Positions 1 through 64,000 of a stretch of DNA of 64,000 nt are shown here, piece after piece. Numbering within the stretch: position 1 is the stretch's first letter; every line of letters begins with the position of its first letter. Location of the stretch: the NCBI RefSeq assembly GCF_000819565.1, contig NZ_CP004393.1:2852001-2916000 (forward strand), written 5' to 3'. The notes beneath the pieces were generated by a model. The model ran no database searches, was not told the origin of the DNA, and saw only the letters and a program-made list of their open reading frames with translations. The position numbers and the translations under genes are program-made. The DNA is from Celeribacter indicus. GTDB taxonomy: Bacteria > Pseudomonadota > Alphaproteobacteria > Rhodobacterales > Rhodobacteraceae.

Positions 1-952
1 CGGGCACCGTCATCGTGATCGGCCGCAGCACGCCCTCGTTGTTGGGCAGGTCCGGCGCGATGACCGATTTCAGGCCATAGACGGTATAGGCGAAGGTATA
101 GGCATAGACCACGTTGAGGGAAGTTCCGTCCATCTGGGGCGGCACGTCCTCGAAATCGACGAGGCAGTCCCCGTCCTTCAGGGTGATGACCATGTTGACC
201 TCGAAGGGCTCGGTCAGCCCGTCGGGGGTCACGGTATAGCGGTATGTTCCCTCCGGCATGGCGGAGATGGCGGTGCGCATCGCGCTTTCGGAGCGGTCGA
301 GGATCTCGCGGCCGAGATCGGTCAGATCCTCCAGCCCGTATTCCGCCATCAGCTCGGTCACCCGCTGCGCGGCGACGTCGAGGCTGGTCATCTGCGCCCA
401 GAGGTCGCCCATGACCTGATCCGGCGCCCGGACGTTGGTCCGCAACAGCCGCACCAGCGTCTCGTCCACCTGGCCGGCGCTGATCAGCTTGCAGCGCGGG
501 ATCTGGAACCCCTCCTCGAAGATGTCGCGCATGACCAGGCTGCCGGAGCGGCCGCCCACGTCCATCGCATGCGCCGTCGAGGCCGCGAAGCCCACGAGCC
601 GCTCGCCCACGAAGATCGGCCGGCACAGGTTGATGTCCGGGAGGTGGCCTGTGCCCTGCCAGGGGTCGTTGCAGATCATCACATCGCCGGGATGGATGTT
701 CTCGAGGCCGAAGCCCTCGATGAAATGGCGCACCGTGCGCGGCAGGGTGCCGATGAAGGAAGGGATCGACTGTGTCGCCTGGGCGAGCAACTGCCCCTCG
801 ACATCGGTCACGACCACCGCGAAATCATGCGATTCCCGCACGATGGTGGAAAAGGCGGTGCGCACGAGGATGGCCGAGGCTTCGTCCACCGCCGAGATCA
901 GGCGGTTCCAGAGGATTTGCAGGCTGACAGCGTCGAATTGAACTGAACTCAT
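1..952 (-). CDS. hyuB: Hydantoinase B / oxoprolinase-family subunit (3' part outside window)
   Basis: About 317 N-terminal residues are visible; the gene runs off the left edge. The translation (MSSVQFDAVSLQILWNRL, later VTDVEGQLLAQATQSIPSF, ICNDPWQGTGHLPDINL, STAHAMDVGGRSG) is typical of the HyuB family, the partner of HyuA in ATP-dependent hydantoinases, 5-oxoprolinases and related carboxylases. It starts 24 bp after the hyuA stop, so the two are cotranscribed in the order hyuA-hyuB. The substrate could be 5-oxoproline, a hydantoin or an aromatic ketone; the sequence does not decide. The ATG at 952 is chosen because it is the first in-frame start after hyuA. Confidence 0.85.
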   Translation of the reverse strand, partial: MSSVQFDAVSLQILWNRLISAVDEASAILVRTAFSTIVRESHDFAVVVTDVEGQLLAQATQSIPSFIGTLPRTVRHFIEGFGLENIHPGDVMICNDPWQGTGHLPDINLCRPIFVGERLVGFAASTAHAMDVGGRSGSLVMRDIFEEGFQIPRCKLISAGQVDETLVRLLRTNVRAPDQVMGDLWAQMTSLDVAAQRVTELMAEYGLEDLTDLGREILDRSESAMRTAISAMPEGTYRYTVTPDGLTEPFEVNMVITLKDGDCLVDFEDVPPQMDGTSLNVVYAYTFAYTVYGLKSVIAPDLPNNEGVLRPITMTVP

Positions 953-976
953 CGCGTATGACTCCGTACTGTCGTT

Positions 977-3091
977 TCAGGATTGGTCGAGGGTGACGAC
1001 GAGGTTGCCGCTTCGATGCACGCGGGCGCGCGCGCCGGGCGGCACGACCAGCGTGGAGACCGGCTCCTCGATGATCGCGGGCCCCTCCACCTCGGATCCG
1101 GGCCCCATGAGAGCGCGGGTATAGACGGCGGCCGCGACGCTCTCGCTGCCGAACCGGACCTGCCGCAGGCCCTTCCGCGCCTCCGGCAGCGTGCCGCCGG
1201 ACGGCGGGGCAAGCAGCCCCGCCGCGTCCGAGGCCGGGGATTGCACCGAGACGCGGATGTTCATGATCTCGATCTCCGAGTCCGGCAGCCGCTGGAAGAC
1301 GCGGCGATATTCCGCCTCGAACCGCTCCCGGATCACCGGCAGGGATGCGGCATCGAAGGGGCCCGAGGGCAGATCGACGACGAGTTCGAAGCCCTGCCCG
1401 ACATAGCGGATATCGGCGGCGCGCCGGATCGCCGGCTGCGGCGCGGCGCCCGTCGCGCGGCTGACGGCGGTCGCATCCTCCTCGAGGGCGCGATACTCCG
1501 CCTCGAAGGCGTCCCAGTCGAGCTCGTTCAGCGGTGTCGCCACCGAGAGGGAGCGGTCGACGCGCACCGGCGCCACGAGCAGGCCACTGGCCGAGGCGAC
1601 ACCGGCCGAGGGCGGGCAGATCACCTCCCGGATGCCCAGCTTGCCGGCGACCGCACAGCCGTGCAGCGGCCCGCCGCCGCCGGTGGCGAGCAGCGCGTAG
1701 CGGCGCGGATCCTTGCCGTTTTCCGCGATATGCATCCGCGCGGCGCTCACCATGTTCTCGTTCACCACGTCATAGATGCCCCAGGCCAGTTCCTCGACCC
1801 CGAGGCCGGTCGCCTCGCACAGCGGCGCGAAGGCGTCGCGCGCGATTTCCGGGCTGATCGCGATGGTCCCGTTGGCGAAGGTCTCGGGATCGAGATAGCC
1901 CAGCAGCAGCGTGGCATCGGTCACGGTCGGATCGGTCCCGCCACGGCCGTAGCAGGCCGGGCCCGGCGTCGATCCGGCGCTCCGCGGACCGACCTTCAGC
2001 AGGCCGACCCCGTCTACCGAGGCGATGGAACCGCCGCCGGCGCCGATCTCGATCAGCTCGATGGTGGTGATGCTGAGCGGCAGGCCGGATTCGGGACGGA
2101 AGCGGCGTTCGCGGGCCGCCTCGAACCGATAGGCGATGCTGGGCTCGCCTTCGTCGATCATCGCGAGCTTGGCCGTGGTCCCGCCCATGTCGAAGGCCAG
2201 CAGCGAGGCGTGGTCGCTGCGCTCCCCGAAGAAGGCCGCCGACAGCGCCCCGGCCGCGGGACCGGATTCAAGGAGTTGCACCGGCACGCGGCGCGCCTCC
2301 TCCACATGGGTGAACCCGCCGCTCGACAGCATCATGAAGATGCCCGCGTCGATGCCGAAGGCGCGGATACGGTCCTCGAGCTCGTTGAGATAGCGCGAAG
2401 CCAGAGGTTTGACATAGGCATTGGCGACGGTAGTCGAACTGCGCTCGAACTCCCGGATCTCGGGAACGACTTCGGAAGATATGGAGACGAAAAGACCGGG
2501 GAATTCGGCCTCCAGAAGATCGCGCGCCCGGCATTCATGCTCGGGATAGGCATAGGAATGCAGAAAGACGATGGCGACGGAGTCGACGCCATGCTCCACC
2601 AGCCGCCGGCCCGCCTCGATCACCGCCGCCTCGTCCAGCGGCTGCACCACCGACCCGTCCGCGGCGACCCGCTCCGGCACGTCGATGCGCAGGCTGCGGC
2701 GCACCAGCGGCTCGGGCATGCGGATGAAATTGTCGTAAAGCTCGTACTTGCGCTCGGTCCCGATCTCGAGCACGTCGCGGAAGCCCTGGGTGGTGATCAT
2801 CCCGGTCTCCGCCCCCTTCCGCTCGATCAGCGCATTGGTGAACAGCGTCGTCGCATGCACGATGCGCCCCACATCGCCGGGGGCCACCTTCTCGCGGGCG
2901 AACAGCGTCTCCATCCCGGTCAGCACGCCGGTCGCCGGATCGCCCGGCGTCGTCAGCTCCTTGTGGGAATGGACGGTGCCGTCGCGTTCGTTGTGCAAAA
3001 CGATATCGGTGAACGTCCCGCCGATGTCGATCCCGAGCGCCCATTGGCCTTGCGGCGGCGCGGATCGGGTGAGCGTCTTGTCTGATGTCAC
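977..3091 (-). CDS. hyuA: Hydantoinase A / 5-oxoprolinase-family ATPase subunit
   Basis: A 704-residue protein of the usual HyuA length. The N-terminal ASKHA nucleotide-binding signature LGIDIGGTFTDIVL lies at about residues 15-28, followed by HATTLFTNALIERKGAETGM and the second phosphate motif AFDMGGTTAKLAMI. The GTG start at 3091 is preferred over the longer open frame because AAGGAGG sits five bases upstream and the family similarity begins there. It should act with the adjacent HyuB in ATP-dependent opening of a lactam, hydantoin or similar ring. The LysR gene at 3417 is divergent and is the likely regulator. The window holds a second HyuA/HyuB-type pair, the acetone carboxylase subunits at 21.6-26.1 kb. 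Confidence 0.88.
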   Translation of the reverse strand: MTSDKTLTRSAPPQGQWALGIDIGGTFTDIVLHNERDGTVHSHKELTTPGDPATGVLTGMETLFAREKVAPGDVGRIVHATTLFTNALIERKGAETGMITTQGFRDVLEIGTERKYELYDNFIRMPEPLVRRSLRIDVPERVAADGSVVQPLDEAAVIEAGRRLVEHGVDSVAIVFLHSYAYPEHECRARDLLEAEFPGLFVSISSEVVPEIREFERSSTTVANAYVKPLASRYLNELEDRIRAFGIDAGIFMMLSSGGFTHVEEARRVPVQLLESGPAAGALSAAFFGERSDHASLLAFDMGGTTAKLAMIDEGEPSIAYRFEAARERRFRPESGLPLSITTIELIEIGAGGGSIASVDGVGLLKVGPRSAGSTPGPACYGRGGTDPTVTDATLLLGYLDPETFANGTIAISPEIARDAFAPLCEATGLGVEELAWGIYDVVNENMVSAARMHIAENGKDPRRYALLATGGGGPLHGCAVAGKLGIREVICPPSAGVASASGLLVAPVRVDRSLSVATPLNELDWDAFEAEYRALEEDATAVSRATGAAPQPAIRRAADIRYVGQGFELVVDLPSGPFDAASLPVIRERFEAEYRRVFQRLPDSEIEIMNIRVSVQSPASDAAGLLAPPSGGTLPEARKGLRQVRFGSESVAAAVYTRALMGPGSEVEGPAIIEEPVSTLVVPPGARARVHRSGNLVVTLDQS

Positions 3092-3416
3092 GAAAACCTC
3101 CTTGGACAGAGACGGACGGCAGGATGCCGCCCCGGTAGAGCGAAGAATTCGGGCAGGCCGCCGGCGGCCGGAACGGGCAGCACGCCCCCTCCCCGCCGGC
3201 ACGTCGGTCCCGCGGCCGGGTCCGCCGGAAGTCCGGCAGAGCAGATCCTGTTGAATTCGAGACGAGCCTACGGCAGGCCCGCGCGCCGGGGTAGAACCGT
3301 TTCCTTGCATCTGCTGAAGGCAAAGCCTCCTGCCGCGCCGCGATCTGTCCGGCATGTCTGGTCAATCCGGAATTTGCATGATCTGATGGGCTTTCCCGAA
3401 GATTGCCCCGGACAGG
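3092..3416. other. Intergenic region between hyuA and the LysR gene
   Basis: This 325-bp divergent region should hold the promoters of hyuA and the LysR gene. I see no convincing T-N11-A LysR box with palindromic flanks, no small gene with a good ribosome site and no riboswitch fold. It is GC-rich with short inverted repeats of the GCCGCCGGCGGC kind. Confidence 0.5.
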
Positions 3417-4304
3417 ATGATGGACATCAAGCGCCTGCGCTTCTTTATCGCTGTCGCCGAACTCGGCAGCCTCAGCCGGGCCGCCGACGCGCTCCACATC
3501 AGCCAGCCTGCCCTGGGCCTGCACATCCGCACGCTCGAGGAGGAGCTCGACAGGCAGCTCTTCGTCCGGCACAGCCGCGGGGTCGAGATCACGCAGGCGG
3601 GGCGGCAACTGCTTCCCCACGCGCGGCGCATCGTGCGCGACGTGGAGGAGACCGTCGAGCTTCTGCGCCCCCGCAAGACGCCCGCCGGCAAGGTGACGGT
3701 CGGCGTCGGTCCCGCGATCGACCCGAAGAAGAGTGCCGGGCTGATCGAGCGCGCCTCCGCGCGCTTTCCCGAGATCCGCCTGAACCTCGTCACCGCGCCG
3801 AGCGCGACGCTGGTCGACTGGATCGCCGCCGGGCGTCTGGATCTCGCCCTCGTGCATCTGACGGGTGCCCTGCCCTCCGGCATCGGCGCCGAGCCGGTGA
3901 TGCAGGAGGATATCGTGCTCGTCTCCGCCCGTCCCGACCGGGATGCCGCAGTCACGATCCCCTTCGGCGCCCTCGCCCGGCATCCGGTCGTCCTGCCGCC
4001 CGCGCCGCATTCGCTGCGGGCCATGGTGGATGCCGCGGCGCAAGGCGCCGGCATCGGCCTGAATATCCGGTTCGAGATCGAAACGGTCGACGTGATGCTG
4101 GAACTGGCGGAACAGGGGATCGCCGGATGTATCGTCTCCCGCAGCGCGCTCAGCGCGCATCCGCGGCCGGAGGCCTTCCTCGTGCAGAAGATCGTCGAGC
4201 CGGATCTGGTGCGCGAGGTCTCGCTGATCCGCAGCACGGGCCGCCAGCCGCTTCCGGCCACCGATCTCGTGGCCCGGCTGATCACCGACGTCTATTCCGG
4301 GTGA
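3417..4304 (+). CDS. LysR-family transcriptional regulator
   Basis: 295 residues, the normal LysR length. The N-terminal winged helix-turn-helix is clear (DIKRLRFFIAVAELGSLSRA, then ISQPALGLHIRTLEEEL, residues 3-45), followed by a linker helix and a co-inducer-binding domain from about residue 90. Two adjacent ATG codons (3417 and 3420) could both serve as start. It is divergent from hyuAB, so the usual LysR logic makes it the activator of that operon responding to the substrate. It is followed by a stem-loop shared with the convergent metQ. Confidence 0.9.
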   Translation: MMDIKRLRFFIAVAELGSLSRAADALHISQPALGLHIRTLEEELDRQLFVRHSRGVEITQAGRQLLPHARRIVRDVEETVELLRPRKTPAGKVTVGVGPAIDPKKSAGLIERASARFPEIRLNLVTAPSATLVDWIAAGRLDLALVHLTGALPSGIGAEPVMQEDIVLVSARPDRDAAVTIPFGALARHPVVLPPAPHSLRAMVDAAAQGAGIGLNIRFEIETVDVMLELAEQGIAGCIVSRSALSAHPRPEAFLVQKIVEPDLVREVSLIRSTGRQPLPATDLVARLITDVYSG

Positions 4305-4336
4305 GCCCTGCGCCTTCGGGCGGGAACCGCATATGG

Positions 4337-4366
4337 AAAACGCGCGGGAGGCTCCCCCGCGCGTTT
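4337..4366. terminator. Bidirectional terminator between the LysR gene and metQ
   Basis: AAACGCGCGGG (4338-4348) pairs perfectly with CCCGCGCGTTT (4356-4366) around a 7-base loop, with A residues on the left and T residues on the right. It sits between two convergent genes, so it can end transcription from both sides. Confidence 0.7.
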
Positions 4367-4389
4367 CGTCCCGTCCCGTACCGGGTCGC

Positions 4390-5166
4390 TTACCAGGAGG
4401 TCAGCACCGTGCCGTGATAGCTGTCCTCGATGAAGGTTTTCACCTCGTCGGAATGGTAGGCGTCGATCAGCGTCTGGACCCAGGGTTGCTCCTCGTCGCC
4501 CGTGCGCACCACGATCACGTTCACATAGGGGTTTTCCGCGCTTTCCATCGCGATGGAATCCTCCTTCGGATCGAGGCCGGACGCGATCGCGTAGTTGGTG
4601 TTGATCAGCGCCGCATCGAGATCGGCCAGCGAGCGCGGAAGCTGCGCGGCGTCGAGTTCGGTGAACCTCAGGTTCTTCGGGTTGTCGGTGATGTCGAGCA
4701 CGGTCGGCTTGAGACCGGCCTCCGGGTCGAGGGAGATCACGCCCAGTTGTTGCAGCACCAGCAGCGCGCGGCCGCCGTTCGTCGGATCGTTCGGAATGCC
4801 GAAATTCGCCCCGTCCTCGAGCTCGGAGAGCTCGGAAATCTTGTCCGAATAGACGCCCATCGGGGTCGTGATCGTGTTGGCCACCACCGTCAGGTCGAAC
4901 CCGCGATCCGCCATCTGGTTCTCCAGATAGGGCACATGCTGGAAGGAATTCGCCTCGATGTCGCCATCGGCGAGCGCCTGGTTGGGGATGACGTAGTCGG
5001 AGAACTCGACGACGTCGATGTCGAGTCCCATCGGCTTGGCCACCTTGGCCACTTCTTCCATGATCTCGGCATGTTCGCCGGGGGAGACGCCGACCTTGAT
5101 CTCCTCGGCCAGGGCGGTCGAGGAGATCAGGGCGAGGACGGAGGTCAGGGTCGCGAGACGCTTCAT
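4390..5166 (-). CDS. metQ: Methionine ABC transporter substrate-binding protein (NlpA/MetQ family)
   Basis: 258 residues with an N-terminal signal peptide (MKRLATLTSVLALISSTALA) that cleaves after ALA and has no lipobox cysteine, so the protein is probably soluble in the periplasm. Family motifs EIKVGVSPGEHAEIMEEV, EANSFQHVPYLE and LINTNYAI match MetQ. Last gene of metNIQ; 30 bp separates it from metI. It should capture methionine or a related amino acid for MetNI. Confidence 0.9.
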   Translation of the reverse strand: MKRLATLTSVLALISSTALAEEIKVGVSPGEHAEIMEEVAKVAKPMGLDIDVVEFSDYVIPNQALADGDIEANSFQHVPYLENQMADRGFDLTVVANTITTPMGVYSDKISELSELEDGANFGIPNDPTNGGRALLVLQQLGVISLDPEAGLKPTVLDITDNPKNLRFTELDAAQLPRSLADLDAALINTNYAIASGLDPKEDSIAMESAENPYVNVIVVRTGDEEQPWVQTLIDAYHSDEVKTFIEDSYHGTVLTSW

Positions 5167-5196
5167 GTTTTCTCTCCTTGAGGTTCTGAGGTCCGG

Positions 5197-5871
5197 TTAC
5201 TGTCCGCGCCCTTTCGGGGCGCGCTTGTCCACGCGCGCGGCAATCCATTCCCCGACGGATTGCACGAGCTGCACGAGGACGATGAGGATGAGCACGACCA
5301 CGGCCATGACTTCGGGCATGAACCGCTGGTAGCCGTAGCGGATGCCGAGATCGCCGAGCCCCTCGCCGCCGACCGCGCCCACCATGGCCGAATAGCCGAT
5401 CAGGCTCACCACGGCGAGGGTGAGGCCGAGGGTGATCGCGGGCAGGGCCTCGGGGACCAGCACCTTGACGATGATCTGCACCGGCGTGGCGCCCATGGCG
5501 CGGGCCGCCTCGATCAGCCCGCTGTCGACTTCGCGGATCGCGTTCTCCACCAGCCGGGCGATGAAGGGTATGGCGGCGATGGTCAGCGGCACGATGGCTG
5601 CCGTGGTACCGATGGAGGTGCCCGCCACCATCCGGGTGAAGGGGATGATCGCGACGACGAGGATGATGAAGGGCACGGAGCGCGTCGCGTTGACGACAAG
5701 GCCGAGCACCTTGTTCACGAGCGGAGCCGACAGCAGTTCCCCGCGCTGCGACGTGGCGAGGAAGGTGCCGAGCGGCAGGCCGAAGACCGTGCCGATCAGC
5801 GCCGAGATCGCCACCATGTAGAGCGTCTGTCCCGTCGCCTCGATCAGCAGGTTGATGAGATTAGCCGACAT
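5197..5871 (-). CDS. metI: Methionine ABC transporter permease
   Basis: 224 residues, with about five membrane segments and the binding-protein-dependent permease EAA loop ([26 protein letters not shown], given here only as its landmark around residues 120-145). Length and motifs match MetI. It overlaps the end of metN by 11 bp, indicating translational coupling. It forms the membrane channel of the MetNIQ importer. Confidence 0.92.
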
Positions 5872-6922
5872 AGCCGAGCACCTCCGTCATGAGCCCGTGA
5901 CGTTCGAGATAGGACCGCGCCTCCGCCCCCCGTCCGGCGGGAAGCGAGACGAGCAGATTGCCGAAGGGATGCGTGCCGATCTCCTCGACCGCGCCGGCGA
6001 GGATGTTGACCTCGATCCCCAGATCCCGCGCGAGCAGCGCGAGCATCGGATCGGTCGCGTGCTGCCCGGCGAAGGTCACGCGGATCACCTCGTCGCCGCC
6101 GCCCGCGGGCAGGCTGTCCGTCAGCCGGTGCCTGATGAATTCGGGCAGCGTGACGCCGGTGACACCGGAGAGGAAGGAGCGCGTGGTGGCGTGTTTCGGC
6201 GCGACGAAGACATCGTAGGTCGTGCCATGTTCGACGATCCTGCCGCCGTCGATCACCGCCACATGGCTCGCGATGTCCCGCACCACCGCCATCTCGTGCG
6301 TGATCAGCAGGATCGTGAGGCCGAGGTCGCGATTGATGTCCCGCAGCAGCGCGAGAACCGTCTGCGTCGTCTCGGGGTCGAGGGCGGAGGTCGCCTCGTC
6401 GGACAGGAGCACCTTCGGCCCCGTAGCCAGCGCACGGGCGATGCCGACGCGCTGCTTCTGCCCGCCGGAAAGCTCGGCGGGGTAGCGGTCCGCCTGCGCC
6501 GAGAGGCCCACGCGCGCGATCAGATCGGCGACGCGCGGCGCGATCTGCGCCTTCGGCACGCCCGCGATCTCGAGCGGGAGGGCGATGTTGCCGGCGACGC
6601 TGCGCGAGGACAGAAGGTTGAAATGCTGAAAGATCATGCCGACATCGCGCCGGATCGCGCGCAGGGCGGGACCTTTCGCCGTGCCGACATCCTGCCCGCC
6701 GACCAGCACGCGGCCGGAGGTCGGGCGCTCGAGCCCGTTCACCATGCGCAGGAGCGTCGATTTCCCGGCGCCGGACCGCCCGATGATGCCCGTGATCGTT
6801 CCCGGCGGCACGGTGAGGATCACGTCCTCGAGCGCCGCGACGGTTCCCCCGCCGGGCTTGTCAAAGGCCTTGCCCACGGCCTCGAACACGATCGAGGCGG
6901 CATCCGTCTGTTTCTCTGTCAT
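5861..6922 (-). CDS. metN: Methionine ABC transporter ATP-binding protein
   Basis: 353 residues. Walker [10 protein letters not shown], signature [15 protein letters not shown] and Walker [13 protein letters not shown] are intact, and the C-terminal ~80 residues form the NIL/ACT-like methionine-sensing domain of MetN ([20 protein letters not shown]). First gene of metNIQ. The 294 bp upstream contain an imperfect dyad TTGACCGAAGGTTCAA near 6971-6986 but no SAM-I or SAM-II riboswitch that I can recognise. Confidence 0.92.
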
Positions 6923-7216
6923 GCTCCGTCCGACCGGCTTTTCTGTATCTTCCCCGTCGTAGAGCGGAGTTTGACCGAAGGTTCAACCCGTCTTCCGCCC
7001 GCCCCGCCCCCCGCGCAGGCCACAATTCCCGCCTTTGCCGCCATTTGCTGAAACGCCGCCCTCGCGGGAGCCGCGGCGGACAAAAAAACATATGTGCGGC
7101 AAGAGGCGGGCGGAGGATTTTATTTTTCTTTCATCCTTGACGCGACGAATCGTCCCGCCGGCGCCGCGGGGTGCGTTTCCGGAGGTGGCGCGCCGCACAC
7201 GACGGGCCCATGCCGG

Positions 7217-7963
7217 TTACCGTTCCGGTATCCGGTCCTTAGCGGAGATCAGGTTCGGGCTTTCATCCTTCAGACCGATCCCCGTCACCCGCCGTTCGCC
7301 CGCCTGTGCAATGAGCCAGGCCAGCCGCGCCGCCGCCGCCGTATAGGAGAGCCCGCCGCGGGCGTGGATGTTGGAGACGCAGTTGCGCGCGCTGTCGCGG
7401 GTGCCGGGTGCAGGCGCCCATGTGAGATAGGCGCCGAGGCTGTCGGAGACGGTAAGGCCCGGCCGCTCCCCGATGAGGACGAGCACCAGGCGCGCCCCGC
7501 AAAGCGCCCCGATCTCGTCGCCGATGGCCACCCGCGCCTGCTCCGCGAGGAACACCGGCGCGCCGCGGGACGCCGCGCAGACGCCGTCCAGGGCCGCGAC
7601 GAGCGGCGCCGCATGCGCCATCACCGCAGGCGGCGAAAGGCCGTCGGCGATGACGATGGCGAGGGATGGACGGCTTTCCGCGACCTCCGTGCCGCGGGCG
7701 AGGCGCCGGCCGAGATCCGGCCGCCTGAGATAGCTGGCGCGATCGGGGGCACGGCTCTGCACGAGCTGGACCGGCCGGTCGAGCGCCGCCGCAAGTCCCG
7801 GCCAGTCCGGCCGTTCCGTGATGGCGTCCCGTGCCGCCGCGTGATCCTCCTGAAAGGACAGCAGGCGGTCGAGCGGCACCGGACCGCCCGCGAAATCGAG
7901 CCGCACGCGGGAGGGCGTCAGCGCGGCCAGCGCCTCGAGACGGGATTTCAGAGTGCCGTTCAT
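7217..7963 (-). CDS. eutC: Ethanolamine ammonia-lyase small subunit
   Basis: 248 residues. EutC landmarks are visible: LDFAGGPVPLDRLLSFQEDHAAARDAI near the N-terminus (as a family block), LAIVIADGLSP, VLIGERPGL and NCVSNIHARGGL near the C-terminus. The ATG at 7963 overlaps the eutB stop as ATGA, which fixes the start and shows translational coupling. With EutB it forms the adenosylcobalamin-dependent enzyme that converts ethanolamine to acetaldehyde and ammonia. It is the last gene of a ~11.5-kb operon. No eutA reactivase or microcompartment shell gene is present in the window. Confidence 0.93.
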   Translation of the reverse strand: MNGTLKSRLEALAALTPSRVRLDFAGGPVPLDRLLSFQEDHAAARDAITERPDWPGLAAALDRPVQLVQSRAPDRASYLRRPDLGRRLARGTEVAESRPSLAIVIADGLSPPAVMAHAAPLVAALDGVCAASRGAPVFLAEQARVAIGDEIGALCGARLVLVLIGERPGLTVSDSLGAYLTWAPAPGTRDSARNCVSNIHARGGLSYTAAAARLAWLIAQAGERRVTGIGLKDESPNLISAKDRIPER

Positions 7964-9339
7964 GTGCCGAGCCCCATCTTCTCGAGCAGGCGCGCCGGAT
8001 CGGGAAGCGCCTGCGCCCGGCCGCCGATGCCGGTCTCCGCCAGCCATGCCGCGAATTCGGGCGCGGGGGCGAGCCCCGAGATCTCGCGCAGATAGGCGAT
8101 GTCCTCGAAGGCGAGGCTCTGGTAGCCGAGCATCGCGTCGTCGGCCCCCGGCACGGTGATGAGGAAATTCACCCCCGCCGCCACGAGCAGCGTCGCGAGC
8201 GTGTCCATGTCGTCCTGATCGGCCTGGACATGGTTCGTGTAGCAGACATCCACCCCCATCGGCAGACCGAGCAGCTTGCCGCAGAAATGGTCCTCGAGCC
8301 CGGCGCGGATGATCTGCTTGCCGTCATAGAGATATTCCGGCCCGATGAAGCCCACGACGGTGTTCACGATCATCGGGTCGAAGGCCCGCGCGACGCCGTA
8401 GGCGCGCGCCTCAAGCGTCTGCTGGTCGACCCCGTGATGCGCGTCGGCGGAGAGCGCCGCGCCCTGCCCGGTCTCGAAATACATCACGTTCCGTCCGACC
8501 GTGCCGCGCCCGGCGGCAAGCCCGGCCTCATGCGCCTCGCGCAGGACCGAAAGCGAGACGCCGAAACCCGCGTTCGCCGCCTCCGTCCCCGCGACCGACT
8601 GAAAGATCAGATCGACCGGCGCACCCGCCTCCAGCAGGTCGAGCGCATTCGTCACATGGGTGAGCACGCAGGTCTGGCCGGGAATGTCGAAGCGGGCGCG
8701 GATGTCGTCGAGGGCGCAGAGCAGGCCGTGGCAATTCGCGATGTTGTCGGAGGCCGGGTTGATCCCGATCACCGCATCCCCCGCCCCGAAGGCAAGCCCG
8801 TCGAGCACCGCGACCGCGATCCCCTTCGGATCGTCGGCCGGATGATTGGGCTGGAGCCGTGTGGCGAGCGTCCCCTTGCGCCCGAGCGTGTTGCGGAAGG
8901 CGGTGATCACCTCCGCCTTGCGCGCCACCCGGACGAGATCCTGGTTGCGCATGAGCTTGGACACGGCGGCGACCATCTCCGGCGTGAAGCCGGGCGCGGC
9001 CGCGCCGAGGGAAACCGCCGTCGCTGCGGGCGACAGAAGCCAGTCCCGCAGATCCCCCAGCGTCATCGCCGCGAAGGGCGCGAAGGCCGTCCTGTCGTGG
9101 CTGTCGATGATGAGCCGCGTCACCTCGTCACGCTCATAGGGCACCACGGCCTCGCTGAGAAAGGCCGTCAGCGGCAGGTCCATCAGCACCCGCCGTGCCG
9201 CCACGCGCTCGAGCGCGCTTCCGGCCGCGATGCCCGCGAGTTCGTCGCCCGACCTCGCCGGGGTCGCCGCGGCCAGCACATGCGCGAGCGAGCGGAAGGT
9301 GAACCGCTCCCCGCGGGCCGTTGCGCGATAGCCCGCCAT
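7960..9339 (-). CDS. eutB: Ethanolamine ammonia-lyase large subunit
   Basis: 459 residues, close to the ~453 of the enteric enzyme. It contains the TIM-barrel segments typical of EutB (VAVLDGLAFGAGDAVIGINP, LTHVTNALDLLEAG, MYFETGQGAALSADAHHGVD). The ATG at 9339 overlaps the stop of the upstream phosphotransferase as TGATG. It is the catalytic, B12-binding subunit. Its position after an importer, an amidohydrolase and two small-molecule kinases, rather than in a eut microcompartment cluster, is unusual. Confidence 0.94.
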   Translation of the reverse strand: MAGYRATARGERFTFRSLAHVLAAATPARSGDELAGIAAGSALERVAARRVLMDLPLTAFLSEAVVPYERDEVTRLIIDSHDRTAFAPFAAMTLGDLRDWLLSPAATAVSLGAAAPGFTPEMVAAVSKLMRNQDLVRVARKAEVITAFRNTLGRKGTLATRLQPNHPADDPKGIAVAVLDGLAFGAGDAVIGINPASDNIANCHGLLCALDDIRARFDIPGQTCVLTHVTNALDLLEAGAPVDLIFQSVAGTEAANAGFGVSLSVLREAHEAGLAAGRGTVGRNVMYFETGQGAALSADAHHGVDQQTLEARAYGVARAFDPMIVNTVVGFIGPEYLYDGKQIIRAGLEDHFCGKLLGLPMGVDVCYTNHVQADQDDMDTLATLLVAAGVNFLITVPGADDAMLGYQSLAFEDIAYLREISGLAPAPEFAAWLAETGIGGRAQALPDPARLLEKMGLGT

Positions 9340-10283
9340 CACAGCCTCCGCAGATGCATCGCCCAGTCCGGATGCTCCATGATCGAGCGGGCGCGCATCT
9401 TCTTCCACATGCCGTATTTGTGGAAATCGAAATCGAGGCGGGACACGCTCAGCTGCACCATCGACCACAGGCACCATTTCACGTCGGCCAGCGCCTTGTG
9501 CACGGTGACACGGGAGACGATGTCGTCGCGGACCTCTCCGAAATACGCCTCGATCAGCTCGCGCTCGCGGCCGGGCGTGAAGAACATCTCCCCGAACCAG
9601 ATGCCCAGATCGTAGCAGCGGTCGTTCATCGAGGCATATTCATAGTCGATCAGCATGATCGTGCCGTCCTCCCCGATCATGAAATTTCCCGGCATCGGAT
9701 CGTTGAAGGAGGTGACGAGATCGTAGCCCGAGGCCTCCATCGCCTCCTTCGCGAGGGCGGTGTTGGTCAGCAGCCAGGCGCCGTCGCGATACATCGGCGC
9801 GCCGAGCTCCCGCACCTGCCGCAGATGTTCGTCGATCATGTCGAAGACGGTCTTCGTCAGCCCGAGCGCGGGCAGCCCGTGCATCGTCCGATAGGCGGCG
9901 ATGGCGGCGCGGCAATTGTCGAGCCCGGCGAAATCGCTATGCGTCGAGGGCCGCCGGTCCGGGAGGAAATCGTTGATCTCCACCCCGCGATCCGCGAGGT
10001 CGTCATAGACGCGCGGCCCCAGCCCCGCGGCCGCCGCCCTTTGCGACGCCTCGAGCGCGGTCGCGCGGTCGATGAACATCTCCGTACCGTTTCCGGGAAC
10101 CTTCACGAACCAGTCTCCCGATCCGTCGCGCGCCTGCACGCGCCAGTTCTCGTTCGAGATGCCGCCCGACACCGGACCATAGACCATGCCCGCGCCGCCC
10201 CGGAACAGGGGCGCGTCGCGGATCACGCTCTCGATGGTGTCTTCCATGGGATGAGCGGCGCTGCCCAGCGGTTTCATCATCAT
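9339..10283 (-). CDS. Choline/ethanolamine-kinase-like phosphotransferase 1
   Basis: 314 residues from the ATG at 10283, which overlaps the previous stop as ATGA. The fold is that of aminoglycoside/choline kinases: a nucleotide loop (YGPVSGGISNENWRV), the catalytic-loop equivalent TSFNDPMPGNFMI and the metal-binding LIDYEYASMNDRCYDLG, which is close to choline kinase. The histidine usual two residues before the catalytic-loop Asp is Phe here, although Asp and Asn are kept. It probably phosphorylates a hydroxyl on a choline- or ethanolamine-like molecule. A diverged paralogue is immediately upstream. Confidence 0.8.
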   Translation of the reverse strand: MMMKPLGSAAHPMEDTIESVIRDAPLFRGGAGMVYGPVSGGISNENWRVQARDGSGDWFVKVPGNGTEMFIDRATALEASQRAAAAGLGPRVYDDLADRGVEINDFLPDRRPSTHSDFAGLDNCRAAIAAYRTMHGLPALGLTKTVFDMIDEHLRQVRELGAPMYRDGAWLLTNTALAKEAMEASGYDLVTSFNDPMPGNFMIGEDGTIMLIDYEYASMNDRCYDLGIWFGEMFFTPGRERELIEAYFGEVRDDIVSRVTVHKALADVKWCLWSMVQLSVSRLDFDFHKYGMWKKMRARSIMEHPDWAMHLRRL

Positions 10284-11209
10284 GCAGCCTCTCCCGTGAG
10301 CCGGATCTTCTCTTCGTAAAGCGGATGGGACAGGGCGATGCGCAGGCGCAGAAGCCGCCATTCGCCGTATTTGATCCATTCCACCGACCTGCGTTCGGAG
10401 CGATGCGCCATCAGCCGCGCCCAGAGCGCGTGCAGCATGTCGTCGACATGGGACCAGAGCCGCGCGCGGGCGAAACCGGCCTCGTCGAACGCCCCGGCAT
10501 AGGCGATGTATCCCGCCCGCATGTCGCGCTCGTGATCGGTCACCTCGGCCAGCAGGCAGCCGACATCGTAGAGCGGATCGTTCATCCCGGCGCGGTCGAA
10601 ATCGACCAGCATCACCTGCCCCTCGGGCCCCGCCATGAGATTGGAGGCGGAACCGTCGTTGCGGCAGGGCGCCGGCACGACACCTTCGGCGAGCCCTTCG
10701 GCCATGCCGATGACGCGCCGCAGCCAGAGGATGTCGTCGGGCCGCGCCACGCCCTCCGCCCCGAACGCCGCGATCAGCCGGTCGATCTGCGCGAAAGGGT
10801 CGAAGCGCGACGGGATCTCCGGCCCCGCATGGAGCCTGCGCATCGCCGCCATCGCGCCCTCGACCACCTCCGGCCGCTGCAAGCCGTCCTGGCGCAGGGT
10901 GATCCAGCCCGGTCCCAGCGCCTCCATCGCGATCGCCCCCATCCCGGCGTCGCTCCAGATCACGCGCGGCCCCGCCCCGGCCTCGCCCGCCATCGTCGCG
11001 CAGGCCATCGCCGCGCCAAGGTCGAAACCGTCGCGCATCTCCGGGTGCATCCGCTTCACGAAGGCGCCGCCGGTCAGGACGGACCGGCTCTCGAGCGCTC
11101 GGTAGCTCGGGGAGGCCAGCGCGGCGGGCCCGTCCGTCGCGCCCTCCATCGACAGGCCGGCCGCGCGCACGGCCTCGGCCATCATCGCATCGTCGACCAG
11201 CACGCTCAT
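10280..11209 (-). CDS. Choline/ethanolamine-kinase-like phosphotransferase 2
   Basis: 309 residues, paralogous to the next gene downstream. It has the catalytic-loop equivalent PAPCRNDGSASNLMAG and the metal motif MLVDFDRAGMNDPLYDVG. As in its paralogue the His of the H-x-D loop is replaced (Arg), while Asp and Asn remain. It overlaps the M20 hydrolase stop by four bases. Two adjacent kinases could act on two positions or two substrates, or form a heteromer; the sequence does not say. Confidence 0.78.
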   Translation of the reverse strand: MSVLVDDAMMAEAVRAAGLSMEGATDGPAALASPSYRALESRSVLTGGAFVKRMHPEMRDGFDLGAAMACATMAGEAGAGPRVIWSDAGMGAIAMEALGPGWITLRQDGLQRPEVVEGAMAAMRRLHAGPEIPSRFDPFAQIDRLIAAFGAEGVARPDDILWLRRVIGMAEGLAEGVVPAPCRNDGSASNLMAGPEGQVMLVDFDRAGMNDPLYDVGCLLAEVTDHERDMRAGYIAYAGAFDEAGFARARLWSHVDDMLHALWARLMAHRSERRSVEWIKYGEWRLLRLRIALSHPLYEEKIRLTGEAA

Positions 11210-12489
11210 GCCCCCTCCGCCGCCAGGTCGAGCGAACCTTTCGCCGTGTCGATCCGCCGGATCATCTCGACGAGGACATCGCCCCCCGCCGCAAGATCCT
11301 CGGGCGAGGTATATTCATCGTTGCGGTGGATGACCCCGTTGACGGAGGGCACGGCGACGACGATCGCGGGCAGGATCGCGTTGACCGCCACCGCATCATG
11401 GCCGCCGATCGTGTCGAGGCGCATCCGGGGATAGCCGAAGGCATCCGCGGCCGCCTCCGCGAGGGTGACGAGACGGCTGTCGAATTTTCCCGCCGGGCGG
11501 CGGTCCACCGACACGATGCCGGCAGTCACGGCCGCCTTTTGCGCAAGCCCCGGCAGGGCCGCGCGCAGTTCGGCCTCCGACCATTCGAGCATCTCCGGCT
11601 CCGGCGCACGCAATTCGCAGAAGAGCACCGCCTTGCCGGGCACGATATTGGGCGAGTTCGGAGAGATGTCGACGCGGGCCACGGAGGTATAGAGCGTGTC
11701 CGGCGCGGTGTCCGCGAGCTCCCTCACCTTCGCGATGATATGGGCGGCGCCGAGAACGGCGTCGTGACGGTCCTCCATCGGGGTCGGTCCGGTGTGGTTC
11801 TGCTCCCCCGTCACCTCGATCCGCAGCTTGAGCGCCCCCCAGTGCCGCACGAAAGGCGCGATGCGGGCACCGGCCTGCTCCATCTTGCTGTCGCCCTCGA
11901 TATGGATTTCCAGATAGCAGTCTGGCTGGGGCGCCGGGTCGGCGCCCATGTAACCGGTGCGCCGGAGCTCGTCCGCGACGCTCCGGCCCTCGCGATCGGT
12001 GCGCGCGAGGGCGAAGTCCCGGCTCACACCGCCGGCGAAGACCGAGGAGCCGAGCAGCGAGGGCTGGAACCGGGCCCCCTCCTCGTTCATCCAGTCGACG
12101 ATCACGAAATTGCAGCCGGGCGCCTGCCCCCGCGCCGCGAGTTCCCTCCGCCAGGTCTCCACGGCGGCGAGTGCGGCGACGACGCCATAGGCGCCGTCGA
12201 ACCGCCCGCCCCTGGGCTGGCTGTCGAGATGGGATCCGATCATGACGAGCGGCGCGTCGGGACCGGCGAGCGCGATCCTGCCGTAGAGATTGCCGATATC
12301 GTCGACGAGAACCTCGTAGCCGCGCGCGCTCATCTCCCCGGCGAACCAGTCGCGCGCCGCCCTGTGATCGTCGGTGAGCGCCGGACGGTCGACACCGCCG
12401 TCCCCCGTGCTGCCGAAATCCGACACCTTGTCCATCAGCTCCTGCAACAGGGTTGCGTCGATGCGGGCGAGATCGAGGGTGTCACTCAT
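11206..12489 (-). CDS. Zn-dependent M20-family amidase/hydantoinase-carbamoylase
   Basis: 427 residues starting at the ATG at 12489, which has AAGGAGAG upstream and overlaps the ABC ATPase stop. Di-zinc ligands are evident: H and D in GSHLDSQPRGGRFDGAYGV, the catalytic pair in MNEEGARF, and the late motif GVIHRNDEYTSPEDLAAG; TIGGHDA and the dimerisation-domain block GEQNHTGPTPM are also present. The family includes N-carbamoyl-L-amino acid hydrolase, beta-ureidopropionase and allantoate amidohydrolase. In this operon it may split an amide or carbamoyl bond of the imported compound to release an amino alcohol for EutBC; that role is inference. Confidence 0.85.
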   Translation of the reverse strand: MSDTLDLARIDATLLQELMDKVSDFGSTGDGGVDRPALTDDHRAARDWFAGEMSARGYEVLVDDIGNLYGRIALAGPDAPLVMIGSHLDSQPRGGRFDGAYGVVAALAAVETWRRELAARGQAPGCNFVIVDWMNEEGARFQPSLLGSSVFAGGVSRDFALARTDREGRSVADELRRTGYMGADPAPQPDCYLEIHIEGDSKMEQAGARIAPFVRHWGALKLRIEVTGEQNHTGPTPMEDRHDAVLGAAHIIAKVRELADTAPDTLYTSVARVDISPNSPNIVPGKAVLFCELRAPEPEMLEWSEAELRAALPGLAQKAAVTAGIVSVDRRPAGKFDSRLVTLAEAAADAFGYPRMRLDTIGGHDAVAVNAILPAIVVAVPSVNGVIHRNDEYTSPEDLAAGGDVLVEMIRRIDTAKGSLDLAAEGA

Positions 12490-14323
12490 GGGAGCTCTCC
12501 TTGGAAGCGGTATTGGCATTGAGGAAACAGGCGGCGAGCGCCTGCTCGCCCCGGCTCGTCAGCGCCGGGTTTTCGCGCCGGCAGCGTTCGAAGGCATGCG
12601 GGCAGCGCCCGGCAAAGGCGCAGCCGGGCGGCAGGTCGATGGGCGACGGCGGCTCGCCCTCGAGCAGGCAGTCCTCGGGCCGGTAGCGGCGCTCCTCGAG
12701 CGTCGGTGCGGCGGACAGCAGGGCGCGGGTATAGGGGTGGCCCGGATCGAAGAACAGGCGCTCGTTCGGCGCGACCTCCACCGTCTCGCCCAGATACATC
12801 ACGGCGATGCGCGAACAGACGCGGCGCACCATCGTGAGATCGTGGGAGATGAAGATATAGGTGAAGCCGTGCTGCGCCTGAAGCCGCTCGAAGAGGTCGA
12901 GCAGCTTGCCCTGCTCGGTCTGGTCGAGCGCGGAGAGGGTCTCGTCCATGATCAGCAGCCGCGGCTCGAGCACCATCGCCCGCGCCACGTTCAGGCGCTG
13001 GCGCTGGCCGGCGGAGAGGCCGGTGGGCAGGCTGTCATAGAGGCTGTCGTGCAGCCCGACCTCGCTCATCGCCGTGCGCGCACGCTCGCGCCGTTCCCGG
13101 CGCGACCCGATGCCGTGGATCCTGAGCGGTTCCTCGAGGATGGAGCCGATCGCGGATTGCGGCGGCAGCGAGCCGTAGGGATCCTGCAACACGAGCTGGA
13201 ACCGGCGGCGCAACGCGCGCAGGCGTTTCGGACTGGCCTCCCCGACATTTTCCCCCTCGAAGAAGATCGATCCGGCGTCGGGCCGCTCGAGGCCGGTCAG
13301 AAGCCGCATGAGCGAGGATTTCCCGCAGCCGGATTCGCCCACGATGCCGAAATTGTCGCCCGGAAAGACGTCGAATTCGACATTGCGCACCGCCTTCACC
13401 AGCGCCCTGCCGCTCTTGCCCTTCGTCTCGTAATGCTTCGCGACGGCGCGCACCGACATGATGGCCTGCCGGTCGCGGTTCTGGCGCAGGTCGCGCCCCT
13501 GCTCCCCGCCGGCCCAGAGCGTCGGCAGTTCGGCGATGAGGCCGCGCGTGTAGCCATGTTCCGGCTGCGCCACAAGATCCTTCGGCACCTGACGCTCGAC
13601 CACTCGCCCGGCGTGGAGCACCATCACCTCGTCGGCGGCATCGCAGGCCACCGGCAGCGAGGAGCAGATGAAGAGGATCGCGGTCGAGAAGTCCTCGTTC
13701 AGCTCCCGCATGAGCTTGAGGATCTGGGCGGCCACCGTCACGTCGAGCGGCTGGGTGATATTGTCCGCGATCAGAAGCGCCGGATCGGAGATGAGCGCAT
13801 CGACGATCATCGCGCGCTGCATCATCCCGCCGGAATACTGGAAGGGATATTCGTGAAAGCGCCGCTCGGCGGAGGGGATCTTCACCGCCTCGAGCAGGCG
13901 GATCGCCTTCTTCTTCGCCGCCTCGCCGGAGATGTCGGGCCGCACCGCGCGCAGTTTCTCCACGAGCTGCGCACCGACGGTCATGGTCGGATCGAGCGCG
14001 CCCGCCGGATTGCCCCCGACATAGGCGATCTCGCGTCCCGAGAGGCTCCGGGCATGGGCCTTGTCGGTGATGAGATCGCGCCCCTGGAAGAGGATCTCGC
14101 CGCCGCTGATCCGGAGCGGCGCGGACAGCCAGCTTGCCAGGGCGCGGGCCAGGACGGTCTTGCCCGATCCGCTCTCGCCGATGACGGAGAGGATCTGGCG
14201 CGGCGCGAGATCGAAGCTGATCCCGTCGAGGATGGTCTTCCGCCCTCCCTCCGCCTCCGCCGTGACGGTCAGCTCGCGCACGGACAGGAGCGTTTGCGCG
14301 GTCGTTGCCATATCGAGCGACAT
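12482..14323 (-). CDS. Fused two-domain ABC transporter ATPase (DppD-DppF type) with a degenerate first half
   Basis: 613 residues carrying two nucleotide-binding domains. In the first half Walker A (GESGSGKT) and the signature YSGGMMQRAMI are intact, but the Q-loop Gln is lost (GGNPAGALDP), the Walker B Glu is Asn (LLIADNITQPLD) and the switch His is absent (FICSSLPV). The second half is canonical: GESGCGKSS, VLQDPYGSL, LSAGQRQRLNVARAM, LLIMDETLSALD, FISHDLT, and ends with the oligopeptide-transporter Cys motif (GCAFAGRCPHAFERC). It should work as an asymmetric ATPase. The ATG at 14323 is preferred over a GTG at 14332 because CGGAGG is eight bases upstream. Confidence 0.88.
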   Translation of the reverse strand: MSLDMATTAQTLLSVRELTVTAEAEGGRKTILDGISFDLAPRQILSVIGESGSGKTVLARALASWLSAPLRISGGEILFQGRDLITDKAHARSLSGREIAYVGGNPAGALDPTMTVGAQLVEKLRAVRPDISGEAAKKKAIRLLEAVKIPSAERRFHEYPFQYSGGMMQRAMIVDALISDPALLIADNITQPLDVTVAAQILKLMRELNEDFSTAILFICSSLPVACDAADEVMVLHAGRVVERQVPKDLVAQPEHGYTRGLIAELPTLWAGGEQGRDLRQNRDRQAIMSVRAVAKHYETKGKSGRALVKAVRNVEFDVFPGDNFGIVGESGCGKSSLMRLLTGLERPDAGSIFFEGENVGEASPKRLRALRRRFQLVLQDPYGSLPPQSAIGSILEEPLRIHGIGSRRERRERARTAMSEVGLHDSLYDSLPTGLSAGQRQRLNVARAMVLEPRLLIMDETLSALDQTEQGKLLDLFERLQAQHGFTYIFISHDLTMVRRVCSRIAVMYLGETVEVAPNERLFFDPGHPYTRALLSAAPTLEERRYRPEDCLLEGEPPSPIDLPPGCAFAGRCPHAFERCRRENPALTSRGEQALAACFLNANTASKESSHE

Positions 14324-14324
14324 G

Positions 14325-15236
14325 TCAGGCACCTCCGTAGATCTTGTTGCGGGCCCGTTCGAGGGCGGCGCCCATCAGGTTGACCGAACTCAGCGTCAGC
14401 ACGAGGAAGACGCCCGGCATGGTGGCGATCCACCACGCGTTCATGAGGTATTTGCGCCCGTCCGCGATGATGTTGCCGAAGGTCGGGGTCGGCGGCTGGA
14501 CGCCGAGGCCGAGGAACCCGAGCACGGATTCGAAGATCATCATGCGCGCGATGTCGAGCACCGCGACGAAGGCGACGGGCGGCAGGACCAGCGGCAAAAG
14601 GAGCGTGAACATGATCCGCCAGTCCGTCGCCCCGAGCACCATGGCGCCGCGCACGAATTCCTTCTTGCGCTCGGACATCACGGTGGAGCGCATGACGCGG
14701 GCATAGACCGGCCAGCCCGCAAGACCGAGCACGAGGATGATCGAGGGGATGGTCGGGCGCGACACGCCCAGGATGGTGATGGCGAGGATGATCATCGGGA
14801 TCGACAGCTGGGCATCGGTCAGCCGCATCAGCACGGTGTCCACGCGCCCGCCGAAATAGCCCGAGACCAGCCCGACCAGCGCGCCCACCGCGAGCATGAG
14901 GACGGTGGTCGAGATCCCGATCAGCAGGGAATACCGCAGGCCGACCAGCGAGCGCGACAGCATGTCCCGGCCGAGCTGGTCCGTCCCCAGCGGGTGCGCC
15001 CAGCTCCACCCCTCGCCCATCAGGAGCGGCGGGGTGAGCTTGGCGGAGATGTTCATCTTCGTCGGGTCGATGCCCGAGAACATCGGGTAGAAGACCGCCG
15101 CGAGCAGCAGGAGCACGAAGACGACGAGGCCGATCCTGAATTCGATCGAGGCAAAGGCCTCCGACCAGATCCGCGCGGAGATCCTGCGCTCCCTGGCCGG
15201 GGCGGAGACGACGGGGGTGAGATCTATGGCACTCAT
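14325..15236 (-). CDS. Dipeptide/opine-type ABC transporter permease (DppC family)
   Basis: 303 residues with an N-terminal cytoplasmic segment, a first membrane helix around residues 35-55, and the DppC landmarks HPLGTDQLGRDMLSRSLVG and the EAA loop RGAMVLGATDWRIMFTLLLP. The start ATG overlaps the stop of the DppB-type gene (TGATG), and its stop lies one base from the ATPase start. It is the second membrane subunit of this importer. Confidence 0.92.
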   Translation of the reverse strand: MSAIDLTPVVSAPARERRISARIWSEAFASIEFRIGLVVFVLLLLAAVFYPMFSGIDPTKMNISAKLTPPLLMGEGWSWAHPLGTDQLGRDMLSRSLVGLRYSLLIGISTTVLMLAVGALVGLVSGYFGGRVDTVLMRLTDAQLSIPMIILAITILGVSRPTIPSIILVLGLAGWPVYARVMRSTVMSERKKEFVRGAMVLGATDWRIMFTLLLPLVLPPVAFVAVLDIARMMIFESVLGFLGLGVQPPTPTFGNIIADGRKYLMNAWWIATMPGVFLVLTLSSVNLMGAALERARNKIYGGA

Positions 15237-16216
15237 CAGTATTCCAATCTCGGGTCGATGGCCGTCGCGCAGAGATCGACGACGATGTTGATCAGGACGA
15301 AGGCGGCGGCGGTCACGATGGCGATGCCCTGGATCAGCGGGAAATCCCTCTGCATGACCGCATTGATGGTCAGCAGGCCCAGGCCGGGGTAGTCGAAAAT
15401 GAACTCGATCACGAGGACGCCGCCGAGGAGCATCGAAAACTGCACGCCGAGCAGGTTCAGGAGCGGCACGGATGAATTTTTCATCGCGTGGCGAAAGACG
15501 ATCTGGTTGCGCGTCAGCCCCCGCACCGAGGCCATGTCGATGAAGGACTGGTTCATGACGCCCGCGACCGACACGGTGAGGGTACGGATGATGAAGGGGG
15601 CGATCTCGACCGCGAGCACGAGCGCGGGCAGGATCGTGTAGGCGAAGCCGTTGTAGCCGATGGCCGGCAGCAGCTTCAGCTTCACCGACAGCAGCAGCGC
15701 GAGCACGATGCCGAGCCAGAAGTTCGGAAGGCTCACGAAGACGGAGGAGAGGTAGAGCGCGAACCGGTCCGGCCAGCGTCCGGGCCTGAGCCCGCCCCAG
15801 ACCCCGATCGGCACGGCGATGATCAGCGCGAAGACCATGGCAAGAAGCGCGAGTTGCAGGGTCATCGGCGCGGTCTCCGCGATGAGGTCCCACACTTCCG
15901 CCCGCTCGCCGCGCGTGCTGTCGTTGAAACTCGCGCCCCCGACCGCCGCACCGTTCGCCGGACGCACGAAACTCTGTCCCAGGTCGCCCTGCACGATCCC
16001 GCCGAGGTAGCGGCCGAACTGCACATAGATCGGATCGCGCAGCCCCATGTCCGTGGCGATCTGTTCGATCAGCGCCTCGGGTGCCATGCCACCGGCCATC
16101 AGCCGCACGGGATCGCCGGGAACCACCCTGAGCAGGGTGAAGATGAGGGCCGAGACCAGAAGGACGATCAACGCACCCTGCAACAGCCGTCGGACGAGGA
16201 ATCTCACAATGAACAT
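15236..16216 (-). CDS. Dipeptide/opine-type ABC transporter permease (DppB family)
   Basis: 326 residues beginning MFIVRFLVRRLLQGALIVLL, the characteristic DppB/OppB start, with FTLLRVVPGDPVRLMAGG and the EAA-type loop DMASVRGLTRNQIVFRHAMK. Six membrane helices are expected. It is separated from the binding-protein gene by a short intergenic region with a stable hairpin and is coupled to the next permease. Confidence 0.92.
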   Translation of the reverse strand: MFIVRFLVRRLLQGALIVLLVSALIFTLLRVVPGDPVRLMAGGMAPEALIEQIATDMGLRDPIYVQFGRYLGGIVQGDLGQSFVRPANGAAVGGASFNDSTRGERAEVWDLIAETAPMTLQLALLAMVFALIIAVPIGVWGGLRPGRWPDRFALYLSSVFVSLPNFWLGIVLALLLSVKLKLLPAIGYNGFAYTILPALVLAVEIAPFIIRTLTVSVAGVMNQSFIDMASVRGLTRNQIVFRHAMKNSSVPLLNLLGVQFSMLLGGVLVIEFIFDYPGLGLLTINAVMQRDFPLIQGIAIVTAAAFVLINIVVDLCATAIDPRLEY

Positions 16217-16248
16217 CGGGCTTCCTTTGTGATGGGTGGCAGGTGAAC

Positions 16249-16276
16249 CGGAGCCCCAGGGGACGGGGGCTCCGGC
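16249..16276 (-). other. Stem-loop after the binding-protein gene
   Basis: CCGGAGCCCC (16249-16258) pairs perfectly with GGGGCTCCGG (16267-16276), loop 8. It lies in the transcript just after the binding-protein stop and before dppB. With no U-tract it is more likely an mRNA-stabilising or attenuating element than a terminator, which would give more binding protein than membrane subunits. Similar hairpins follow two other binding-protein genes in the window. Confidence 0.5.
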
Positions 16277-16285
16277 GGCAGGGCC

Positions 16286-17860
16286 TCAGCCCATAACGGT
16301 CTGGGAGGCGTCCGACATGCCGTCGGGATAGATGAAGAGGTTCTCCACATCGGCGCGCATCCCGTGGATCAGGACGGAGGTGAACAGGCTGAGCGCCGGC
16401 ACCTTCTCCGCGAGCATCGGCATGAGGTTGGTCTGGAGGCTCTCCTTGCGGGCCTCGAGCGAGGAGGCATTGCGTTCCTCGTCGAGCGCCGCGTCGATCT
16501 CCGGGTCCTCGATGCCGCAGATGCGTTTCGAGGTCGAATGGAAATGGGTGCGCAGCACCAGATCGGGTTCGGGCGAGCCGGTGGACCAGCCGCAATCGAC
16601 CATATGGCCCGGCCCGCCGCCCGGACGGTCGTAGAGCCGTTCGTTCCAGGCCGCGACCTCCATCACGTTCAGCGTCACCGGGAAGCCCTGTTCCTGCAAG
16701 AGCGCGGTGATGACCTCGCCATATTCCTTGGTCTTGGGATAGAAGCCGGTGGAGGTGATGTATTCGAGCTCCGGCAGCCCCTCGCCGCCCGGATAGCCCG
16801 CCTCGGCCAGCAGGCGCTGGCATTCCTCGGGATCGTATTCCGGGTAATTGTCGAGATCGGTATAGCCGAACTTGATCGGCGAGATGAAGTTGGAGGAGGC
16901 CTCTCCCGCCGACCCCATGATCTCCATGATGACGGAGCGGTCGATGGCATGGGCCGCCGCCTTGCGCAGGAGCGGGTTGTCGAAGGGCGGTTTCGAGCAG
17001 CGGAACCACAGATACTTGTTCTCGACCGAGACGAGGCGCGAGAGCTTGATGTTCTCCTCGCCCTCGAGCGTTTCGACCTGCTCGGGTTCGAGGCGCTCGA
17101 TCACATCCGCCTGCCCGTTCATGAGCGACAGCATCCGCGTCGTGGCGTCGCCCACGAAGGAGAAGGTCACGCCGGGGATCTTCGGCGCGCCGCGGAAATA
17201 CTCGGGGAAGGCCTCCATCACCGTGTCGTTGCCGCGCTGCGCGACGAACTTGAACGGGCCGGTGCCGTTCAGCCGCTGGCTGAGCATCCCGCCCGGACCG
17301 TCGGCGATATCCGTGGCCGAGAGCATCGGCAGGTAGGAGGCGAGGAAGATGAAGAGCGAGGCGCCATAGCCGCCCTTGGACGTGTCCACGATCACCGTGT
17401 AATTGTCGGGCGTCGTGACCTCGAAGGTCTCCGTCGGCCCCGGATAGACCTGTTTCGGGCGGTCGGGCTGGGCGCCGTATTCAAAGGTCGCCTTCACGTC
17501 CGCGGCGGTGAAAGGCTTGCCGTCGTGGAAGGTCACATCGTCGCGCAGCTTGATCTCGAGCGTATGGGCGTCGATCTCGTTGATTTCGGTCGCGAGTTCG
17601 TAGACCACCTCGTCGGGATTGTCTGGCCGCATCGGGGCGCGCGTGAGAAAGCCCATGACGAAGCCTTCGATATTCGTCTGCGACAGGGTGGTATGGGCCG
17701 TGGGGTCCCAGTTGCCGGTGATGTTCTCCGCCGACAGGAAGGTCAGCGGACGCATGTCCTGCGCATAGGCGGAGCTGAAGAAGAAATCGGGATTGAGGCG
17801 CGGCGCGGCCATCGCGGCGCCTGCCATCATGCCGTAACGGAGGAAATTCCGTCTGTCCAT
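16286..17860 (-). CDS. Peptide/nickel/opine-type ABC transporter substrate-binding protein (SBP_bac_5)
   Basis: 524 residues from the ATG at 17860, which has AGGAGAG upstream. The N-terminus is a twin-arginine signal (MDRRNFLRYGMMAGAAMAA, cleavage near AYA). Family-5 landmarks include LRDDVTFHDGKPFTAADVKA, LNGTGPFKFV, RKAAAHAIDR and LLAEAGYPGG. It delivers its ligand to the downstream DppBC-DF-type importer. Ligands of this family include peptides, opines, glycosides and nickel complexes; the operon suggests an ethanolamine-containing amide. First transporter gene of the eut-associated operon. Confidence 0.9.
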   Translation of the reverse strand: MDRRNFLRYGMMAGAAMAAPRLNPDFFFSSAYAQDMRPLTFLSAENITGNWDPTAHTTLSQTNIEGFVMGFLTRAPMRPDNPDEVVYELATEINEIDAHTLEIKLRDDVTFHDGKPFTAADVKATFEYGAQPDRPKQVYPGPTETFEVTTPDNYTVIVDTSKGGYGASLFIFLASYLPMLSATDIADGPGGMLSQRLNGTGPFKFVAQRGNDTVMEAFPEYFRGAPKIPGVTFSFVGDATTRMLSLMNGQADVIERLEPEQVETLEGEENIKLSRLVSVENKYLWFRCSKPPFDNPLLRKAAAHAIDRSVIMEIMGSAGEASSNFISPIKFGYTDLDNYPEYDPEECQRLLAEAGYPGGEGLPELEYITSTGFYPKTKEYGEVITALLQEQGFPVTLNVMEVAAWNERLYDRPGGGPGHMVDCGWSTGSPEPDLVLRTHFHSTSKRICGIEDPEIDAALDEERNASSLEARKESLQTNLMPMLAEKVPALSLFTSVLIHGMRADVENLFIYPDGMSDASQTVMG

Positions 17861-17923
17861 TATGTCACTCTCCTGTTGTCGATCCATGCGGATCCGTTGA
17901 TTGTCGGTAGGGTCGCGCGGTCT

Positions 17924-18718
17924 TCACGCCGCTTCGTTTGCCCGCAGCGCCGCAAGTTCGCCGAGCATCTGCGCATGCAATTCCGGGGTTGCCGCGGCCA
18001 GGACGTCGCCGCCGGAGCCAACGCCCAGCGGATCTCCGTTCCAGTCGCTGATGACACCGCCCGCGCCGCGGATGATCTGGACGACGGGCAGGTAGTCATA
18101 GGGTTCGAGGCCCGTCTCCAGCACGAGGTCGCAAAAGCCGGAGGCGAGGAGCATGTAATTGTAGCAATCCCCGCCGAACCGCAGCAGCCGCACCCGCGCG
18201 CGCAGCATGTCGAACACGGGCTGTTTCTTGCCGGAGAACAGCATCGGATCGGTCGTGTAGGCCCTCGCGGCGGAGAGCGTGCGACAGGCGCTCGTGCTGA
18301 CGGGGACGCCGTTGAGGGTCGTCGTCGCGCCCGCGATCCCGCACCAGCGCTCGCCGGTCGCCGGCATGTCCACCTGTCCCAGCCTCGGCTCCCCGTTCTC
18401 GAGCAGCGCCATCAGCCCGCCGAAGAGCGGATGCCCCGTCACGAAGCTTTTCGTGCCGTCGATCGGATCGACGACCCAGACATGTTCCCGGTCGAGGTTT
18501 TGCACCCCGTGCTCTTCGCCATAGATCCCGTGATCAGGATAGCTCTCGGCGATCCGCTCCCTCAGGAAGGCTTCTATGCTGCGATCCGCGATCGTGACCG
18601 GGCTGTCGTCGGCCTTGTGCTCGACGTGCAGGGCTTTGCGGAAATGGGACCGCGCGATGTCGCCGGCACCGTCGGCGGCGCGGTTTGCAAAGTCCAGGGC
18701 TTCTCGCAGATCGAGCAT
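17924..18718 (-). CDS. Inositol monophosphatase-family phosphatase (HisN-like)
   Basis: 264 residues. The metal-binding signatures of the family are present: GEEHG (about residues 67-71), WVVDPIDGTKSFVTGHPLFG (about 80-99) and PYDYLPVVQIIRGAGG. The PxxG segment resembles histidinol-phosphatase HisN more than true inositol monophosphatase. It is the first gene of the operon, divergent from the DeoR-type regulator, 63 bp before the transporter genes. A phosphatase and two kinases in one operon suggest interconversion of a phosphorylated alcohol; a role in histidine synthesis is less likely here. Confidence 0.85.
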   Translation of the reverse strand: MLDLREALDFANRAADGAGDIARSHFRKALHVEHKADDSPVTIADRSIEAFLRERIAESYPDHGIYGEEHGVQNLDREHVWVVDPIDGTKSFVTGHPLFGGLMALLENGEPRLGQVDMPATGERWCGIAGATTTLNGVPVSTSACRTLSAARAYTTDPMLFSGKKQPVFDMLRARVRLLRFGGDCYNYMLLASGFCDLVLETGLEPYDYLPVVQIIRGAGGVISDWNGDPLGVGSGGDVLAAATPELHAQMLGELAALRANEAA

Positions 18719-18794
18719 TGAGACCTCTTCTGTGGCACAGAGTTACGGCCGGGGCGCGGCCTTGGGTCTCAGGTTGCGGAGAGGGGGCGGATAA

Positions 18795-18925
18795 ATCCAC
18801 ACAAAAGCAACAAATATCCACTCAAAAGCACACATAATCTATTTTTTGAGCGAATTTTGGGGCAAAATGGCGGTTATATGACCGAAATTCGCTCGGATTT
18901 CGCCAAATCCACACGCAAACGCACA
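18795..18925. promoter_or_regulatory. Repeated operator-like elements in the phosphatase/DeoR divergent region
   Basis: Three direct repeats of the form ATCCACWCAAAAGCAMA are visible at 18795-18811, 18816-18833 and 18907-18925 (the last reads ATCCACACGCAAACGCACA). The first two are spaced 21 bp, two helical turns. Between them lies an inverted repeat GAGCGAATTT (18848-18857) / AAATTCGCTC (18885-18894). DeoR-family repressors bind repeated half-sites, so these are candidate sites for the divergent regulator. Confidence 0.55.
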
Positions 18926-18984
18926 ATCTTGTGGTTTTTCCTGCACCACCTGCTATGGATGGTGCGACGAATGGAGGACGTTTC

Positions 18985-19761
18985 ATGTGGTCGCACGAGC
19001 GCCAGTCGCGCATCCTGGAGGAACTGTCACGGGACGGAAAGGTCTACACCAACCGTCTTGCCGATCTGCTGGAGGTCTCGCGCGAGACGATACGCCGGGA
19101 TTTCCTGGAGCTCGAGGAATGCGGCAACCTGAGGCGCGTCCATGGCGGCGCGGTCCTTTCCGACCGGGAGATCCCGCCGGAACCCGCCTTTTCCGACCGG
19201 ATGACGGCCAATGCCGAGGCGAAGCGCGCGATCGGACGCCACGCCGCCGGATTGGTCCCGCCCGGCTCGACGCTCTTCATCGACGCCGGCACGACGACAC
19301 TGGCCTTCGCGCATGAGCTCCTGCTGCTGCGCGACATCCGGATCATCACCAATTCGATCGAGATCGCCCAGCTCGTCGCGCCGCACGACACGCTCGAGGT
19401 GCTGCTTTTGGGCGGCAAGCCCCATGTCGAGGTGCCCGCAACCTATGGCGAGCTGACCCTGTCGGAAATCGACCGGTTCCTCGCGGATTTCGCCGTCATC
19501 TCTCCCGTCGCCTTCGACGCGACACGCGGCGCGACCGATTACGAGCTGCACGAGGCGGAAGTCGCGCGGAAGATGATCCGCTGTTCGAGGAGCTGCATCA
19601 TGCTCTGCCACGCCGACAAGCTGTCGACGGAGAGCCGCGTCGCCATCTGCCGCCCGGAGGAGGTCGATCATCTGGTGACGGATGTGAAGGCCGATCCGCG
19701 GTTCGCCCTGCCCCGCGGACAGGTCCATTTCGCGGCGGAGGATGAGGCGGCCCCGCGGTAG
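18985..19761 (+). CDS. DeoR/GlpR-family transcriptional regulator
   Basis: 258 residues from the ATG at 18985, which has GGAGGACG upstream; a longer in-frame start at 18931 lacks both a ribosome site and homology. The DeoR N-terminal helix-turn-helix is clear (SRDGKVYTNRLADLLEVSRE, then TIRRDFLELEECGNLRRVHGG) and the C-terminal sensor domain has the phosphosugar-type motifs FIDAGTTTLAFA and IITNSIEIA. It is divergent from the phosphatase-ABC-eut operon and probably represses it until a phosphorylated intermediate accumulates, which would fit the kinases encoded there. Confidence 0.88.
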   Translation: MWSHERQSRILEELSRDGKVYTNRLADLLEVSRETIRRDFLELEECGNLRRVHGGAVLSDREIPPEPAFSDRMTANAEAKRAIGRHAAGLVPPGSTLFIDAGTTTLAFAHELLLLRDIRIITNSIEIAQLVAPHDTLEVLLLGGKPHVEVPATYGELTLSEIDRFLADFAVISPVAFDATRGATDYELHEAEVARKMIRCSRSCIMLCHADKLSTESRVAICRPEEVDHLVTDVKADPRFALPRGQVHFAAEDEAAPR

Positions 19762-19775
19762 AGGGCCGCCCCCGG

Positions 19776-19819
19776 ATCGGTGTCGCCCGGCACCCGCCGA
19801 ACCGGGGCCGGGCGCCGAT
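19776..19819. terminator. Stem-loop between convergent deoR-type and adh genes
   Basis: ATCGG-TGT-CGCCCGG (19776-19790) can pair with CCGGGCG-CCGAT (19808-19819), leaving the TGT as a bulge. It lies in the 66-bp gap between convergent genes. There is no T-tract, so function as a terminator is only plausible. Confidence 0.35.
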
Positions 19820-19827
19820 GCGGCGCG

Positions 19828-20865
19828 CTAGGCGTTGAGAATGACCTTCATCGCCTTCTCGCGCGCCGCATTGCCGAAGACCTCATAGGCGTCCAGAATG
19901 TCGTCGAGCTTGAAACGGTGCGTCACGAGCCGCGCGGGGTCGACCTTGCCCGCGTTCAGCGTCTTCAGCAGCATCGGCGTCGTGTTGGTGCTCACCAGCC
20001 CCATGGAGATGTTGATGTTCTTGATCCACAGCTCCTCGATATGCAGTTCGACCGGCTTGCCATGCACGCCCACGTTGGCGATCGCGCCGCCGGCGGAGAC
20101 GATCTTCTGGCAGGTGTCGAAGGTCGCGGGCACGCCGACCGCCTCGATGGCGACATCGACGCCGAGGCCGTCGGTCATCTCCATGATCCTCTCCACCACA
20201 TCGTCCACCCCGACCTGGAGCGTGTCGGTCGCGCCGAACTGCTTGGCCAGCTCGAGCCGCGCCGGGTCCATGTCGATCATCACGATCCGTCCGGGAGAGT
20301 AGAACTGCGAGGTCAGCAGAACCGACATCCCGACCGGACCGGCCCCGATGATGGCGATGGTGTCGCCCGGTTTCACGTTGCCGTATTGCACGCCGATCTC
20401 GAGCCCCGTCGGCAGGATGTCGGACAGCATGACCAGCGCGTCCTCGTCGACCCCGGCGGGCAGCGGATAAAGCGAATTGTCGCCATGCGGGATGCGGACG
20501 TATTCGGCCTGGGTTCCGTCGATCATGTGGCCAAGGATCCAGCCGCCGTCCGAGCAATGGGCATAGAGCTGGCGCTTGCAGTTCGCGCATTTCCCGCAGG
20601 AGGTGACGCAGGAGATCAGCACCGGATCGCCGGGCTTGAAATTGGCCACGGCCGCGCCGACTTCCTCCACCACGCCGACACCTTCGTGTCCGAGCGTCCG
20701 GCCCGGCGTGACGGCGGGCACATCGCCCTTGAGGATGTGCAGGTCGGTGCCGCAGATCGTCGTCTTCGTGATCCGCACGATCACGTCGGTGGGTTTTTCG
20801 ATGCCCGGTTTTTCCTTTTCAATCCAGTCCTTCTGGCCCGGTCCTTTGTAAACAAGCGCTTTCAT
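19828..20865 (-). CDS. Zinc-dependent alcohol dehydrogenase, probable 2-propanol dehydrogenase
   Basis: 345 residues, an MDR-family zinc enzyme. Catalytic zinc ligands are in CGTDLHILKG and LGHEGVG, the structural zinc is bound by CGKCANCKRQLYAHC, and the NAD(P)-binding motif is GAGPVGM. The start at 20865 begins MKALVYKGPG; the longer open frame has no supporting homology. It lies downstream of acxABC on the same strand with its own upstream dyad matching those of the acetone genes. Oxidation of 2-propanol to acetone is therefore the likely role, although the family also oxidises other alcohols. Confidence 0.8.
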   Translation of the reverse strand: MKALVYKGPGQKDWIEKEKPGIEKPTDVIVRITKTTICGTDLHILKGDVPAVTPGRTLGHEGVGVVEEVGAAVANFKPGDPVLISCVTSCGKCANCKRQLYAHCSDGGWILGHMIDGTQAEYVRIPHGDNSLYPLPAGVDEDALVMLSDILPTGLEIGVQYGNVKPGDTIAIIGAGPVGMSVLLTSQFYSPGRIVMIDMDPARLELAKQFGATDTLQVGVDDVVERIMEMTDGLGVDVAIEAVGVPATFDTCQKIVSAGGAIANVGVHGKPVELHIEELWIKNINISMGLVSTNTTPMLLKTLNAGKVDPARLVTHRFKLDDILDAYEVFGNAAREKAMKVILNA

Positions 20866-20943
20866 CGAAATGCCTCTCGCTATCAGTGTCCTGGGCCGGT
20901 CTCCGGCCCCGAGGGCGAGCCTATCACGGCTGTTCCGGCATCG

Positions 20944-20964
20944 CCTGTCCGGTTTTCGGACAGG
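20944..20964. promoter_or_regulatory. Dyad operator upstream of adh
   Basis: CCTGTCCG (20944-20951), spacer GTTTT, CGGACAGG (20957-20964): a perfect 8-bp inverted repeat about 80 bp upstream of the dehydrogenase start. The core TGTCCG-N5-CGGACA recurs upstream of acxA and of the regulator gene, so it is probably a regulator-binding site rather than a terminator. Confidence 0.6.
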
Positions 20965-20986
20965 GCGGTCCCACGGACAGAGGCGG

Positions 20987-21019
20987 GAAAAGACGCCGCG
21001 CAACCGAAGATGCGCGGCG
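20987..21019 (-). terminator. Rho-independent terminator of acxABC
   Basis: On the minus strand CGCCGCGCA pairs with TGCGCGGCG around an 8-base loop (20994-21019), followed by TCTTTT. It lies 20 bp after the acxC stop, ending the acetone carboxylase transcript before the dehydrogenase gene. Confidence 0.75.
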
Positions 21020-21039
21020 CCCGTTGCGCAGACGGGGGG

Positions 21040-21543
21040 TCAGGCCGCCCGCTCGGGGATCTCGAGCCCGAGCCATTCGGTATAGAAGGCGTCGATATCC
21101 GGTTCGAAATCATGGATCACCGGATACCAGGGCGTCGGTGCCTCCACATCCAGCAGGTCGCCGGATTTCGGGCAGTAATATTCCCGGATCACCTGCCAGT
21201 CGGAGCTGGGCGCCATCAGCCGGGGATAGAGTTCCTCCATCTCCTCCGGCGTCTCGCGCACCCGCATCACCGCGTGCAGCTTCCAGTTCTCGCGCCAGTC
21301 GCAGAATTCGTGCCCAGCCTGGGATTTCACCACCCATTTCTTGTCCGAGGGCCGCTGGACGATATAGAGCTTCGGCCCCAGCGGCAGGATGATCCGGTCT
21401 TCCCACGGCACCTGTTCCTGAAGGATCTCGATGTATTTGACGAAGCGGTCCGCATCCTTCGGGGTGGACAGCATCGTCTGGAGCGTGTCGCGGTCGATCT
21501 TGCCGTCGACCAGGTCCTTGATCTTCGCCTTGGTGTAAGCCAT
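21040..21543 (-). CDS. acxC: Acetone carboxylase gamma subunit
   Basis: 167 residues, the ~20-kDa gamma subunit length. It begins MAYTKAKIKDLVDGKIDRDT and contains KWVVKSQAGHEFCDWRENWK and YYCPKSGDLLDVEAPTPWYP, all typical of AcxC. It is the last gene of acxABC, 62 bp after acxB and before a good terminator. Together with the alpha and beta subunits it forms the ATP-dependent enzyme carboxylating acetone to acetoacetate. Confidence 0.93.
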   Translation of the reverse strand: MAYTKAKIKDLVDGKIDRDTLQTMLSTPKDADRFVKYIEILQEQVPWEDRIILPLGPKLYIVQRPSDKKWVVKSQAGHEFCDWRENWKLHAVMRVRETPEEMEELYPRLMAPSSDWQVIREYYCPKSGDLLDVEAPTPWYPVIHDFEPDIDAFYTEWLGLEIPERAA

Positions 21544-21605
21544 TGGTCTTCTCCTGAAATGTTATGGGCGCCGCCTCCGGGACGTCCGGCGCGGCGCCGC
21601 GGATG

Positions 21606-23915
21606 TCATTCCTCGACGAATTGCACGGTCTTCACGTCCGGCAGATCGGAAAGATCCATCGAGTATTCGCGGCCATAGGACGGGATCGGCAGATCCTCCT
21701 CCCTGAGCTGCCAGTCCTCGGGCAGATCCCAGAAGGCGCGGAAGCCCTCCTCCCACTTCGGGCCGAGCTTGAAGCTCGCCGCGAACATCTGCTGCACATG
21801 GGTGCCCGCGTCCTTGGCGAGGATGCGCTCGCGTTCACGCGCCATCCAGTCGCGGGTCGGCTGGGCCTTTGCGAGACGATCCTTGCGGATCTTCGCGCGC
21901 AGCGCCTCCGTACCTGCGGCATCGGCCGCAAACAGCCCGTCCGCGCCCTTCGTCAGCACGACGCCATAGACCGTCTCCGCAAAGCGTTCGAGCAGATAGC
22001 CGCCATTCACGTCCGCAGCCACGGATGCCGGCTCGCGGTCGAGCGGATCGCCAAAGCCCGGACCGCCCCGCATGTAGTTGAGGTAGAGATCGTAGTCCTT
22101 GAACATTTCCTCCGTGGTGATCGCCTGCTTGTCGCGCTTGATCCCCGCCGGGTTGACCAGGGCGTCGAAGGTCGGGTTCTGGGGATCTGTATCGCCGCCG
22201 AAGGGGATCGGTTCGCCGCTGGCGATCCTTTCCTTGAGGCCCGTGTCATGCGCCGCGAAGCGATAGCCGGATGCCGCCGGATAGCCGCCCATCAGGCCCC
22301 AGTCGGAGCTGATATGGCCGTTGCCCATGAAGAACATCGTCCAGTCCTTCGCGTTCCAGACCATGCGCAGCGATTCAAACCCGCAGCCGCCGCGATACTT
22401 GCCCGCGCCGCCCGAGCTGGCCTTGATCTGGCGGCCCAGATAGACGAGCGGTTCGGCCAGTTCCCAGATCTCCATGTCGCCCATGTCGCCTTCGGGGTTC
22501 CAGATCGCGGCAGCATGGCTGATGCCGTCGGCGATGGCCGAGGCCCCGACACCGTTGGCCGCGCATTCGAAGGAGTTCACCGCATGGATCTCGTCATACT
22601 GGTTGAACCCGCCGCCTTGCAGCCAGTTGGAGGTGTTGGCATTCCCGGCGTTGACCTCTTCGAGATAGCCGCGCCCGAAATAGCTGCGCGACAGCCCGCG
22701 CCACAGCGCCGTCCACGAGCTGACGAGGAAGTGCCAGCTATAGGCGAAGGCCACGCGCCGGTCGTCGGGGTTCATCCAGGTGCCTTTCGGCAGGCGGAAT
22801 TCGGTCCCGTAGGCGGCGCCGTCGTTGATCATCTCCGTCGGGATCAGCGTCTGGGTCATCATCACCCAGATGCCTGAGGTGAAGCTCACCGAATGGGCGT
22901 TATAGGTGTGCCAGCCCCATCGGCTCGAGCCTTCGAAATCGAGCCGCCAGGTGCCGTTCGGCCGGATCGTCATCTCCGAGGGCGTGTGCATGATCGTGTC
23001 GACCTTGGCGAAGTCCGACGGCACGCGCACGTCCTCGTGGCTGTAGGGGACGTCGACGAAACCGACCTGGCGATAGGTGCCGGGGATGGTCATCGCCTTG
23101 ATGCGGTTTTGCAGGCCGATCCGGCCATGCTCCACCGATTCATAGGCGAATTTCCAATAGGCCTCGATCCCCTCCTCGGCGATCACCTCCTCCACGAGTT
23201 TGCGGATCATGTGGCAGCCGGCAACGCGGGTGCGTTCGTCGAGCATCCAGTAGCGCGTGGTGCGCACCGCGCGCTGGCTTTCATGCAGCCAGTCGCGTTT
23301 CAGTTCGTCGTTCTCGCCGATCTTGCGGCAGGTCACCGAATAGCCGTCGCCGAAACGCTGGACCTGCCCCGTGGTCATCGAGCCCGGCCCGACCGCGCCG
23401 GTGTCGATCACATGGGTGACGCCGCCGACCCAGCCGATCAGCTCGCCCGCGTGGAAGATCGGCACGATCGTGTGGATGTCGCAGGGGTGCACGTTCCCGA
23501 TGAGGGAGTCGTTGTTGCAGAAGATGTCCTTGTCCTTGATGCCGGGGTTCCGCTCCCAGTCATTTTCGATCATATATTTGATCGCCGCACCCATGGTGCC
23601 GACATGGATGATGATCCCCGTCGAGGTCAGGATGCTGTCGCCCGCCGCGTTGTAGAGGGTGAAGCACAGTTCGCCCTCCTGTTCGACGATGGGCGAGGCG
23701 GCGATCTTCTTGGCGGTCTCCCGCGCATCCACGACGCCGGCCCGCAGGCGCGAGAACAGCTTGTTGTAGAGGATCGGGCTTTCCTTGTGGAGCGCCCTTT
23801 CCGTCAACCCGGCGTAATGCCCGGTGCTTTTGGTCCTGGCCATGATCTCGTCGCGGTGCTGTTTCAGCGTCTGGCCGCCACGGACGATGCCCTTGATTCC
23901 GGTTTGCATGTTCAT
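21606..23915 (-). CDS. acxB: Acetone carboxylase alpha subunit (HyuB family)
   Basis: 769 residues. HyuB-fold landmarks include ESPILYNKLFSRLRAGVVDA, CNNDSLIGNVHPCDIHTIVP, GGGFNQYDEIHAVNSFEC and RGGPGFGDPLDREP near the C-terminus, in the longer form typical of acetone carboxylase rather than of 5-oxoprolinase. It begins 22 bp after acxA. An alternative start is the Met at residue 3. The subunit binds the metal at which acetone enol-phosphate is carboxylated in characterised homologues. Confidence 0.93.
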   Translation of the reverse strand: MNMQTGIKGIVRGGQTLKQHRDEIMARTKSTGHYAGLTERALHKESPILYNKLFSRLRAGVVDARETAKKIAASPIVEQEGELCFTLYNAAGDSILTSTGIIIHVGTMGAAIKYMIENDWERNPGIKDKDIFCNNDSLIGNVHPCDIHTIVPIFHAGELIGWVGGVTHVIDTGAVGPGSMTTGQVQRFGDGYSVTCRKIGENDELKRDWLHESQRAVRTTRYWMLDERTRVAGCHMIRKLVEEVIAEEGIEAYWKFAYESVEHGRIGLQNRIKAMTIPGTYRQVGFVDVPYSHEDVRVPSDFAKVDTIMHTPSEMTIRPNGTWRLDFEGSSRWGWHTYNAHSVSFTSGIWVMMTQTLIPTEMINDGAAYGTEFRLPKGTWMNPDDRRVAFAYSWHFLVSSWTALWRGLSRSYFGRGYLEEVNAGNANTSNWLQGGGFNQYDEIHAVNSFECAANGVGASAIADGISHAAAIWNPEGDMGDMEIWELAEPLVYLGRQIKASSGGAGKYRGGCGFESLRMVWNAKDWTMFFMGNGHISSDWGLMGGYPAASGYRFAAHDTGLKERIASGEPIPFGGDTDPQNPTFDALVNPAGIKRDKQAITTEEMFKDYDLYLNYMRGGPGFGDPLDREPASVAADVNGGYLLERFAETVYGVVLTKGADGLFAADAAGTEALRAKIRKDRLAKAQPTRDWMARERERILAKDAGTHVQQMFAASFKLGPKWEEGFRAFWDLPEDWQLREEDLPIPSYGREYSMDLSDLPDVKTVQFVEE

Positions 23916-23937
23916 GATGTTTTTCCTCCCTTGGCCG

Positions 23938-26091
23938 TTACACTTCTTTCAGGTGGAACAGCCGGTGACCGTCGAGCCAGGTTTCGAACCCGCCCGGCAC
24001 GACGAAGGTGGTGGCGTCGGATTCGATGATGGCCGGACCGGTGATGCGGTTGCCGGGCGTCAGGCTCTCCATCTGGTAGAGCTGCGCATCGACCCATTTG
24101 CCCTTGCGGTAGAACTTGCGGGTGCCCAGCCGCGCCTCCTCGGCCGGTGTCGGGCTGCCCTCTTCTTCCTTGGGAATGTTGGGCTTGGGGATCGGCACCG
24201 TGCCGCGCATGATCGCACCCGTGATCGAATAGCCCAGCTCCGGCGAGCGTGCTGAGGCGGCATAGACCCGGCCATAGGTGTCGTTGAACGCGTCGACGAG
24301 CCGATCCCAGTCCGCCGCGGTCTTTGCCGTTTCGATCGGGCTCTCGATCTCCAGATCGTTGAGCTGGCCGCGATACTGCATCCGGTAGCCGGGTTGCAGC
24401 CGCACCTGTTCGCGCGAATAGCCGTTCAGCTCGAACTCCTCGAGCACGCGCTCGGCCAGCTCGTGCCAGGCCTCATTGAGGGTCTTCGCCTCGATCTCCT
24501 TGGCGTCCTCCGAGGCGTCCTCCGCGATGTTCACGTCGAGCGACTTGTCGTAGCGGTATTCGAAATCCGCCGCCGCGCAGCCGAAGGCCGAGAAGCCTGC
24601 GGCCCAGGCCGGCACGATCACGTCCTCGAAGCCGAGCCCCTCGGTATAGCCATAGGTATGGACCGGCCCCGCGCCGCCGTAGCTGAAGCAGGTGAACGAG
24701 GAGGGCGAATAGCCCTTGCCCGAGATCATCGAGCGCAGGTAGTCGCGCAGCTCGCTGTCGAGCAGCTCGATCACCCCGGCCGCCGCTTCCTCGACCGTAA
24801 GGCCGAGCGGATCGGCGATCTGCTCCTTCATCGCGTCATAGGCGCGCTGCCGGTCGAGCTTCACCTGCCCGCCGAGGAAATTGTCCGGGTTCAGGTAACC
24901 GAGGATGACGTGGCAGTCGGAGATTGTCACCGTGTCGATGCCGCTCTCGGCCCAGCACACGCCGACGCGATAGCCCGCGGAATCCGGCCCGAGCTTGATC
25001 GCCTTGGTATAGGGATCGAGGCGGATGAACGAGCCCGCGCCCGCCCCGACCGAGTCGAGCCCGACGAGCGGCAGCGACAGCACGAGCCGCGCCATGTCCG
25101 GGTCGTTGTGGATCGTGAGCTCCCCCTGCGTGATCAGCGCCACGTCAAAGGAGGTGCCGCCGATGTCGGAACAGGCGATATTCCTGTAGCCCAGCACCTC
25201 GCCGAGGTACTTCGCCCCGATCACGCCGCCGATGGGGCCCGACACGATGGTCCGCGCGAGTTCCTTGGCCTTCCACGAGATCGTGCCGCCATGGGTGGCC
25301 ATCACGCGGAAATCGAATTTCGAACCGTTCTCCTTGAAGGCGGTCGAGATCTTCTTCAGCGTCTGGCGCGACGGCTCGGCCGCGAAGGCCTCGAGCACGG
25401 TGGTGTTGGTGCGGTGGGTTTCCTTGCGCACCGGATAATAGTCGGTCGAGGCGAAAACCGGGATCGTCCTGCCCGCGGCCTCGATCTCCTCGGCCACGAT
25501 GTCGCGCACCCGGCGCTCATGCGCGGGGTTCTTGTAGCTGTGCAGGAGCGAGATCACGATCCCCTCGACATCCTGCGCGATCAGCTCCCGCGCCGCCTGC
25601 CGCGCGGTGTCCTCGCGCAGCGGGATGACCACGTCGCCGAACATGTCCACCCGCTCCATCACCCCGCGCGTCAGGTGACGGGGCACCAGCGGATCGTCGT
25701 AATAATGGGTGTTGAGGTGGATGCGGTCCTCATAGGCCATGCCCAGATAGGCCTGACAGGCACGGCCCATGCGGTGGAAATCCTCCATCCCCGCATTGAC
25801 GATCAGCCCGGTCCTGAGGCCCTTGCGCTGCACCACGCGGTTGAGCATCGCCGTGCCGGAATAGACCCCGGTCTGGATCGAGCCGAGCGCCTCCTCGAGC
25901 GACAGGCCCCAGCGCTCCAATCCTTCACGGCTCGATTCGATCAACCCGCGCGCTTCGTTGTCCGGCGTCGACTGCGCCTTGCCGACGACGAATTCCCCGT
26001 CGGCATCGACGAAGAAAGTGTCGGTCATGGTTCCGCCCGCGTCGATGCCAAGCACCTGCACGGAACGGCTGTTTTTCTTGTCCAGTGGCAC
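23938..26091 (-). CDS. acxA: Acetone carboxylase beta subunit (HyuA family)
   Basis: 717 residues. The ASKHA nucleotide motif QVLGIDAGGTMTDTFFVDAD lies at about residues 13-32, with GVYSGTAMLNRVVQRKGLRT and CSDIGGTSFDVALI further on. The GTG at 26091 is used as start because GGGAGGAG sits seven bases upstream. It is the ATP-hydrolysing subunit that generates the phosphorylated intermediates, and the first gene of the operon. A composite dyad of TGTCCG half-sites lies about 80-120 bp upstream. Confidence 0.93.
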   Translation of the reverse strand: MPLDKKNSRSVQVLGIDAGGTMTDTFFVDADGEFVVGKAQSTPDNEARGLIESSREGLERWGLSLEEALGSIQTGVYSGTAMLNRVVQRKGLRTGLIVNAGMEDFHRMGRACQAYLGMAYEDRIHLNTHYYDDPLVPRHLTRGVMERVDMFGDVVIPLREDTARQAARELIAQDVEGIVISLLHSYKNPAHERRVRDIVAEEIEAAGRTIPVFASTDYYPVRKETHRTNTTVLEAFAAEPSRQTLKKISTAFKENGSKFDFRVMATHGGTISWKAKELARTIVSGPIGGVIGAKYLGEVLGYRNIACSDIGGTSFDVALITQGELTIHNDPDMARLVLSLPLVGLDSVGAGAGSFIRLDPYTKAIKLGPDSAGYRVGVCWAESGIDTVTISDCHVILGYLNPDNFLGGQVKLDRQRAYDAMKEQIADPLGLTVEEAAAGVIELLDSELRDYLRSMISGKGYSPSSFTCFSYGGAGPVHTYGYTEGLGFEDVIVPAWAAGFSAFGCAAADFEYRYDKSLDVNIAEDASEDAKEIEAKTLNEAWHELAERVLEEFELNGYSREQVRLQPGYRMQYRGQLNDLEIESPIETAKTAADWDRLVDAFNDTYGRVYAASARSPELGYSITGAIMRGTVPIPKPNIPKEEEGSPTPAEEARLGTRKFYRKGKWVDAQLYQMESLTPGNRITGPAIIESDATTFVVPGGFETWLDGHRLFHLKEV

Positions 26092-26172
26092 GAAAAACTC
26101 CTCCCTTTGCCAAGGTCGCCCCGAAACGGGTGCGGCCGGGTTTCAGGATGGAGGCGCCGTGTCCCGGTCGGT

Positions 26173-26212
26173 TGTCCGATTTCCGTCCGCGCCGACGGAC
26201 ATGCTGCGGACG
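26173..26212. promoter_or_regulatory. Composite dyad operator upstream of acxABC
   Basis: Four half-sites: TGTCCG (26173), CGTCCG (26184), CGGACA (26196) and CGGACG (26207), spaced 11, 12 and 11 bp and symmetric about 26192/26193. The half-sites equal those of the dyads upstream of adh and acxR. Helical phasing and symmetry suggest cooperative binding of two dimers. I found no TGGCAC-N5-TTGC sigma-54 promoter nearby. Confidence 0.6.
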
Positions 26213-26322
26213 CGAAATCGAAGGCGGCCACACAACCGAAAGACGATCCCGCGGCCCTCCGCGGGGTTCACGCGCACGGCCGCCGGCGTGCGCTCCGTCG
26301 CGTCGCGCGTTCCGTCCCGGCC

Positions 26323-28116
26323 TCAGGCCTTCTGCGGACGGGCGATGCCGTAGCTGTCGAGCTTGAGATAGAGGGTCGACCGCGCGATGCCGAGGCGACG
26401 CGCGGCCCGCGACAGGTTGCCGTCCTCCGCCGCGACCGCGCCGAGGATCTCCGCCCGCTCCACCTCGCGCAGCGTGTCGGCCCGGTCGCCGCGGCTGCGC
26501 TGGCGGAATTCCGGCGGCAGCGTCCGATCGTCGATGAGGCCCGTCGGGGACAGGGCGTCGAGCGCGGCGATCAGGTTGTCCATTTCCCGCAGGTTGCCCG
26601 GCCAGGTGTAGCTTTCCAGCGCCGCCATGGCCCCCGAGGTGAAGCGAATCTCCCGCCCGTCCTGACGTGCCCCGTGGCGCTGCACGAGCTGCCGCAGGAG
26701 CGGCGCGATTTCCTCGGGGCGCTCGCGCAGGGGCGGGATCTGCAACCGCACCCCGGCGATCCGGTAATAGAGATCGCTGCGAAAGGCATCCTTCTGCATC
26801 TCGTCATAGAGCGTCCGCATCGACATGGAGATGATCCGCGTGCCCCGCGCCTCGGCTCGTTCGAGGACCGTCAGCAGGAGCTTCTGGACCACGGGCAGGG
26901 CAGCGCCGGGGCTGTTGAGGCACAGGACTCCGCCGCCCGTCCCGAAGCGGTCGGCGGCGATATGCTCGCGCAGCCCCGCCTCGGTGAGCTCGGCGCAGTC
27001 GATCAGTTCGAAGGGACCCTCCGCCTGGCCGCTCGCGCGGTGGATGGCCTCCGCCAGATAGGTCTTGCCGGTTCCGGTCTCGCCCTCGATCAGGATCGGG
27101 ATCATCGTGCCGGCGAGCTTCTGCGCCTGCGCGCAGAGACGCGCCGTCACCTCGCCCACCTGCCCGATCCGCGCCAGTTCGGCCCCCACGTCGGTGGCCT
27201 GCGCCTTTCGCCGCCGCAGCGCGATCATGACGCCGATCGCCTCGCCCTCCTTCTCGATCACCTCGAGATCGGTTCCGTGGACGCAGTCCGACAGCGCCTC
27301 CGCGATCCGCTCGGGGCTCTGGTCGATGAGGTCCGGGATCTGGCCGCGCAGCCAGCTGAGTGCCGCGTCATCCTCGCAGAAGCGCGCGAAATCCTGGGTG
27401 GAGAAGACATCGGCCCCGCTGCGGTCCATGATCAGCATCGGCTCGTTGCCCCGGCGCAAACGGCGCAGGTGCAGGTGTTCCATCAGCGCCTCGCGTTCGC
27501 GCGACACCATCCGGGTCAATTCGGTCTCGACCTGGAGCGCCAGGGCCGAGGACAGCGCGGCGGCATTCGTCTGCGCCATGTCGCCGGGCCATGAAATATC
27601 GACCACCCCGAGGAGCCGCCCCGTGCCCGGTTCCCGGACCGGCGTCGCGGCGCAGTTCCACCGCTGGATCGCCTCGCAGTAATGTTCCGCCTCCCGGATC
27701 ATGACCGGGACGCCCAGATGGATCGCCGTACCGATCGCATTGGTGCCGATCGCCTCCTCGGACCATTGGCCGCCGAGATGGAGGTGGTTCTCCCCTGCCC
27801 GCTCCAGCGTGCAGCTGTCCCCGACCGCGTCGAGCACCACGCCGCTGCCGTCGCACAGCAGGAAGATGTCACCGCTCTTGTTCAGAAGCCGCCCGGCCCG
27901 GTTCAGCGCCGCCTGCGCGCCGCGGCGCAAACGGCGCGCCATCGCCCGTTGCCGCGCCAGATCCTCGTCCCCGAGGATCGGGGCGCATGTCATCTGGGAC
28001 ACCGGGCGCCGGCCGGAGCGCTTCCAGCTCTCGAGTATTTCGTGGCGGATGTTGGGAGACACCCGGCCGACGGCCATGAAATCCTCCCAATCCGCCTTGC
28101 GGACCATGTGCTCCAT
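26323..28116 (-). CDS. acxR: AcoR/AcxR-type transcriptional regulator lacking GAFTGA
   Basis: 597 residues from the ATG at 28116 (GGAGGAGAAG just upstream). The order is an N-terminal GAF-like sensor (GNHLH-type block AGENHLHLGGQWSEEAIGTN around residues 115-135), an AAA+ domain and a C-terminal Fis-type helix-turn-helix (LSRAARRLGIARSTLYLKL). Walker A GETGTGKT and the region FRSDLYYRIAG are intact, but the segment that normally carries GAFTGA is missing (about 35 residues shorter) and Walker B reads GVLCLNS instead of GTLFLDE. It should regulate acxABC and adh, but probably not by the usual sigma-54 remodelling. Confidence 0.87.
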   Translation of the reverse strand: MEHMVRKADWEDFMAVGRVSPNIRHEILESWKRSGRRPVSQMTCAPILGDEDLARQRAMARRLRRGAQAALNRAGRLLNKSGDIFLLCDGSGVVLDAVGDSCTLERAGENHLHLGGQWSEEAIGTNAIGTAIHLGVPVMIREAEHYCEAIQRWNCAATPVREPGTGRLLGVVDISWPGDMAQTNAAALSSALALQVETELTRMVSREREALMEHLHLRRLRRGNEPMLIMDRSGADVFSTQDFARFCEDDAALSWLRGQIPDLIDQSPERIAEALSDCVHGTDLEVIEKEGEAIGVMIALRRRKAQATDVGAELARIGQVGEVTARLCAQAQKLAGTMIPILIEGETGTGKTYLAEAIHRASGQAEGPFELIDCAELTEAGLREHIAADRFGTGGGVLCLNSPGAALPVVQKLLLTVLERAEARGTRIISMSMRTLYDEMQKDAFRSDLYYRIAGVRLQIPPLRERPEEIAPLLRQLVQRHGARQDGREIRFTSGAMAALESYTWPGNLREMDNLIAALDALSPTGLIDDRTLPPEFRQRSRGDRADTLREVERAEILGAVAAEDGNLSRAARRLGIARSTLYLKLDSYGIARPQKA

Positions 28117-28263
28117 CTTCTCCTCCCCGAAAAGACAGGTTATCCGGGCAAGCTTCACGGTGCCTTCGCCGTCCCTTGATGGCGCCTTCACGCGATCATG
28201 GCCTCGCGAATCGTTTCCATGTGGCTGCTGAGCCTCTTCATAACAAAGACCACGGCGTCGAGG

Positions 28264-28280
28264 CGTCCGAAATTCGGACA
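28264..28280. promoter_or_regulatory. Dyad operator upstream of acxR
   Basis: CGTCCG-AAATT-CGGACA; the inner 15 bp GTCCGAAATTCGGAC is a palindrome around a central A. It lies about 150 bp upstream of the regulator start and matches the dyads upstream of adh and acxABC in half-site and 11-bp spacing, suggesting autoregulation. Confidence 0.6.
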
Positions 28281-28400
28281 AATGCGCGCATCCCCGCCAC
28301 CGAGGCGCGGGAAACATCGGGCGCGGCGGCCGTCCCAAGGGTGCGGTCCTCCGCCGCCCGGACAGGCGAACCGAGAGGATCGCATGAGGGCCGCCCCGCC

Positions 28401-29042
28401 TCAGGCGGACCGCCCGAGGCAGGATCCGAGCGCCAGCGCCCCCGCCGCCAGGACGGGATCGACCACCGGCATCCCCGTCCGCCGTTCCAGAGCCGCGCCG
28501 ATCGGCGACATGCCCGCGCAGCCGAGCACGAGGATCTCCGCCCCCGCCTGACGGAGCGCCCCGGCCTTCGCCTCCGCGAGGTCGAGGACCCGGCCCTCGC
28601 CGCTTTCCGCCGCCGACAGGCCCGGCAGCGCCACCTCCCCGGCGAGGCGCGACAGCACCCCCATCGCCCGCAGGCGCAGCCTGTGGCGCGGGATCGCGGC
28701 CTCCGAGAGCGCGAGGATGCCGAAACGGTCGGCCCGCGCGAGCGCGGTCATCACCGCGGCTTCCTGAAGACCGATGACGGGTTTGCCGGTGAGGGGGCGG
28801 GCGATCTCCACGCCCGGATCGGAAAAGCAGGCGCTGACATAGGCGTCGGCCTCCGGATGCGCCGCCACGCCATGCGCGAAGGCCAGCCCGGCCCGCGCCA
28901 CATCCGCCGCCGAGCGGACCGTGTCCGGCCCGTCCGCCGTGCCGATCACGTCGAAATACGGCCCGAAGACCGAAAGCGCCTCCCGGATCGCCGCCGTGAC
29001 CCGCTCCGAGGAATTCGGATTGACGACGAGGATGCGGGTCAT
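28401..29042 (-). CDS. Asp/Glu/hydantoin racemase-superfamily protein
   Basis: 213 residues. The start RILVVNPNSSERVTAAIREA is typical of hydantoin racemases. The two catalytic cysteines of the superfamily are likely in YVSACFSDPG (about residue 76) and LVLGCAGMSPIG (about residue 183). The ATG at 29042 overlaps the upstream hydantoinase stop as ATGA. Alternatives in the superfamily are maleate isomerase and arylmalonate decarboxylase, but pairing with a hydantoinase favours racemisation of a cyclic ureide. Last gene of the SDR-SDR-hydantoinase-racemase operon. Confidence 0.82.
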   Translation of the reverse strand: MTRILVVNPNSSERVTAAIREALSVFGPYFDVIGTADGPDTVRSAADVARAGLAFAHGVAAHPEADAYVSACFSDPGVEIARPLTGKPVIGLQEAAVMTALARADRFGILALSEAAIPRHRLRLRAMGVLSRLAGEVALPGLSAAESGEGRVLDLAEAKAGALRQAGAEILVLGCAGMSPIGAALERRTGMPVVDPVLAAGALALGSCLGRSA

Positions 29043-30502
29043 GCGCGCGGGTCCACGCCGAAATTGCGCGCCGGGTCGAATTCCGGCAGGGGCACGCCGC
29101 CACGTCCGCGCAGGTCGGCGGGCGCGCGGCCGAAAAACCGGCCCTGCCCCTCGCGCGCCTTCAACTCCCCGTCCTCGACGATCACCGCGCCCCGGTTCAT
29201 GACCAGTTTCGGTTTCCCGGTGATCTCCATCCCCTCGAAGGGCGTATAATCCATGTTGTCGTGCTGATCGGCGAGGGTCGCGGTCCAGACCTCCTCGGCA
29301 TCCCAGATCGCGAGGTCGGCGTCCATCCCCGGCGCGATCCGCCCCTTGGCGGTGCAGCCGAAGGTCTTCGCCGCATTGGTCGAGGTCAGCGCCACGAACT
29401 GTTCGAGCGTGATCCGGCCGCCGACCACCCCTTCGGAGAAGAGATAGGGCAGACGCATGGCGATGCCCGGCATGCCGTTCGCGATCTTCGGATAGGGCGC
29501 GTCGGGACCGGCGCCGAACTTGCCGGTCTCGTCCGCCCGATAGGGCGCATGATCGGACGACACGCTCTCGAACGTGCCCAGGGCGACATGATGCCAGAGC
29601 GCGTCCTGCGTCTCGCGGTCGCGCACCGGCGGGGAACAGATGTATTTCGCCCCGTCCATGCCCGGACGGTCGAGGTCCTCCCGCGTCAGGGCGAGATATT
29701 GCGGGCAGGTCTCGGCAAAGAGTTTCGCGCCCGCGAACTTTTCGCGCCGCACGATCTCGGCCCCTCCGGGCGTCGAGACATGGACGATGAAAAGCGGCGT
29801 ATCGACCAGCTTGGCGAGCTGGATCGCCCGGTTGATCGCCTCTTCCTCGGCCAGTGCGGGGCGGGAGATTGCGTGGTATTTCGGCGCGGTGAGACCCTGC
29901 GCGGCAAGCTGGCGGTTCATCCATTTCACCATGGCGTCGTTCTCGCAATGCACCATGGTGATCGCGCCGTGCTTGCGTGCCACCGTCAGGATGTCGAGCA
30001 TGCCCGCATCGCCCAGGTTGAGCAGGTCGTATGTGGTGAACACCTTGAAGGAGGTGATGCCACGGGCGAAGGCGCGGGGAAGCTGATCGGTCAGGACCGC
30101 CTCGCTGGGGTCCGAGACGATCAGGTGATAGGAATAGTCGATGACGGAACGCGCACCGCGGGCGTCGTAGCTGGCAAGCACCTCGTCGATGGACTGGCCG
30201 CGATGCTGTGCCGCGAAGGGGATGAAGGAGGAATTGCCGCCAAAGGCCGCGGAGACCGACCCGGAATAATAGTCATCCGCCGTCATCACCCCCGCGGCGC
30301 TTTCCTGCGCGATATGGGCATGGGCCTCGATTCCGCCGGGCATGACGATCCGCCCGCCGGCGTCGATCCGGCGCGCGCCGCCCGCGATCCGTTCCGCCAC
30401 GGCGGCGATGCGCCCGTCCCGGATCGCGAGATCGCCCTTGAATTGCATCTCCGCCGTGGCGATCAGCCCGGAATGGATGACGATATCGAATGCCTCGCTC
30501 AT
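29039..30502 (-). CDS. Dihydropyrimidinase/D-hydantoinase-family cyclic amidohydrolase
   Basis: 487 residues, the family length. Metal ligands appear as HxH in PGGIEAHAHIAQES (the preceding D-x is E-A here), the carboxylated-lysine candidate in SFKVFTTYDL, VHCENDAM, FIVHVSTPGG and SSDHAPY. It hydrolyses a cyclic ureide or imide ring. The start has no strong competitor. It is coupled to the racemase downstream and lies 49 bp after an SDR gene. Substrates of relatives include dihydrouracil, hydantoins and phthalimide; the one used here is unknown. Confidence 0.88.
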   Translation of the reverse strand: MSEAFDIVIHSGLIATAEMQFKGDLAIRDGRIAAVAERIAGGARRIDAGGRIVMPGGIEAHAHIAQESAAGVMTADDYYSGSVSAAFGGNSSFIPFAAQHRGQSIDEVLASYDARGARSVIDYSYHLIVSDPSEAVLTDQLPRAFARGITSFKVFTTYDLLNLGDAGMLDILTVARKHGAITMVHCENDAMVKWMNRQLAAQGLTAPKYHAISRPALAEEEAINRAIQLAKLVDTPLFIVHVSTPGGAEIVRREKFAGAKLFAETCPQYLALTREDLDRPGMDGAKYICSPPVRDRETQDALWHHVALGTFESVSSDHAPYRADETGKFGAGPDAPYPKIANGMPGIAMRLPYLFSEGVVGGRITLEQFVALTSTNAAKTFGCTAKGRIAPGMDADLAIWDAEEVWTATLADQHDNMDYTPFEGMEITGKPKLVMNRGAVIVEDGELKAREGQGRFFGRAPADLRGRGGVPLPEFDPARNFGVDPRA

Positions 30503-30551
30503 GTGCGTTCTCCGTTGGTTTCGGCGTTCCGGTTGGTGAATGTGACGGGGC

Positions 30552-31166
30552 TCACAGCTCCTCGTAGGCGGCGTTCGCCTCGCGCTCGAGCGCGGCGAGG
30601 AGCGCCGCGATGCGCCCGCCTCCCTCCGAGGTGACGACGATGCAGCGGCATCCCCACTCCGCCCATTCGACCGCGAGGTTGCGCCACATCTGGCGCAGGG
30701 CCGCCTTCGAGGCCTTGAGCGGAAGGGACAGGGGCAGGACGCTCGATCCGGTCATTCCCGCATTGCCGCTCAGCGCCACGATGGCCGGGCGCGGCGCGCG
30801 GCGCAGGTTCGGCGCCAGCCGCGCGGCCAGGTCGAGCGGTGCGTGGGTGTTCTCCATCATCACGCCGATCAGCAGGTCGCGGCCGATCTCCTCCGGGCGC
30901 AGGGCGTTGCCTGCCGTGCTGTCCTCCGCGAAGATCACCGCATCGAGCGGCGTGGACCCGATCTGTGCCGCCAGCCGCGCGGCGGCGCCCTCCCGCGCGG
31001 GATCGTAGGCCAGCGCCTCGGCGCCCGCCGGGATCGCCGCGGGATGGCGGGCCGTCGCGATCACCGTCCAGCCTCTTGCCAGACAGGCCTCGCGACAGGC
31101 CAGCCCTACGCCCCGATCCGCCCCCGTGATGAGGACTGTCCGGTTTTCGGCCGCCCCGCTCACCAT
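30552..31166 (-). CDS. SDR-family protein lacking the catalytic tyrosine
   Basis: 204 residues from the ATG at 31166, which overlaps the upstream SDR stop. The coenzyme motif TGADRGVG is intact near residue 14, but the NNAG block is replaced (IFAEDST) and the YxxxK site reads LKASK, so the catalytic Tyr is Leu while Lys is kept. It is a paralogue of the next gene upstream, which has a complete YRASK. It may be a non-catalytic partner or have changed chemistry. The 3' end reaches to 50 bp before the hydantoinase. Confidence 0.75.
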   Translation of the reverse strand: MVSGAAENRTVLITGADRGVGLACREACLARGWTVIATARHPAAIPAGAEALAYDPAREGAAARLAAQIGSTPLDAVIFAEDSTAGNALRPEEIGRDLLIGVMMENTHAPLDLAARLAPNLRRAPRPAIVALSGNAGMTGSSVLPLSLPLKASKAALRQMWRNLAVEWAEWGCRCIVVTSEGGGRIAALLAALEREANAAYEEL

Positions 31167-31834
31167 GGCACGTCCCGCCCGTCGTAGCCGATGATCCGCC
31201 CGCTGTCGGCTAGGCACAGGTTCTCCACCACCCGCACCATGCCCGCGACGCTTTCTTCCACGGGAATGCCGCGATGATCCGTCATGTCGGTGGCGACCAT
31301 GCCGGGGCGCAGGAGCGTGCAGGTGATGCCCTGCGCCGTCCATTCGCGCGCCAGCGCCGACCAGAGCGCGTTCAGCGCCGCCTTGGAGGCGCGGTAGCTG
31401 TATTGCGTCCCCCAGTCGTTCGCGGCGATCGAGGACATGAGCGAGGACATCGCGAGCACCACCTTGCGCTCGCCGGCGAAAAGATTGGCCCGGAGCGCGA
31501 CGGCAAGCCCCAGCGGGCCCCAGAGGTTCGTCTCGAACACCTCGCGCATCTCGTCGGCGCTCACCTCCCCCGCTCCCGCCCCGAGGTTCCGCGCGATGCC
31601 GGCATTGGCGAGCACCACGTCGAGCGGCACGCCGTCGAGGCGCCGCGCAAGGGCGGCGATCGAGGCGGGATCGCTCGCCTCGAGCTGTTCGACCCTGACG
31701 CCCGGCGCGCCCGGCACAGCGTCCGGTCCAGGCCGGCGCACGGTCGCGATCACCTGCCAGCCGGCGGAGGAGAACTGGCGGACGAGCTCGCGGCCGATCC
31801 CCCTGTTCGTTCCGGATATCAAGATTGTCGGCAC
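31160..31834 (-). CDS. Short-chain dehydrogenase/reductase
   Basis: 224 residues from a GTG at 31834 with GGAGGCGGC upstream; the long upstream open frame is not coding. SDR landmarks: TGxxxGxG variant SGTNRGIG, LANAG (about residue 78), the Ser region AMSSLMSS and the active-site YRASKAALN. It is similar to C-factor-type SDRs. First gene of the SDR-SDR-hydantoinase-racemase operon; a TTGGAATACCAA palindrome lies 32 bp upstream. Confidence 0.88.
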   Translation of the reverse strand: MPTILISGTNRGIGRELVRQFSSAGWQVIATVRRPGPDAVPGAPGVRVEQLEASDPASIAALARRLDGVPLDVVLANAGIARNLGAGAGEVSADEMREVFETNLWGPLGLAVALRANLFAGERKVVLAMSSLMSSIAANDWGTQYSYRASKAALNALWSALAREWTAQGITCTLLRPGMVATDMTDHRGIPVEESVAGMVRVVENLCLADSGRIIGYDGRDVPW

Positions 31835-31865
31835 GCCGCCTCCACCGCAGATTTTTGGTCTACTT

Positions 31866-31877
31866 TTGGAATACCAA
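31866..31877. promoter_or_regulatory. GntR-type operator upstream of the SDR-hydantoinase operon
   Basis: TTGGAATACCAA, identical to the site upstream of the NIPSNAP gene and one base from the perfect TTGGTATACCAA upstream of the second nitrilase operon. It lies 32 bp before the SDR start codon, a position that fits repression. FCD-type GntR proteins typically bind GT-N(1-3)-AC dyads of this kind. Confidence 0.65.
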
Positions 31878-32126
31878 TTGAGTATCGGATCCGCAACGCG
31901 CGGGTGGCAGGCGGCACGGTCATCGCTGCCGCCGCGGCGGGATTGCACAAAATCCGGGCAGGAGCGCGTGCGGCGGGGGCAAGCTGCCGGCTCTTCGCGA
32001 CAGGGGGAACGGTTTGAACGCCCATGCAAAAGACGGCAATCCGTGCCCGCCTCTTCCCCTGTCACGTCCCGCCTCGCGCCCACCGGCGAACCGGCGCGTG
32101 CGATTTCCGCTGGACGTGCACGCCAA

Positions 32127-32158
32127 TGGCATTCTAATGGTATTCCATAATGATACCA
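32127..32158. promoter_or_regulatory. Operator cluster upstream of the DapA-like gene
   Basis: TGGCATTCTA (32127-32136) and TGGTATTCCA (32138-32147) are spaced 11 bp, followed by the half-site GATACCA (32152-32158). All are variants of the TGGTATACCA palindrome found upstream of the other units of this region. Confidence 0.55.
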
Positions 32159-32180
32159 AGGTTCCGAACGGAGTAGACCC

Positions 32181-32318
32181 ATGACAGACACAATTCGTGC
32201 GACGCGCGCCGCGCCCCCGCCCCTTGCCCGAAGACCCGCCGGAACGACGAGATCTCCCCGCCCCTCCGCACGCCGTGGCGGCAAAGCTTCCCACATCAGG
32301 ACAAGCTCATGCCTTTGA
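32181..32318 (+). CDS. Possible 45-codon upstream reading frame
   Basis: ATG at 32181 preceded by CGGAG at a usable distance, encoding an Arg-rich peptide (MTDTIRATRAAPPPLARRPA at its start) with no recognisable family. Its stop at 32316-32318 lies just inside the DapA-like gene in another frame. It may be a leader or chance; codon content alone cannot decide. Confidence 0.2.
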   Translation: MTDTIRATRAAPPPLARRPAGTTRSPRPSARRGGKASHIRTSSCL

Positions 32319-33235
32319 TACATTCCGGGACGCAGGGCGTCTTCGTCATCAGCGTCACCCCTTTCGGCGAGGACGGGACGCTCGACCGCGACAGCCTCGC
32401 GCGGGTCACCGATTTCTACCTCGAGAAGGGCGCGGACGGGCTCACGGTCCTCGGCATGATGGGCGAGGCGCCCAAGCTCTCGGCCGAGGAAAGCCGGGAG
32501 GTCGTCCGCATCACCCTCGCGCGGTCGGGCGAGGCGCCGGTGGTGGTGGGGATTTCCGCGCCCGGCCTCGCGGCGATGCGCGATCTGGCGGGATTCGCGA
32601 TGGACGCGGGCGCCGGCGGCGTCATGGTCGCGCCCCCCTCCACGCTGGAAACCAACGAGCAGATCGTCACCTATTACGCCAATGTGGTGGAGGCCGTCGG
32701 CCCGGATGTGCCCCTCGTCCTTCAGGATTTTCCGCTCTCGACGAAGGTGCGCATCTCGAACGGCACGCTCGGCGCGATCCTCGAGGCGACCCCCTCGGTC
32801 GTGATGCTGAAACACGAGGACTGGCCGGGCCTTGAAAAGATCACCGCCCTGCGCGCGGCCGAGGCGGCGGGACGCCGGCGCACCTCGATCCTCTGCGGCA
32901 ATGGCGGGATTTTCCTCACCGAGGAGATGGCGCGCGGTGCCGACGGGGCGATGACCGGGTTCGGCTTCCCGGAGATGATGCGGGACGTGGTCGCGCTCTC
33001 CCGGCAGGGGCAGACGGACCGGGCGCAGGACATCTTCGATGCCTATCTGCCGCTCGTACGCTACGAACAGCAGCCGGGGCTCGGCCTCAGCCTGCGCAAA
33101 TACGTGCTGGCCAAGCGCGGGGCCATCGCCTCCGCCGCCCTGCGCAAGCCGGGCGGATCCCTGTCGGCGGCGGCGGTCGCCGAGGTCGAGCGCCTGCTCG
33201 ACCGTCAGGCCCGACGGCTGGCCGAGCTGGCATAG
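32309..33235 (+). CDS. DapA/N-acetylneuraminate-lyase-family protein
   Basis: 308 residues with the DHDPS-like TIM barrel. The Schiff-base lysine is in VVMLKHEDWPG (about residue 170). Two catalytic features of true dihydrodipicolinate synthase are changed: GTTGE is GMMGE, and the YNxP motif is QDFP. It is therefore more likely a catabolic aldolase, lyase or dehydratase than a lysine-synthesis enzyme. It is divergent from the SDR-hydantoinase operon, with GntR-type sites upstream, and convergent with the MFS gene. Confidence 0.85.
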   Translation: MPLIHSGTQGVFVISVTPFGEDGTLDRDSLARVTDFYLEKGADGLTVLGMMGEAPKLSAEESREVVRITLARSGEAPVVVGISAPGLAAMRDLAGFAMDAGAGGVMVAPPSTLETNEQIVTYYANVVEAVGPDVPLVLQDFPLSTKVRISNGTLGAILEATPSVVMLKHEDWPGLEKITALRAAEAAGRRRTSILCGNGGIFLTEEMARGADGAMTGFGFPEMMRDVVALSRQGQTDRAQDIFDAYLPLVRYEQQPGLGLSLRKYVLAKRGAIASAALRKPGGSLSAAAVAEVERLLDRQARRLAELA

Positions 33236-33243
33236 GCCCCCGC

Positions 33244-33267
33244 GCCGGGAGGCTCAGGCTTCCCGGC
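33244..33267. terminator. Stem-loop at the convergent DapA-like/MFS ends
   Basis: GCCGGGAGGC pairs with GCTTCCCGGC (one G-T pair) around TCAG. The loop contains the MFS stop codon. No T-tract follows, so termination is plausible only because of its place between convergent genes. Confidence 0.35.
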
Positions 33268-34669
33268 CGAACCCTTCGAGGCGGCGCGCCGGAAGGAAGA
33301 CCGCCGCCAGAAGGCACACCGCCATGAGCAGCGGCGCCACCACGCCGAACACGCCATGGCCCGCGCCCGCCCCGCCCTCGCTCAGCAGCCCGGCCCGCAG
33401 CGCACCGATCCCCGCCAGCGAGACGCCGAGCGTCCCCCCCATCGCGCGCAGAAAGGCCAGAACGCCCATTGCCGCGCCCATCTGTTCCGATGGCGCCGCG
33501 TTCTGCACGATCAGCGTATAGACCGGATAGAGCAGCCCGATGCCGATCCCGAGCCCGATATTGGACAGGATCACCACGGCGAAGGGCAGATCGAACAGCG
33601 TGCAGAGCCAGAAGGCGACCGCAAAGCCGAAGGTGAGCGCCGCGCAACCCACCATCAGCGGCTTGTAGGCCGGATTGGCCCGCAACAGCCGCGGCGGCAC
33701 ATAGGCCCCGGCCATGATCGCACCGACGAAGGCCAGGAGCGCGACCCCGGCGGCACCGGGATCGAGCCCGTGCACCTTCTGGAAATAGATCGGCAGGTAG
33801 ACCGCAAGGCCGAGGTTCGTCCCCTGCGTCATCGCGAGGCCCAGAGCGGCGAGGAAGATCGACGGATCGCGCAGCACCGGCAGCGGTACGAGCGGGTCCG
33901 CCTGGCTGAGCAGATGCCGCACGAAGACGACCCAGAACAGGGCGGCGGTCACGGCGAGGAGAAGGCCGCCGGGGCCGCCCTCCCCCGCGCGTTCGAGAAG
34001 GAGGATCGTCGGCGTCGCGGCGCAGAGCAGATAGAGCCCGCCGCGAAGGTCGAGCCTGCGTCCCTTGAGCGGCGCGCGCGAGGTGACCGCGGTCATCACG
34101 CCGAGGATCACCAGCGCCCCGAGCGGCAGGTTGAACCAGAAGACCCAGCGCCAGTCGAGCCATTCCGCGATCGCCCCGCCGACGACCGGGCCGAGCAGGC
34201 CGGCGGCGGCGAAGATCGTCGAGATATAGGCGCTGAACACCGCACGGTTCCGCATCGGGACGCGATCCGCGACGATGACGAAGGGCAATGACATCAGCCC
34301 CCCGGCCCCGGCCCCCTGAACGACGCGCGCCACGAGCAGCATCTCGAGCCGAAAGGACAGCGCGCAGAGCAGCGAGCCGAAGACGAAACAGGCGCTGGCG
34401 AGCAGCAGGGCGCTGCGGCGTCCGCGAATATCGGCAATCGCGCCATAGAGCGGTGCGGCCACGGTGGCGGCGAGCAGAAAGCCCGTCGTGAGCCAGGGCA
34501 CGAGCGGCCCGTCGCCCAGTTCCGCGATGATGCGGCCAAGCACCGGTCCCATGATCGTCTGCTCGAGCGCCGCCATGAAGATCGCGAGCAGGGCCGCCGC
34601 GAGGAGCCTCGGGGTGCCGCGTGCGAACAGGGTGGCGAGGGTGGCGCCGGGCCGGGATCCGTCCGTCAT
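33254..34669 (-). CDS. MFS transporter of the DHA2 (14-TM) type
   Basis: 471 residues, mostly hydrophobic, with DHA2 landmarks: IFMAALEQTIMGPVLGRI in the first helix, the A-loop motif ADIRGRRSALLL and the motif-C-like AAGLLGPVVGGAIAEWLDWR. Proteins of this type are proton-driven exporters of drugs or metabolites. It is 3 bp downstream of a GntR gene on the same strand, so the two are cotranscribed. It probably exports a toxic substrate or intermediate of the surrounding catabolic genes. Confidence 0.88.
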   Translation of the reverse strand: MTDGSRPGATLATLFARGTPRLLAAALLAIFMAALEQTIMGPVLGRIIAELGDGPLVPWLTTGFLLAATVAAPLYGAIADIRGRRSALLLASACFVFGSLLCALSFRLEMLLVARVVQGAGAGGLMSLPFVIVADRVPMRNRAVFSAYISTIFAAAGLLGPVVGGAIAEWLDWRWVFWFNLPLGALVILGVMTAVTSRAPLKGRRLDLRGGLYLLCAATPTILLLERAGEGGPGGLLLAVTAALFWVVFVRHLLSQADPLVPLPVLRDPSIFLAALGLAMTQGTNLGLAVYLPIYFQKVHGLDPGAAGVALLAFVGAIMAGAYVPPRLLRANPAYKPLMVGCAALTFGFAVAFWLCTLFDLPFAVVILSNIGLGIGIGLLYPVYTLIVQNAAPSEQMGAAMGVLAFLRAMGGTLGVSLAGIGALRAGLLSEGGAGAGHGVFGVVAPLLMAVCLLAAVFLPARRLEGFGREA

Positions 34670-34672
34670 GGT

Positions 34673-35377
34673 TCAGCGCCGGATGCCCAGCAGATAATCC
34701 ACGATCGCATCCCGCACGTTGTCCAGATGCTCGCCCATCAGCCGCCGCGACAGGGCCGCATCGGTTCCCGCCGTCGCGCGGATCAGCGCCCGGTGCTCGG
34801 TGCCGCCCGGCTCCAGCCGGTGCGAGATGCGGCTGGTGTTGAAGATATGCGTGCGGCGGCGCAGGTCGAGAATGGATTGCGCCAGGACCGGATTGCCCGC
34901 CGCCTCCGCGATGCTCTGGTGGACCAGATCGTCGACGGCCCAGTGCTGCGCGGAGGTGACATGGTTCGCGCCGAGGAGCGCGTCTATGGCCTGCTCGACC
35001 TCCGCGGCCTTTTCGGCACTGACATGTCCGGTGGCCCGCCCGGCGGCCTCGACCTCGAGAATGCGGCGCAGGTCGAGCAGGCGCACGTAATTCTCCAGTC
35101 CGATATCCGCCACGACGAGCTGGCGCTCCGGCCGGCGCACGATCAGCGCCTCCGCCTCCAGCCGGAACAGCGCCTCGCGCACGGGCGTGCGGGAGATCTC
35201 CAGCATCTGCGCGATCTTCCTCTCCTGAAGCGCGCTTCCCGGTTTCAGCTCCCCGGCCAGCATCAGGTCGAGAAGCCGGTTATAGGCGAAGTCGGACAGA
35301 TGTCCTTCGGCCACCTCCTCGCCGGCCCTGCGACGCGGCGCCGACACCGCGTCGGCCGCCATCCCGGTCTTCTGCAT
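34673..35377 (-). CDS. GntR-family (FCD domain) transcriptional regulator 1
   Basis: 234 residues. The winged helix includes KPGSALQERKIAQMLEISRT and PVREALFRLEAEALI; the C-terminal all-helical FCD domain has the metal-ligand pattern D..VHQSIAE and DLRRRTHIFN. The second GntR of this region (44240) has the same DLRRRTH-FN segment, so the two are paralogues. It is divergent from nitrilase gene 1, with a TTGGTATACCA site between them, and upstream of the MFS exporter. Confidence 0.9.
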   Translation of the reverse strand: MQKTGMAADAVSAPRRRAGEEVAEGHLSDFAYNRLLDLMLAGELKPGSALQERKIAQMLEISRTPVREALFRLEAEALIVRRPERQLVVADIGLENYVRLLDLRRILEVEAAGRATGHVSAEKAAEVEQAIDALLGANHVTSAQHWAVDDLVHQSIAEAAGNPVLAQSILDLRRRTHIFNTSRISHRLEPGGTEHRALIRATAGTDAALSRRLMGEHLDNVRDAIVDYLLGIRR

Positions 35378-35582
35378 GACACGTCTCCCGATGTTGTCCT
35401 GTTCTCATCTCCGCCGGAACGTGGCAGAATTCATTTTGTTTCAGTGTCCTACGCGACAGGCGACGACCGCGGCCGGACCCTGCCCGACCACTTGCCCAAT
35501 CCGTTGGCACTTTTGTCCGGCGAAGGGGAAAACCCCTCCTGCACCGCAGTTTTCGGCTTGACGCCCCGCGCCGGAACGCTTC

Positions 35583-35593
35583 TTGGTATACCA
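35583..35593. promoter_or_regulatory. GntR-type operator between GntR 1 and nitrilase 1
   Basis: TTGGTATACCA, containing the perfect 10-bp palindrome TGGTATACCA, 56 bp before the nitrilase start. It matches the sites at 31866, 44041 and 45044. Confidence 0.65.
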
Positions 35594-35649
35594 CAGGAAC
35601 ACCTAAAGTCCACACGCATTTGTTGCGAGAAGATCCCGAGGAGACCGCA

Positions 35650-36675
35650 ATGACACTCGCCCCCTGGCGCGCCACATGCCTTCAGGTCGAAAGCAGGATT
35701 GCCTGCACCGCACGAAACAAGGAAGACACCTGGAAGATCATCGACGGCAACCTTGCGCGCGCCGTCGCCATGATCGTCGCGGCCTGCGAGGGCCCGACCC
35801 CGCCGAAGCTGGTCGTCCTCCCCGAATTCGCCTTTCAGGGACCGCCGCGCGCCGTGCCGGTCGAGGACTGGATCGCGCGCGCCTGCACCACCATGCCGGG
35901 GCCGATCACCGACCGGCTGGCGGATGTGGCGAAGAAATACGGCATCTTCATCGCCGGCAACCATTTCGAGGTGGATCCGAGATGGCCCGACCGCTATTTC
36001 AACTCCTCCTTCTGCCTCGATCCCGACGGCGAGATGATCCTGCGCTATCGCCGGATCAACACGGCAAGCTGGACCTCGCCGCATGACATCCTCGAGGACT
36101 ATCGCGCCGCCTATGGCGACGAAGGGATCTATCCCGTCGCGGACACGGAACTCGGCAGGCTCGCGATCTTCCCCTGCGGCGAGATTTCCGTCCCCGAGAT
36201 TTCCCGCATGTTCATGATGCGCGGCGCCGAGGTGCTGCTCCACCCGAACAACGAACCCCTGAGCCCGACCTCCGATGCGGCGAAGATCTGCCGCGCCGCC
36301 GAGAACATGTGCTACCTGATTTCCGCCAATGTCGCCGGGACCGCCGGCTTCTCCGACACGCTCACCGGCGGGCATTCGCAGATCGTCGACTTCCGCGGCC
36401 AGGTGCTCTCGCTTGCCGAGGGCGCGGAGGAAACGCTCGAATGCTCGGCGATGATCGACATCGGGGCGCTTCAGGCGGCGCGGCGCGACACGGGCATGGG
36501 CAACGGGCTGATGCGGTCGCGCTGGGAGATGTATCGCAGCTCCTACGGGACGGCCGATTTCTATCCCGCGAACGGGCTGGCGGAAAAGGCCATCCAGACT
36601 GCCGACGACTTCGGAGACCTGCATGAACGCGCGCTCCGCAACCTCGAAGCCTCCGGCGTGCTGCGCCCGTCCTGA
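35650..36675 (+). CDS. Nitrilase-superfamily amidohydrolase 1
   Basis: 341 residues from the ATG at 35650 (GAGGAG upstream). The catalytic Glu is in VLPEFAFQGPP and the nucleophile Cys in FPCGEISVPE. The usual catalytic Lys of the YRK motif is Arg (ILRYRRIN), and the same change is in the paralogue at 42905. C-N hydrolases of this superfamily cleave amides, nitriles or N-carbamoyl groups. Divergent from GntR 1; likely the first gene of a unit read through to the importer genes downstream, although a palindrome-rich gap follows. Confidence 0.85.
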   Translation: MTLAPWRATCLQVESRIACTARNKEDTWKIIDGNLARAVAMIVAACEGPTPPKLVVLPEFAFQGPPRAVPVEDWIARACTTMPGPITDRLADVAKKYGIFIAGNHFEVDPRWPDRYFNSSFCLDPDGEMILRYRRINTASWTSPHDILEDYRAAYGDEGIYPVADTELGRLAIFPCGEISVPEISRMFMMRGAEVLLHPNNEPLSPTSDAAKICRAAENMCYLISANVAGTAGFSDTLTGGHSQIVDFRGQVLSLAEGAEETLECSAMIDIGALQAARRDTGMGNGLMRSRWEMYRSSYGTADFYPANGLAEKAIQTADDFGDLHERALRNLEASGVLRPS

Positions 36676-36718
36676 GCGGCCCCGTTCCTCCTCCGCCGGC
36701 AGGTCTTCCGGCAGGACT

Positions 36719-36753
36719 GCCGAAAATTTCGGCATCTCCGTAAAATTTCGGAG
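36719..36753. promoter_or_regulatory. Tandem AT-rich palindromes after nitrilase 1
   Basis: GCCGAAAATTTCGGC (36719-36733) and CTCCGTAAAATTTCGGAG (36736-36753) share the core CCG-AAAATTT-CGG. They may be tandem operator sites for the downstream binding-protein promoter or a weak double hairpin ending the nitrilase transcript. Confidence 0.4.
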
Positions 36754-36790
36754 GAGGACACCCCTCCCGCCTTTGACCGTGACACACCAC

Positions 36791-36811
36791 TGGCATACCA
36801 TTTAAATGCCA
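36791..36811. promoter_or_regulatory. GntR-type operator upstream of the SsuA-like gene
   Basis: TGGCATACCA (36791-36800) lies within a larger dyad TGGCAT-N9-ATGCCA (36791-36811), 36 bp before the binding-protein start. It is one base from TGGTATACCA. Confidence 0.6.
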
Positions 36812-36846
36812 CACAAACCCAGATATAGCCATCCAACAGGGTCAAA

Positions 36847-37851
36847 ATGAAGCTCACCTTCCCTCTCAGCACAGCTTTCGGCGCCATGCTCCTCGGCACC
36901 ACCATCGCGGCCGCTCCGCTTTCGGCGCAGGACCTCGAGGACCTGCGCCTGCGCCTCGCCTGGATCGCGGGCGGGGTCGACGCGGCCTTTTTCGTGGCCG
37001 ATGAAAAGGGCTATTTCGCGGAAGCCGGCCTCGATGTGGAGATCGTCGACGGCAATGGCTCCACCGGCACGATCCAGGCCGTCGGCAACGGCGATTTCGA
37101 CATCGGCATCGCCGGCCTCGGCGCCCTCGCCCAGGCGCGGCAGGCCTCCGGTGCCACCGACCTCATCGCCATCGCCGGTCTTGTCCAGAAGGACCCGACC
37201 TCGATCATCAGCCTCGAAGGCTCCGGCATCCGGACGCCGAAGGACATCGAAGGCAAGCGCCTCGGCACCGATGCCGGCAATCTCGAGGACGGCATGATCC
37301 GGGCCTTTGCCGAGGCAAATGGCGTGGACATGGACAAGATCGAGATCGTCGTCATCAACGGCGGCGCCGACCGGGTCGCGCTCCTGAAGGGCGATGTGGA
37401 CTTCATCAACGGCTGGGCCAACCCCGACGGCGACAAGGTCGCCGCCATCAGGCCGATCGAGCCGCCGCTCCTGTTCGCCGATCACGGCGTCAACATCCTC
37501 GGCTCCTCGGTGATCGTGAAGAAGGACTTCCTCGCCACGCATGAAGCGGAGATGACGGGGTTCCTCGCCGCCATCGCAAAGGCCAAGGCCGACGTCGACG
37601 CCGATCCCGAGGCCGCGCGCGACATCTTCATGGACCATCGGCCCGACGCGGATCCCGAGGCGATCCTCATGCAGATCAAAACCATGGCGAAATACGAGCA
37701 TACTGCCGCAACCGAGGGCAAATCCTATGGCGTGCTCGCCCCGGAAGACATCGAACTGACCATTTCCCTGCTGGAGAAATACAGTGGGATGGCGCCTGGC
37801 CTGACCCCCGACGACCTTTATTCCGCCGCCTATCTGTCGGCCGAAGACTGA
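36847..37851 (+). CDS. NMT1/SsuA-type ABC transporter substrate-binding protein
   Basis: 334 residues with a signal peptide ending near PLSAQ and the SsuA/TauA-like blocks LAWIAGGVDAAFFVADEKGY, GYFAEAGLDVEIVDG and FDIGIAGLGALAQA. Ligands of the family are small organic molecules such as taurine, sulfonates, pyrimidine precursors and aromatic acids. It is followed by a hairpin, an SDR gene, then the ATPase and permease of the same importer. Confidence 0.88.
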   Translation: MKLTFPLSTAFGAMLLGTTIAAAPLSAQDLEDLRLRLAWIAGGVDAAFFVADEKGYFAEAGLDVEIVDGNGSTGTIQAVGNGDFDIGIAGLGALAQARQASGATDLIAIAGLVQKDPTSIISLEGSGIRTPKDIEGKRLGTDAGNLEDGMIRAFAEANGVDMDKIEIVVINGGADRVALLKGDVDFINGWANPDGDKVAAIRPIEPPLLFADHGVNILGSSVIVKKDFLATHEAEMTGFLAAIAKAKADVDADPEAARDIFMDHRPDADPEAILMQIKTMAKYEHTAATEGKSYGVLAPEDIELTISLLEKYSGMAPGLTPDDLYSAAYLSAED

Positions 37852-37868
37852 TCCCCCCGAAGACCTGC

Positions 37869-37889
37869 GTCCGGGCGACCGGCCCGGAC
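37869..37889 (+). other. Stem-loop after the SsuA-like gene
   Basis: GTCCGGGC pairs with GCCCGGAC around a 5-base loop, 18 bp after the binding-protein stop, with no T-tract. It probably stabilises or attenuates the transcript so that the binding protein exceeds the downstream products. Confidence 0.45.
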
Positions 37890-37908
37890 CCGACAAGAAA
37901 GACGACAC

Positions 37909-38697
37909 ATGGATTTTGGACTTTCCGGCAAACATGCGCTCGTGACGGGCGCGAGCTCCGGGCTCGGCCTCGCCATCGCCACGGCGCTCCTGGCCGAGGG
38001 CGCCTCCGTCACGCTGGGCGGGCGCTCCAGGGAGAAACTGGAGGCCGCGATCGCCGCGATGCCGGCGGATCTCGCCACACGCGCCGATGTCGCCGTTGCC
38101 GATTTCTCTGACCCCGATGCCGCGGAAACGCTGGTCGCCGGGGCAAAGCACCGCACCGGCAGCATCGACATCCTCGTCGCCAACACCGGCGGTCCGCCCC
38201 CCGGCTTGCCCAGCGGCGTCGATCCGGCGGTGATGGAACGGCAGTACGGCGCGATGGTCGATCCCGTGATCCGCATGACGCTCCTCGTGCTGCCCGGCAT
38301 GCGCGAGCGCACATGGGGACGGATCCTGACCGTGACCTCATCGGGCGTGGTGCAGCCGATCCCGCACCTGCCGATGTCGAACGCGCTGCGCGCCTCGGTC
38401 ACCGCCTACATGAAGACGCTGGCCGGCGAAGTCGCGAAGAACGGCGTCACCGTCAACATCCTCGCGCCGGGGCGGATTTCCACCGCCCGCACGGCCCAGC
38501 TCGACCAGACCGCGGCCACGAAGGCCGGCAAGACGGTCGAGGACATCGCAACCGCCTCCGCCGCCTCGATCCCGGCGGGACGCTATGGCACGCCGGAGGA
38601 ATTCGGCGCCGTCGCGGCTTTCCTGGCCAGCACCCAGGCAAGCTACGTCACCGGAAGCATCCTTCGGGTCGATGGCGGAGCGATCCGCTCGATCTGA
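37909..38697 (+). CDS. SDR-family oxidoreductase with SxxxxN-type active site
   Basis: 262 residues. TGASSGLG near residue 14, VANTGG instead of NNAG, and in place of YxxxK the segment HLPMSNALRASVTAYMKTL. This SNALR variant occurs in a large group of FabG-like SDRs and is distinct from the degenerate SDR at 30552. It lies inside an importer operon, between the binding protein and the ATPase, so its substrate may be the imported compound or an early product. Confidence 0.85.
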   Translation: MDFGLSGKHALVTGASSGLGLAIATALLAEGASVTLGGRSREKLEAAIAAMPADLATRADVAVADFSDPDAAETLVAGAKHRTGSIDILVANTGGPPPGLPSGVDPAVMERQYGAMVDPVIRMTLLVLPGMRERTWGRILTVTSSGVVQPIPHLPMSNALRASVTAYMKTLAGEVAKNGVTVNILAPGRISTARTAQLDQTAATKAGKTVEDIATASAASIPAGRYGTPEEFGAVAAFLASTQASYVTGSILRVDGGAIRSI

Positions 38698-38741
38698 GCC
38701 CCGGCACGGGACTCGGACACCATCAACAGGGACCGGCCGGA

Positions 38742-39578
38742 ATGCCGGAATGCAAAATGAACATCATGACAGATACGCAAGCTCTCCCCCCGGTGAGCGA
38801 CGCACATGTCCGTATCGAGAATGTCAGCAAGGTTTTCCATGGCGGTCGCAAAGGGGACGTCGAAGCCCTGCGCCCGGTCAGCCTCGACATCGAACGCGGC
38901 GAGTTCGTCTCCATCCTCGGCCCGTCCGGCTGCGGGAAATCCACGCTCCTGATGCTGCTCTCGGGTCTGCTCGACGCCTCGGCGGGCAATATCAGGATCG
39001 ACGGCGAAAAGGTGCAGGGCCCGAAATCCGATCTCGGCATCGTGTTCCAGCAGGACGTTCTGCTCGAATGGCGCGGCGCGCTCGACAACGTGCTGCTTCA
39101 GGCGGAGATCCGCGGGGCGGACATGAAGGCGGCCGAGGTCAAGGCGCGCGAACTTCTGTCCATGGTCTCACTCACCGGCTTCGAGGACGCCTATCCGCGC
39201 GAATTGTCCGGCGGGATGCGCCAGCGCGTCTCGATCTGCCGCGCGCTGCTGCACGAGCCGCCGCTGCTGCTGATGGACGAGCCCTTCGGCGCGCTCGACG
39301 CGATGACCCGCGACCAGCTCCAGATCGACCTGATGAAGCTCTGCGCCGAACGCGACATGACCGTGTTCTTCATCACCCACTCGATCCCCGAGGCGGTCTT
39401 CCTGTCCGACCGCGTGGTGGTGATGACGCCGCGTCCCGGCCGCATCGAGGAGATCGTCGAGATCGACCTGCCCCGCCCGCGCCGCCTCGCGATGCGCGAA
39501 GACCCGAAATTCACCTCCTACGTCCGGCAGTTGACCAACACGTTCAAGTCGCTCGGCGTGTTCAGAGAGGAATACTGA
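38742..39578 (+). CDS. SsuB/TauB-type ABC transporter ATP-binding protein
   Basis: 278 residues from the ATG at 38742, which has AGGGA nine bases upstream; ATGs at 38757 and 38766 are alternatives. Walker A GPSGCGKST, Q-loop FQQDVLLEW, signature LSGGMRQRVSICRAL, Walker B LLLMDEPFGALD and switch FITHSIPEA are all intact. It powers the importer formed with the permease that starts one base after its stop. Confidence 0.92.
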   Translation: MPECKMNIMTDTQALPPVSDAHVRIENVSKVFHGGRKGDVEALRPVSLDIERGEFVSILGPSGCGKSTLLMLLSGLLDASAGNIRIDGEKVQGPKSDLGIVFQQDVLLEWRGALDNVLLQAEIRGADMKAAEVKARELLSMVSLTGFEDAYPRELSGGMRQRVSICRALLHEPPLLLMDEPFGALDAMTRDQLQIDLMKLCAERDMTVFFITHSIPEAVFLSDRVVVMTPRPGRIEEIVEIDLPRPRRLAMREDPKFTSYVRQLTNTFKSLGVFREEY

Positions 39579-39579
39579 G

Positions 39580-40398
39580 ATGACATCCGTGCCCGACCAT
39601 TCCCCCCGCATCCGCTCCGACGTCCTGCGCCGCATCGGCGAGATCGTCCCGCCCGCCCTCTGGACCCTGCTGATTCTGGTGATCTTCTGGCAGGCCATCG
39701 TGACGCTCAGGAACATCCCGGAATACATCCTGCCCGCGCCGAGCCAGATCGCCGGCGAGATCGGCTCCTATTGGCACAGGCTCCTGCCGAACGCGCTGGT
39801 GACGCTGAGCGAGATCGCGCTCGGCTATACGCTCGCCGTGCTGATCGCCGTGCCGCTCGCCGTGGCGATCGTCTATTCGCGGGTGATGCAGCGCGCGGTC
39901 TACCCGCTCATCGTGCTCAGCCAGACGGTCCCGAAAGTCGCCGTCGCGCCGCTGCTGCTGACATGGTTCGGCTATGGCATGACGCCGAAGATCGTCATCG
40001 TGATCATGATGTCCTTCTTCCCGATCGTCATCAACTCGGTGATGGGGCTGCGTGCGACGACGCCGGAAATGCTCTACCTCGCGAAATCCATGGGCGCGAA
40101 CGGCTGGCAGATCTTCTGGAAATTCCGTCTGCCGAAGGCCCTGCCCTCGGTCTTCGCGGGCCTGCGCCTGGCGACCGTCCTCTCGGTGATCGGCGCGATC
40201 ATCGCGGAATTCATCGGCGCGGACAGGGGGCTCGGCTATCTCATCCTCATCGCCGGCGCCAATTTCGACATCGCCCGCCAGTTCGCCGCGATCATCCTGA
40301 TCACGGTCATGGGGATGAGCTTCTTCGGCATCATCTCCTGGCTCGAGCGGCGCATGATCCCCTGGCAGGAACAGTCGGAGCTCGGCGGCAAGGGCTGA
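39580..40398 (+). CDS. SsuC/TauC-type ABC transporter permease
   Basis: 272 residues with about six membrane helices and family blocks PSQIAGEIGSYWHRLLPNAL, LIVLSQTVPKVAVAPLLLTW and the EAA loop AKSMGANGWQIFWKFRLPKA. Start ATG at 39580 is one base after the ATPase stop. Last gene of this importer unit, followed by a strong terminator. Confidence 0.93.
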   Translation: MTSVPDHSPRIRSDVLRRIGEIVPPALWTLLILVIFWQAIVTLRNIPEYILPAPSQIAGEIGSYWHRLLPNALVTLSEIALGYTLAVLIAVPLAVAIVYSRVMQRAVYPLIVLSQTVPKVAVAPLLLTWFGYGMTPKIVIVIMMSFFPIVINSVMGLRATTPEMLYLAKSMGANGWQIFWKFRLPKALPSVFAGLRLATVLSVIGAIIAEFIGADRGLGYLILIAGANFDIARQFAAIILITVMGMSFFGIISWLERRMIPWQEQSELGGKG

Positions 40399-40425
40399 GC
40401 CCGCCTCCGACATGCAAACCAACAG

Positions 40426-40454
40426 CCCCGGCCGGACACGGTCGGGGATTTTTT
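40426..40454 (+). terminator. Rho-independent terminator after the importer genes
   Basis: CCCCGGCCG pairs with CGGTCGGGG (one G-T pair) around GACA, followed by six T residues (40449-40454), 28 bp after the permease stop. Confidence 0.85.
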
Positions 40455-40508
40455 CGCTCCGGGCGGCGTCCCGCACCGAAAGGCCGACCGGACCCCGTGC
40501 GCCGTGCG

Positions 40509-40535
40509 AAAAAAATCCCCCGCCGAAGCGGGGGA
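40509..40535 (-). terminator. Rho-independent terminator of the Rieske oxygenase operon
   Basis: On the minus strand TCCCCCGC-TTCG-GCGGGGGA (40516-40535) is followed by seven T residues (40509-40515). The tetraloop and 8-bp GC stem are ideal. It ends the transcript about 30 bp after the reductase stop. Confidence 0.9.
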
Positions 40536-40565
40536 CCAGGGGAACCGTCAGGGAACGGGACGAGG

Positions 40566-41564
40566 TCAGAGATCAAGGACGAGACGCTCCGACAGCGCCC
40601 GCGAGCAACAGATCAGCATGGTCTTGCCGCTCTCGCGCTCCCGGTCCGACAGGATCATGTCGCGGTGATCCGGCACGCCCTCGAGCACGCGGGTCTCGCA
40701 GGTGCCGCAGACGCCGGACTGGCAGGAATAAGCCACGCGCACACCTTCCGCCCGCAGCACCTCCATGATGCTCTTGCCCTCGGGAATGAAAAACTCGCGG
40801 CCCGACCGGCGCAGCTCCACGGTGAAGCCGCCGCCGGAGATATCCGCCTCGCCCGCAAAGCGTTCGAGATGCACCTGATCGTCCGGGAAACCGGCCGCCG
40901 CCGTCTCGTAGGCGTCGAGCATGGGAGCCGGCCCGCAGGCATAGAGATGCGCCTCCCGCGGCACGGCGGCCAGCCAGGCGGCGAGATCGGGATGCGCGCC
41001 GCCGGCCGCATCGTCGAAATGCAGCGTCACGCGCCCCCGCCCGGCGTCGAGCGCCGCGATCTCGGGCAGGAAGGCGGCGTCCTCCCGGCTCCGCGCCGCG
41101 TAGAGAAGCGTCCAGTCGCCGCCGCGCACCTCCAGATGCCGCAGCATCGACAGGATCGGCGTGATCCCGATCCCGCCCGCGATGAAGGCCGACGGCGCCC
41201 CGCCCGGCGCCATCTCGAAAGTGTTGCGCGCCGGGGAAACCCCGAGCGTGTCGCCCACGCGCAGGGTCTCGCAAAGCCAGGCCGAGCCGCCCGCACTGTC
41301 GGGCGCGCGATGCACCGCCACCCGGTAGCAATCGGTGCAGTCCGGCCCGTTGGTCAGCGAATAGCTTCGCGTCAGACCGCCGGGCAGGGAAAGGTCGACA
41401 TGCCCGCCCGGAGCAAGTCCGGGCAGGCAGTCCGTTCCGTCCGTCGCCCGCAACTCGATCTCCCGGACCGCAGGGGCGAGCCAGCGGATCGCGTGAACCC
41501 GCATCTCCATCTGCTCCGGCCCGGCGGGGGTCTCTGTCGGGGGGATGACGAAGGCCTTGGTCAT
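40566..41564 (-). CDS. Oxygenase reductase with FMN/NAD and [2Fe-2S] domains (VanB/phthalate-dioxygenase-reductase type)
   Basis: 332 residues. The FMN-binding segment RSYSLTNGP (about 85-93), the NAD-binding block AFIAGGIGITPILSMLRHL and the C-terminal plant-type ferredoxin domain with CQSGVCGTC (about residues 279-287) plus a fourth Cys in ICCSRAL are present. It transfers electrons from NADH to the adjacent Rieske oxygenase, with which it overlaps by four bases (ATGA). Confidence 0.92.
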   Translation of the reverse strand: MTKAFVIPPTETPAGPEQMEMRVHAIRWLAPAVREIELRATDGTDCLPGLAPGGHVDLSLPGGLTRSYSLTNGPDCTDCYRVAVHRAPDSAGGSAWLCETLRVGDTLGVSPARNTFEMAPGGAPSAFIAGGIGITPILSMLRHLEVRGGDWTLLYAARSREDAAFLPEIAALDAGRGRVTLHFDDAAGGAHPDLAAWLAAVPREAHLYACGPAPMLDAYETAAAGFPDDQVHLERFAGEADISGGGFTVELRRSGREFFIPEGKSIMEVLRAEGVRVAYSCQSGVCGTCETRVLEGVPDHRDMILSDRERESGKTMLICCSRALSERLVLDL

Positions 41565-42895
41565 TCGGCCGCGTCTTTCGGCGGGAGGTAGCCCTTGACC
41601 CTGGCCATGTGCTCCTCGTAGCCCTCGAGCCAGTCGGTGCCCTTCGGCACGACGATATCACCGCCATGGGCCTGCCGGGCATATTCGGGATGATCGACGA
41701 ACTCCGGCAGTTCCCGGTTGTCGCGCCAGGCCAGCGCCGCATCGAGCATGACGCGGCGGGTCAGGATCACCATCCGGTCGGAGGCGGCGAGATGTTCGAG
41801 CGTGCGGTCGACGATATGGCCCATGCTCTCCTGAATCGCCTGATCCTGGAGCGGCACGCCGACGATGCCCGTGTAGCTGTCGCCCGAGCGCTGCCAGTCG
41901 CGGTCGATGCCGTAATCGTTGGATGCGTCTTTCACCGGACGCCAGCGGCCCTTCCAGTCCGGCGTGACCGGCAGGTATTCGAGCGGGCGCTCCAGCCCCT
42001 TCACCGGGGACCCGTCCTTGTATTTGAGCTTTTTCTTGCCTCCGCCCGCCGCGCGCGACAGGTCGATGTTGAAGATCATGCAGCTGTCGTCGTCGATCGG
42101 CACCCAGGCGTTCGCGGTCTTCGCCTCGCCCAGCTCGCCGCCGCCCGGATAGGTCACCCAGAACGGGAAAAGGTAGGAGGCATAGCGCTGGTGTTCATGG
42201 CCTTCCATCGCGTCGCGCTGCGCCGAATACATCGTGCCGAACGGCATGACGGAGACGTTGATCTTCGGCGCCTTCTCGGTGACCGTGTAGGTCTCCGGGT
42301 CGGACATGTCGAGCTTCTCGCCGTCGATCCCGCCCATGTGCAGGAAGCCCAGGTGCGAAGTGTCGATATCGCCTTCGAGCGCCTGCATGTAGTTGCAGTC
42401 GCGGTGGGTCAGCGCGATGTTGCGGTCGTCGCCCTCTCCCATGATCGCCTCGATCTCCGGAAGCGGCGGCGGGTTGTCCTGCCGTTCCCCGAAATAGGCA
42501 AAGACGAGACCGCCGGATTCGCAGGTCTTGTAGGCGATGGCCGGCGTGCCCGCGGGATATTTGGTCTTGTCCTCGAGGTTCGGCTGGTCGAGACATTTGC
42601 CCGTCACGTCGAATTTCCAGCCGTGATAGGCACAGCGGATGCCGCCATGTTCGTTGCGGCCGAAGAACAGCGAGGCGCAGCGGTGCGGGCAGCGGTGATC
42701 CATCACCCCCACGCGCCCTTCGCTGTCGCGAAAGCCGATCAGCTTTTCCCCCAGGATCATCAGGCGCACCGGGTCGCCGTCGGCGACCAGTTCGGACGAC
42801 ATGCAGACGGGGATCCAGAACTGACGGAAGAACTCTCCCATCAGCGTGCCCTTTCCGACGCGGCAAAGGTCGACGTTTTCTTCTGCGGTGATCAT
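41561..42895 (-). CDS. Rieske non-haem iron oxygenase, alpha subunit (VanA/phthalate 4,5-dioxygenase type)
   Basis: 444 residues. The Rieske [2Fe-2S] ligands are Cys69-x-His71 and Cys88-x2-His91 (CPHRC and CAYHGW). The catalytic iron region includes the bridging-Asp block EGDIDTSHLGFLH. This clade contains O- and N-demethylases and aromatic-ring oxygenases without a beta subunit. It starts 9 bp after nitrilase 2 and is coupled to its reductase. The product would then be opened or deamidated by the hydrolases of the region. Confidence 0.92.
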   Translation of the reverse strand: MITAEENVDLCRVGKGTLMGEFFRQFWIPVCMSSELVADGDPVRLMILGEKLIGFRDSEGRVGVMDHRCPHRCASLFFGRNEHGGIRCAYHGWKFDVTGKCLDQPNLEDKTKYPAGTPAIAYKTCESGGLVFAYFGERQDNPPPLPEIEAIMGEGDDRNIALTHRDCNYMQALEGDIDTSHLGFLHMGGIDGEKLDMSDPETYTVTEKAPKINVSVMPFGTMYSAQRDAMEGHEHQRYASYLFPFWVTYPGGGELGEAKTANAWVPIDDDSCMIFNIDLSRAAGGGKKKLKYKDGSPVKGLERPLEYLPVTPDWKGRWRPVKDASNDYGIDRDWQRSGDSYTGIVGVPLQDQAIQESMGHIVDRTLEHLAASDRMVILTRRVMLDAALAWRDNRELPEFVDHPEYARQAHGGDIVVPKGTDWLEGYEEHMARVKGYLPPKDAAE

Positions 42896-42904
42896 GTGTC
42901 TCTC

Positions 42905-43993
42905 CTATAGTTCGACTGTGGAAACCGGCTCTTGCGCCCCCGGTGCGAGGGGCGCGAGAATGCCGGCCTGTTCGAGATTTCTGCGGGCCTGCGCGACGGC
43001 GGCCTCGGTCTGGCGCACGTCGGTCATCGGAGCCTCGAGGAACATGTCCGGCGGGTAGAATTTCGCCTCTGCATAGAAGGGCACGTAGAGCTCGTAGCGG
43101 GCCCGCAGATGCGGATTGCTCAACCCGCTGTCCGCGCGCCGGTCGCGGCGCAGCCTCTCGATGTCGATCAGGGCGCTGACGGAAACGCTCTCCCCCGCCC
43201 CGTCCTCGAAGGCGAGCGTCTGCCCGAGATGGTCGAGGATATGGGAGCGTCCCCCCTGATGCGTGCCGTCGGGCGAAAACCCGATGGCGCCCGCGATATT
43301 GGCGGAGACGAGATATGTCATGTTCTCCGCGACACGGGCCAGTTTCGCGGCCTCCTGCGCATCGGAATGACGCGAATTGGTCGGGTGGAGGATCACCTCC
43401 GCCCCCTGCATCATCATCACCCGCGCCACCTCGGGCACGTTGATCTCGCCGCAGGGAATGACCCCGAGCTTGCCCAGCGGCGTGTCGGCCACCGGGAAGA
43501 TCTCCTCGCGCGGCGTGACGGCGAGGTAATCGGTCATGAAATCGTGGACGGAGGGAAAGGCCGCCGTGTTCAGCCGCCTGTAGCGCAGGATCACCTCCCC
43601 CGTCGGGCCGATGATGAAGGAGGTATTGAAATACCGTCCCGGCCATTCCGGCGGCGCCTCGAAGGCATTGCCGCAAATATAGATGCCTTCGCGCGCGGCA
43701 AGCGCCTGCAACGGTTCGGTGAGCCAACCCGGCACGGGCGAACAGGCCCGCTCGATCCAGGTTTCGACCGCCATGCCGAGCGGCGGGCCCTGCATCGCGA
43801 ATTCGGGGAAGACCACCAGATCGGGCTTTTGTTCCGAGGCGCAGGCCGCCTCGATCAGGCCGACGAGTTTTGCGCGGTTGCGCGCGATCAACGCGCGGGC
43901 GCTGTCGAAATCGGGCGCCTGCGAGGCGCGCTCACCGAGCATCTGGATACAGGTCGCACGCCAGGGGCGCGGGGACTGCGTCTTGAGTGTCAT
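42905..43993 (-). CDS. Nitrilase-superfamily amidohydrolase 2
   Basis: 362 residues, a clear paralogue of the protein at 35650. Catalytic Glu in VFPEFAMQGPP and Cys in IPCGEINVPE; the Lys position is again Arg (ILRYRRLN). It is the first gene of the nitrilase-oxygenase-reductase operon, divergent from GntR 2, with a perfect TTGGTATACCAA 48 bp upstream of its start. Two such enzymes suggest two successive amide or carbamoyl hydrolyses, or two related substrates. Confidence 0.86.
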   Translation of the reverse strand: MTLKTQSPRPWRATCIQMLGERASQAPDFDSARALIARNRAKLVGLIEAACASEQKPDLVVFPEFAMQGPPLGMAVETWIERACSPVPGWLTEPLQALAAREGIYICGNAFEAPPEWPGRYFNTSFIIGPTGEVILRYRRLNTAAFPSVHDFMTDYLAVTPREEIFPVADTPLGKLGVIPCGEINVPEVARVMMMQGAEVILHPTNSRHSDAQEAAKLARVAENMTYLVSANIAGAIGFSPDGTHQGGRSHILDHLGQTLAFEDGAGESVSVSALIDIERLRRDRRADSGLSNPHLRARYELYVPFYAEAKFYPPDMFLEAPMTDVRQTEAAVAQARRNLEQAGILAPLAPGAQEPVSTVEL

Positions 43994-44040
43994 GTGCGTC
44001 TTTCACTTGTCTGGGGCGGGCCGAGTCGTATTGCCCACCA

Positions 44041-44052
44041 TTGGTATACCAA
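44041..44052. promoter_or_regulatory. Perfect GntR-type operator between nitrilase 2 and GntR 2
   Basis: TTGGTATACCAA, a perfect 12-bp palindrome, lies between the divergent oxygenase operon and GntR gene 2, close to the former. It is the best match to the consensus of this region. Confidence 0.7.
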
Positions 44053-44239
44053 AGACTTCACGAAGACGGAGCGGATTTCAAGACGCAATTCCGGAAAAGC
44101 CTTATCCGGGCGATTTCATCGGACGGTTGCGCAAAAACTGATCATTGCCGCGTGACATACTGGCGGAATACTGTGTAAAAACCAAAATCTGTACCACCAT
44201 GAGGACCCGTCATCCCGGACGGGAGGACGACATAGCGCA

Positions 44240-44917
44240 ATGACCGAAGCATCACCACTCACGCCCCAGGGGCAGGCCGGCAAACCGAACCTGACGGAAC
44301 AGGTCTATGAGCAACTCATCCAGATCCTCATCAGCGGCGAACTGCGTCCCGGCGACGTGATCGTGGAGCGCAAGATCGCGGATCGGCTGAATGCCTCGCG
44401 CACGCCGGTGCGTGAAGCCCTCGGACGCCTCGAAGCCGAGCGGCTGGTGTTCAAGCAACCCAACCGCGGCGTCACCGTCAGCCCGTTTTCCACCGAGGCG
44501 CTGATCGAGATCCTGAACGTCCGCCAGCTTCTCGAATCCGAGGCGGCGCGGCTCGCCGCCGGCCGGATCCCCTCCCACACGATCGAGAAGATCCGCGCGC
44601 GCATGCTCGAACTCAGCGAAAGATCCTCGGTCACCCTTGCCGAGACCTGGGAGGTCGACGACCAGCTTCACACCGCAATCGCCGAGGCGTCCGGCAACAG
44701 CCTCATGGCCGGGCTGATCCGGGACCTGCGCCGGCGCACCCATGTCTTCAACGCCTACCGCAATCCGCATGAGTCGCGCTTCGACGCGCGGGAGAACCTC
44801 TTCGTGCTCGACATGGTCGCCAGCGGCGATGCGGAGAAGGCGCGCGCGGCGATGAACGACCACATCAACTCCGTCAAGGTCGCGATCATCAACCGGCTCA
44901 CCGGCGTCTCCCTCTGA
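44240..44917 (+). CDS. GntR-family (FCD domain) transcriptional regulator 2
   Basis: 225 residues. DNA-binding domain with RPGDVIVERKIADRLNASRT and PVREALGRLEAERLV, then an FCD domain with DDQLHTAIAEASGN and DLRRRTHVFN. It is paralogous to the regulator at 34673. Divergent from the nitrilase-oxygenase operon, and followed by its own terminator. It or its paralogue should bind the TTGGWATACCAA sites; sequence alone cannot tell which. Confidence 0.9.
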   Translation: MTEASPLTPQGQAGKPNLTEQVYEQLIQILISGELRPGDVIVERKIADRLNASRTPVREALGRLEAERLVFKQPNRGVTVSPFSTEALIEILNVRQLLESEAARLAAGRIPSHTIEKIRARMLELSERSSVTLAETWEVDDQLHTAIAEASGNSLMAGLIRDLRRRTHVFNAYRNPHESRFDARENLFVLDMVASGDAEKARAAMNDHINSVKVAIINRLTGVSL

Positions 44918-44950
44918 CATCCTCGCCCCCGAGCGACCGCCCCTTCTGAC

Positions 44951-44975
44951 AGCCCCCCCTTGCGGGGGCTTTTTT
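44951..44975 (+). terminator. Rho-independent terminator of GntR gene 2
   Basis: AGCCCCC pairs with GGGGGCT around a 6-base loop, followed by a run of T residues (44970-44975). Confidence 0.8.
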
Positions 44976-45043
44976 GCGTCCGGCGCCTGCTACCCGGCAC
45001 GCCGGATCGGGCCTTGCGCGCCCCCGGATTTTATGGAACACGT

Positions 45044-45055
45044 TTGGAATACCAA
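45044..45055. promoter_or_regulatory. GntR-type operator upstream of the NIPSNAP gene
   Basis: TTGGAATACCAA, identical to the site at 31866, 27 bp before the start codon at 45083. Confidence 0.65.
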
Positions 45056-45082
45056 TCGCACACCAAACGTCGGACAGATGAC

Positions 45083-45697
45083 ATGATCTATGAAATCACC
45101 ACCCTGGCCCTGCTCCCGAACCGGCTTGGCGCCGTCATGCCCATGCTCGGCGAGGTCTGCGGCAAGGCCGCGCCCTCGGGAGAGCTGCTTGGCTGCTTCT
45201 CCGTCGAGTTCGGCGCGCTGAACCGCTTCCATCTCCTCGCGAAATACGACAGCACCGAGGCGCTCTTTGCCGACCGCGCAAAGCGGGTCGAGCAGACCGA
45301 TCCCTACGGCATCACCGAACATCTCGGCGACGTCTCCCGCACCGCCTACAGACCGCTCTCCTTCTCGAAGGAGATCGCTCCCGGCGATTTCGGCCCGTTC
45401 TACGAATTCCGCACCTACACCGTGGCCCCCAACGGCCTGGCGGAAACCGAGCAGGCCTGGGCGAAGGTCATCGCGGAACGTGACGCCATGTCGCCGCTGC
45501 TGGGCATCATGGGCTCGATCGAGGGCGCGCCGAAGAAGATGGTCCATATCTGGCCCTACCGGAGCATCGAGGAGCGGGTGAAGGCCCGCGCAAAGGCATC
45601 GAAAGCCGGGATCTGGCCGCCGCCCGGCGGCTCTGCACAGCTCACTTCGCTCACCTCGGAACTGACCGTGGCGACTGCCGCGTCGGCGCTGACATGA
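45083..45697 (+). CDS. NIPSNAP-family protein
   Basis: 204 residues with two alpha-beta ferredoxin-like repeats: the first starts MIYEITTLALLPNRLGAVMP, the second FYEFRTYTVAPNGLAETEQA (about residue 110). Proteins of this family occur in many bacterial catabolic clusters but their biochemical role is not settled. The start at 45083 is favoured because homology begins there; the earlier frame runs through the preceding terminator. It overlaps the RidA gene by four bases. Confidence 0.85.
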   Translation: MIYEITTLALLPNRLGAVMPMLGEVCGKAAPSGELLGCFSVEFGALNRFHLLAKYDSTEALFADRAKRVEQTDPYGITEHLGDVSRTAYRPLSFSKEIAPGDFGPFYEFRTYTVAPNGLAETEQAWAKVIAERDAMSPLLGIMGSIEGAPKKMVHIWPYRSIEERVKARAKASKAGIWPPPGGSAQLTSLTSELTVATAASALT

Positions 45698-46155
45698 GCG
45701 GGCTCCGGCACCGGATCCCGCAGGCGCTTCTCGACAGCCTGCCGCCGCCCCCTGCCCCGGTCGCGAAATTCCTCCCGGCGCGGGAGGTCAACGGGCTCGT
45801 CTATCTCTCCGGCCTCGCGCCCGTCGAGAACGGCGAACCGCTCGCCGGGCAGATCGGCGCGGAGATCGACGAGGAGGAAGGCCGGCGCCGCGCGCGGCTG
45901 GTGGGACTGGCGCTGCTGTCGAACCTGCGGGCGGCGCTCGGGGATCTGCAACGCGTCCGCGAGGTGATCAAGCTGAACGGCTATGTCAACGCGCCCTCCG
46001 GTTTCACCGACCATCCCCGGATCGTCGACGGCTGTTCGGAAGTGTTCATCGAAGCCTTCGGCGAGGCCGGGAAACACGCGCGCACGGCGGTGGGCGTCGC
46101 CTCCCTGCCCGGCAATATCTCGGTCGAGATCGAGGCCATCGTCGCGGTGACGTGA
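45694..46155 (+). CDS. RidA/YjgF-family protein
   Basis: 153 residues, longer at the N-terminus than standard RidA (about 128) and of the Rid subgroup with VNGLVYLSGLAPVENGEPLA, LNGYVNAPSGFTDHPRIVDG and ARTAVGVASLPGNISVEIEA, including the conserved Arg before TAVG. RidA proteins hydrolyse reactive enamines/imines, so this one could release ammonia from an unstable imine intermediate of the pathway. Coupled to the NIPSNAP gene (ATGA). Confidence 0.88.
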   Translation: MSGLRHRIPQALLDSLPPPPAPVAKFLPAREVNGLVYLSGLAPVENGEPLAGQIGAEIDEEEGRRRARLVGLALLSNLRAALGDLQRVREVIKLNGYVNAPSGFTDHPRIVDGCSEVFIEAFGEAGKHARTAVGVASLPGNISVEIEAIVAVT

Positions 46156-46178
46156 GACGGCAGCCGGAGCGGGAGACG

Positions 46179-46216
46179 CCCCCTGTCCGCGCCGCAAGGG
46201 AGGCGCGGACAGGGGG
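46179..46216. terminator. Long perfect hairpin between RidA and cytochrome c genes
   Basis: Fifteen bases at 46179-46193 pair perfectly with 46202-46216 around an 8-base loop. There is no T-tract on either side. It lies between convergent genes and probably protects or ends both transcripts. Confidence 0.5.
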
Positions 46217-46217
46217 G

Positions 46218-46649
46218 TCACTCGATCCCGTTGGCGCGTTGCAGGCTGCGCACATAGGCGACAATGGCCTTCACATCGCCCCGCGTCAGCCCCTCCTGCG
46301 GCGGCATGTCACCGAAGGGCCAGTGATGCGACTGCACGCCGCGCTCCACCGCCATCAGGAAAGCCATGTCGCCGTGGTGAGAGGGCTCATAGATCCTGTG
46401 GACGAGCGGCGGACCGTAGCCGGCGGCCCCGGCCGCGTTCTCGCCATGGCAGGCTGCGCAAATGCCGTCGAAGGCACGTTTGCCGATCTGCGCCTCCGGC
46501 GACAGCATGTCGGGCAAGGTCACGGCGGCGAGCGCCGCGCCGGCCTCGATCTCCGCGCGGGCCGGCGCTTCAGGAGCGGGTTTCAGGATAAGATAGGCGC
46601 CGAGCGCGAGCGCAAGCGCGCCAGCCACGGCCATGAGGGATTTGTTCAT
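46218..46649 (-). CDS. Small membrane-anchored or secreted cytochrome c
   Basis: 143 residues with an N-terminal hydrophobic segment (SLMAVAGALALALGAYLILK) and one haem-binding site CAACH (about residue 67) in the block AFDGICAACHGENAAG; a Met ligand is likely in FGDMPPQEGLT. It is a class I, periplasm-facing electron carrier. It is downstream of cueR and a small secreted protein on the same strand, placing it in the copper locus. Confidence 0.85.
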   Translation of the reverse strand: MNKSLMAVAGALALALGAYLILKPAPEAPARAEIEAGAALAAVTLPDMLSPEAQIGKRAFDGICAACHGENAAGAAGYGPPLVHRIYEPSHHGDMAFLMAVERGVQSHHWPFGDMPPQEGLTRGDVKAIVAYVRSLQRANGIE

Positions 46650-46701
46650 CGTATGAGAGTCCGTATCGGAACGTGACGCACATGGCGTCACCGCAAAGGG
46701 T

Positions 46702-47049
46702 TCAGGGCTTCGCGGGGTCCGGTCGGGGCGGCGGCAGGTCGAGGGCGGGCGCACGGGACAGCCTGTCGCTGTCGCGGATCGGCGGCCAGGCCGCGGCACC
46801 CTGGCGTCCGGTGGCCGTCATCCGCGGTGCGGGCATGTCGGTGAAGACGAGGCAAAGCGCGCCATGCGGGCACATCCCCTCCTCCGCCGGCAGGATGTCC
46901 TCGGCGCAGTCCGGGCAGCGTGCGTGATGCACGGAGACGGCTGCGACGGCGGTCCGGTCCGCGGCGCCGGGCGCATGCGCCATTCCCGCCTGCGGGGCGG
47001 CGATCCAGGCCATGAGCCCGATCAGCAGGATGACAAGACCGTGTCGCAC
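46702..47049 (-). CDS. Hypothetical secreted Cys/His-containing protein
   Basis: 115 residues from a GTG at 47049 with GGAGG four bases upstream. It has an N-terminal membrane or signal segment (LVILLIGLMAWIAAPQAGMA) followed by a short domain with VHHARCPDCAEDI and GMCPHGALC, possible metal ligands. I recognise no family with confidence. Its place between cueR and a cytochrome c suggests a role in periplasmic copper handling. Confidence 0.6.
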   Translation of the reverse strand: MRHGLVILLIGLMAWIAAPQAGMAHAPGAADRTAVAAVSVHHARCPDCAEDILPAEEGMCPHGALCLVFTDMPAPRMTATGRQGAAAWPPIRDSDRLSRAPALDLPPPRPDPAKP

Positions 47050-47099
47050 AGATCCTCCGGGTCGACTGCGCAGGACTATGGCGCGCGGCGGTCCCGGCG

Positions 47100-47498
47100 T
47101 CAATTCGTCGGCGTGCGGTGCGTCAATCCGTCAAGGATGGCGCAATCGGGCGTGTCGTCGCCATGGCACCTTTCGATGAGTTGCGACAGCCGCGCCTCGA
47201 GCCCCTCGAGCGCCGAGATCCGCGCCCGCACCGCCGCAAGGTTCTGTTCGGCGAGCGCGCGCACGTCCCGGCTGTGGCGCGCGGGATCGCCCTCGAGCGC
47301 GATCAGAGACCGGCATTCCTCGAGCGAAAAGCCCATGAGCCGCGCCTGCGCGAGCAGCCTCAGCCGCGCCAGCTCCGCCGGCCCGAAATCGCGATAGCCG
47401 TTCCCCGCCCGTTCAGGCGCGACGAGGCCGATCTCCTCGTAATAGCGGATCGTCTTGACCGGCAGTCCGGTCTCTTCCGAAGCCTTCCCGATGTTCAT
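47100..47498 (-). CDS. cueR: MerR-family copper-responsive regulator CueR
   Basis: 132 residues from the ATG at 47498 (AAAGGAG upstream). The helix-turn-helix starts MNIGKASEETGLPVKTIRYY, and the C-terminal loop CHGDDTPDCAI has the two cysteines that bind Cu(I) in CueR. It is divergent from copA, with a MerR-type promoter of 19-bp spacing in between, so it should sense cytoplasmic Cu(I) and activate copA. Confidence 0.92.
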   Translation of the reverse strand: MNIGKASEETGLPVKTIRYYEEIGLVAPERAGNGYRDFGPAELARLRLLAQARLMGFSLEECRSLIALEGDPARHSRDVRALAEQNLAAVRARISALEGLEARLSQLIERCHGDDTPDCAILDGLTHRTPTN

Positions 47499-47623
47499 CG
47501 TGATCTCCTTTCCCAAAGGGTAAACCCGCGGCCCGCCGGAAGGTGAAGTCACGTTGCGGTGAAGCCGCCCTTGCCTCCGAAGGCGCAGCGGGGAAGAAAT
47601 CTGCCGCCATGACCTTCCACCCC

Positions 47624-47654
47624 TTGACCCTCCAGCGGCTGGAGGCCCTAAATC
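47624..47654 (+). promoter_or_regulatory. CueR-type promoter of copA
   Basis: A -35 TTGACC (47624-47629) and a -10 TAAATC (47649-47654) are separated by 19 bp, the overlong spacing typical of MerR-family promoters. The spacer holds the perfect dyad CCTCCAG-CGG-CTGGAGG (47629-47645). Confidence 0.8.
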
Positions 47655-47719
47655 CGAAGGCAAGGTCAGGCTCCGGCCAATACGGCGGCCGGTGCGATCG
47701 ACAGGATCAGGAGTGAACG

Positions 47720-50179
47720 ATGACAGCGCATACCCCTCACAGTCATGACGACAGCCCTGCGGTCATCCGCGATCCGGTCTGCGGCATGACGGTCGATCCC
47801 GGCGCGGGAAAACCCACCGCCAGCCATGACGGGCATGTCTTCCACTTCTGTTCCGAAGGCTGCCGCGCCAAGTTCCTCGCCACGCCCGAGGCCTATCTCA
47901 CGGCCACGGACCCGGTCTGCGGCATGACGGTCGACCGCGCGAGCGCGCAATTCATGTCGAAACACGCCGGCGAGCGGTTCTATTTCTGCTCCGCGCGCTG
48001 TCAGGAGAAATTCGACGCCCATCCTGAGGACTATACCGGCGCGACCGGCGCGCGCCCGCCCGCCGAGCCGATGCCGCAGGGAACGCAATACACCTGCCCG
48101 ATGCATCCGGAGATCGTCCGGGACCATCCCGGCGACTGCCCGATCTGCGGCATGGCGCTCGAACCGATGACCCCGTCCGCGGACAGCGGTCCCTCGCCCG
48201 AACTCGTGGATTTCAGACGCCGCCTCTGGATCATGGGGCCGCTCGCCGCCGCCCTCTTCCTGCTCGAAATGGGCGGGCATGTGGGCCTGCCCGTCGCCGA
48301 CTGGATCGGACACCGGAGCTTCCTTTGGCTCCAGTTCGCCCTCGCGACGCCCGTGCTCTGGCTCGCGCGCCCGTTTTTCGTGCGCGGATGGCGTTCGGTG
48401 GTGAACGTCTCGCCGAACATGTGGACGCTCATCTCCCTCGGCACGCTTGCGGCCTATCTCTTCTCCCTCGTCGGCCTGCTCGCCCCCGGTGTCTTTCCCG
48501 AGGCGATGCTGAGCGACCATGGGGTGCCGCCGGTCTATTTCGAGGCCGCGGCCGTGATCCTCGTGCTCGTGCTGATCGGGCAGATCATGGAACTGACCGC
48601 GCGCGAGCGGACGGGGGACGCGATCCGCGCACTGATGGACCTCGCCCCCAAGACCGCGCGCCGGGTGACGGCGGAGGGCGAGACGGATGTCCCGCTCGAG
48701 GAGGTGAAGGCCGGCGACAGGCTGCGGGTGCGGCCGGGGGAATCCGTGCCGGTGGACGGCGAGATCACCGAGGGGCATTCCGCCCTCGACGAAAGCATGA
48801 TCACGGGCGAACCCGTGCCGGTCGAGAAATCCGCCGGCGACCCGGTCACCGGTGGCACACTCAACAAGACGGGCAGCTTCGTGATGGAGGCGAAGGCGGT
48901 TGGCGCGGAGACCACGCTTGCGCGCATCGTCGCCATGGTCGGCCAGGCGCAGCGCTCCCGCGCACCGATCCAGGGGCTCGCGGACCGCGTGTCGCTCTAT
49001 TTCGTGCCGACGGTCGTGGTGGTGGCCATCGTGGCCTTCGTCGCCTGGCTCGTCCTCGGCCCGAGCCCCGCGCTCGGCTATGCGACGGTCGCCGCCGTCT
49101 CCGTGCTCATCATCGCCTGCCCCTGCGCGCTCGGCCTCGCGACGCCGATGTCGGTGATGGTCGGCACCGGGCGCGGCGCACAGGCGGGCGTGCTGATCCG
49201 CGATGCCGAGGCGCTCGAACGCTTCGCCAAGGTCGACACGCTGATCGTGGACAAGACCGGAACGCTGACGGAGGGCAAGCCGGCCCTCACCGACGTGATC
49301 GCACGCGACATTTCCGAGGCGGATCTGAAATCCTACGCCGCCGCCCTCGAACGCGGCTCCGAGCATCCGCTCGCGGAGGCCATCCTCGAAGGCACCGCCG
49401 ACGCCCCGCGGCGGGAGGCGACGGATTTCGAGGCAGTGACCGGCAAGGGCGTGATCGCCACGGTCGAGGGCGCGCGCATCGCCCTCGGCAACGCGGCGCT
49501 GATGGCTGACGAGGGCGCGCAGACCGCCGCGTTCGAGGCCGATCTCGCCCGGCTCCAGTCGGACGGCAAGACCGCGATGTTCCTCGCGAAGGACGGCGCG
49601 GTGGTCGGCATCATCGCCGTCGCGGACCGGATCAAGCCGACCACGCCGGATGCGATCAGGGCGCTGCATGCCGAGGGACTGCGCATCGTCATGGCGACCG
49701 GGGACAGCGCCCGCACGGCGGAGGCCGTGGCCCGGCAGCTGGGCATCGACGAGGTACGCGCGGAGGTCTCGCCCGAGGACAAGGCCGCGCTGGTCGAGGA
49801 ACTGCGCCGCGGCGGCGCGAAGGTCGCGATGGCCGGGGACGGGGTGAACGACGCCCCTGCCCTCGCCGCCGCCGATGTCGGCATCGCCATGGGCACAGGG
49901 GCCGATGTCGCGGTGGAGAGCGCCGGGCTGACGCTGGTGAAGGGCGATCTCACCGGCATCCTGCGCGCGCGCCGGCTGGCCGAGGCGGTGATGCGCAACA
50001 TCCGCCAGAACCTCTTCTTCGCCTTCGCCTACAACACGGCCGGGGTGCCGGTCGCCGCGGGGGTGCTCTATCCGGCCTTCGGCATCCTGCTCTCCCCGAT
50101 CATCGCGGCGCTCGCGATGAGCTTCAGCTCCGTCTCGGTGATCGCCAACGCCCTGCGCCTGCGCGGCGTGAAGCTCTGA
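47720..50179 (+). CDS. copA: Copper-exporting P1B-type ATPase
   Basis: 819 residues. The N-terminus has two YHS-type metal domains ([10 protein letters not shown] at about 17-26 and [10 protein letters not shown] at about 63-72, each with a downstream FCSxxC), then a heavy-metal-binding block [10 protein letters not shown] ... [11 protein letters not shown] (about 130-152) instead of classical CxxC ferredoxin-like domains. Core motifs: [12 protein letters not shown] (about 466), DKTGT with the phosphorylated Asp at 511, and [10 protein letters not shown]. It exports Cu(I) to the periplasm. Transcribed from the CueR promoter and followed by a strong terminator. Confidence 0.95.
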
Positions 50180-50187
50180 GGCGGCGC

Positions 50188-50229
50188 TTGCCCCCGCGTG
50201 CGGCGCGCGGGGGCAATATACTGTTTTTT
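50188..50229 (+). terminator. Rho-independent terminator of copA
   Basis: TTGCCCCCGCG (50188-50198) pairs perfectly with CGCGGGGGCAA (50206-50216), with six T residues at 50224-50229. Confidence 0.8.
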
Positions 50230-50449
50230 CAGGGAACATTCCTCACCTCCACCGCGTTCCCCGAGAGCACGCCACCGGCCCCGGCCGGCCAAGGGAGGGC
50301 ATGGCGGTGCGGGAGAGGCCGCCGTCCGGGAACATGTTCATGCCGGAGCGGTTCGGTCTCCGGGCGCGTCCCGTGCCGGGGCGCATGCCCACGGCTCTCC
50401 CGAACCGATCGGGATCACCCGTCCCGGAACAGGCAATGGAGGAGACGCC

Positions 50450-51016
50450 ATGGGCAGGAGTTTCGGAACCGGCATCGCGGCGGGGATCCTCGCCACCCTG
50501 CTCGCCGCCCTCGCGGTCTGGCTGATGGTCACCTATACCGGCGCCTATGACGTCTCGGCCAGGGATGCCCATACCGATGCCGTCCGCTGGACCTTCGACA
50601 CGACGCTCCACCGCTCCGTCGCCTCGCGTGCCGAGGGGATCGAGCTGCCAGAGCGCAGCTCGCAGGACCTGATTGCCGAAGGCGCCGGTCATTACGCCGA
50701 AAGCTGCGTCCATTGCCACGGCGCGCCGGGCGAAGAGCCCGCGGGCTGGTCCCGCGGCATGCGTCCCGAGCCGCCGCGCCTTGCGGAGGTGGCGGCGGAC
50801 TGGTCGGCCGAGGAAATCTACTGGATTGTGGAGAACGGCCTGAAGATGACCGGAATGCCGGCCTTCGGCCCGGACCATGACGGGGGCGAACTGTTGGCGC
50901 TGGCCGCCTTCGTGAGCGCGCTTCCGGGCCTCTCCGCCCAGGACTACGCGACACTCACCCGGCGCGATGGCGCAGGGGCGGCGCTGCCAGGCCCCGCGCC
51001 GACCGACGAAAATTAG
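50450..51016 (+). CDS. Membrane-anchored c-type cytochrome
   Basis: 188 residues from the ATG at 50450 (GGAGGAG upstream); a longer frame from 50198 runs through the copA terminator region and is not credible. One N-terminal membrane helix (about residues 7-27), one haem site CVHCHG (about 83-88) and a likely Met ligand in KMTGMPAFGPDHDG. It starts 270 bp after copA and 18 bp before a DUF305 gene, so it belongs to a metal-related two-gene unit. Confidence 0.85.
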   Translation: MGRSFGTGIAAGILATLLAALAVWLMVTYTGAYDVSARDAHTDAVRWTFDTTLHRSVASRAEGIELPERSSQDLIAEGAGHYAESCVHCHGAPGEEPAGWSRGMRPEPPRLAEVAADWSAEEIYWIVENGLKMTGMPAFGPDHDGGELLALAAFVSALPGLSAQDYATLTRRDGAGAALPGPAPTDEN

Positions 51017-51034
51017 ACCACCGGAGGCACCCCC

Positions 51035-51898
51035 ATGTCCTACATCCGCTTCGGCCTGATGATCCTCACCTCGACCGTGGTGATGTTCGTGCTGATGTAT
51101 CTCAACACCTATGCCTGGGAACATGTGTTCTTTTCGGAAACGCGCACCTACATGGCGATCCTCATGGGCGCGACGATGGCGGTGGTCATGCTCGCCTACA
51201 TGCTGGGGATGTATTCGAACAGGCGCCTCAACATCGCGATCTTCGCCGGATCGGTGATCGTCTTCGCGCTTTCGCTCTGGCTCGTGCGCAGCCAGGTCAC
51301 CGTGTCCGGCCCGAGCTACATGCGGGCGATGATCCCGCACCACTCCATCGCGATCATGACCTCGGAACGTGCACAGATCCGCGACCCCCGCGTGCGCAAG
51401 CTTGCCGACGAGATCATCGAGGCGCAGCGGCGCGAGATCGCGGAGATGCGCTATCTCATCGCGGAAGTGTCCTCCGGCCGCGTCTCGGAAACGGTCTATG
51501 AGGATCCCCCGGCCGAACCGGGCACGATCGCCGACGCGCTCGGCACCACGCTCGTCTCCACCCTCGACCCCGCGCCCATGCCACAGGCGGAGGCGGACCG
51601 GATCCTCCCGCCGGGTCCGCGCTGCCGCTTCAACCGCAGCCCGGAAACCGATCCGATCCTCTGGACCTCCGCCGATGGCGCGCAGGCGGGGATGCGGCTC
51701 AATGGCGTCCTCGTCCCGCTCGAGAGCGTGGGCGCGGCGGAGGGCGACATCCAAAGCTTCGCCGCGGAGGGCAGCACGATCACCGTCCGTCGCCTCTCCG
51801 CGGAGGAGGCCGACTGGCGCCAGGGGGCCGAACTCGTCTTCTCCCTCGATGCGGGCCTCACCGTCGGCTATCGCGGCTTCTGGACCTGCGACGGCTGA
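51035..51898 (+). CDS. Four-helix membrane protein with DUF305 domain
   Basis: 287 residues. Three hydrophobic segments lie in the first ~90 residues, followed by the DUF305 signature YMRAMIPHHSIAIMTSERAQ with its His-His pair and a helix ending AQRREIAEMRYLI. The C-terminal ~100 residues form a separate soluble domain (CRFNRSPETDPILW, ending YRGFWTCDG). DUF305 proteins are common next to copper and other metal genes; the exact role is not established. Confidence 0.8.
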   Translation: MSYIRFGLMILTSTVVMFVLMYLNTYAWEHVFFSETRTYMAILMGATMAVVMLAYMLGMYSNRRLNIAIFAGSVIVFALSLWLVRSQVTVSGPSYMRAMIPHHSIAIMTSERAQIRDPRVRKLADEIIEAQRREIAEMRYLIAEVSSGRVSETVYEDPPAEPGTIADALGTTLVSTLDPAPMPQAEADRILPPGPRCRFNRSPETDPILWTSADGAQAGMRLNGVLVPLESVGAAEGDIQSFAAEGSTITVRRLSAEEADWRQGAELVFSLDAGLTVGYRGFWTCDG

Positions 51899-51923
51899 GG
51901 GCGGCGCATCGTCCGCAGGGCGG

Positions 51924-53618
51924 TCAGGCGATGATCTCGAACCGTGTCACGTCGACCATGCCGCGGTCGGTGATCTTCAGCGCCGGGATCACCGGAAGGG
52001 CGAGGAAGGCGAGCTGGAGAAAGGGCTCCTCGAGCGTCACGCCCAGCGACCGCGCCGCCGCGCGCAGATCGACCAGCCGGTCGCGCACCGCCTCGAAAGG
52101 CTCGAGGCTCATCAGACCTGCGACCGGCAGGGAAAGCTCCGCCAGGATCTGTCCGTCGCGCATCACGACGAAACCGCCCTCGATCTCCGAAAGGCGGTTC
52201 GCGGCGCCGGCCATGTCGTCGTAATCGACTCCCACGCAGACGATGTTGTGATGGTCGTGACAGACGGTGGAGGCGATCGCCCCGGCCCGCAGCCCGAAGC
52301 CCCGCACGAAGCCCGAGGCGATATTCCCGTTCTTCCCATGCCGCTCGATCACCGTGATGCGCGCCAGATCGCGGGCCGGATCGGGACGCTTGTCTCCGTC
52401 GACGATGGGCACGGTTTCGGTCAGATGCTCGGTGAGGATCTTGCCCTCGAGAATACCGATCACATCGGTCTCCTCGCGATTGCCGCCGACACGGAAGTCC
52501 TCCGCCGCGACCTCGGGCGCCCTGACCGATCCGCGCCCGACCGGCGCAACATGTCCGCGCGTGGCGAAAGCCTCGTCCGTGACCTCCACGCCGCCCGAAA
52601 AGACACTGACAGCATTGCAGGTTTCAAGGCCGTCCAGAACCACGACATCGGCCCGCTTGCCCGGCGCGATCATGCCGCGATCCTTCAGCCCGAACGCTTC
52701 CGCGGCCGAGAGCGTCGCCGCGCGGTAGACCGCGAGCGGCGGACAGCCGAGCGCGATCAGGGTGCGGATCATGTAATCGAGATGGCCATGTTCCCCGATG
52801 TCGAGCGGGTTGCGGTCATCCGTGCACAGGCACATGTAAGGTGCCGTCAGATCAGACAAAAGCGGCTGCAACGCATGGAGGTCCTTCGACACGGATCCCT
52901 CCCGGATCAGCACCCGCATCCCCTTGCGCAGCTTCTCCCGCGCCTCCGCCTCGGTCGTCGCCTCGTGTTCGGTGCGGATGCCGGCGGCGATATAGGCGTT
53001 GAGATCGCGGCCGGAAAGCTGCGGGCAATGGCCGTCGATATGGCCGCCCTCGAACAGGCGGAGTTTCTCCATCGCCTGAGGATCGCGATGTATCACACCG
53101 GGATAATTCATGAATTCCGCCAGTCCGATGGCCGATGGATGCCCCATCACCTGCCGGAGATCCTCGGCCAGAAGCTCCGCCCCGGCGGTTTCCATATGGG
53201 TCGAGGGCACGCAGGAGGAGAGTTGCACCCGGATGTCCATCAGCGTGTGTTCGGAGGCCCGCTGGAAATAACGGATCCCGTCGAGACCGATCACATTGGC
53301 GATTTCGTGCGGATCGCAGATCGCCGTCGTCACCCCGCGCGGCAGCACGCAGCGGTCGAATTCGAAGGGCGTCACCAGCGAGCTTTCGATATGCAGATGC
53401 GTGTCGATGAAGCCCGGAACGATGACCCGCCCCGTCACGTCGATCTCCCGGTGCCCCTCGTAGCGCTCGAAGACGCCGGCGATCCGGTCGCCTGCAATGG
53501 CCACATCTCCGGGGATCAGCTCGCCGGTCATCAGATCGAGGATCCGGCCGCCCCTGAGCACGATATCCGCCTTTTCCTCGCCCCGCGCAACGGCGATGCG
53601 TCGCTCCAGATCCGTCAT
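51924..53618 (-). CDS. ade: Adenine deaminase
   Basis: 564 residues from the ATG at 53618 (AGGAGATC upstream). It is an amidohydrolase-superfamily member with the Ade-specific blocks [43 protein letters not shown] and the C-terminal [14 protein letters not shown]. It deaminates adenine to hypoxanthine. It follows the siroheme-synthase-like gene by 10 bp on the same strand and could be cotranscribed with it; no functional link is evident. Confidence 0.93.
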
Positions 53619-53628
53619 GTCCGATCTC

Positions 53629-54609
53629 CTACACCCTGACTGCGGGCACCCGCTCCATCTCCTCGGGCAGGCCGATGGCCGCCCGTTCCGCATCGCGCCG
53701 CGCCACCAGCCAGACGACGCGCGCGCCCCTTTCCAGTTCCTCGAAAATCACCCGGCGCTGGTCGGAGACGAGCCAGCCCTCCGTGCCGTGATCGCGTCCG
53801 ACGACGATGCGCGCGGCGTCGCGGCGGGCGAGTTCCAGAAGCGGCGCAAAGGCCGCCTCGGCACAGATCACCAGATCCGCCTCCTGCATCCGCTGCACCG
53901 CGCGCAGCGTCATCAGGTCGGGTTCCACCGTCGAAACCGGCAGGAGCGTCACCTGCCCCCTGCCGTCATCGTCCGGCGCACCACCCGCGGCGATGGCCTC
54001 CTTGATCGCCGCCGCCGCCGCGCGCTCCGCCCCGCGCGCGTGAAGCCGCCGCGGCGCACCGTCATAGACCCAGCGCCAGAAGGCCCGCCGCCGCGCCTGC
54101 GGCACATGTTCCGCCACCGTGCCGCGCAGCCGTCCGCCCAAGGCCACGAGATCGCCGAGCCGGGGCTCGAGCAATCCCTCGAGCCGGGTCTTCACCTGCC
54201 GCGCCAGCACCGGGGCCGCCCCCTCCGTGCCGATGGCCACGACGAGCGGATCGCGGTCGACGAGCGAGGGCGTCACCGCCTCGCACAGATCCGGCCGGTC
54301 CACCACGTTGAAGGGCACGCGCGCCGCGCGCACCAGCGCCGCGACCTCCTCGTCGCGCGCCTCGTCCCCGGTGCAGACAAAGACCAGCGCCGCGTCCTCG
54401 AACAGGTCGGAGGCGATCTCGCCCGGATGGTGCGCGGCACGCCCTTCCGCGACGAGGGCGGCGATTTCCGGGTCGAGCTCGGGAGCGACGAAGGTCAGCC
54501 GCGCCTCGGTCTTCAGCATCAGCCGCGCCTTCTGCGCCGCCGTCTCTCCGCCCCCGACGATCAGCACGTCGCGATCCGCCATGCGCAGGAACATCGGAAA
54601 GAATTTCAT
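53629..54609 (-). CDS. Precorrin-2 dehydrogenase/sirohydrochlorin ferrochelatase domain with a truncated SUMT-like tail
   Basis: 326 residues from the ATG at 54609. The first ~210 residues are the CysG/Met8 dehydrogenase-ferrochelatase domain ([40 protein letters not shown]). The last ~90 residues ([34 protein letters not shown]) resemble the start of uroporphyrinogen-III methyltransferase but lack the glycine-rich SAM motif GAGPGDP and most of that domain. Methylation must come from another enzyme. It oxidises and metallates precorrin-2 to sirohaem for sulfite or nitrite reductase. Confidence 0.82.
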
Positions 54610-54660
54610 CGGCGCGACCTCTTCTGGCGGGGTTTGCCCCAAGGTCTCCCATCGGCCCCG

Positions 54661-54696
54661 AAAAGACAAGAGCGCCCGTCGGAATGACGGACGCTC
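54661..54696 (-). terminator. Rho-independent terminator of the xylose operon
   Basis: On the minus strand GAGCGTCCGTC pairs with GACGGGCGCTC (one G-T pair, 54670-54696) around a 5-base loop, followed by TTGTCTTTT. It lies 23 bp after the xylA stop. Confidence 0.7.
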
Positions 54697-54719
54697 CCCC
54701 TTCTGGCCATCGCTGTCGC

Positions 54720-56024
54720 TCAGACGAACGTGCTGACGAGGTTTTCCAGACGCTCCTGACGCCCCGAGCGCGGCTCGGGATTGATGTCTTCGGAGAGCAC
54801 CCGCGCCTCGATGGCCGCAAGATCGCCCTGCCGGAGCATCGCGGCATTCTCGGACCTGTCCCAATCGGCATAGCGTTCGGCGCGCAACTGCTCGAGACGG
54901 CCGTCCGCGAGCATCGCCGCCGCCGCCTTCAGCCCGCGCGCGCACATGTCCATGGCGCCGACATGGGCGAGGATCAGATCCTCGGGATCGAGCGATTGCC
55001 GACGGATCCGCGCGTCGAAATTGGTGCCCCCGGTGGTGAACCCGCCTGCCTTCAGGATCTCGTAATAGGCAAGCGCCACCTCGTGCGGCGCGTTCGGAAA
55101 CTGGTCCGTATCCCAGCCGGACTGGTAGTCGTTGCGGTTCATGTCGATGGAGCCGAGGATGCCCAGAGAGGCCGCCATCGCAAGCTCGTGCTCGAAGCTG
55201 TGGCCGGCGAGGATCGCATGGCCCTGTTCGATATTCATCTTCACCTCGGTCTCGAGACCGTAGCGCCTGAGAAAGCCGTAGACCGTGCCGACGTCGAAAT
55301 CATACTGGTGCTTCGTCGGCTCCTGCGGTTTCGGTTCGATCAGGATGGTGCCCTGCCAGCCGGTCTTGTGCTTGTAGTCGACCACCATCTCGAGCATCCG
55401 CGCCGCCTGGTCCGCCTCCTTGCCGAGATCGGTGTTCAGCAGCGTCTCATAGCCCTCGCGCCCGCCCCAGAGCACATAGTTCTCGCCCCCGAGCCGGATC
55501 GTCGCATCCATGCAGGTCTTGATCGTCGCCGCCGACCAGGCGAAGACGTCGGGATCGGGATTGGTGGCGGAACCGGCCATGAAGCGGCGGTGGCCGAACA
55601 GATTGGCGGTGCCCCAGAGGAGCTTTGTCTTCGAGCTTTCCATCTTCTGCGCGAAATACTCGACGATCTCCTCGAGATTGCGCTTGTTTTCCGCGAAATT
55701 CGCGCCTTCCGGCCGCACATCGGCGTCATGGAAACAGAAGAAGGGCGCGCCGAGGATGTCGAACATGTCGAAGGCGGCATCGGCCTTCATCTTTGCCTTT
55801 TCCATCCCGTCGCCGAACCATGGCCGGTCAAAGGTGCGGCCGCCGAACGGGTCGCCCCCCTCATAGGCGAAGCTGTGCCAATAGGCGACGGCAAAGCGCA
55901 GATGATCCTCCATCCGCTTGCCCATCACCAGCGCGTCGGGGTCGTAATGCCGGAAGGCGAATTCGTTCCGGCTTTCCGGCCCCTCATAGGAGATTTTCGG
56001 AATGCCCTTGAAAAACTCTGTCAT
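54720..56024 (-). CDS. xylA: Xylose isomerase
   Basis: 434 residues from the ATG at 56024, overlapping the xylB stop as ATGA. Signatures: [12 protein letters not shown] with the catalytic His, the Lys of [35 protein letters not shown] and [19 protein letters not shown]. It interconverts D-xylose and D-xylulose. Last gene of the xylFHGBA operon. Confidence 0.96.
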
Positions 56025-57460
56025 GTCAGCCCCTTGATAGCGGTTTGCGCAGCCTTGAACCGGGCGAACCCGTCCTCGAATGCCGCAGTCAGCCCGGTGA
56101 CGGGCGCGATGCTCGCCTGCGTCTCGGGCGTGGTGGCGATCTCCGCCCCCTGCCCGGTCGCGGCCATCATGCCGAGGCGCGCGGCCCCGAAGGCCCCGCC
56201 GAAATCGCCCGCGACGGGCAGATCGACAGGCACGCCCAGAGCTGTGGCGATGGCCTCGCACCAATAGCGCGACCGCGAGCCGCCGCCGACGGCCAGAAGC
56301 CGGTCGATCCGCGTGCCGGTCGCGGCGAGCGCCTCGGCGCAGTCCCGGATCGCATAGGTGACGCCTTCGAGCACGGCGCGGGTGCCCGCCGCCGTGTCGG
56401 TGGCGTGTTCGAGACCGACGAAGGCGCCGCGGATCGCCGCGTCGTTGAGCGGCGTGCGCTCCCCGCCGAGATAGGGCAGGAACCGCGTCTTGCCCGGTGC
56501 CTCGAGCGCCCCGAGACGGGCGGTGAGATCCGCGGCGGACTGCCCGGTGAGGCGGCCATACCAGTTGAGCGCATCGCTCGCGGCGAGGATCACGCCCATC
56601 TGGTGCCATGTGTCCGGCAGCGCGTGGCAGAAGGTATGCACCGCCGTGCCCGCATCCGGCTGATAGCCGTCATTGGCCGCGAAGAGCACGCCGGACGTGC
56701 CCAGCGAGACAAAGGCCTGCCCGGCCTTCACCACGCCCACCCCGATGGCCGAGGCTGCATTGTCGCCGCCGCCGCCGGCGACGATGCAGTTTGCCGGCAG
56801 GCCCCATTTCGCGGCGAGATCGACGCGGACCTGGCCGGATGTCTCGGAGCCCTCGACGAGCCGCGGCATGAAGGATCGGTCCATCCCGGTCGCGGCGAGA
56901 AGATCGTCCGACCAGTCCCGCGCGCCGGTGTCAAACCAGCTCGTTCCCGCGCTGTCGGACATGTCCCCGACGAACTCTCCCGTCAGGTAGAAGCGCAGGT
57001 AATCCTTCGGCAACAGCACCTTGGAGACCTTTTCAAAGGTATCGGGTTCATTGTTCCTCACCCACAGGAGCTTTGGTGCGGTGAAGCCCGGAAAGACGAT
57101 ATTGCCGGTGACCTCGCGGAACCGCGGATCGGCATCGAGCGCGGCGGCCTCCTTGTGGGCGCGCGTGTCGTTCCACAGGATGCAGGGCCGGAGCACCTCG
57201 TCCGCGGCATCGAGGAGCGTCGCGCCGTGCATCTGGCCCGACAGGCCGAGGCCGCGCACCGCCGACAGATCGGCCTTCCGGCCGAGCGCCGCCATCACCC
57301 TGTCGCAGGCATCGAGCCAGCTTTGCGGCGCCTGTTCCGACCAGCCGTCATGGGGGCGCTCGTTGGTGAGCGGCGCATTGGCTTCCGCAACGATGCGCTG
57401 ATCGTCGTCGATGAGGATCGCCTTGAGACCCGAAGTCCCGAGATCTAGTCCGATATACAT
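56021..57460 (-). CDS. xylB: Xylulokinase
   Basis: 479 residues, FGGY family. N-terminal [18 protein letters not shown], substrate region [27 protein letters not shown] and the C-terminal [15 protein letters not shown]. It phosphorylates D-xylulose to xylulose 5-phosphate. It lies 45 bp after xylG and is coupled to xylA. Confidence 0.95.
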
Positions 57461-57505
57461 GGAAAATCCGTTGGTTGGGCGCGGGACCCTGGCCCCGCGC
57501 CGGTG

Positions 57506-58273
57506 TCAGTAGGCCTGCGGCGGACGCTTGCCGAGGATGATCATGCCAAGGATATCCTCGTCGGTCACCTCGTTCACGTTCACCGTCCCGACATTCTGGC
57601 CGTTCTTCATCACCATCGCGCGATCGCAGAGCCGCATCACGTTGTGGATGTCGTGCTCGATGAGGAAGATGCCGAGGCCCTGCGTCTTCAGCTCCTCGAT
57701 CAGTTCGGCCACCATCTGTGTCTCGTGCGGGCCGAGCGCGGCGGTGGGTTCGTCCATGATGAGGATCTTCGCGTTGAAATAGACCGCGCGGGCGATGGCG
57801 ACGGACTGGCGCTGGCCGCCCGAGAGGGCGGAGACAGGCTCCTTGAACTTCTTGAAGTTGGGATTGAGCCGCCCCATGATCCTGCGCGTCTCCGCCTCCA
57901 TCGCCGGCTCGTCCACGAAGCCCATCGGCGTCACCAGCTCCCGGCCCAGGAAAAGGTTCGAGGCGGCGTCGAGATTGTCGGCGAGCGCGAGGGTCTGGTA
58001 GATCGTCTCCACGTTATACTTGCGCGCGTCGCGGGTGTTGCGGATCTCGGCCTTTTCGCCGTTGATGAAGATTTCTCCCTGATCCATCTGATAGGCGCCC
58101 GAGAGGCATTTGATGAGCGTGGACTTGCCCGCCCCGTTGTGCCCGAGAAGCCCCATGACCTCCCCCGGATAGAGATCGACGCTGACGTGATCGACCGCCT
58201 TGATCCCGCCGAAGGAGATGGAGATGTCGCGCAGCTCCACGAGCGGTGTGCCGGTGTTCGGATTCTGTCCCAT
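57506..58273 (-). CDS. xylG: Sugar ABC transporter ATPase, single-domain XylG type
   Basis: 255 residues with one nucleotide-binding domain: Walker [10 protein letters not shown], signature [15 protein letters not shown], Walker [13 protein letters not shown] and switch LIEHDIHNV. The enteric XylG has two such domains in about 510 residues; this half-size form must act as a homodimer. It powers xylose import with the adjacent XylH and XylF. Confidence 0.9.
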
Positions 58274-58285
58274 GGCCCTCTCTCC

Positions 58286-59596
58286 CTAAGCCCTGATCCC
58301 GAGCCGCTTGCGATACTGGATGTCGATCCAGACCGCGAGCACCAGCACGGAGCCGACGACGATGTTCTGGAGCGGCGCATCCACGCCGACCATCGCCATG
58401 CCCGATTGCAGCGACTGCATGATGAGCGCACCGAGGATGGCGCCGTGGATCGTCCCGATCCCGCCGGAGAGCGCCGTGCCGCCGATGACGGCGGCCGCAA
58501 TCACCCGCAGTTCGTCGAGCGTGCCGATGTCGTTGGCATGGCTTTGCAGCCGCGCGGAGGCGATCACCGCGGAGAGGCCGCAGAGGAACCCCATGAGGGC
58601 AAAGACCTTGACCGTCAGCAGCTTGGTGTTGATGCCCGACAGCTCCGCGGCATCCGGATTGCCGCCGGTGGCGAAGATATACTTGCCGAGGCGGGTCTTC
58701 TTCGCGAGCACCGTCATGGCGATGGCGACGACGGCCAGCACGATGACCGAGATCGGCAGGCCGTAGCCCTGGGTGAAGCCCTCCGGCAGCACCTCGCCGC
58801 GCGCCTCGAAGATCCGGCGCAGCTTGCCGGTCGGCATGTCATAGGCGTTGAGCGTCGCGACATAGCCCATGATGACCGCGATGGCGAGGCCCGCGAGGGT
58901 GAATTCCGCCCAGAGCGGTTTCGTCGGGAACTGGTGGCGCTTGCGCGACTGGCGCGCGTTCCAGATCGCCCAGACCGCGCCGGCGGAGGCGAGCGCGCCC
59001 ACGACCCAGGACAGGGTGACGCCCAGCGTCCCGTCGGCCCCGCCGAGGATCCTGTAATTCTGGTCGAGCGGCGCGATGGTCTGCCCGTCGGTCACGTACC
59101 AGCCGACGTAACGCCAGACCAGCAGCCCGCCGAGCGTGACGATGAAGGCCGGAATGCCCTGGTAGCCCACGAGCCAGCCGTTGAACGCGCCGATGAGCGT
59201 ACCGACCGCCAGGCAGGCGAGGACCGCCAGGGGGGCGATCATGGGGTTGCCATAGTCGAGCCCGACGACCTGCGGCAGCCAGCGCGCCTGCACCATCGCC
59301 CCGATCGCCGAGGAGATCGCGAGGATCGCGCCGACGGAGAGGTCGATATGGCGCGTGACGATGACGAAGACCATGCCCGTCGCCATGATCGCGACGGAAA
59401 TCGTCTGGACCGTCAGGTTGAAGACGTTGCGCGGGGTGATGAAGCGCCCGTCCGTGAAGAAGTTGAAGGTGAGCGCGATCAGGACGAACGCCCCCACCAT
59501 ACCCATCAGACGCATGTCGAGTTCGAGCCGGGAGAAGGCGGATTTGCCCGCGCCCGCGCCGCTGTCCTGCGTCTTTGCCTGATCTGCCGTAGTCAT
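58286..59596 (-). CDS. xylH: Xylose ABC transporter permease
   Basis: 436 residues from the ATG at 59596, with about 12 hydrophobic segments. RbsC/XylH-family motifs include VIVTRHIDLSVGAILAISSA, GYQGIPAFIVTLGGLLVWR and GGNPDAAELSGINTKLLTVK. The start at 59596 is preferred to the upstream frame extension, which runs into a GC-rich hairpin. Confidence 0.93.
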   Translation of the reverse strand: MTTADQAKTQDSGAGAGKSAFSRLELDMRLMGMVGAFVLIALTFNFFTDGRFITPRNVFNLTVQTISVAIMATGMVFVIVTRHIDLSVGAILAISSAIGAMVQARWLPQVVGLDYGNPMIAPLAVLACLAVGTLIGAFNGWLVGYQGIPAFIVTLGGLLVWRYVGWYVTDGQTIAPLDQNYRILGGADGTLGVTLSWVVGALASAGAVWAIWNARQSRKRHQFPTKPLWAEFTLAGLAIAVIMGYVATLNAYDMPTGKLRRIFEARGEVLPEGFTQGYGLPISVIVLAVVAIAMTVLAKKTRLGKYIFATGGNPDAAELSGINTKLLTVKVFALMGFLCGLSAVIASARLQSHANDIGTLDELRVIAAAVIGGTALSGGIGTIHGAILGALIMQSLQSGMAMVGVDAPLQNIVVGSVLVLAVWIDIQYRKRLGIRA

Positions 59597-59686
59597 GTGT
59601 CTCCTTTCGACATCGCCACGCGCCGGGACGGCTGCGCGATATCCGGATCCTGTGCCGGCATGGGGTGCCGCGCGCCCGTCACGCGC

Positions 59687-59707
59687 CCGGCCCGCGTGCC
59701 GGGCCGG
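59687..59707 (-). other. Stem-loop between xylF and xylH
   Basis: CCGGCCC (59687-59693) pairs with GGGCCGG (59701-59707) around a 7-base loop. It lies in the 129-bp gap after the xylF stop and, like those at 16249 and 37869, follows a binding-protein gene, so it may set the ratio of binding protein to membrane subunits. Confidence 0.45.
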
Positions 59708-59725
59708 ATGCGTGTGCATCGGGGA

Positions 59726-60754
59726 TCAGTTGCAGGGCGCCGGGCCGTCGGACACGCCCTGGCAGAGCGCCTCCTGCGAGATCCAGCCCGCGTCGACGAC
59801 GACGGAGAGGTTGTCCTGCGTCACCGGCACCGGCTCGAGGAATTTCGCGTTCATCTCGACGCCGCCGGGCGTGGTGAATTTCACCGTGTCCGCGATATCC
59901 TCGGGCGCGGTGCCGCCCGCGAGTTCCACGGCGATCTCGGCGGCGTTGCGGCCGAGATCCCGGCTGTCCTTCCACACCGACACGGTCTGCGTGCCGAGCG
60001 CGATGCGGTTGAGCGCGGCGTGGTCGGCGTCCTGCCCGGAGACCGGGATGCCCGCCATGCCCTGCGAGGTGAGCGCCGCGACCGCGCCGCCCGCGGTGCC
60101 GTCGTTGGAGGCCACGACCGCGTCCACCTCGTTGTCATTGGCGGTCAGGATCGATTCCATGTTGCGCTGCGCATTGGCCGGGAGCCAGCCGTCGGTATAG
60201 GCCTCGCCCACGATGGTGATGTCGCCGGCGTCGATCGCCTCCTGAAGCACCTCCTGCTGACCACCGCGCAGGAAGTCGGCATTCGGGTCGGTCGGCGAGC
60301 CCTTGATCATCACGTAATTGCCGGAGGGCGCGGCCTCGAGCACGGCGCGGGCCTGCATCCGGCCCACCTCGACATTGTCGAAGGTCAGGTAATAGGCGCG
60401 CGGGTCCTCGATCAGCCGGTCATAGGCGATCACCGGGATCTCCTCGTCGGCGGCCATTTCCACCGCGGGGATCACCGCCTGGGTGTCCTGCGCGAGCACG
60501 ATCAGCGCGTCCACGCCCTGTGCGATCAGCGCCTCGATGTCGGACAACTGCTTGGCCGAGGATGATTGCGCATCGGCGGAAACATAGGTCGCCCCGGCCT
60601 CCTCGAGCGCGGCCTTGATCGCGGCCTCGTCGGTCTTCCACCGCTCCTCCTGGAAATTGGACCAGGACACGCCCACCGTCAGGTCCTGGGCCATCGCGGA
60701 TGTAACGAAACCTGCCGCCACGATCGTGGCGGCCATCAGCATGGATTTACGCAT
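59726..60754 (-). CDS. xylF: Xylose ABC transporter substrate-binding protein
   Basis: 342 residues from the ATG at 60754, with a signal peptide ending near SAMAQ. XylF landmarks: LTVGVSWSNFQEERWKTDEA, SSAKQLSDIEALIAQGVDAL, VIAYDRLI and ASNDGTAGGAVAAL. First gene of the xylFHGBA operon, divergent from the ROK regulator. Confidence 0.94.
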   Translation of the reverse strand: MRKSMLMAATIVAAGFVTSAMAQDLTVGVSWSNFQEERWKTDEAAIKAALEEAGATYVSADAQSSSAKQLSDIEALIAQGVDALIVLAQDTQAVIPAVEMAADEEIPVIAYDRLIEDPRAYYLTFDNVEVGRMQARAVLEAAPSGNYVMIKGSPTDPNADFLRGGQQEVLQEAIDAGDITIVGEAYTDGWLPANAQRNMESILTANDNEVDAVVASNDGTAGGAVAALTSQGMAGIPVSGQDADHAALNRIALGTQTVSVWKDSRDLGRNAAEIAVELAGGTAPEDIADTVKFTTPGGVEMNAKFLEPVPVTQDNLSVVVDAGWISQEALCQGVSDGPAPCN

Positions 60755-60848
60755 GACTCTCCTCCCATGTTGCCACGCCGCGGCCTTCCTCTCCAAAGCG
60801 TCCGCGGCGGTCCGACTCGCTGCCGGCTGGATGCAGCATGGCATATTA

Positions 60849-60963
60849 AATTCGGGTGTCAAAATAAAACTCACCAAGATACTTCAGTTTCCTATGGAAA
60901 ACCGGGCCGATCCATGGCTTAATCGCCCCTGATTTGGGCCGACCCGGAAATGACACCCGAATT
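60849..60963. promoter_or_regulatory. Paired inverted operator sites in the xylF/xylR region
   Basis: AATTCGGGTGTCA (60849-60861) and its exact reverse complement TGACACCCGAATT (60951-60963) are 102 bp apart centre to centre. The first lies about 95 bp before xylF, the second 25 bp before the regulator start. AT-rich DNA flanks both. They are candidate ROK-regulator sites, possibly bridged by looping. Confidence 0.65.
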
Positions 60964-60987
60964 AAATTAGGTCAGCGAATTTTATTG

Positions 60988-62244
60988 ATGCCCGACACGG
61001 ACCATGACATACGCCGCGACGACAGCGCCCTTCCGGGCTGCGGACCCCTGTTTCCGAGCGCGGAAACCGGCGCGAAACCGAACCGCCGCCAGATCTTCGA
61101 GGCGGTGCGCGCCGCCGGGGCCATCGCCCGCGTCGACGTCGCCCGGCAGATCGCGGTCTCGCCCGCCACGGTCACGCAGATCTCCTCAGACCTCATCGCC
61201 GCCGGGCTGATCGTCGAAACGGAACTGCCGCGCCGCGACAGCGACAGCACCCGCGGCCGCCCGCCCGTCGGCCTCGCCGTCAAGCCGGAGGCGGGCGTCG
61301 TGGTCGGGATCAAGATCTCCGACCGCTCGAACTCGGCCGTGGTGCTCGACCTCGCGGGCACCATGCTGGGCTCGGCCACCCTGCCCGCCCCACCCGCCGC
61401 ACGCACCACCGAGGAACTGCTCGACGAGGCCGAGACGGTGATCCGCGCGGCACTCGCCAATGCCGGAACCGGCCCCCGCCGGCCGGATGCCGTGGCGCTC
61501 GGCCTTCCCGGCATGGTCGATTTCGACCTCGGCCGGGTGCTCTGGTGCCCCTTTGCGACGGAAAGCGACATTCCCCTGCGCGACCTGCTCACCGAACGGC
61601 TCGGCGTGCCGGTGCAGATCGACAACGACGCGAACCTCCTGGCACTTGCCGAGCTGTGGTTCGGCGCCGGGCGCGGGCTCGACAACTTCGCCGTCGTCTC
61701 CATCGAGCACGGGCTCGGCATGGGCCTCGTGATCCGCCACCAGCTTCACCGCGGCGGCATGGGACACGGGATGGAGCTCGGCCATACCAAGGTGCAGCTC
61801 GACGGCGCGCTCTGCCGCTGCGGCCAGCGCGGCTGTCTCGAGGCCTATGTGGCCGACTACGCTCTTGTCCGGGAGGCCCATACCGCGCTCAATCTCGGCC
61901 ATCAGAGCACCTGCGCCGACGACATGCTCGAAACCCTCTACCGGCAGGCCAAGGAAGGCAACGAGCTTGCCAAGACGATCTTCAACCGCGCGGGACGCTA
62001 TCTCGCGGCGGGGCTCGCCAATGTCGTGACGCTTTTCGATCCGGCGCTCATCCTTCTCTCCGGCGAGCGGCTGCGCTACGATTTCCTCTATGCCGAGGAT
62101 GTGCTCAACGAGGCGCGCGCGCTCACGCTGAAACCGGGACGGCCCCCGACGCCCGTGGAAATCCACGCCTGGGGCGATCTCGTCTGGGCGCGCGGCGCGG
62201 GGGCGCTGGCGCTCGATTTCGCCACGGAGATGCTTGTGGGATGA
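60988..62244 (+). CDS. xylR: ROK-family transcriptional regulator of xylose genes
   Basis: 418 residues from the ATG at 60988. N-terminal helix-turn-helix (residues 32-75: NRRQIFEAVRAAGAIARVDV, ARQIAVSPATVTQISSDLI), followed by the ROK kinase-like domain with DNDANLLALAE, HGLGMGLVI and the zinc motif CRCGQRGCLE. No good Shine-Dalgarno is visible before the ATG, and an in-frame start at 60934 would overlap the operator arm. It is divergent from xylF and is the probable xylose-responsive repressor. Confidence 0.9.
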   Translation: MPDTDHDIRRDDSALPGCGPLFPSAETGAKPNRRQIFEAVRAAGAIARVDVARQIAVSPATVTQISSDLIAAGLIVETELPRRDSDSTRGRPPVGLAVKPEAGVVVGIKISDRSNSAVVLDLAGTMLGSATLPAPPAARTTEELLDEAETVIRAALANAGTGPRRPDAVALGLPGMVDFDLGRVLWCPFATESDIPLRDLLTERLGVPVQIDNDANLLALAELWFGAGRGLDNFAVVSIEHGLGMGLVIRHQLHRGGMGHGMELGHTKVQLDGALCRCGQRGCLEAYVADYALVREAHTALNLGHQSTCADDMLETLYRQAKEGNELAKTIFNRAGRYLAAGLANVVTLFDPALILLSGERLRYDFLYAEDVLNEARALTLKPGRPPTPVEIHAWGDLVWARGAGALALDFATEMLVG

Positions 62245-63755
62245 CCCGCACAGGACTTGCCTGCCTCGCACTCGCCGCCCTGCCGGGCGCGCTCCCGGCC
62301 CAGACGATCCCGCAGTTCCTCAACCAGTCGGACGCCCTGCCCGAACACGTCTACACCGGCGGCTGGGAGCATTTCGTGGGCGGCGGTGTCGCGATCTTCG
62401 ATTGCGACGAGGACGGGCTGCCGGAGCTGTTCGCCGCCGGCGGCGACAGTCCCGCGCAGCTCATGCTGAACCGCTCGGATCCCGGCGGGGCGCTGTCCTT
62501 CGCAGCCGGCGAGATGATGGAGATCACCGGCGCGACCGGCGCCTATCCTCTCGACATCGACAGCGACGGGATCACCGATCTCGCGGTGTTGCGCGTCGGG
62601 GCGAACATGCTGCTTCAGGGTGTCGGCAATTGCAGCTTCCGCGATGCGACCGAAGCCTGGGGTCTCGAGACGACGGATCGCTGGACCACCGCCTTCGCCG
62701 CCGGCTGGGAAGGCGGAAACATCCGGCCGACGCTGTTTTTCGGCAATTACGTCGACCGCAGCGATCCCGACGGCCCCTTCGAGGCCTGCGACGTCAACGA
62801 ATTGCACCGCCCGACCGGCGCGGGCTATGAGAAGACCGACCTCGCACCGGGTTTCTGCGCCCTCTCCGCGCTGATCTCCGGTGGCGCGCGCGGCGTGCAG
62901 AGCCTGCGCCTGTCGAACGACCGGCATTACTATGTCAAGGGCGGCTACGAACAGGTCTACGATCTCGCCGCGGACCGGTTCCTCGACGAGAGCGACGGCT
63001 GGGAGCGCGTGTCGCTCTGGGGGATGGGCATCGCCGAGCGGGACGTGAACGGCGATCAGGTGCCCGATGTGATGCTGACCTCGATGGGCGACCAGCTCTT
63101 GCAGTTCGGTCATGCGGACGGCGGCTACGAGGCCGCGCCCTTCGACACCGGCACCTATGCGCATCGCCCGCATATCGGCGACGACGGCCGCCCCTCGACC
63201 GGATGGCAGGCCGACTGGGGCGACGTCGACAATGACGGGCGCGCGGATCTGTTCATCGCGAAGGGCAATGTCGAGCAGATGCCGAACAATGCCGCGCGCG
63301 ATCCCAACAACCTGTTGCAGCAGAAGCCCGACGGAAGGTTCCGTGAAGTCTCCGTCGCCGCGGGCACCGCCTCGACGGCGAAATCGCGCGGCGGCGGGCT
63401 CGTCGATCTCAATGCGGACGGGCTGCTCGACCTGGTGGTGGTCAACCGCGAAAGCCCGATGGAGCTCTATCGCAACGTCACGCCGAAGGCGGGGCATTAC
63501 CTCCACGTCTCCCTCGCGCAGCGCGGCGCGAACCCGGAGGCGGTGGGCGCGCGGGTCAGCCTGCGCACCGGGGCGGGCGTGCAGATGCAGGAGCTCAGCA
63601 TCGGCGGCGGGCACGGGTCGGGCAAGGCCGTGCCGCTGCATTTCGGCCTCGGCGCGGCGGAGCGGGCCGAGGCGCGGGTGGTCTGGCCGGACGGGGAAAC
63701 GACCGGCTGGGTCGGGATCGCGCCGGTGGACCGCTGGGTTGAGCTGTCGCGCTGA
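62241..63755 (+). CDS. CRTAC1-type FG-GAP/VCBS repeat protein with ASPIC/UnbV domain
   Basis: 504 residues with a signal peptide (RTGLACLALAALPGALPA). Several calcium-type FG-GAP repeats are visible: DIDSDGITDLAV, DVNGDQVPDVML, DVDNDGRADLFI, DLNADGLLDLVV, and the C-terminal ~70 residues form an ASPIC/UnbV domain (GANPEAVGARVSLRTGAGVQ, VVWPDGE). It is a secreted beta-propeller. It overlaps the xylR stop (ATGA) but has no obvious xylose role; the convergent gene is a probable di-haem peroxidase, a common partner of such proteins. Confidence 0.87.
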   Translation: MTRTGLACLALAALPGALPAQTIPQFLNQSDALPEHVYTGGWEHFVGGGVAIFDCDEDGLPELFAAGGDSPAQLMLNRSDPGGALSFAAGEMMEITGATGAYPLDIDSDGITDLAVLRVGANMLLQGVGNCSFRDATEAWGLETTDRWTTAFAAGWEGGNIRPTLFFGNYVDRSDPDGPFEACDVNELHRPTGAGYEKTDLAPGFCALSALISGGARGVQSLRLSNDRHYYVKGGYEQVYDLAADRFLDESDGWERVSLWGMGIAERDVNGDQVPDVMLTSMGDQLLQFGHADGGYEAAPFDTGTYAHRPHIGDDGRPSTGWQADWGDVDNDGRADLFIAKGNVEQMPNNAARDPNNLLQQKPDGRFREVSVAAGTASTAKSRGGGLVDLNADGLLDLVVVNRESPMELYRNVTPKAGHYLHVSLAQRGANPEAVGARVSLRTGAGVQMQELSIGGGHGSGKAVPLHFGLGAAERAEARVVWPDGETTGWVGIAPVDRWVELSR

Positions 63756-64000
63756 TCACTTCTCGAACGGCAGGCCCGAGGGCACGGCATCGGGGATGCC
63801 GAGCCGGTCCGGATCGTCCTCGAGCGCGGCGAGGAAGGCCATGAGCGCGTCGATCTGAGGCGCGGTCAGCACCCGGTCCTCCACCGCAATGGCGGCGAGG
63901 ATCTCCGCCCGGTCGGCCTCGCTGTCCATCACCTCCCAGTCCTCGACCGGAAGATCCGGGAGCACCGCCTGTGCCCGGTCATAGGTCGCGAAGGCGGCGC
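63756..64000 (-). CDS. C-terminal end of a probable di-haem cytochrome c peroxidase (MauG/CcpA family)
   Basis: Only the last ~81 residues are in the window and the 5' end is outside. The visible tail (ILAAIAVEDRVLTAPQIDAL, MAFLAALEDDP) matches the end of di-haem peroxidase-like proteins, where LT-x-x-x-I-x-x-L-x-x-FL-x-x-L is typical. No haem motif lies in this part, so the assignment is tentative. The stop directly abuts the CRTAC1 gene. Confidence 0.55.
   Translation of the reverse strand, partial: AAFATYDRAQAVLPDLPVEDWEVMDSEADRAEILAAIAVEDRVLTAPQIDALMAFLAALEDDPDRLGIPDAVPSGLPFEK

Follow-up and report, generated by a model that had tools for sequence, protein, structure and literature searches.

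The window, i.e., the 64-kb stretch of Celeribacter indicus DNA analysed here, harbors a gene cluster that encodes two FCD-type GntR regulators. Its transcription units were defined by gene order and strand, and the importer operon (36847..40398) was delineated using Pfam, NCBIfam and frame reading. The features are as follows (arrays have no strand):

29039-30502, minus strand: dihydropyrimidinase/hydantoinase-like amidohydrolase, operon 29039..31834 (Pfam; models for dihydropyrimidinase, PRK13404.1 at 713.9 and TIGR02033 at 486.5 bits, each above its cut-off)
30552-31157, minus strand: SDR0, operon 29039..31834 (Pfam)
31160-31834, minus strand: SDR1, operon 29039..31834 (Pfam)
31855..31877: candidate operator array, SDR1-SDR0-hydantoinase promoter, TTGGTCTACTTTTGGAATACCAA; tandem score 26.5
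32126..32159: candidate operator array, DapA-like promoter, dyads at 32126, 32137 and 32148; tandem scores 29.9 and 21.6
32309..33235, plus strand: DapA-like lyase, DHDPS family (Pfam PF00701, 105 bits)
33254..34669, minus strand: MFS transporter, downstream of GntR1 (Pfam PF07690, 160.6 bits)
34673..35377, minus strand: GntR1, FCD-type GntR regulator, 234 aa, candidate repressor (Pfam GntR 58.5, FCD 68.8 bits)
35583..35605: candidate operator array, divergent GntR1-MFS / Nit1, TTGGTATACCACAGGAACACCTA; tandem score 20.8
35650..36675, plus strand: Nit1, nitrilase-superfamily amidohydrolase (Pfam PF00795, 109.5 bits)
36779..36812: candidate operator array, SsuA-type importer operon, dyads at 36779, 36790 and 36801; tandem scores 20.0 and 17.5
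36847-37851, plus strand: SsuA/NMT1-type binding protein, importer operon
37909-38697, plus strand: SDR2, importer operon
about 38763-39578, plus strand: ABC ATPase, importer operon
39580-40398, plus strand: ABC permease, importer operon
40566-41564, minus strand: reductase, operon 40566..43993 (Pfam, NCBIfam)
41561-42895, minus strand: Rieske oxygenase with LigXa_C domain, same operon (Pfam, NCBIfam)
42905-43993, minus strand: Nit2, same operon (Pfam, NCBIfam)
44030..44052: candidate operator array, divergent Nit2-Rieske-reductase / GntR2, ATTGCCCACCATTGGTATACCAA; tandem score 23.5
44240..44917, plus strand: GntR2, FCD-type GntR regulator, 225 aa, candidate repressor (Pfam GntR 69.6, FCD 76.7 bits)
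44951..44970, plus strand: terminator-like hairpin after GntR2 (terminator scan)
45033..45066: candidate operator array, NIPSNAP-RidA promoter, dyads at 45033, 45044 and 45055; tandem scores 28.4 and 24.0
45083-45697, plus strand: NIPSNAP protein (Pfam)
45694-46155, plus strand: RidA/YjgF protein (Pfam)

The initial annotation had regarded these genes as otherwise unrelated, which they are not, since they recur together as a catabolic cluster in other loci. Among the literature matches listed for the catabolic identity of the cluster, none was on this cluster by title or abstract.

The palindrome and its tandem arrangement

All six palindromes named in the initial annotation are present at the positions given there, and calling them near-identical is fair for four of them: TTGGWATACCAA occurs exactly at 31866, 44041 and 45044, and the site at 35583 (TTGGTATACCAC) deviates from it by one mismatch. 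For the other two the term was generous, as the site at 32137 (ATGGTATTCCAT) carries two or three mismatches, depending on the strand, and that at 36790 (CTGGCATACCAT) carries three. The exact word is found at four places in the 4.97-Mb genome, three of them within the window. With up to three mismatches, the 12-mer gives 27 strand matches in the window vs 13.4 +/- 4.4 in shuffles, a number that 1 of 100 shuffles reached. A check for random matches throughout the genome, which was run with the 12-mer pattern only, showed no enrichment of loose matches (55 forward and 59 reverse at up to two mismatches, vs 67 and 72 in the reversed control). The single 12-mer is informative only if it is taken strictly or read with its partner at 11 bp.

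It is this partner that redefines the unit. Whereas one 12-mer palindrome had been proposed, offset analysis points to an array of two or three palindromes, each shifted by exactly 11 bp, of the approximate form TTGGNATNCCANTGGNATNCCAA. The supposed degenerate cluster at 32127-32158 does contain a site, its actual form being three palindromes at 32126, 32137 and 32148; the array at 31855..31877 has its dyads at positions 31855 and 31866, with a very weak additional one at 31877. Tandem scores of at least 10 occur at 11 positions of the window, all within the six promoters, and the best score elsewhere in the window is 6.3; order-1 random sequence yields 0.25 such matches per 64 kb (20 sequences; top single value 13.6).

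The expectation of a site before every transcription unit is borne out for the stretch running from the hydantoinase operon (29039) through RidA (46155). Arrays precede SDR1-SDR0-hydantoinase, the DapA-like gene, SsuA-SDR2-ATPase-permease and NIPSNAP-RidA, and one common array each lies between GntR1-MFS and Nit1 and between Nit2-Rieske-reductase and GntR2. No tandem site of at least 10 accompanies the gene of a sigma-54-type regulator (26323-29103) or a cytochrome c gene (46218). The hairpin at 44951..44970 suggests that the array at 45033 probably serves its own unit, a single hairpin being weak evidence where the stretch 31000-46500 has 11 terminator-like sites vs 7.9 +/- 2.8 in shuffles.

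Conservation across loci

A matrix built solely from the six window sites was applied to 20 other alphaproteobacterial loci (L046-L065; tblastn hits of at least 45% identity, at least 100 bp upstream). A site of at least 14 bits was found in 86 of 105 regions upstream of operon-first cluster genes vs 3 of 112 upstream of operon-internal genes, counts in which the common region of divergent pairs is entered twice and the near-identical strains L049 and L051-L053 are kept. Of the three internal matches, two lie before SDR2 (L051, L052) and one before the Rieske gene (L057). Conservation upstream of orthologues had been named beforehand as a test of the idea, as had random scatter of good matches through coding DNA, and neither result counts against it: in the 176,711 coding bases examined in the related loci, no match reaches 14 bits and three reach 12. 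Of the 720 ways to permute the columns symmetrically, two attain 86, namely the true matrix and the equivalent G/G swap (mean 1.6).

Not every promoter follows the rule. For DapA, six of eight scored regions have no site of at least 14 bits, and several DapA and SDR1 genes sit inside operons; neither of the two SDR1 regions in the 20-locus scan has one, and L062 has none before its SsuA gene (4.8 bits). A separate site scan covered loci L066-L112, and sites are also found upstream of SDR1 in L067, L069, L072 and L085. Tandem matches with up to three mismatches occur in 18 congeners without the regulators as well (5-20 per genome); a second tandem hit, at C1:2517369/2517380, which congeners also have, lies inside an esterase-like reading frame and was rejected as background.

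GntR1, GntR2 and the phase of the arrays

As had been noted, two FCD-type GntR regulators are encoded within the region, and both score above the Pfam cut-offs for the N-terminal GntR winged HTH (PF00392, cut-off 27 bits) and the C-terminal FCD domain (PF07729, cut-off 24.3 bits). They are 39% identical, and their clades group together with moderate support (91/97) in a tree built with 12 further FCD proteins of the genome, out of the 14 that it has besides these two (16 in all). The motif SRTPxRE is present in 36 of 36 GntR1/GntR2 rows vs 1 of 12 among the genome's other FCD proteins. Both remain far below the cut-offs of more specific models: NanR (NCBIfam; GntR2 62.8, GntR1 48 bits; cut-off 260), PhnR-type TIGR03338 (98.7 and 80.8; cut-off 271.5), and UxuR and ExuR (GntR2 51.5 and 42.6; cut-offs 442 and 396), the last two not matching GntR1 at 1e-10. 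A plasmid search with GntR2 returned one record only at E <= 1e-40.

Four distant relatives of GntR1/GntR2 outside the cluster (at least 140 bits, 42-44% identity) were found, and three of them (L184, L185, L186) have an array ahead of their own gntR gene (0 of 200 shuffles for each), which strengthens the assignment of the palindrome as an FCD-type operator. The fourth, L187 (43% identity, 167 bits), lacks an operator in that position. L185 has two full dyads 11 bp apart, and its gene setting is related to this cluster, as judged from common homologues of the hydantoinase (50%), DapA (50%) and SDR2 (41%). Scoring of 41 weaker FCD genes gave one (L192) with a tandem score of at least 14, and good single sites lie beside a few (L204, 15.5 bits; L197 and L200, 14.2 bits).

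We favor, with a probability of about 0.78, the reading that GntR1 and GntR2 are diverged FCD-type paralogues which would cooperatively repress the cluster until a pathway metabolite releases them. The claim that the palindrome ties these genes into one regulon is supported by the conserved sites, and we infer the protein-DNA contact itself.

It is possible, though not probable, that GntR2 alone reads all arrays, GntR1 having drifted to another function or reading only the GntR1|Nit1 array. GntR2 is found in all 20 loci, though by choice of loci, and 4 of 19 genomes searched (G071, G076, G077, G079) have no GntR1 orthologue. The corresponding loci (L057, L062, L063, L065) keep GntR2 with sites of at least 15.7 bits beside it, and L063 and L065 keep further sites at the promoters of NIPSNAP, DapA and ABC genes, so that GntR2 seems to be enough in these loci. 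However, 15 of the 19 genomes retain GntR1, whose SRTPxRE core is the same and whose own promoter has a conserved array, and L185 and L186, which are nearer to GntR1 than to GntR2, also have the operator.

As to the form of the operator, 84 sites were hand-picked from the locus scans, the six window sites included, and 82 were used for class consensus and phase, after L057 (GntR2 promoter) and L063 (SsuA) had been dropped because the promoters were not orthologous. The class consensus is GGtATTCTA[aTGGTATgCCA.] for DapA-like (9 promoters), [TTGGTATTCCA.]TgGaACACc for GntR1/Nit1 (14) and aTTGCACgCCA[.TGGTATACCA.] for Nit2/GntR2 (19); the NIPSNAP-RidA class also comprises 19, the window being included in each. 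Column conservation in the promoter-class alignments peaks on the two or three dyads. With the six classes weighted equally, the class-averaged companion match is 6.0 of 10 at -11 (z 6.9) and 5.1 of 10 at +11 (z 5.2), vs 2.4 +/- 0.5 at other offsets. A dyad centered on the CCA-N-TGG junction was rejected, since GT and AC would then face outward, contrary to the FadR consensus as outlined in PMC4494728, and since TGGNATNCCA is the most conserved unit.

An improbable alternative is that the operator consists of just one 12-bp palindrome, with the companion as an accessory half-box of a kind known for GntR regulators. The account of 13 FadR-subfamily groups in PMC4494728 includes weaker adjacent half-sites 7-12 nt from the center, and one companion half is weak in some promoters here; taken whole, the companion dyad is also weak in some cases (1.8 bits at 44030, 2.1 at 35594). 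Yet both companion halves show conservation in the SsuA (3.2 and 4.4 of 5) and DapA (3.9 and 3.4 of 5) classes, the companion scores best at -11 or +11 in each of the six classes, and L185 has its two full dyads.

It is very unlikely that a regulator encoded elsewhere reads the arrays, with both GntR genes as passengers. Binding by GntR1 and GntR2 is predicted, and the 16 FCD proteins of the genome offer other candidates, but the operator stands beside three of four distant GntR1/GntR2 homologues and, at a tandem score of at least 14, beside none of 13 other scored FCD genes of this genome (L026, without a hit, left out), and GntR2 accompanies the sites in all 20 loci. Chance or base composition, to which the reversed control for loose single words might point, has practically no standing against 86/105 vs 3/112, the dyad column conservation, the tandem scores and the 11-bp phase.

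In the proposed regulation by GntR1 and GntR2, each promoter offers a single strong dyad (TTGGTATACCAA type) along with one or two weaker ones at an 11-bp shift. Because 11 bp is one helical turn, neighboring dimers would lie on the same DNA face, in contact, and would therefore bind cooperatively. In the importer promoter, a sigma70-like TTGACC-N17-TACCAT lies at 36773-36801, the central dyad overlaps the -10-like TACCAT, and all 16 SsuA-class promoters, that of the window included, have TTGAC at 17-18 bp before TACC(A/G)T; since the array covers the -10 hexamer, binding there would block RNA polymerase. A pathway metabolite in the FCD pocket may then release the repressor, and the arrays between GntR1 and Nit1 and between Nit2 and GntR2 would provide autoregulation.

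Outside the window, the promoter of an accessory xanthine dehydrogenase (xdhA) has a tandem score of 26.2, and 17 other xdhA promoters have no array (at most 9.1; strand of all 18 upstream stretches set by tblastn). Tentatively, one may imagine that the two long-diverged repressors each respond to a ligand of their own and either compete for shared phased arrays or assemble on them together, such that array length and weak-dyad strength give each operon, the accessory xanthine dehydrogenase in trans included, a graded two-input response.

Comparison with known systems

ExuR and UxuR form a pair of related FCD regulators that use similar operators within a single catabolic network, and GntR1 and GntR2 resemble them in this; the ExuR/UxuR pathway differs from the one here. 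The GGTATA repeats of NanR are spaced more closely than the 11 bp seen here. To our knowledge, the gene content of the cluster (Rieske oxygenase, two nitrilases, hydantoinase, NIPSNAP, RidA) is unmatched by the UxuR, HpxS, HypR, MdcY, PrpR and GntR regulons. A literature search, with supplements outside its scope, found no paper with both TTGGTATACCAA and GntR, and a RegPrecise entry is possible; among the matches listed for the shorter word TGGTATACCA, none is on this operator by title, and a search on tandem FCD operators found no paper with at least five of six search features.

There is good support for viewing the cluster as a new regulon of a type already known, not as a novel type of system. 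Enzymes that had carried only loose names (Rieske oxygenase, two nitrilases, hydantoinase, three SDRs, DapA-like lyase, RidA, NIPSNAP, ABC importer) thereby become one testable catabolic regulon. The ligand of GntR1/GntR2 would reveal the pathway substrate, and the operator pattern can point to more genes of the pathway, having already led to the accessory xanthine dehydrogenase and to a second binding protein.

The passages of Suvorova et al. 2015 (PMC4494728) on the FadR subfamily give TKGT/ACMA boxes with a GT-AC spacing of 2-3 nt as the operator consensus, list UxuR, HpxS, HypR, MdcY, PrpR and GntR with a 2-nt spacing, and already describe this spacing together with companion boxes. GntR1 and GntR2 share with these 2-nt regulators the FCD and GntR domains, the TKGT/ACMA palindrome, divergent autoregulated regulator genes and extra boxes near the site; TTGGTATACCAA has a spacing of 2 nt, so that the earlier remark on its fit to FCD-type operators was correct. 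Unlike in the cases presented there, the companion here is a full dyad in several promoters and is fixed at 11 bp in all six promoter classes. For E. coli NanR, the operator part of PMC8012715 describes (GGTATA)3, to which three dimers bind cooperatively. An FCD repressor (here a candidate) and GGTAT-type boxes in a close array are common to both systems, but the units here are palindromes at 11 bp instead of direct GGTATA repeats. With this NanR precedent on direct repeats (PMC8012715), the fixed 11-bp phase offers a clear handle on cooperative binding of FCD regulators to palindrome arrays.

Genes and palindromes of the cluster

The cluster lies in the window C1:2852001-2916000 of the 4.97-Mb genome, and its genes were assigned with Pfam and NCBIfam as follows.

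Units within 29039-46155
minus strand, SDR1-SDR0-hydantoinase
plus strand, DapA-like
minus strand, GntR1-MFS
plus strand, Nit1
plus strand, SsuA-type binding protein-SDR2-ATPase-permease
minus strand, Nit2-Rieske oxygenase-reductase
plus strand, GntR2
plus strand, NIPSNAP-RidA

With its oxygenase, amidohydrolases, RidA, SDR and importer, this set resembles the Rut uracil pathway in its logic, with a Rieske oxygenase where that pathway has RutA. A gene for a sigma-54-type activator with a GAF domain (26323-29103) shares sequence with the end of the hydantoinase gene and lacks its own operator. Of the named records that contain the cluster, Celeribacter persicus is the closest (GntR2 92% identical), and among the same-genus genomes searched GntR2 was found only in G004 (92%, contig 28). 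No paper on the cluster or its operator was found in the literature searched, RegPrecise being outside the scope.

The initial annotation had placed one palindrome before every transcription unit of an 18-kb region. All six of its sites are present, TTGGWATACCAA being exact at 31866, 44041 and 45044 and carrying one mismatch at 35583, but the site at 32137 departs by two or three mismatches depending on the strand and that at 36790 by three. With up to three mismatches, the window strands hold 27 matches against 13.4 ± 4.4 in shuffles (1 of 100 as high), and three of the four genomic places of the exact word fall within the window. At up to two mismatches the whole genome shows no excess (55/59 against 67/72 for the reversed control), and for this reason the loose 12-mer alone proves nothing.

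Some 12-mer matches recur elsewhere in the genome as equally spaced pairs (C1:1803266/1805250 and 1869743/1871727; in reverse order, C1:1052232/1053156 and 3778189/3779113), which suggests duplicated segments or insertion elements. At another locus (L038:6024 and 6224; C1:2166023 and 2166223), exact TTGGAATACCAA and ATGGTATACTAA, 200 bp apart and without 11-bp companions, are found near an SDR gene and a divergently oriented one; this pair is perhaps another regulator's site.

An array phased by 11 bp and its conservation

When offsets from -30 to +30 were examined around 84 hand-picked sites, a second copy proved to be confined almost entirely to offsets of exactly -11 or +11 (fractions reaching 8.5 bits of 0.21 and 0.12, against at most 0.02 at other offsets). 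With promoter classes weighted equally (82 sites), match values out of 10 are 8.8 at offset 0, 6.0 at -11, 5.1 at +11 and 3.3 at -22, compared with 2.4 ± 0.5 (maximum 3.8) elsewhere. Two or three dyads form the most strongly conserved columns of the promoter classes.

Class consensus
Nit2|GntR2: aTTGCACgCCA[.TGGTATACCA.]
GntR1|Nit1: [TTGGTATTCCA.]TgGaACACc
SsuA: gATAtTCC.[tTGGCATACCaT].tGAATGCCA

A tandem score (dyad plus 11-bp partner) of at least 10 occurs at 11 positions in the window, all within the six promoters, against 0.25 per 64 kb of random sequence. The supposed degenerate cluster at 32127-32158 does contain sites, but these are in fact three dyads, at 32126, 32137 and 32148.

A matrix built from the six window sites only was applied to 20 other loci found by GntR2 (L046-L065). 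At least 14 bits were reached in 86 of 105 regions upstream of genes that come first in a window operon, against 3 of 112 upstream of operon-internal genes. Random scatter through coding DNA would have spoken against the regulon; the 176,711 coding bases examined gave no match at this threshold and three at 12 bits or more. Among 720 symmetric column permutations (mean 1.6), 86 was reached only by the true matrix and the swap equivalent to it, the next best, with T columns swapped, reaching 81. Sites of at least 14 bits precede Nit2 in 19/19 cases, GntR2 in 20/20, GntR1 in 9/9, Nit1 in 10/12, NIPSNAP in 16/19, SsuA in 10/16 (five more at 12.3 bits), DapA in 2/8 and SDR1 in 0/2, the last two counts being low partly because these genes are operon-internal in several loci. 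Where SDR1 and DapA diverge as in the window (L067, L069, L070, L072 and L085), sites of at least 15.5 bits lie between them. In the loci scanned, no site exceeding 10 bits accompanies DapA homologues away from arrays (e.g., L068, L076, L078-L081, L086-L094). In the relatives L066, L071, L074 and L077, DapA is separated from the DapA-type array by a further SsuA-like gene, which is more distant (26-31% identity).

The tandem operator outside the cluster

The 21-bp tandem pattern (up to three mismatches) occurs 16 times in the genome; the cluster accounts for nine of these places and a single other locus for three, and the reversed control has none. Two overlapping places, C1:2404746/2404757 (L039:9746-9779), precede an accessory xdhA, and one, C1:2409794 (L039:14794-14816), precedes a paralogue 66% identical to the cluster's binding protein. 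In G004, 9 of 16 tandem matches lie on the cluster's contig. Eighteen congeners without the regulators have 5-20 matches (reversed control 0-7), so that, away from strong loci, a limit of three mismatches comes close to background.

The accessory XdhA (a 455-residue piece) and XdhB exceed the NCBIfam cut-offs for xanthine dehydrogenase; this xdhA is a second one, about 50% identical to the copy found in most congeners. Its promoter has a tandem score of 26.2, whereas 17 other xdhA promoters (16 congener genes and this genome's other copy) reach at most 9.1, or 8.0 for a single site. The accessory xanthine dehydrogenase genes and the binding-protein paralogue, both with the tandem operator, are likely trans members of the regulon. 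Five congener xdhA promoters (L164, L170, L171, L173, L175) share an inverted repeat, TTGG(A/C)ATATTC(G/A)GAAAATTCCA(A/G), which is a different operator.

Candidate regulators and known FCD operators

As had been annotated, GntR1 and GntR2 are both GntR+FCD proteins, and they are the DNA-binding regulators found within 29039-46155. They are 39% identical and, in a tree with 12 further FCD proteins of this genome (among which long branches call for caution), form two clades (100/99 each) that are joined, apart from those 12, with moderate support (91/97). SRTPxRE is present in 36/36 GntR1/GntR2 rows against 1/12 of the others. GntR1 has an orthologue in 15 of 19 genomes; in loci from the four that lack it (G071, G076, G077, G079), sites of at least 15.7 bits are kept beside GntR2 (L057, L062, L063, L065), and GntR2 alone therefore apparently suffices to keep up the pattern in these loci.

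Whether the operator follows the regulator subfamily is an independent test of which proteins read it. Searches of 385 genomes from the class, 398 from the phylum (no more than seven candidates scored per genome) and a plasmid collection yielded four relatives of at least 140 bits outside the cluster, three of which have the array in front of their gntR gene (each 0/200 shuffles): L185 (TTGGAATTCCACTGGTATACCAA, tandem 34.8), which has homologues of the cluster's hydantoinase, DapA and SDR2 (41-50%); L184 on a Variovorax plasmid (23.5), in a different cluster; and L186 (14.3), with no other query gene in common. The fourth, L187, has no array there. A tandem score of at least 14 was reached by one (L192, 105 bits) of the 41 weaker FCD genes that were scored, and L204, L197 and L200 each have a single site of at least 14. 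L197 and L200 carry TTGGTATGCGAATTTGTATACAA upstream of gntR, which may be a related operator whose consensus differs.

The importer promoter contains a -35/-10-like TTGACC-N17-TACCAT (36773-36801) whose -10 lies inside the central dyad; the scanned stretch has three such sites against 1.3 ± 1.1, and all 16 promoters of the SsuA class, window included, have TACC(A/G)T preceded by TTGAC at a distance of 17-18 bp. A repressor on this array would block polymerase, and dyads one turn apart would place neighbouring dimers on the same DNA face. For the FCD repressor NanR, PMC8012715 describes three dimers assembling cooperatively on a (GGTATA)3 operator; by analogy, cooperativity, repression and ligand release may apply to these arrays.

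The pattern is real and conserved, and the initial reading of one regulon is correct in outline: what is predicted is a new FCD-type regulon whose operator array is phased by one turn. Its 2-nt GT-AC spacing fits FCD-type operators, as had been proposed: for the FadR subfamily, Suvorova et al. (PMC4494728) give TKGT/ACMA boxes with a GT-AC spacing of 3 nt, which is 2 nt in some groups. For 13 groups they also describe weaker boxes that lie 7-12 nt away from the centre of the site. The present case fits this known kind and extends it by companion dyads, full ones in several promoters, at a constant distance of 11 bp.
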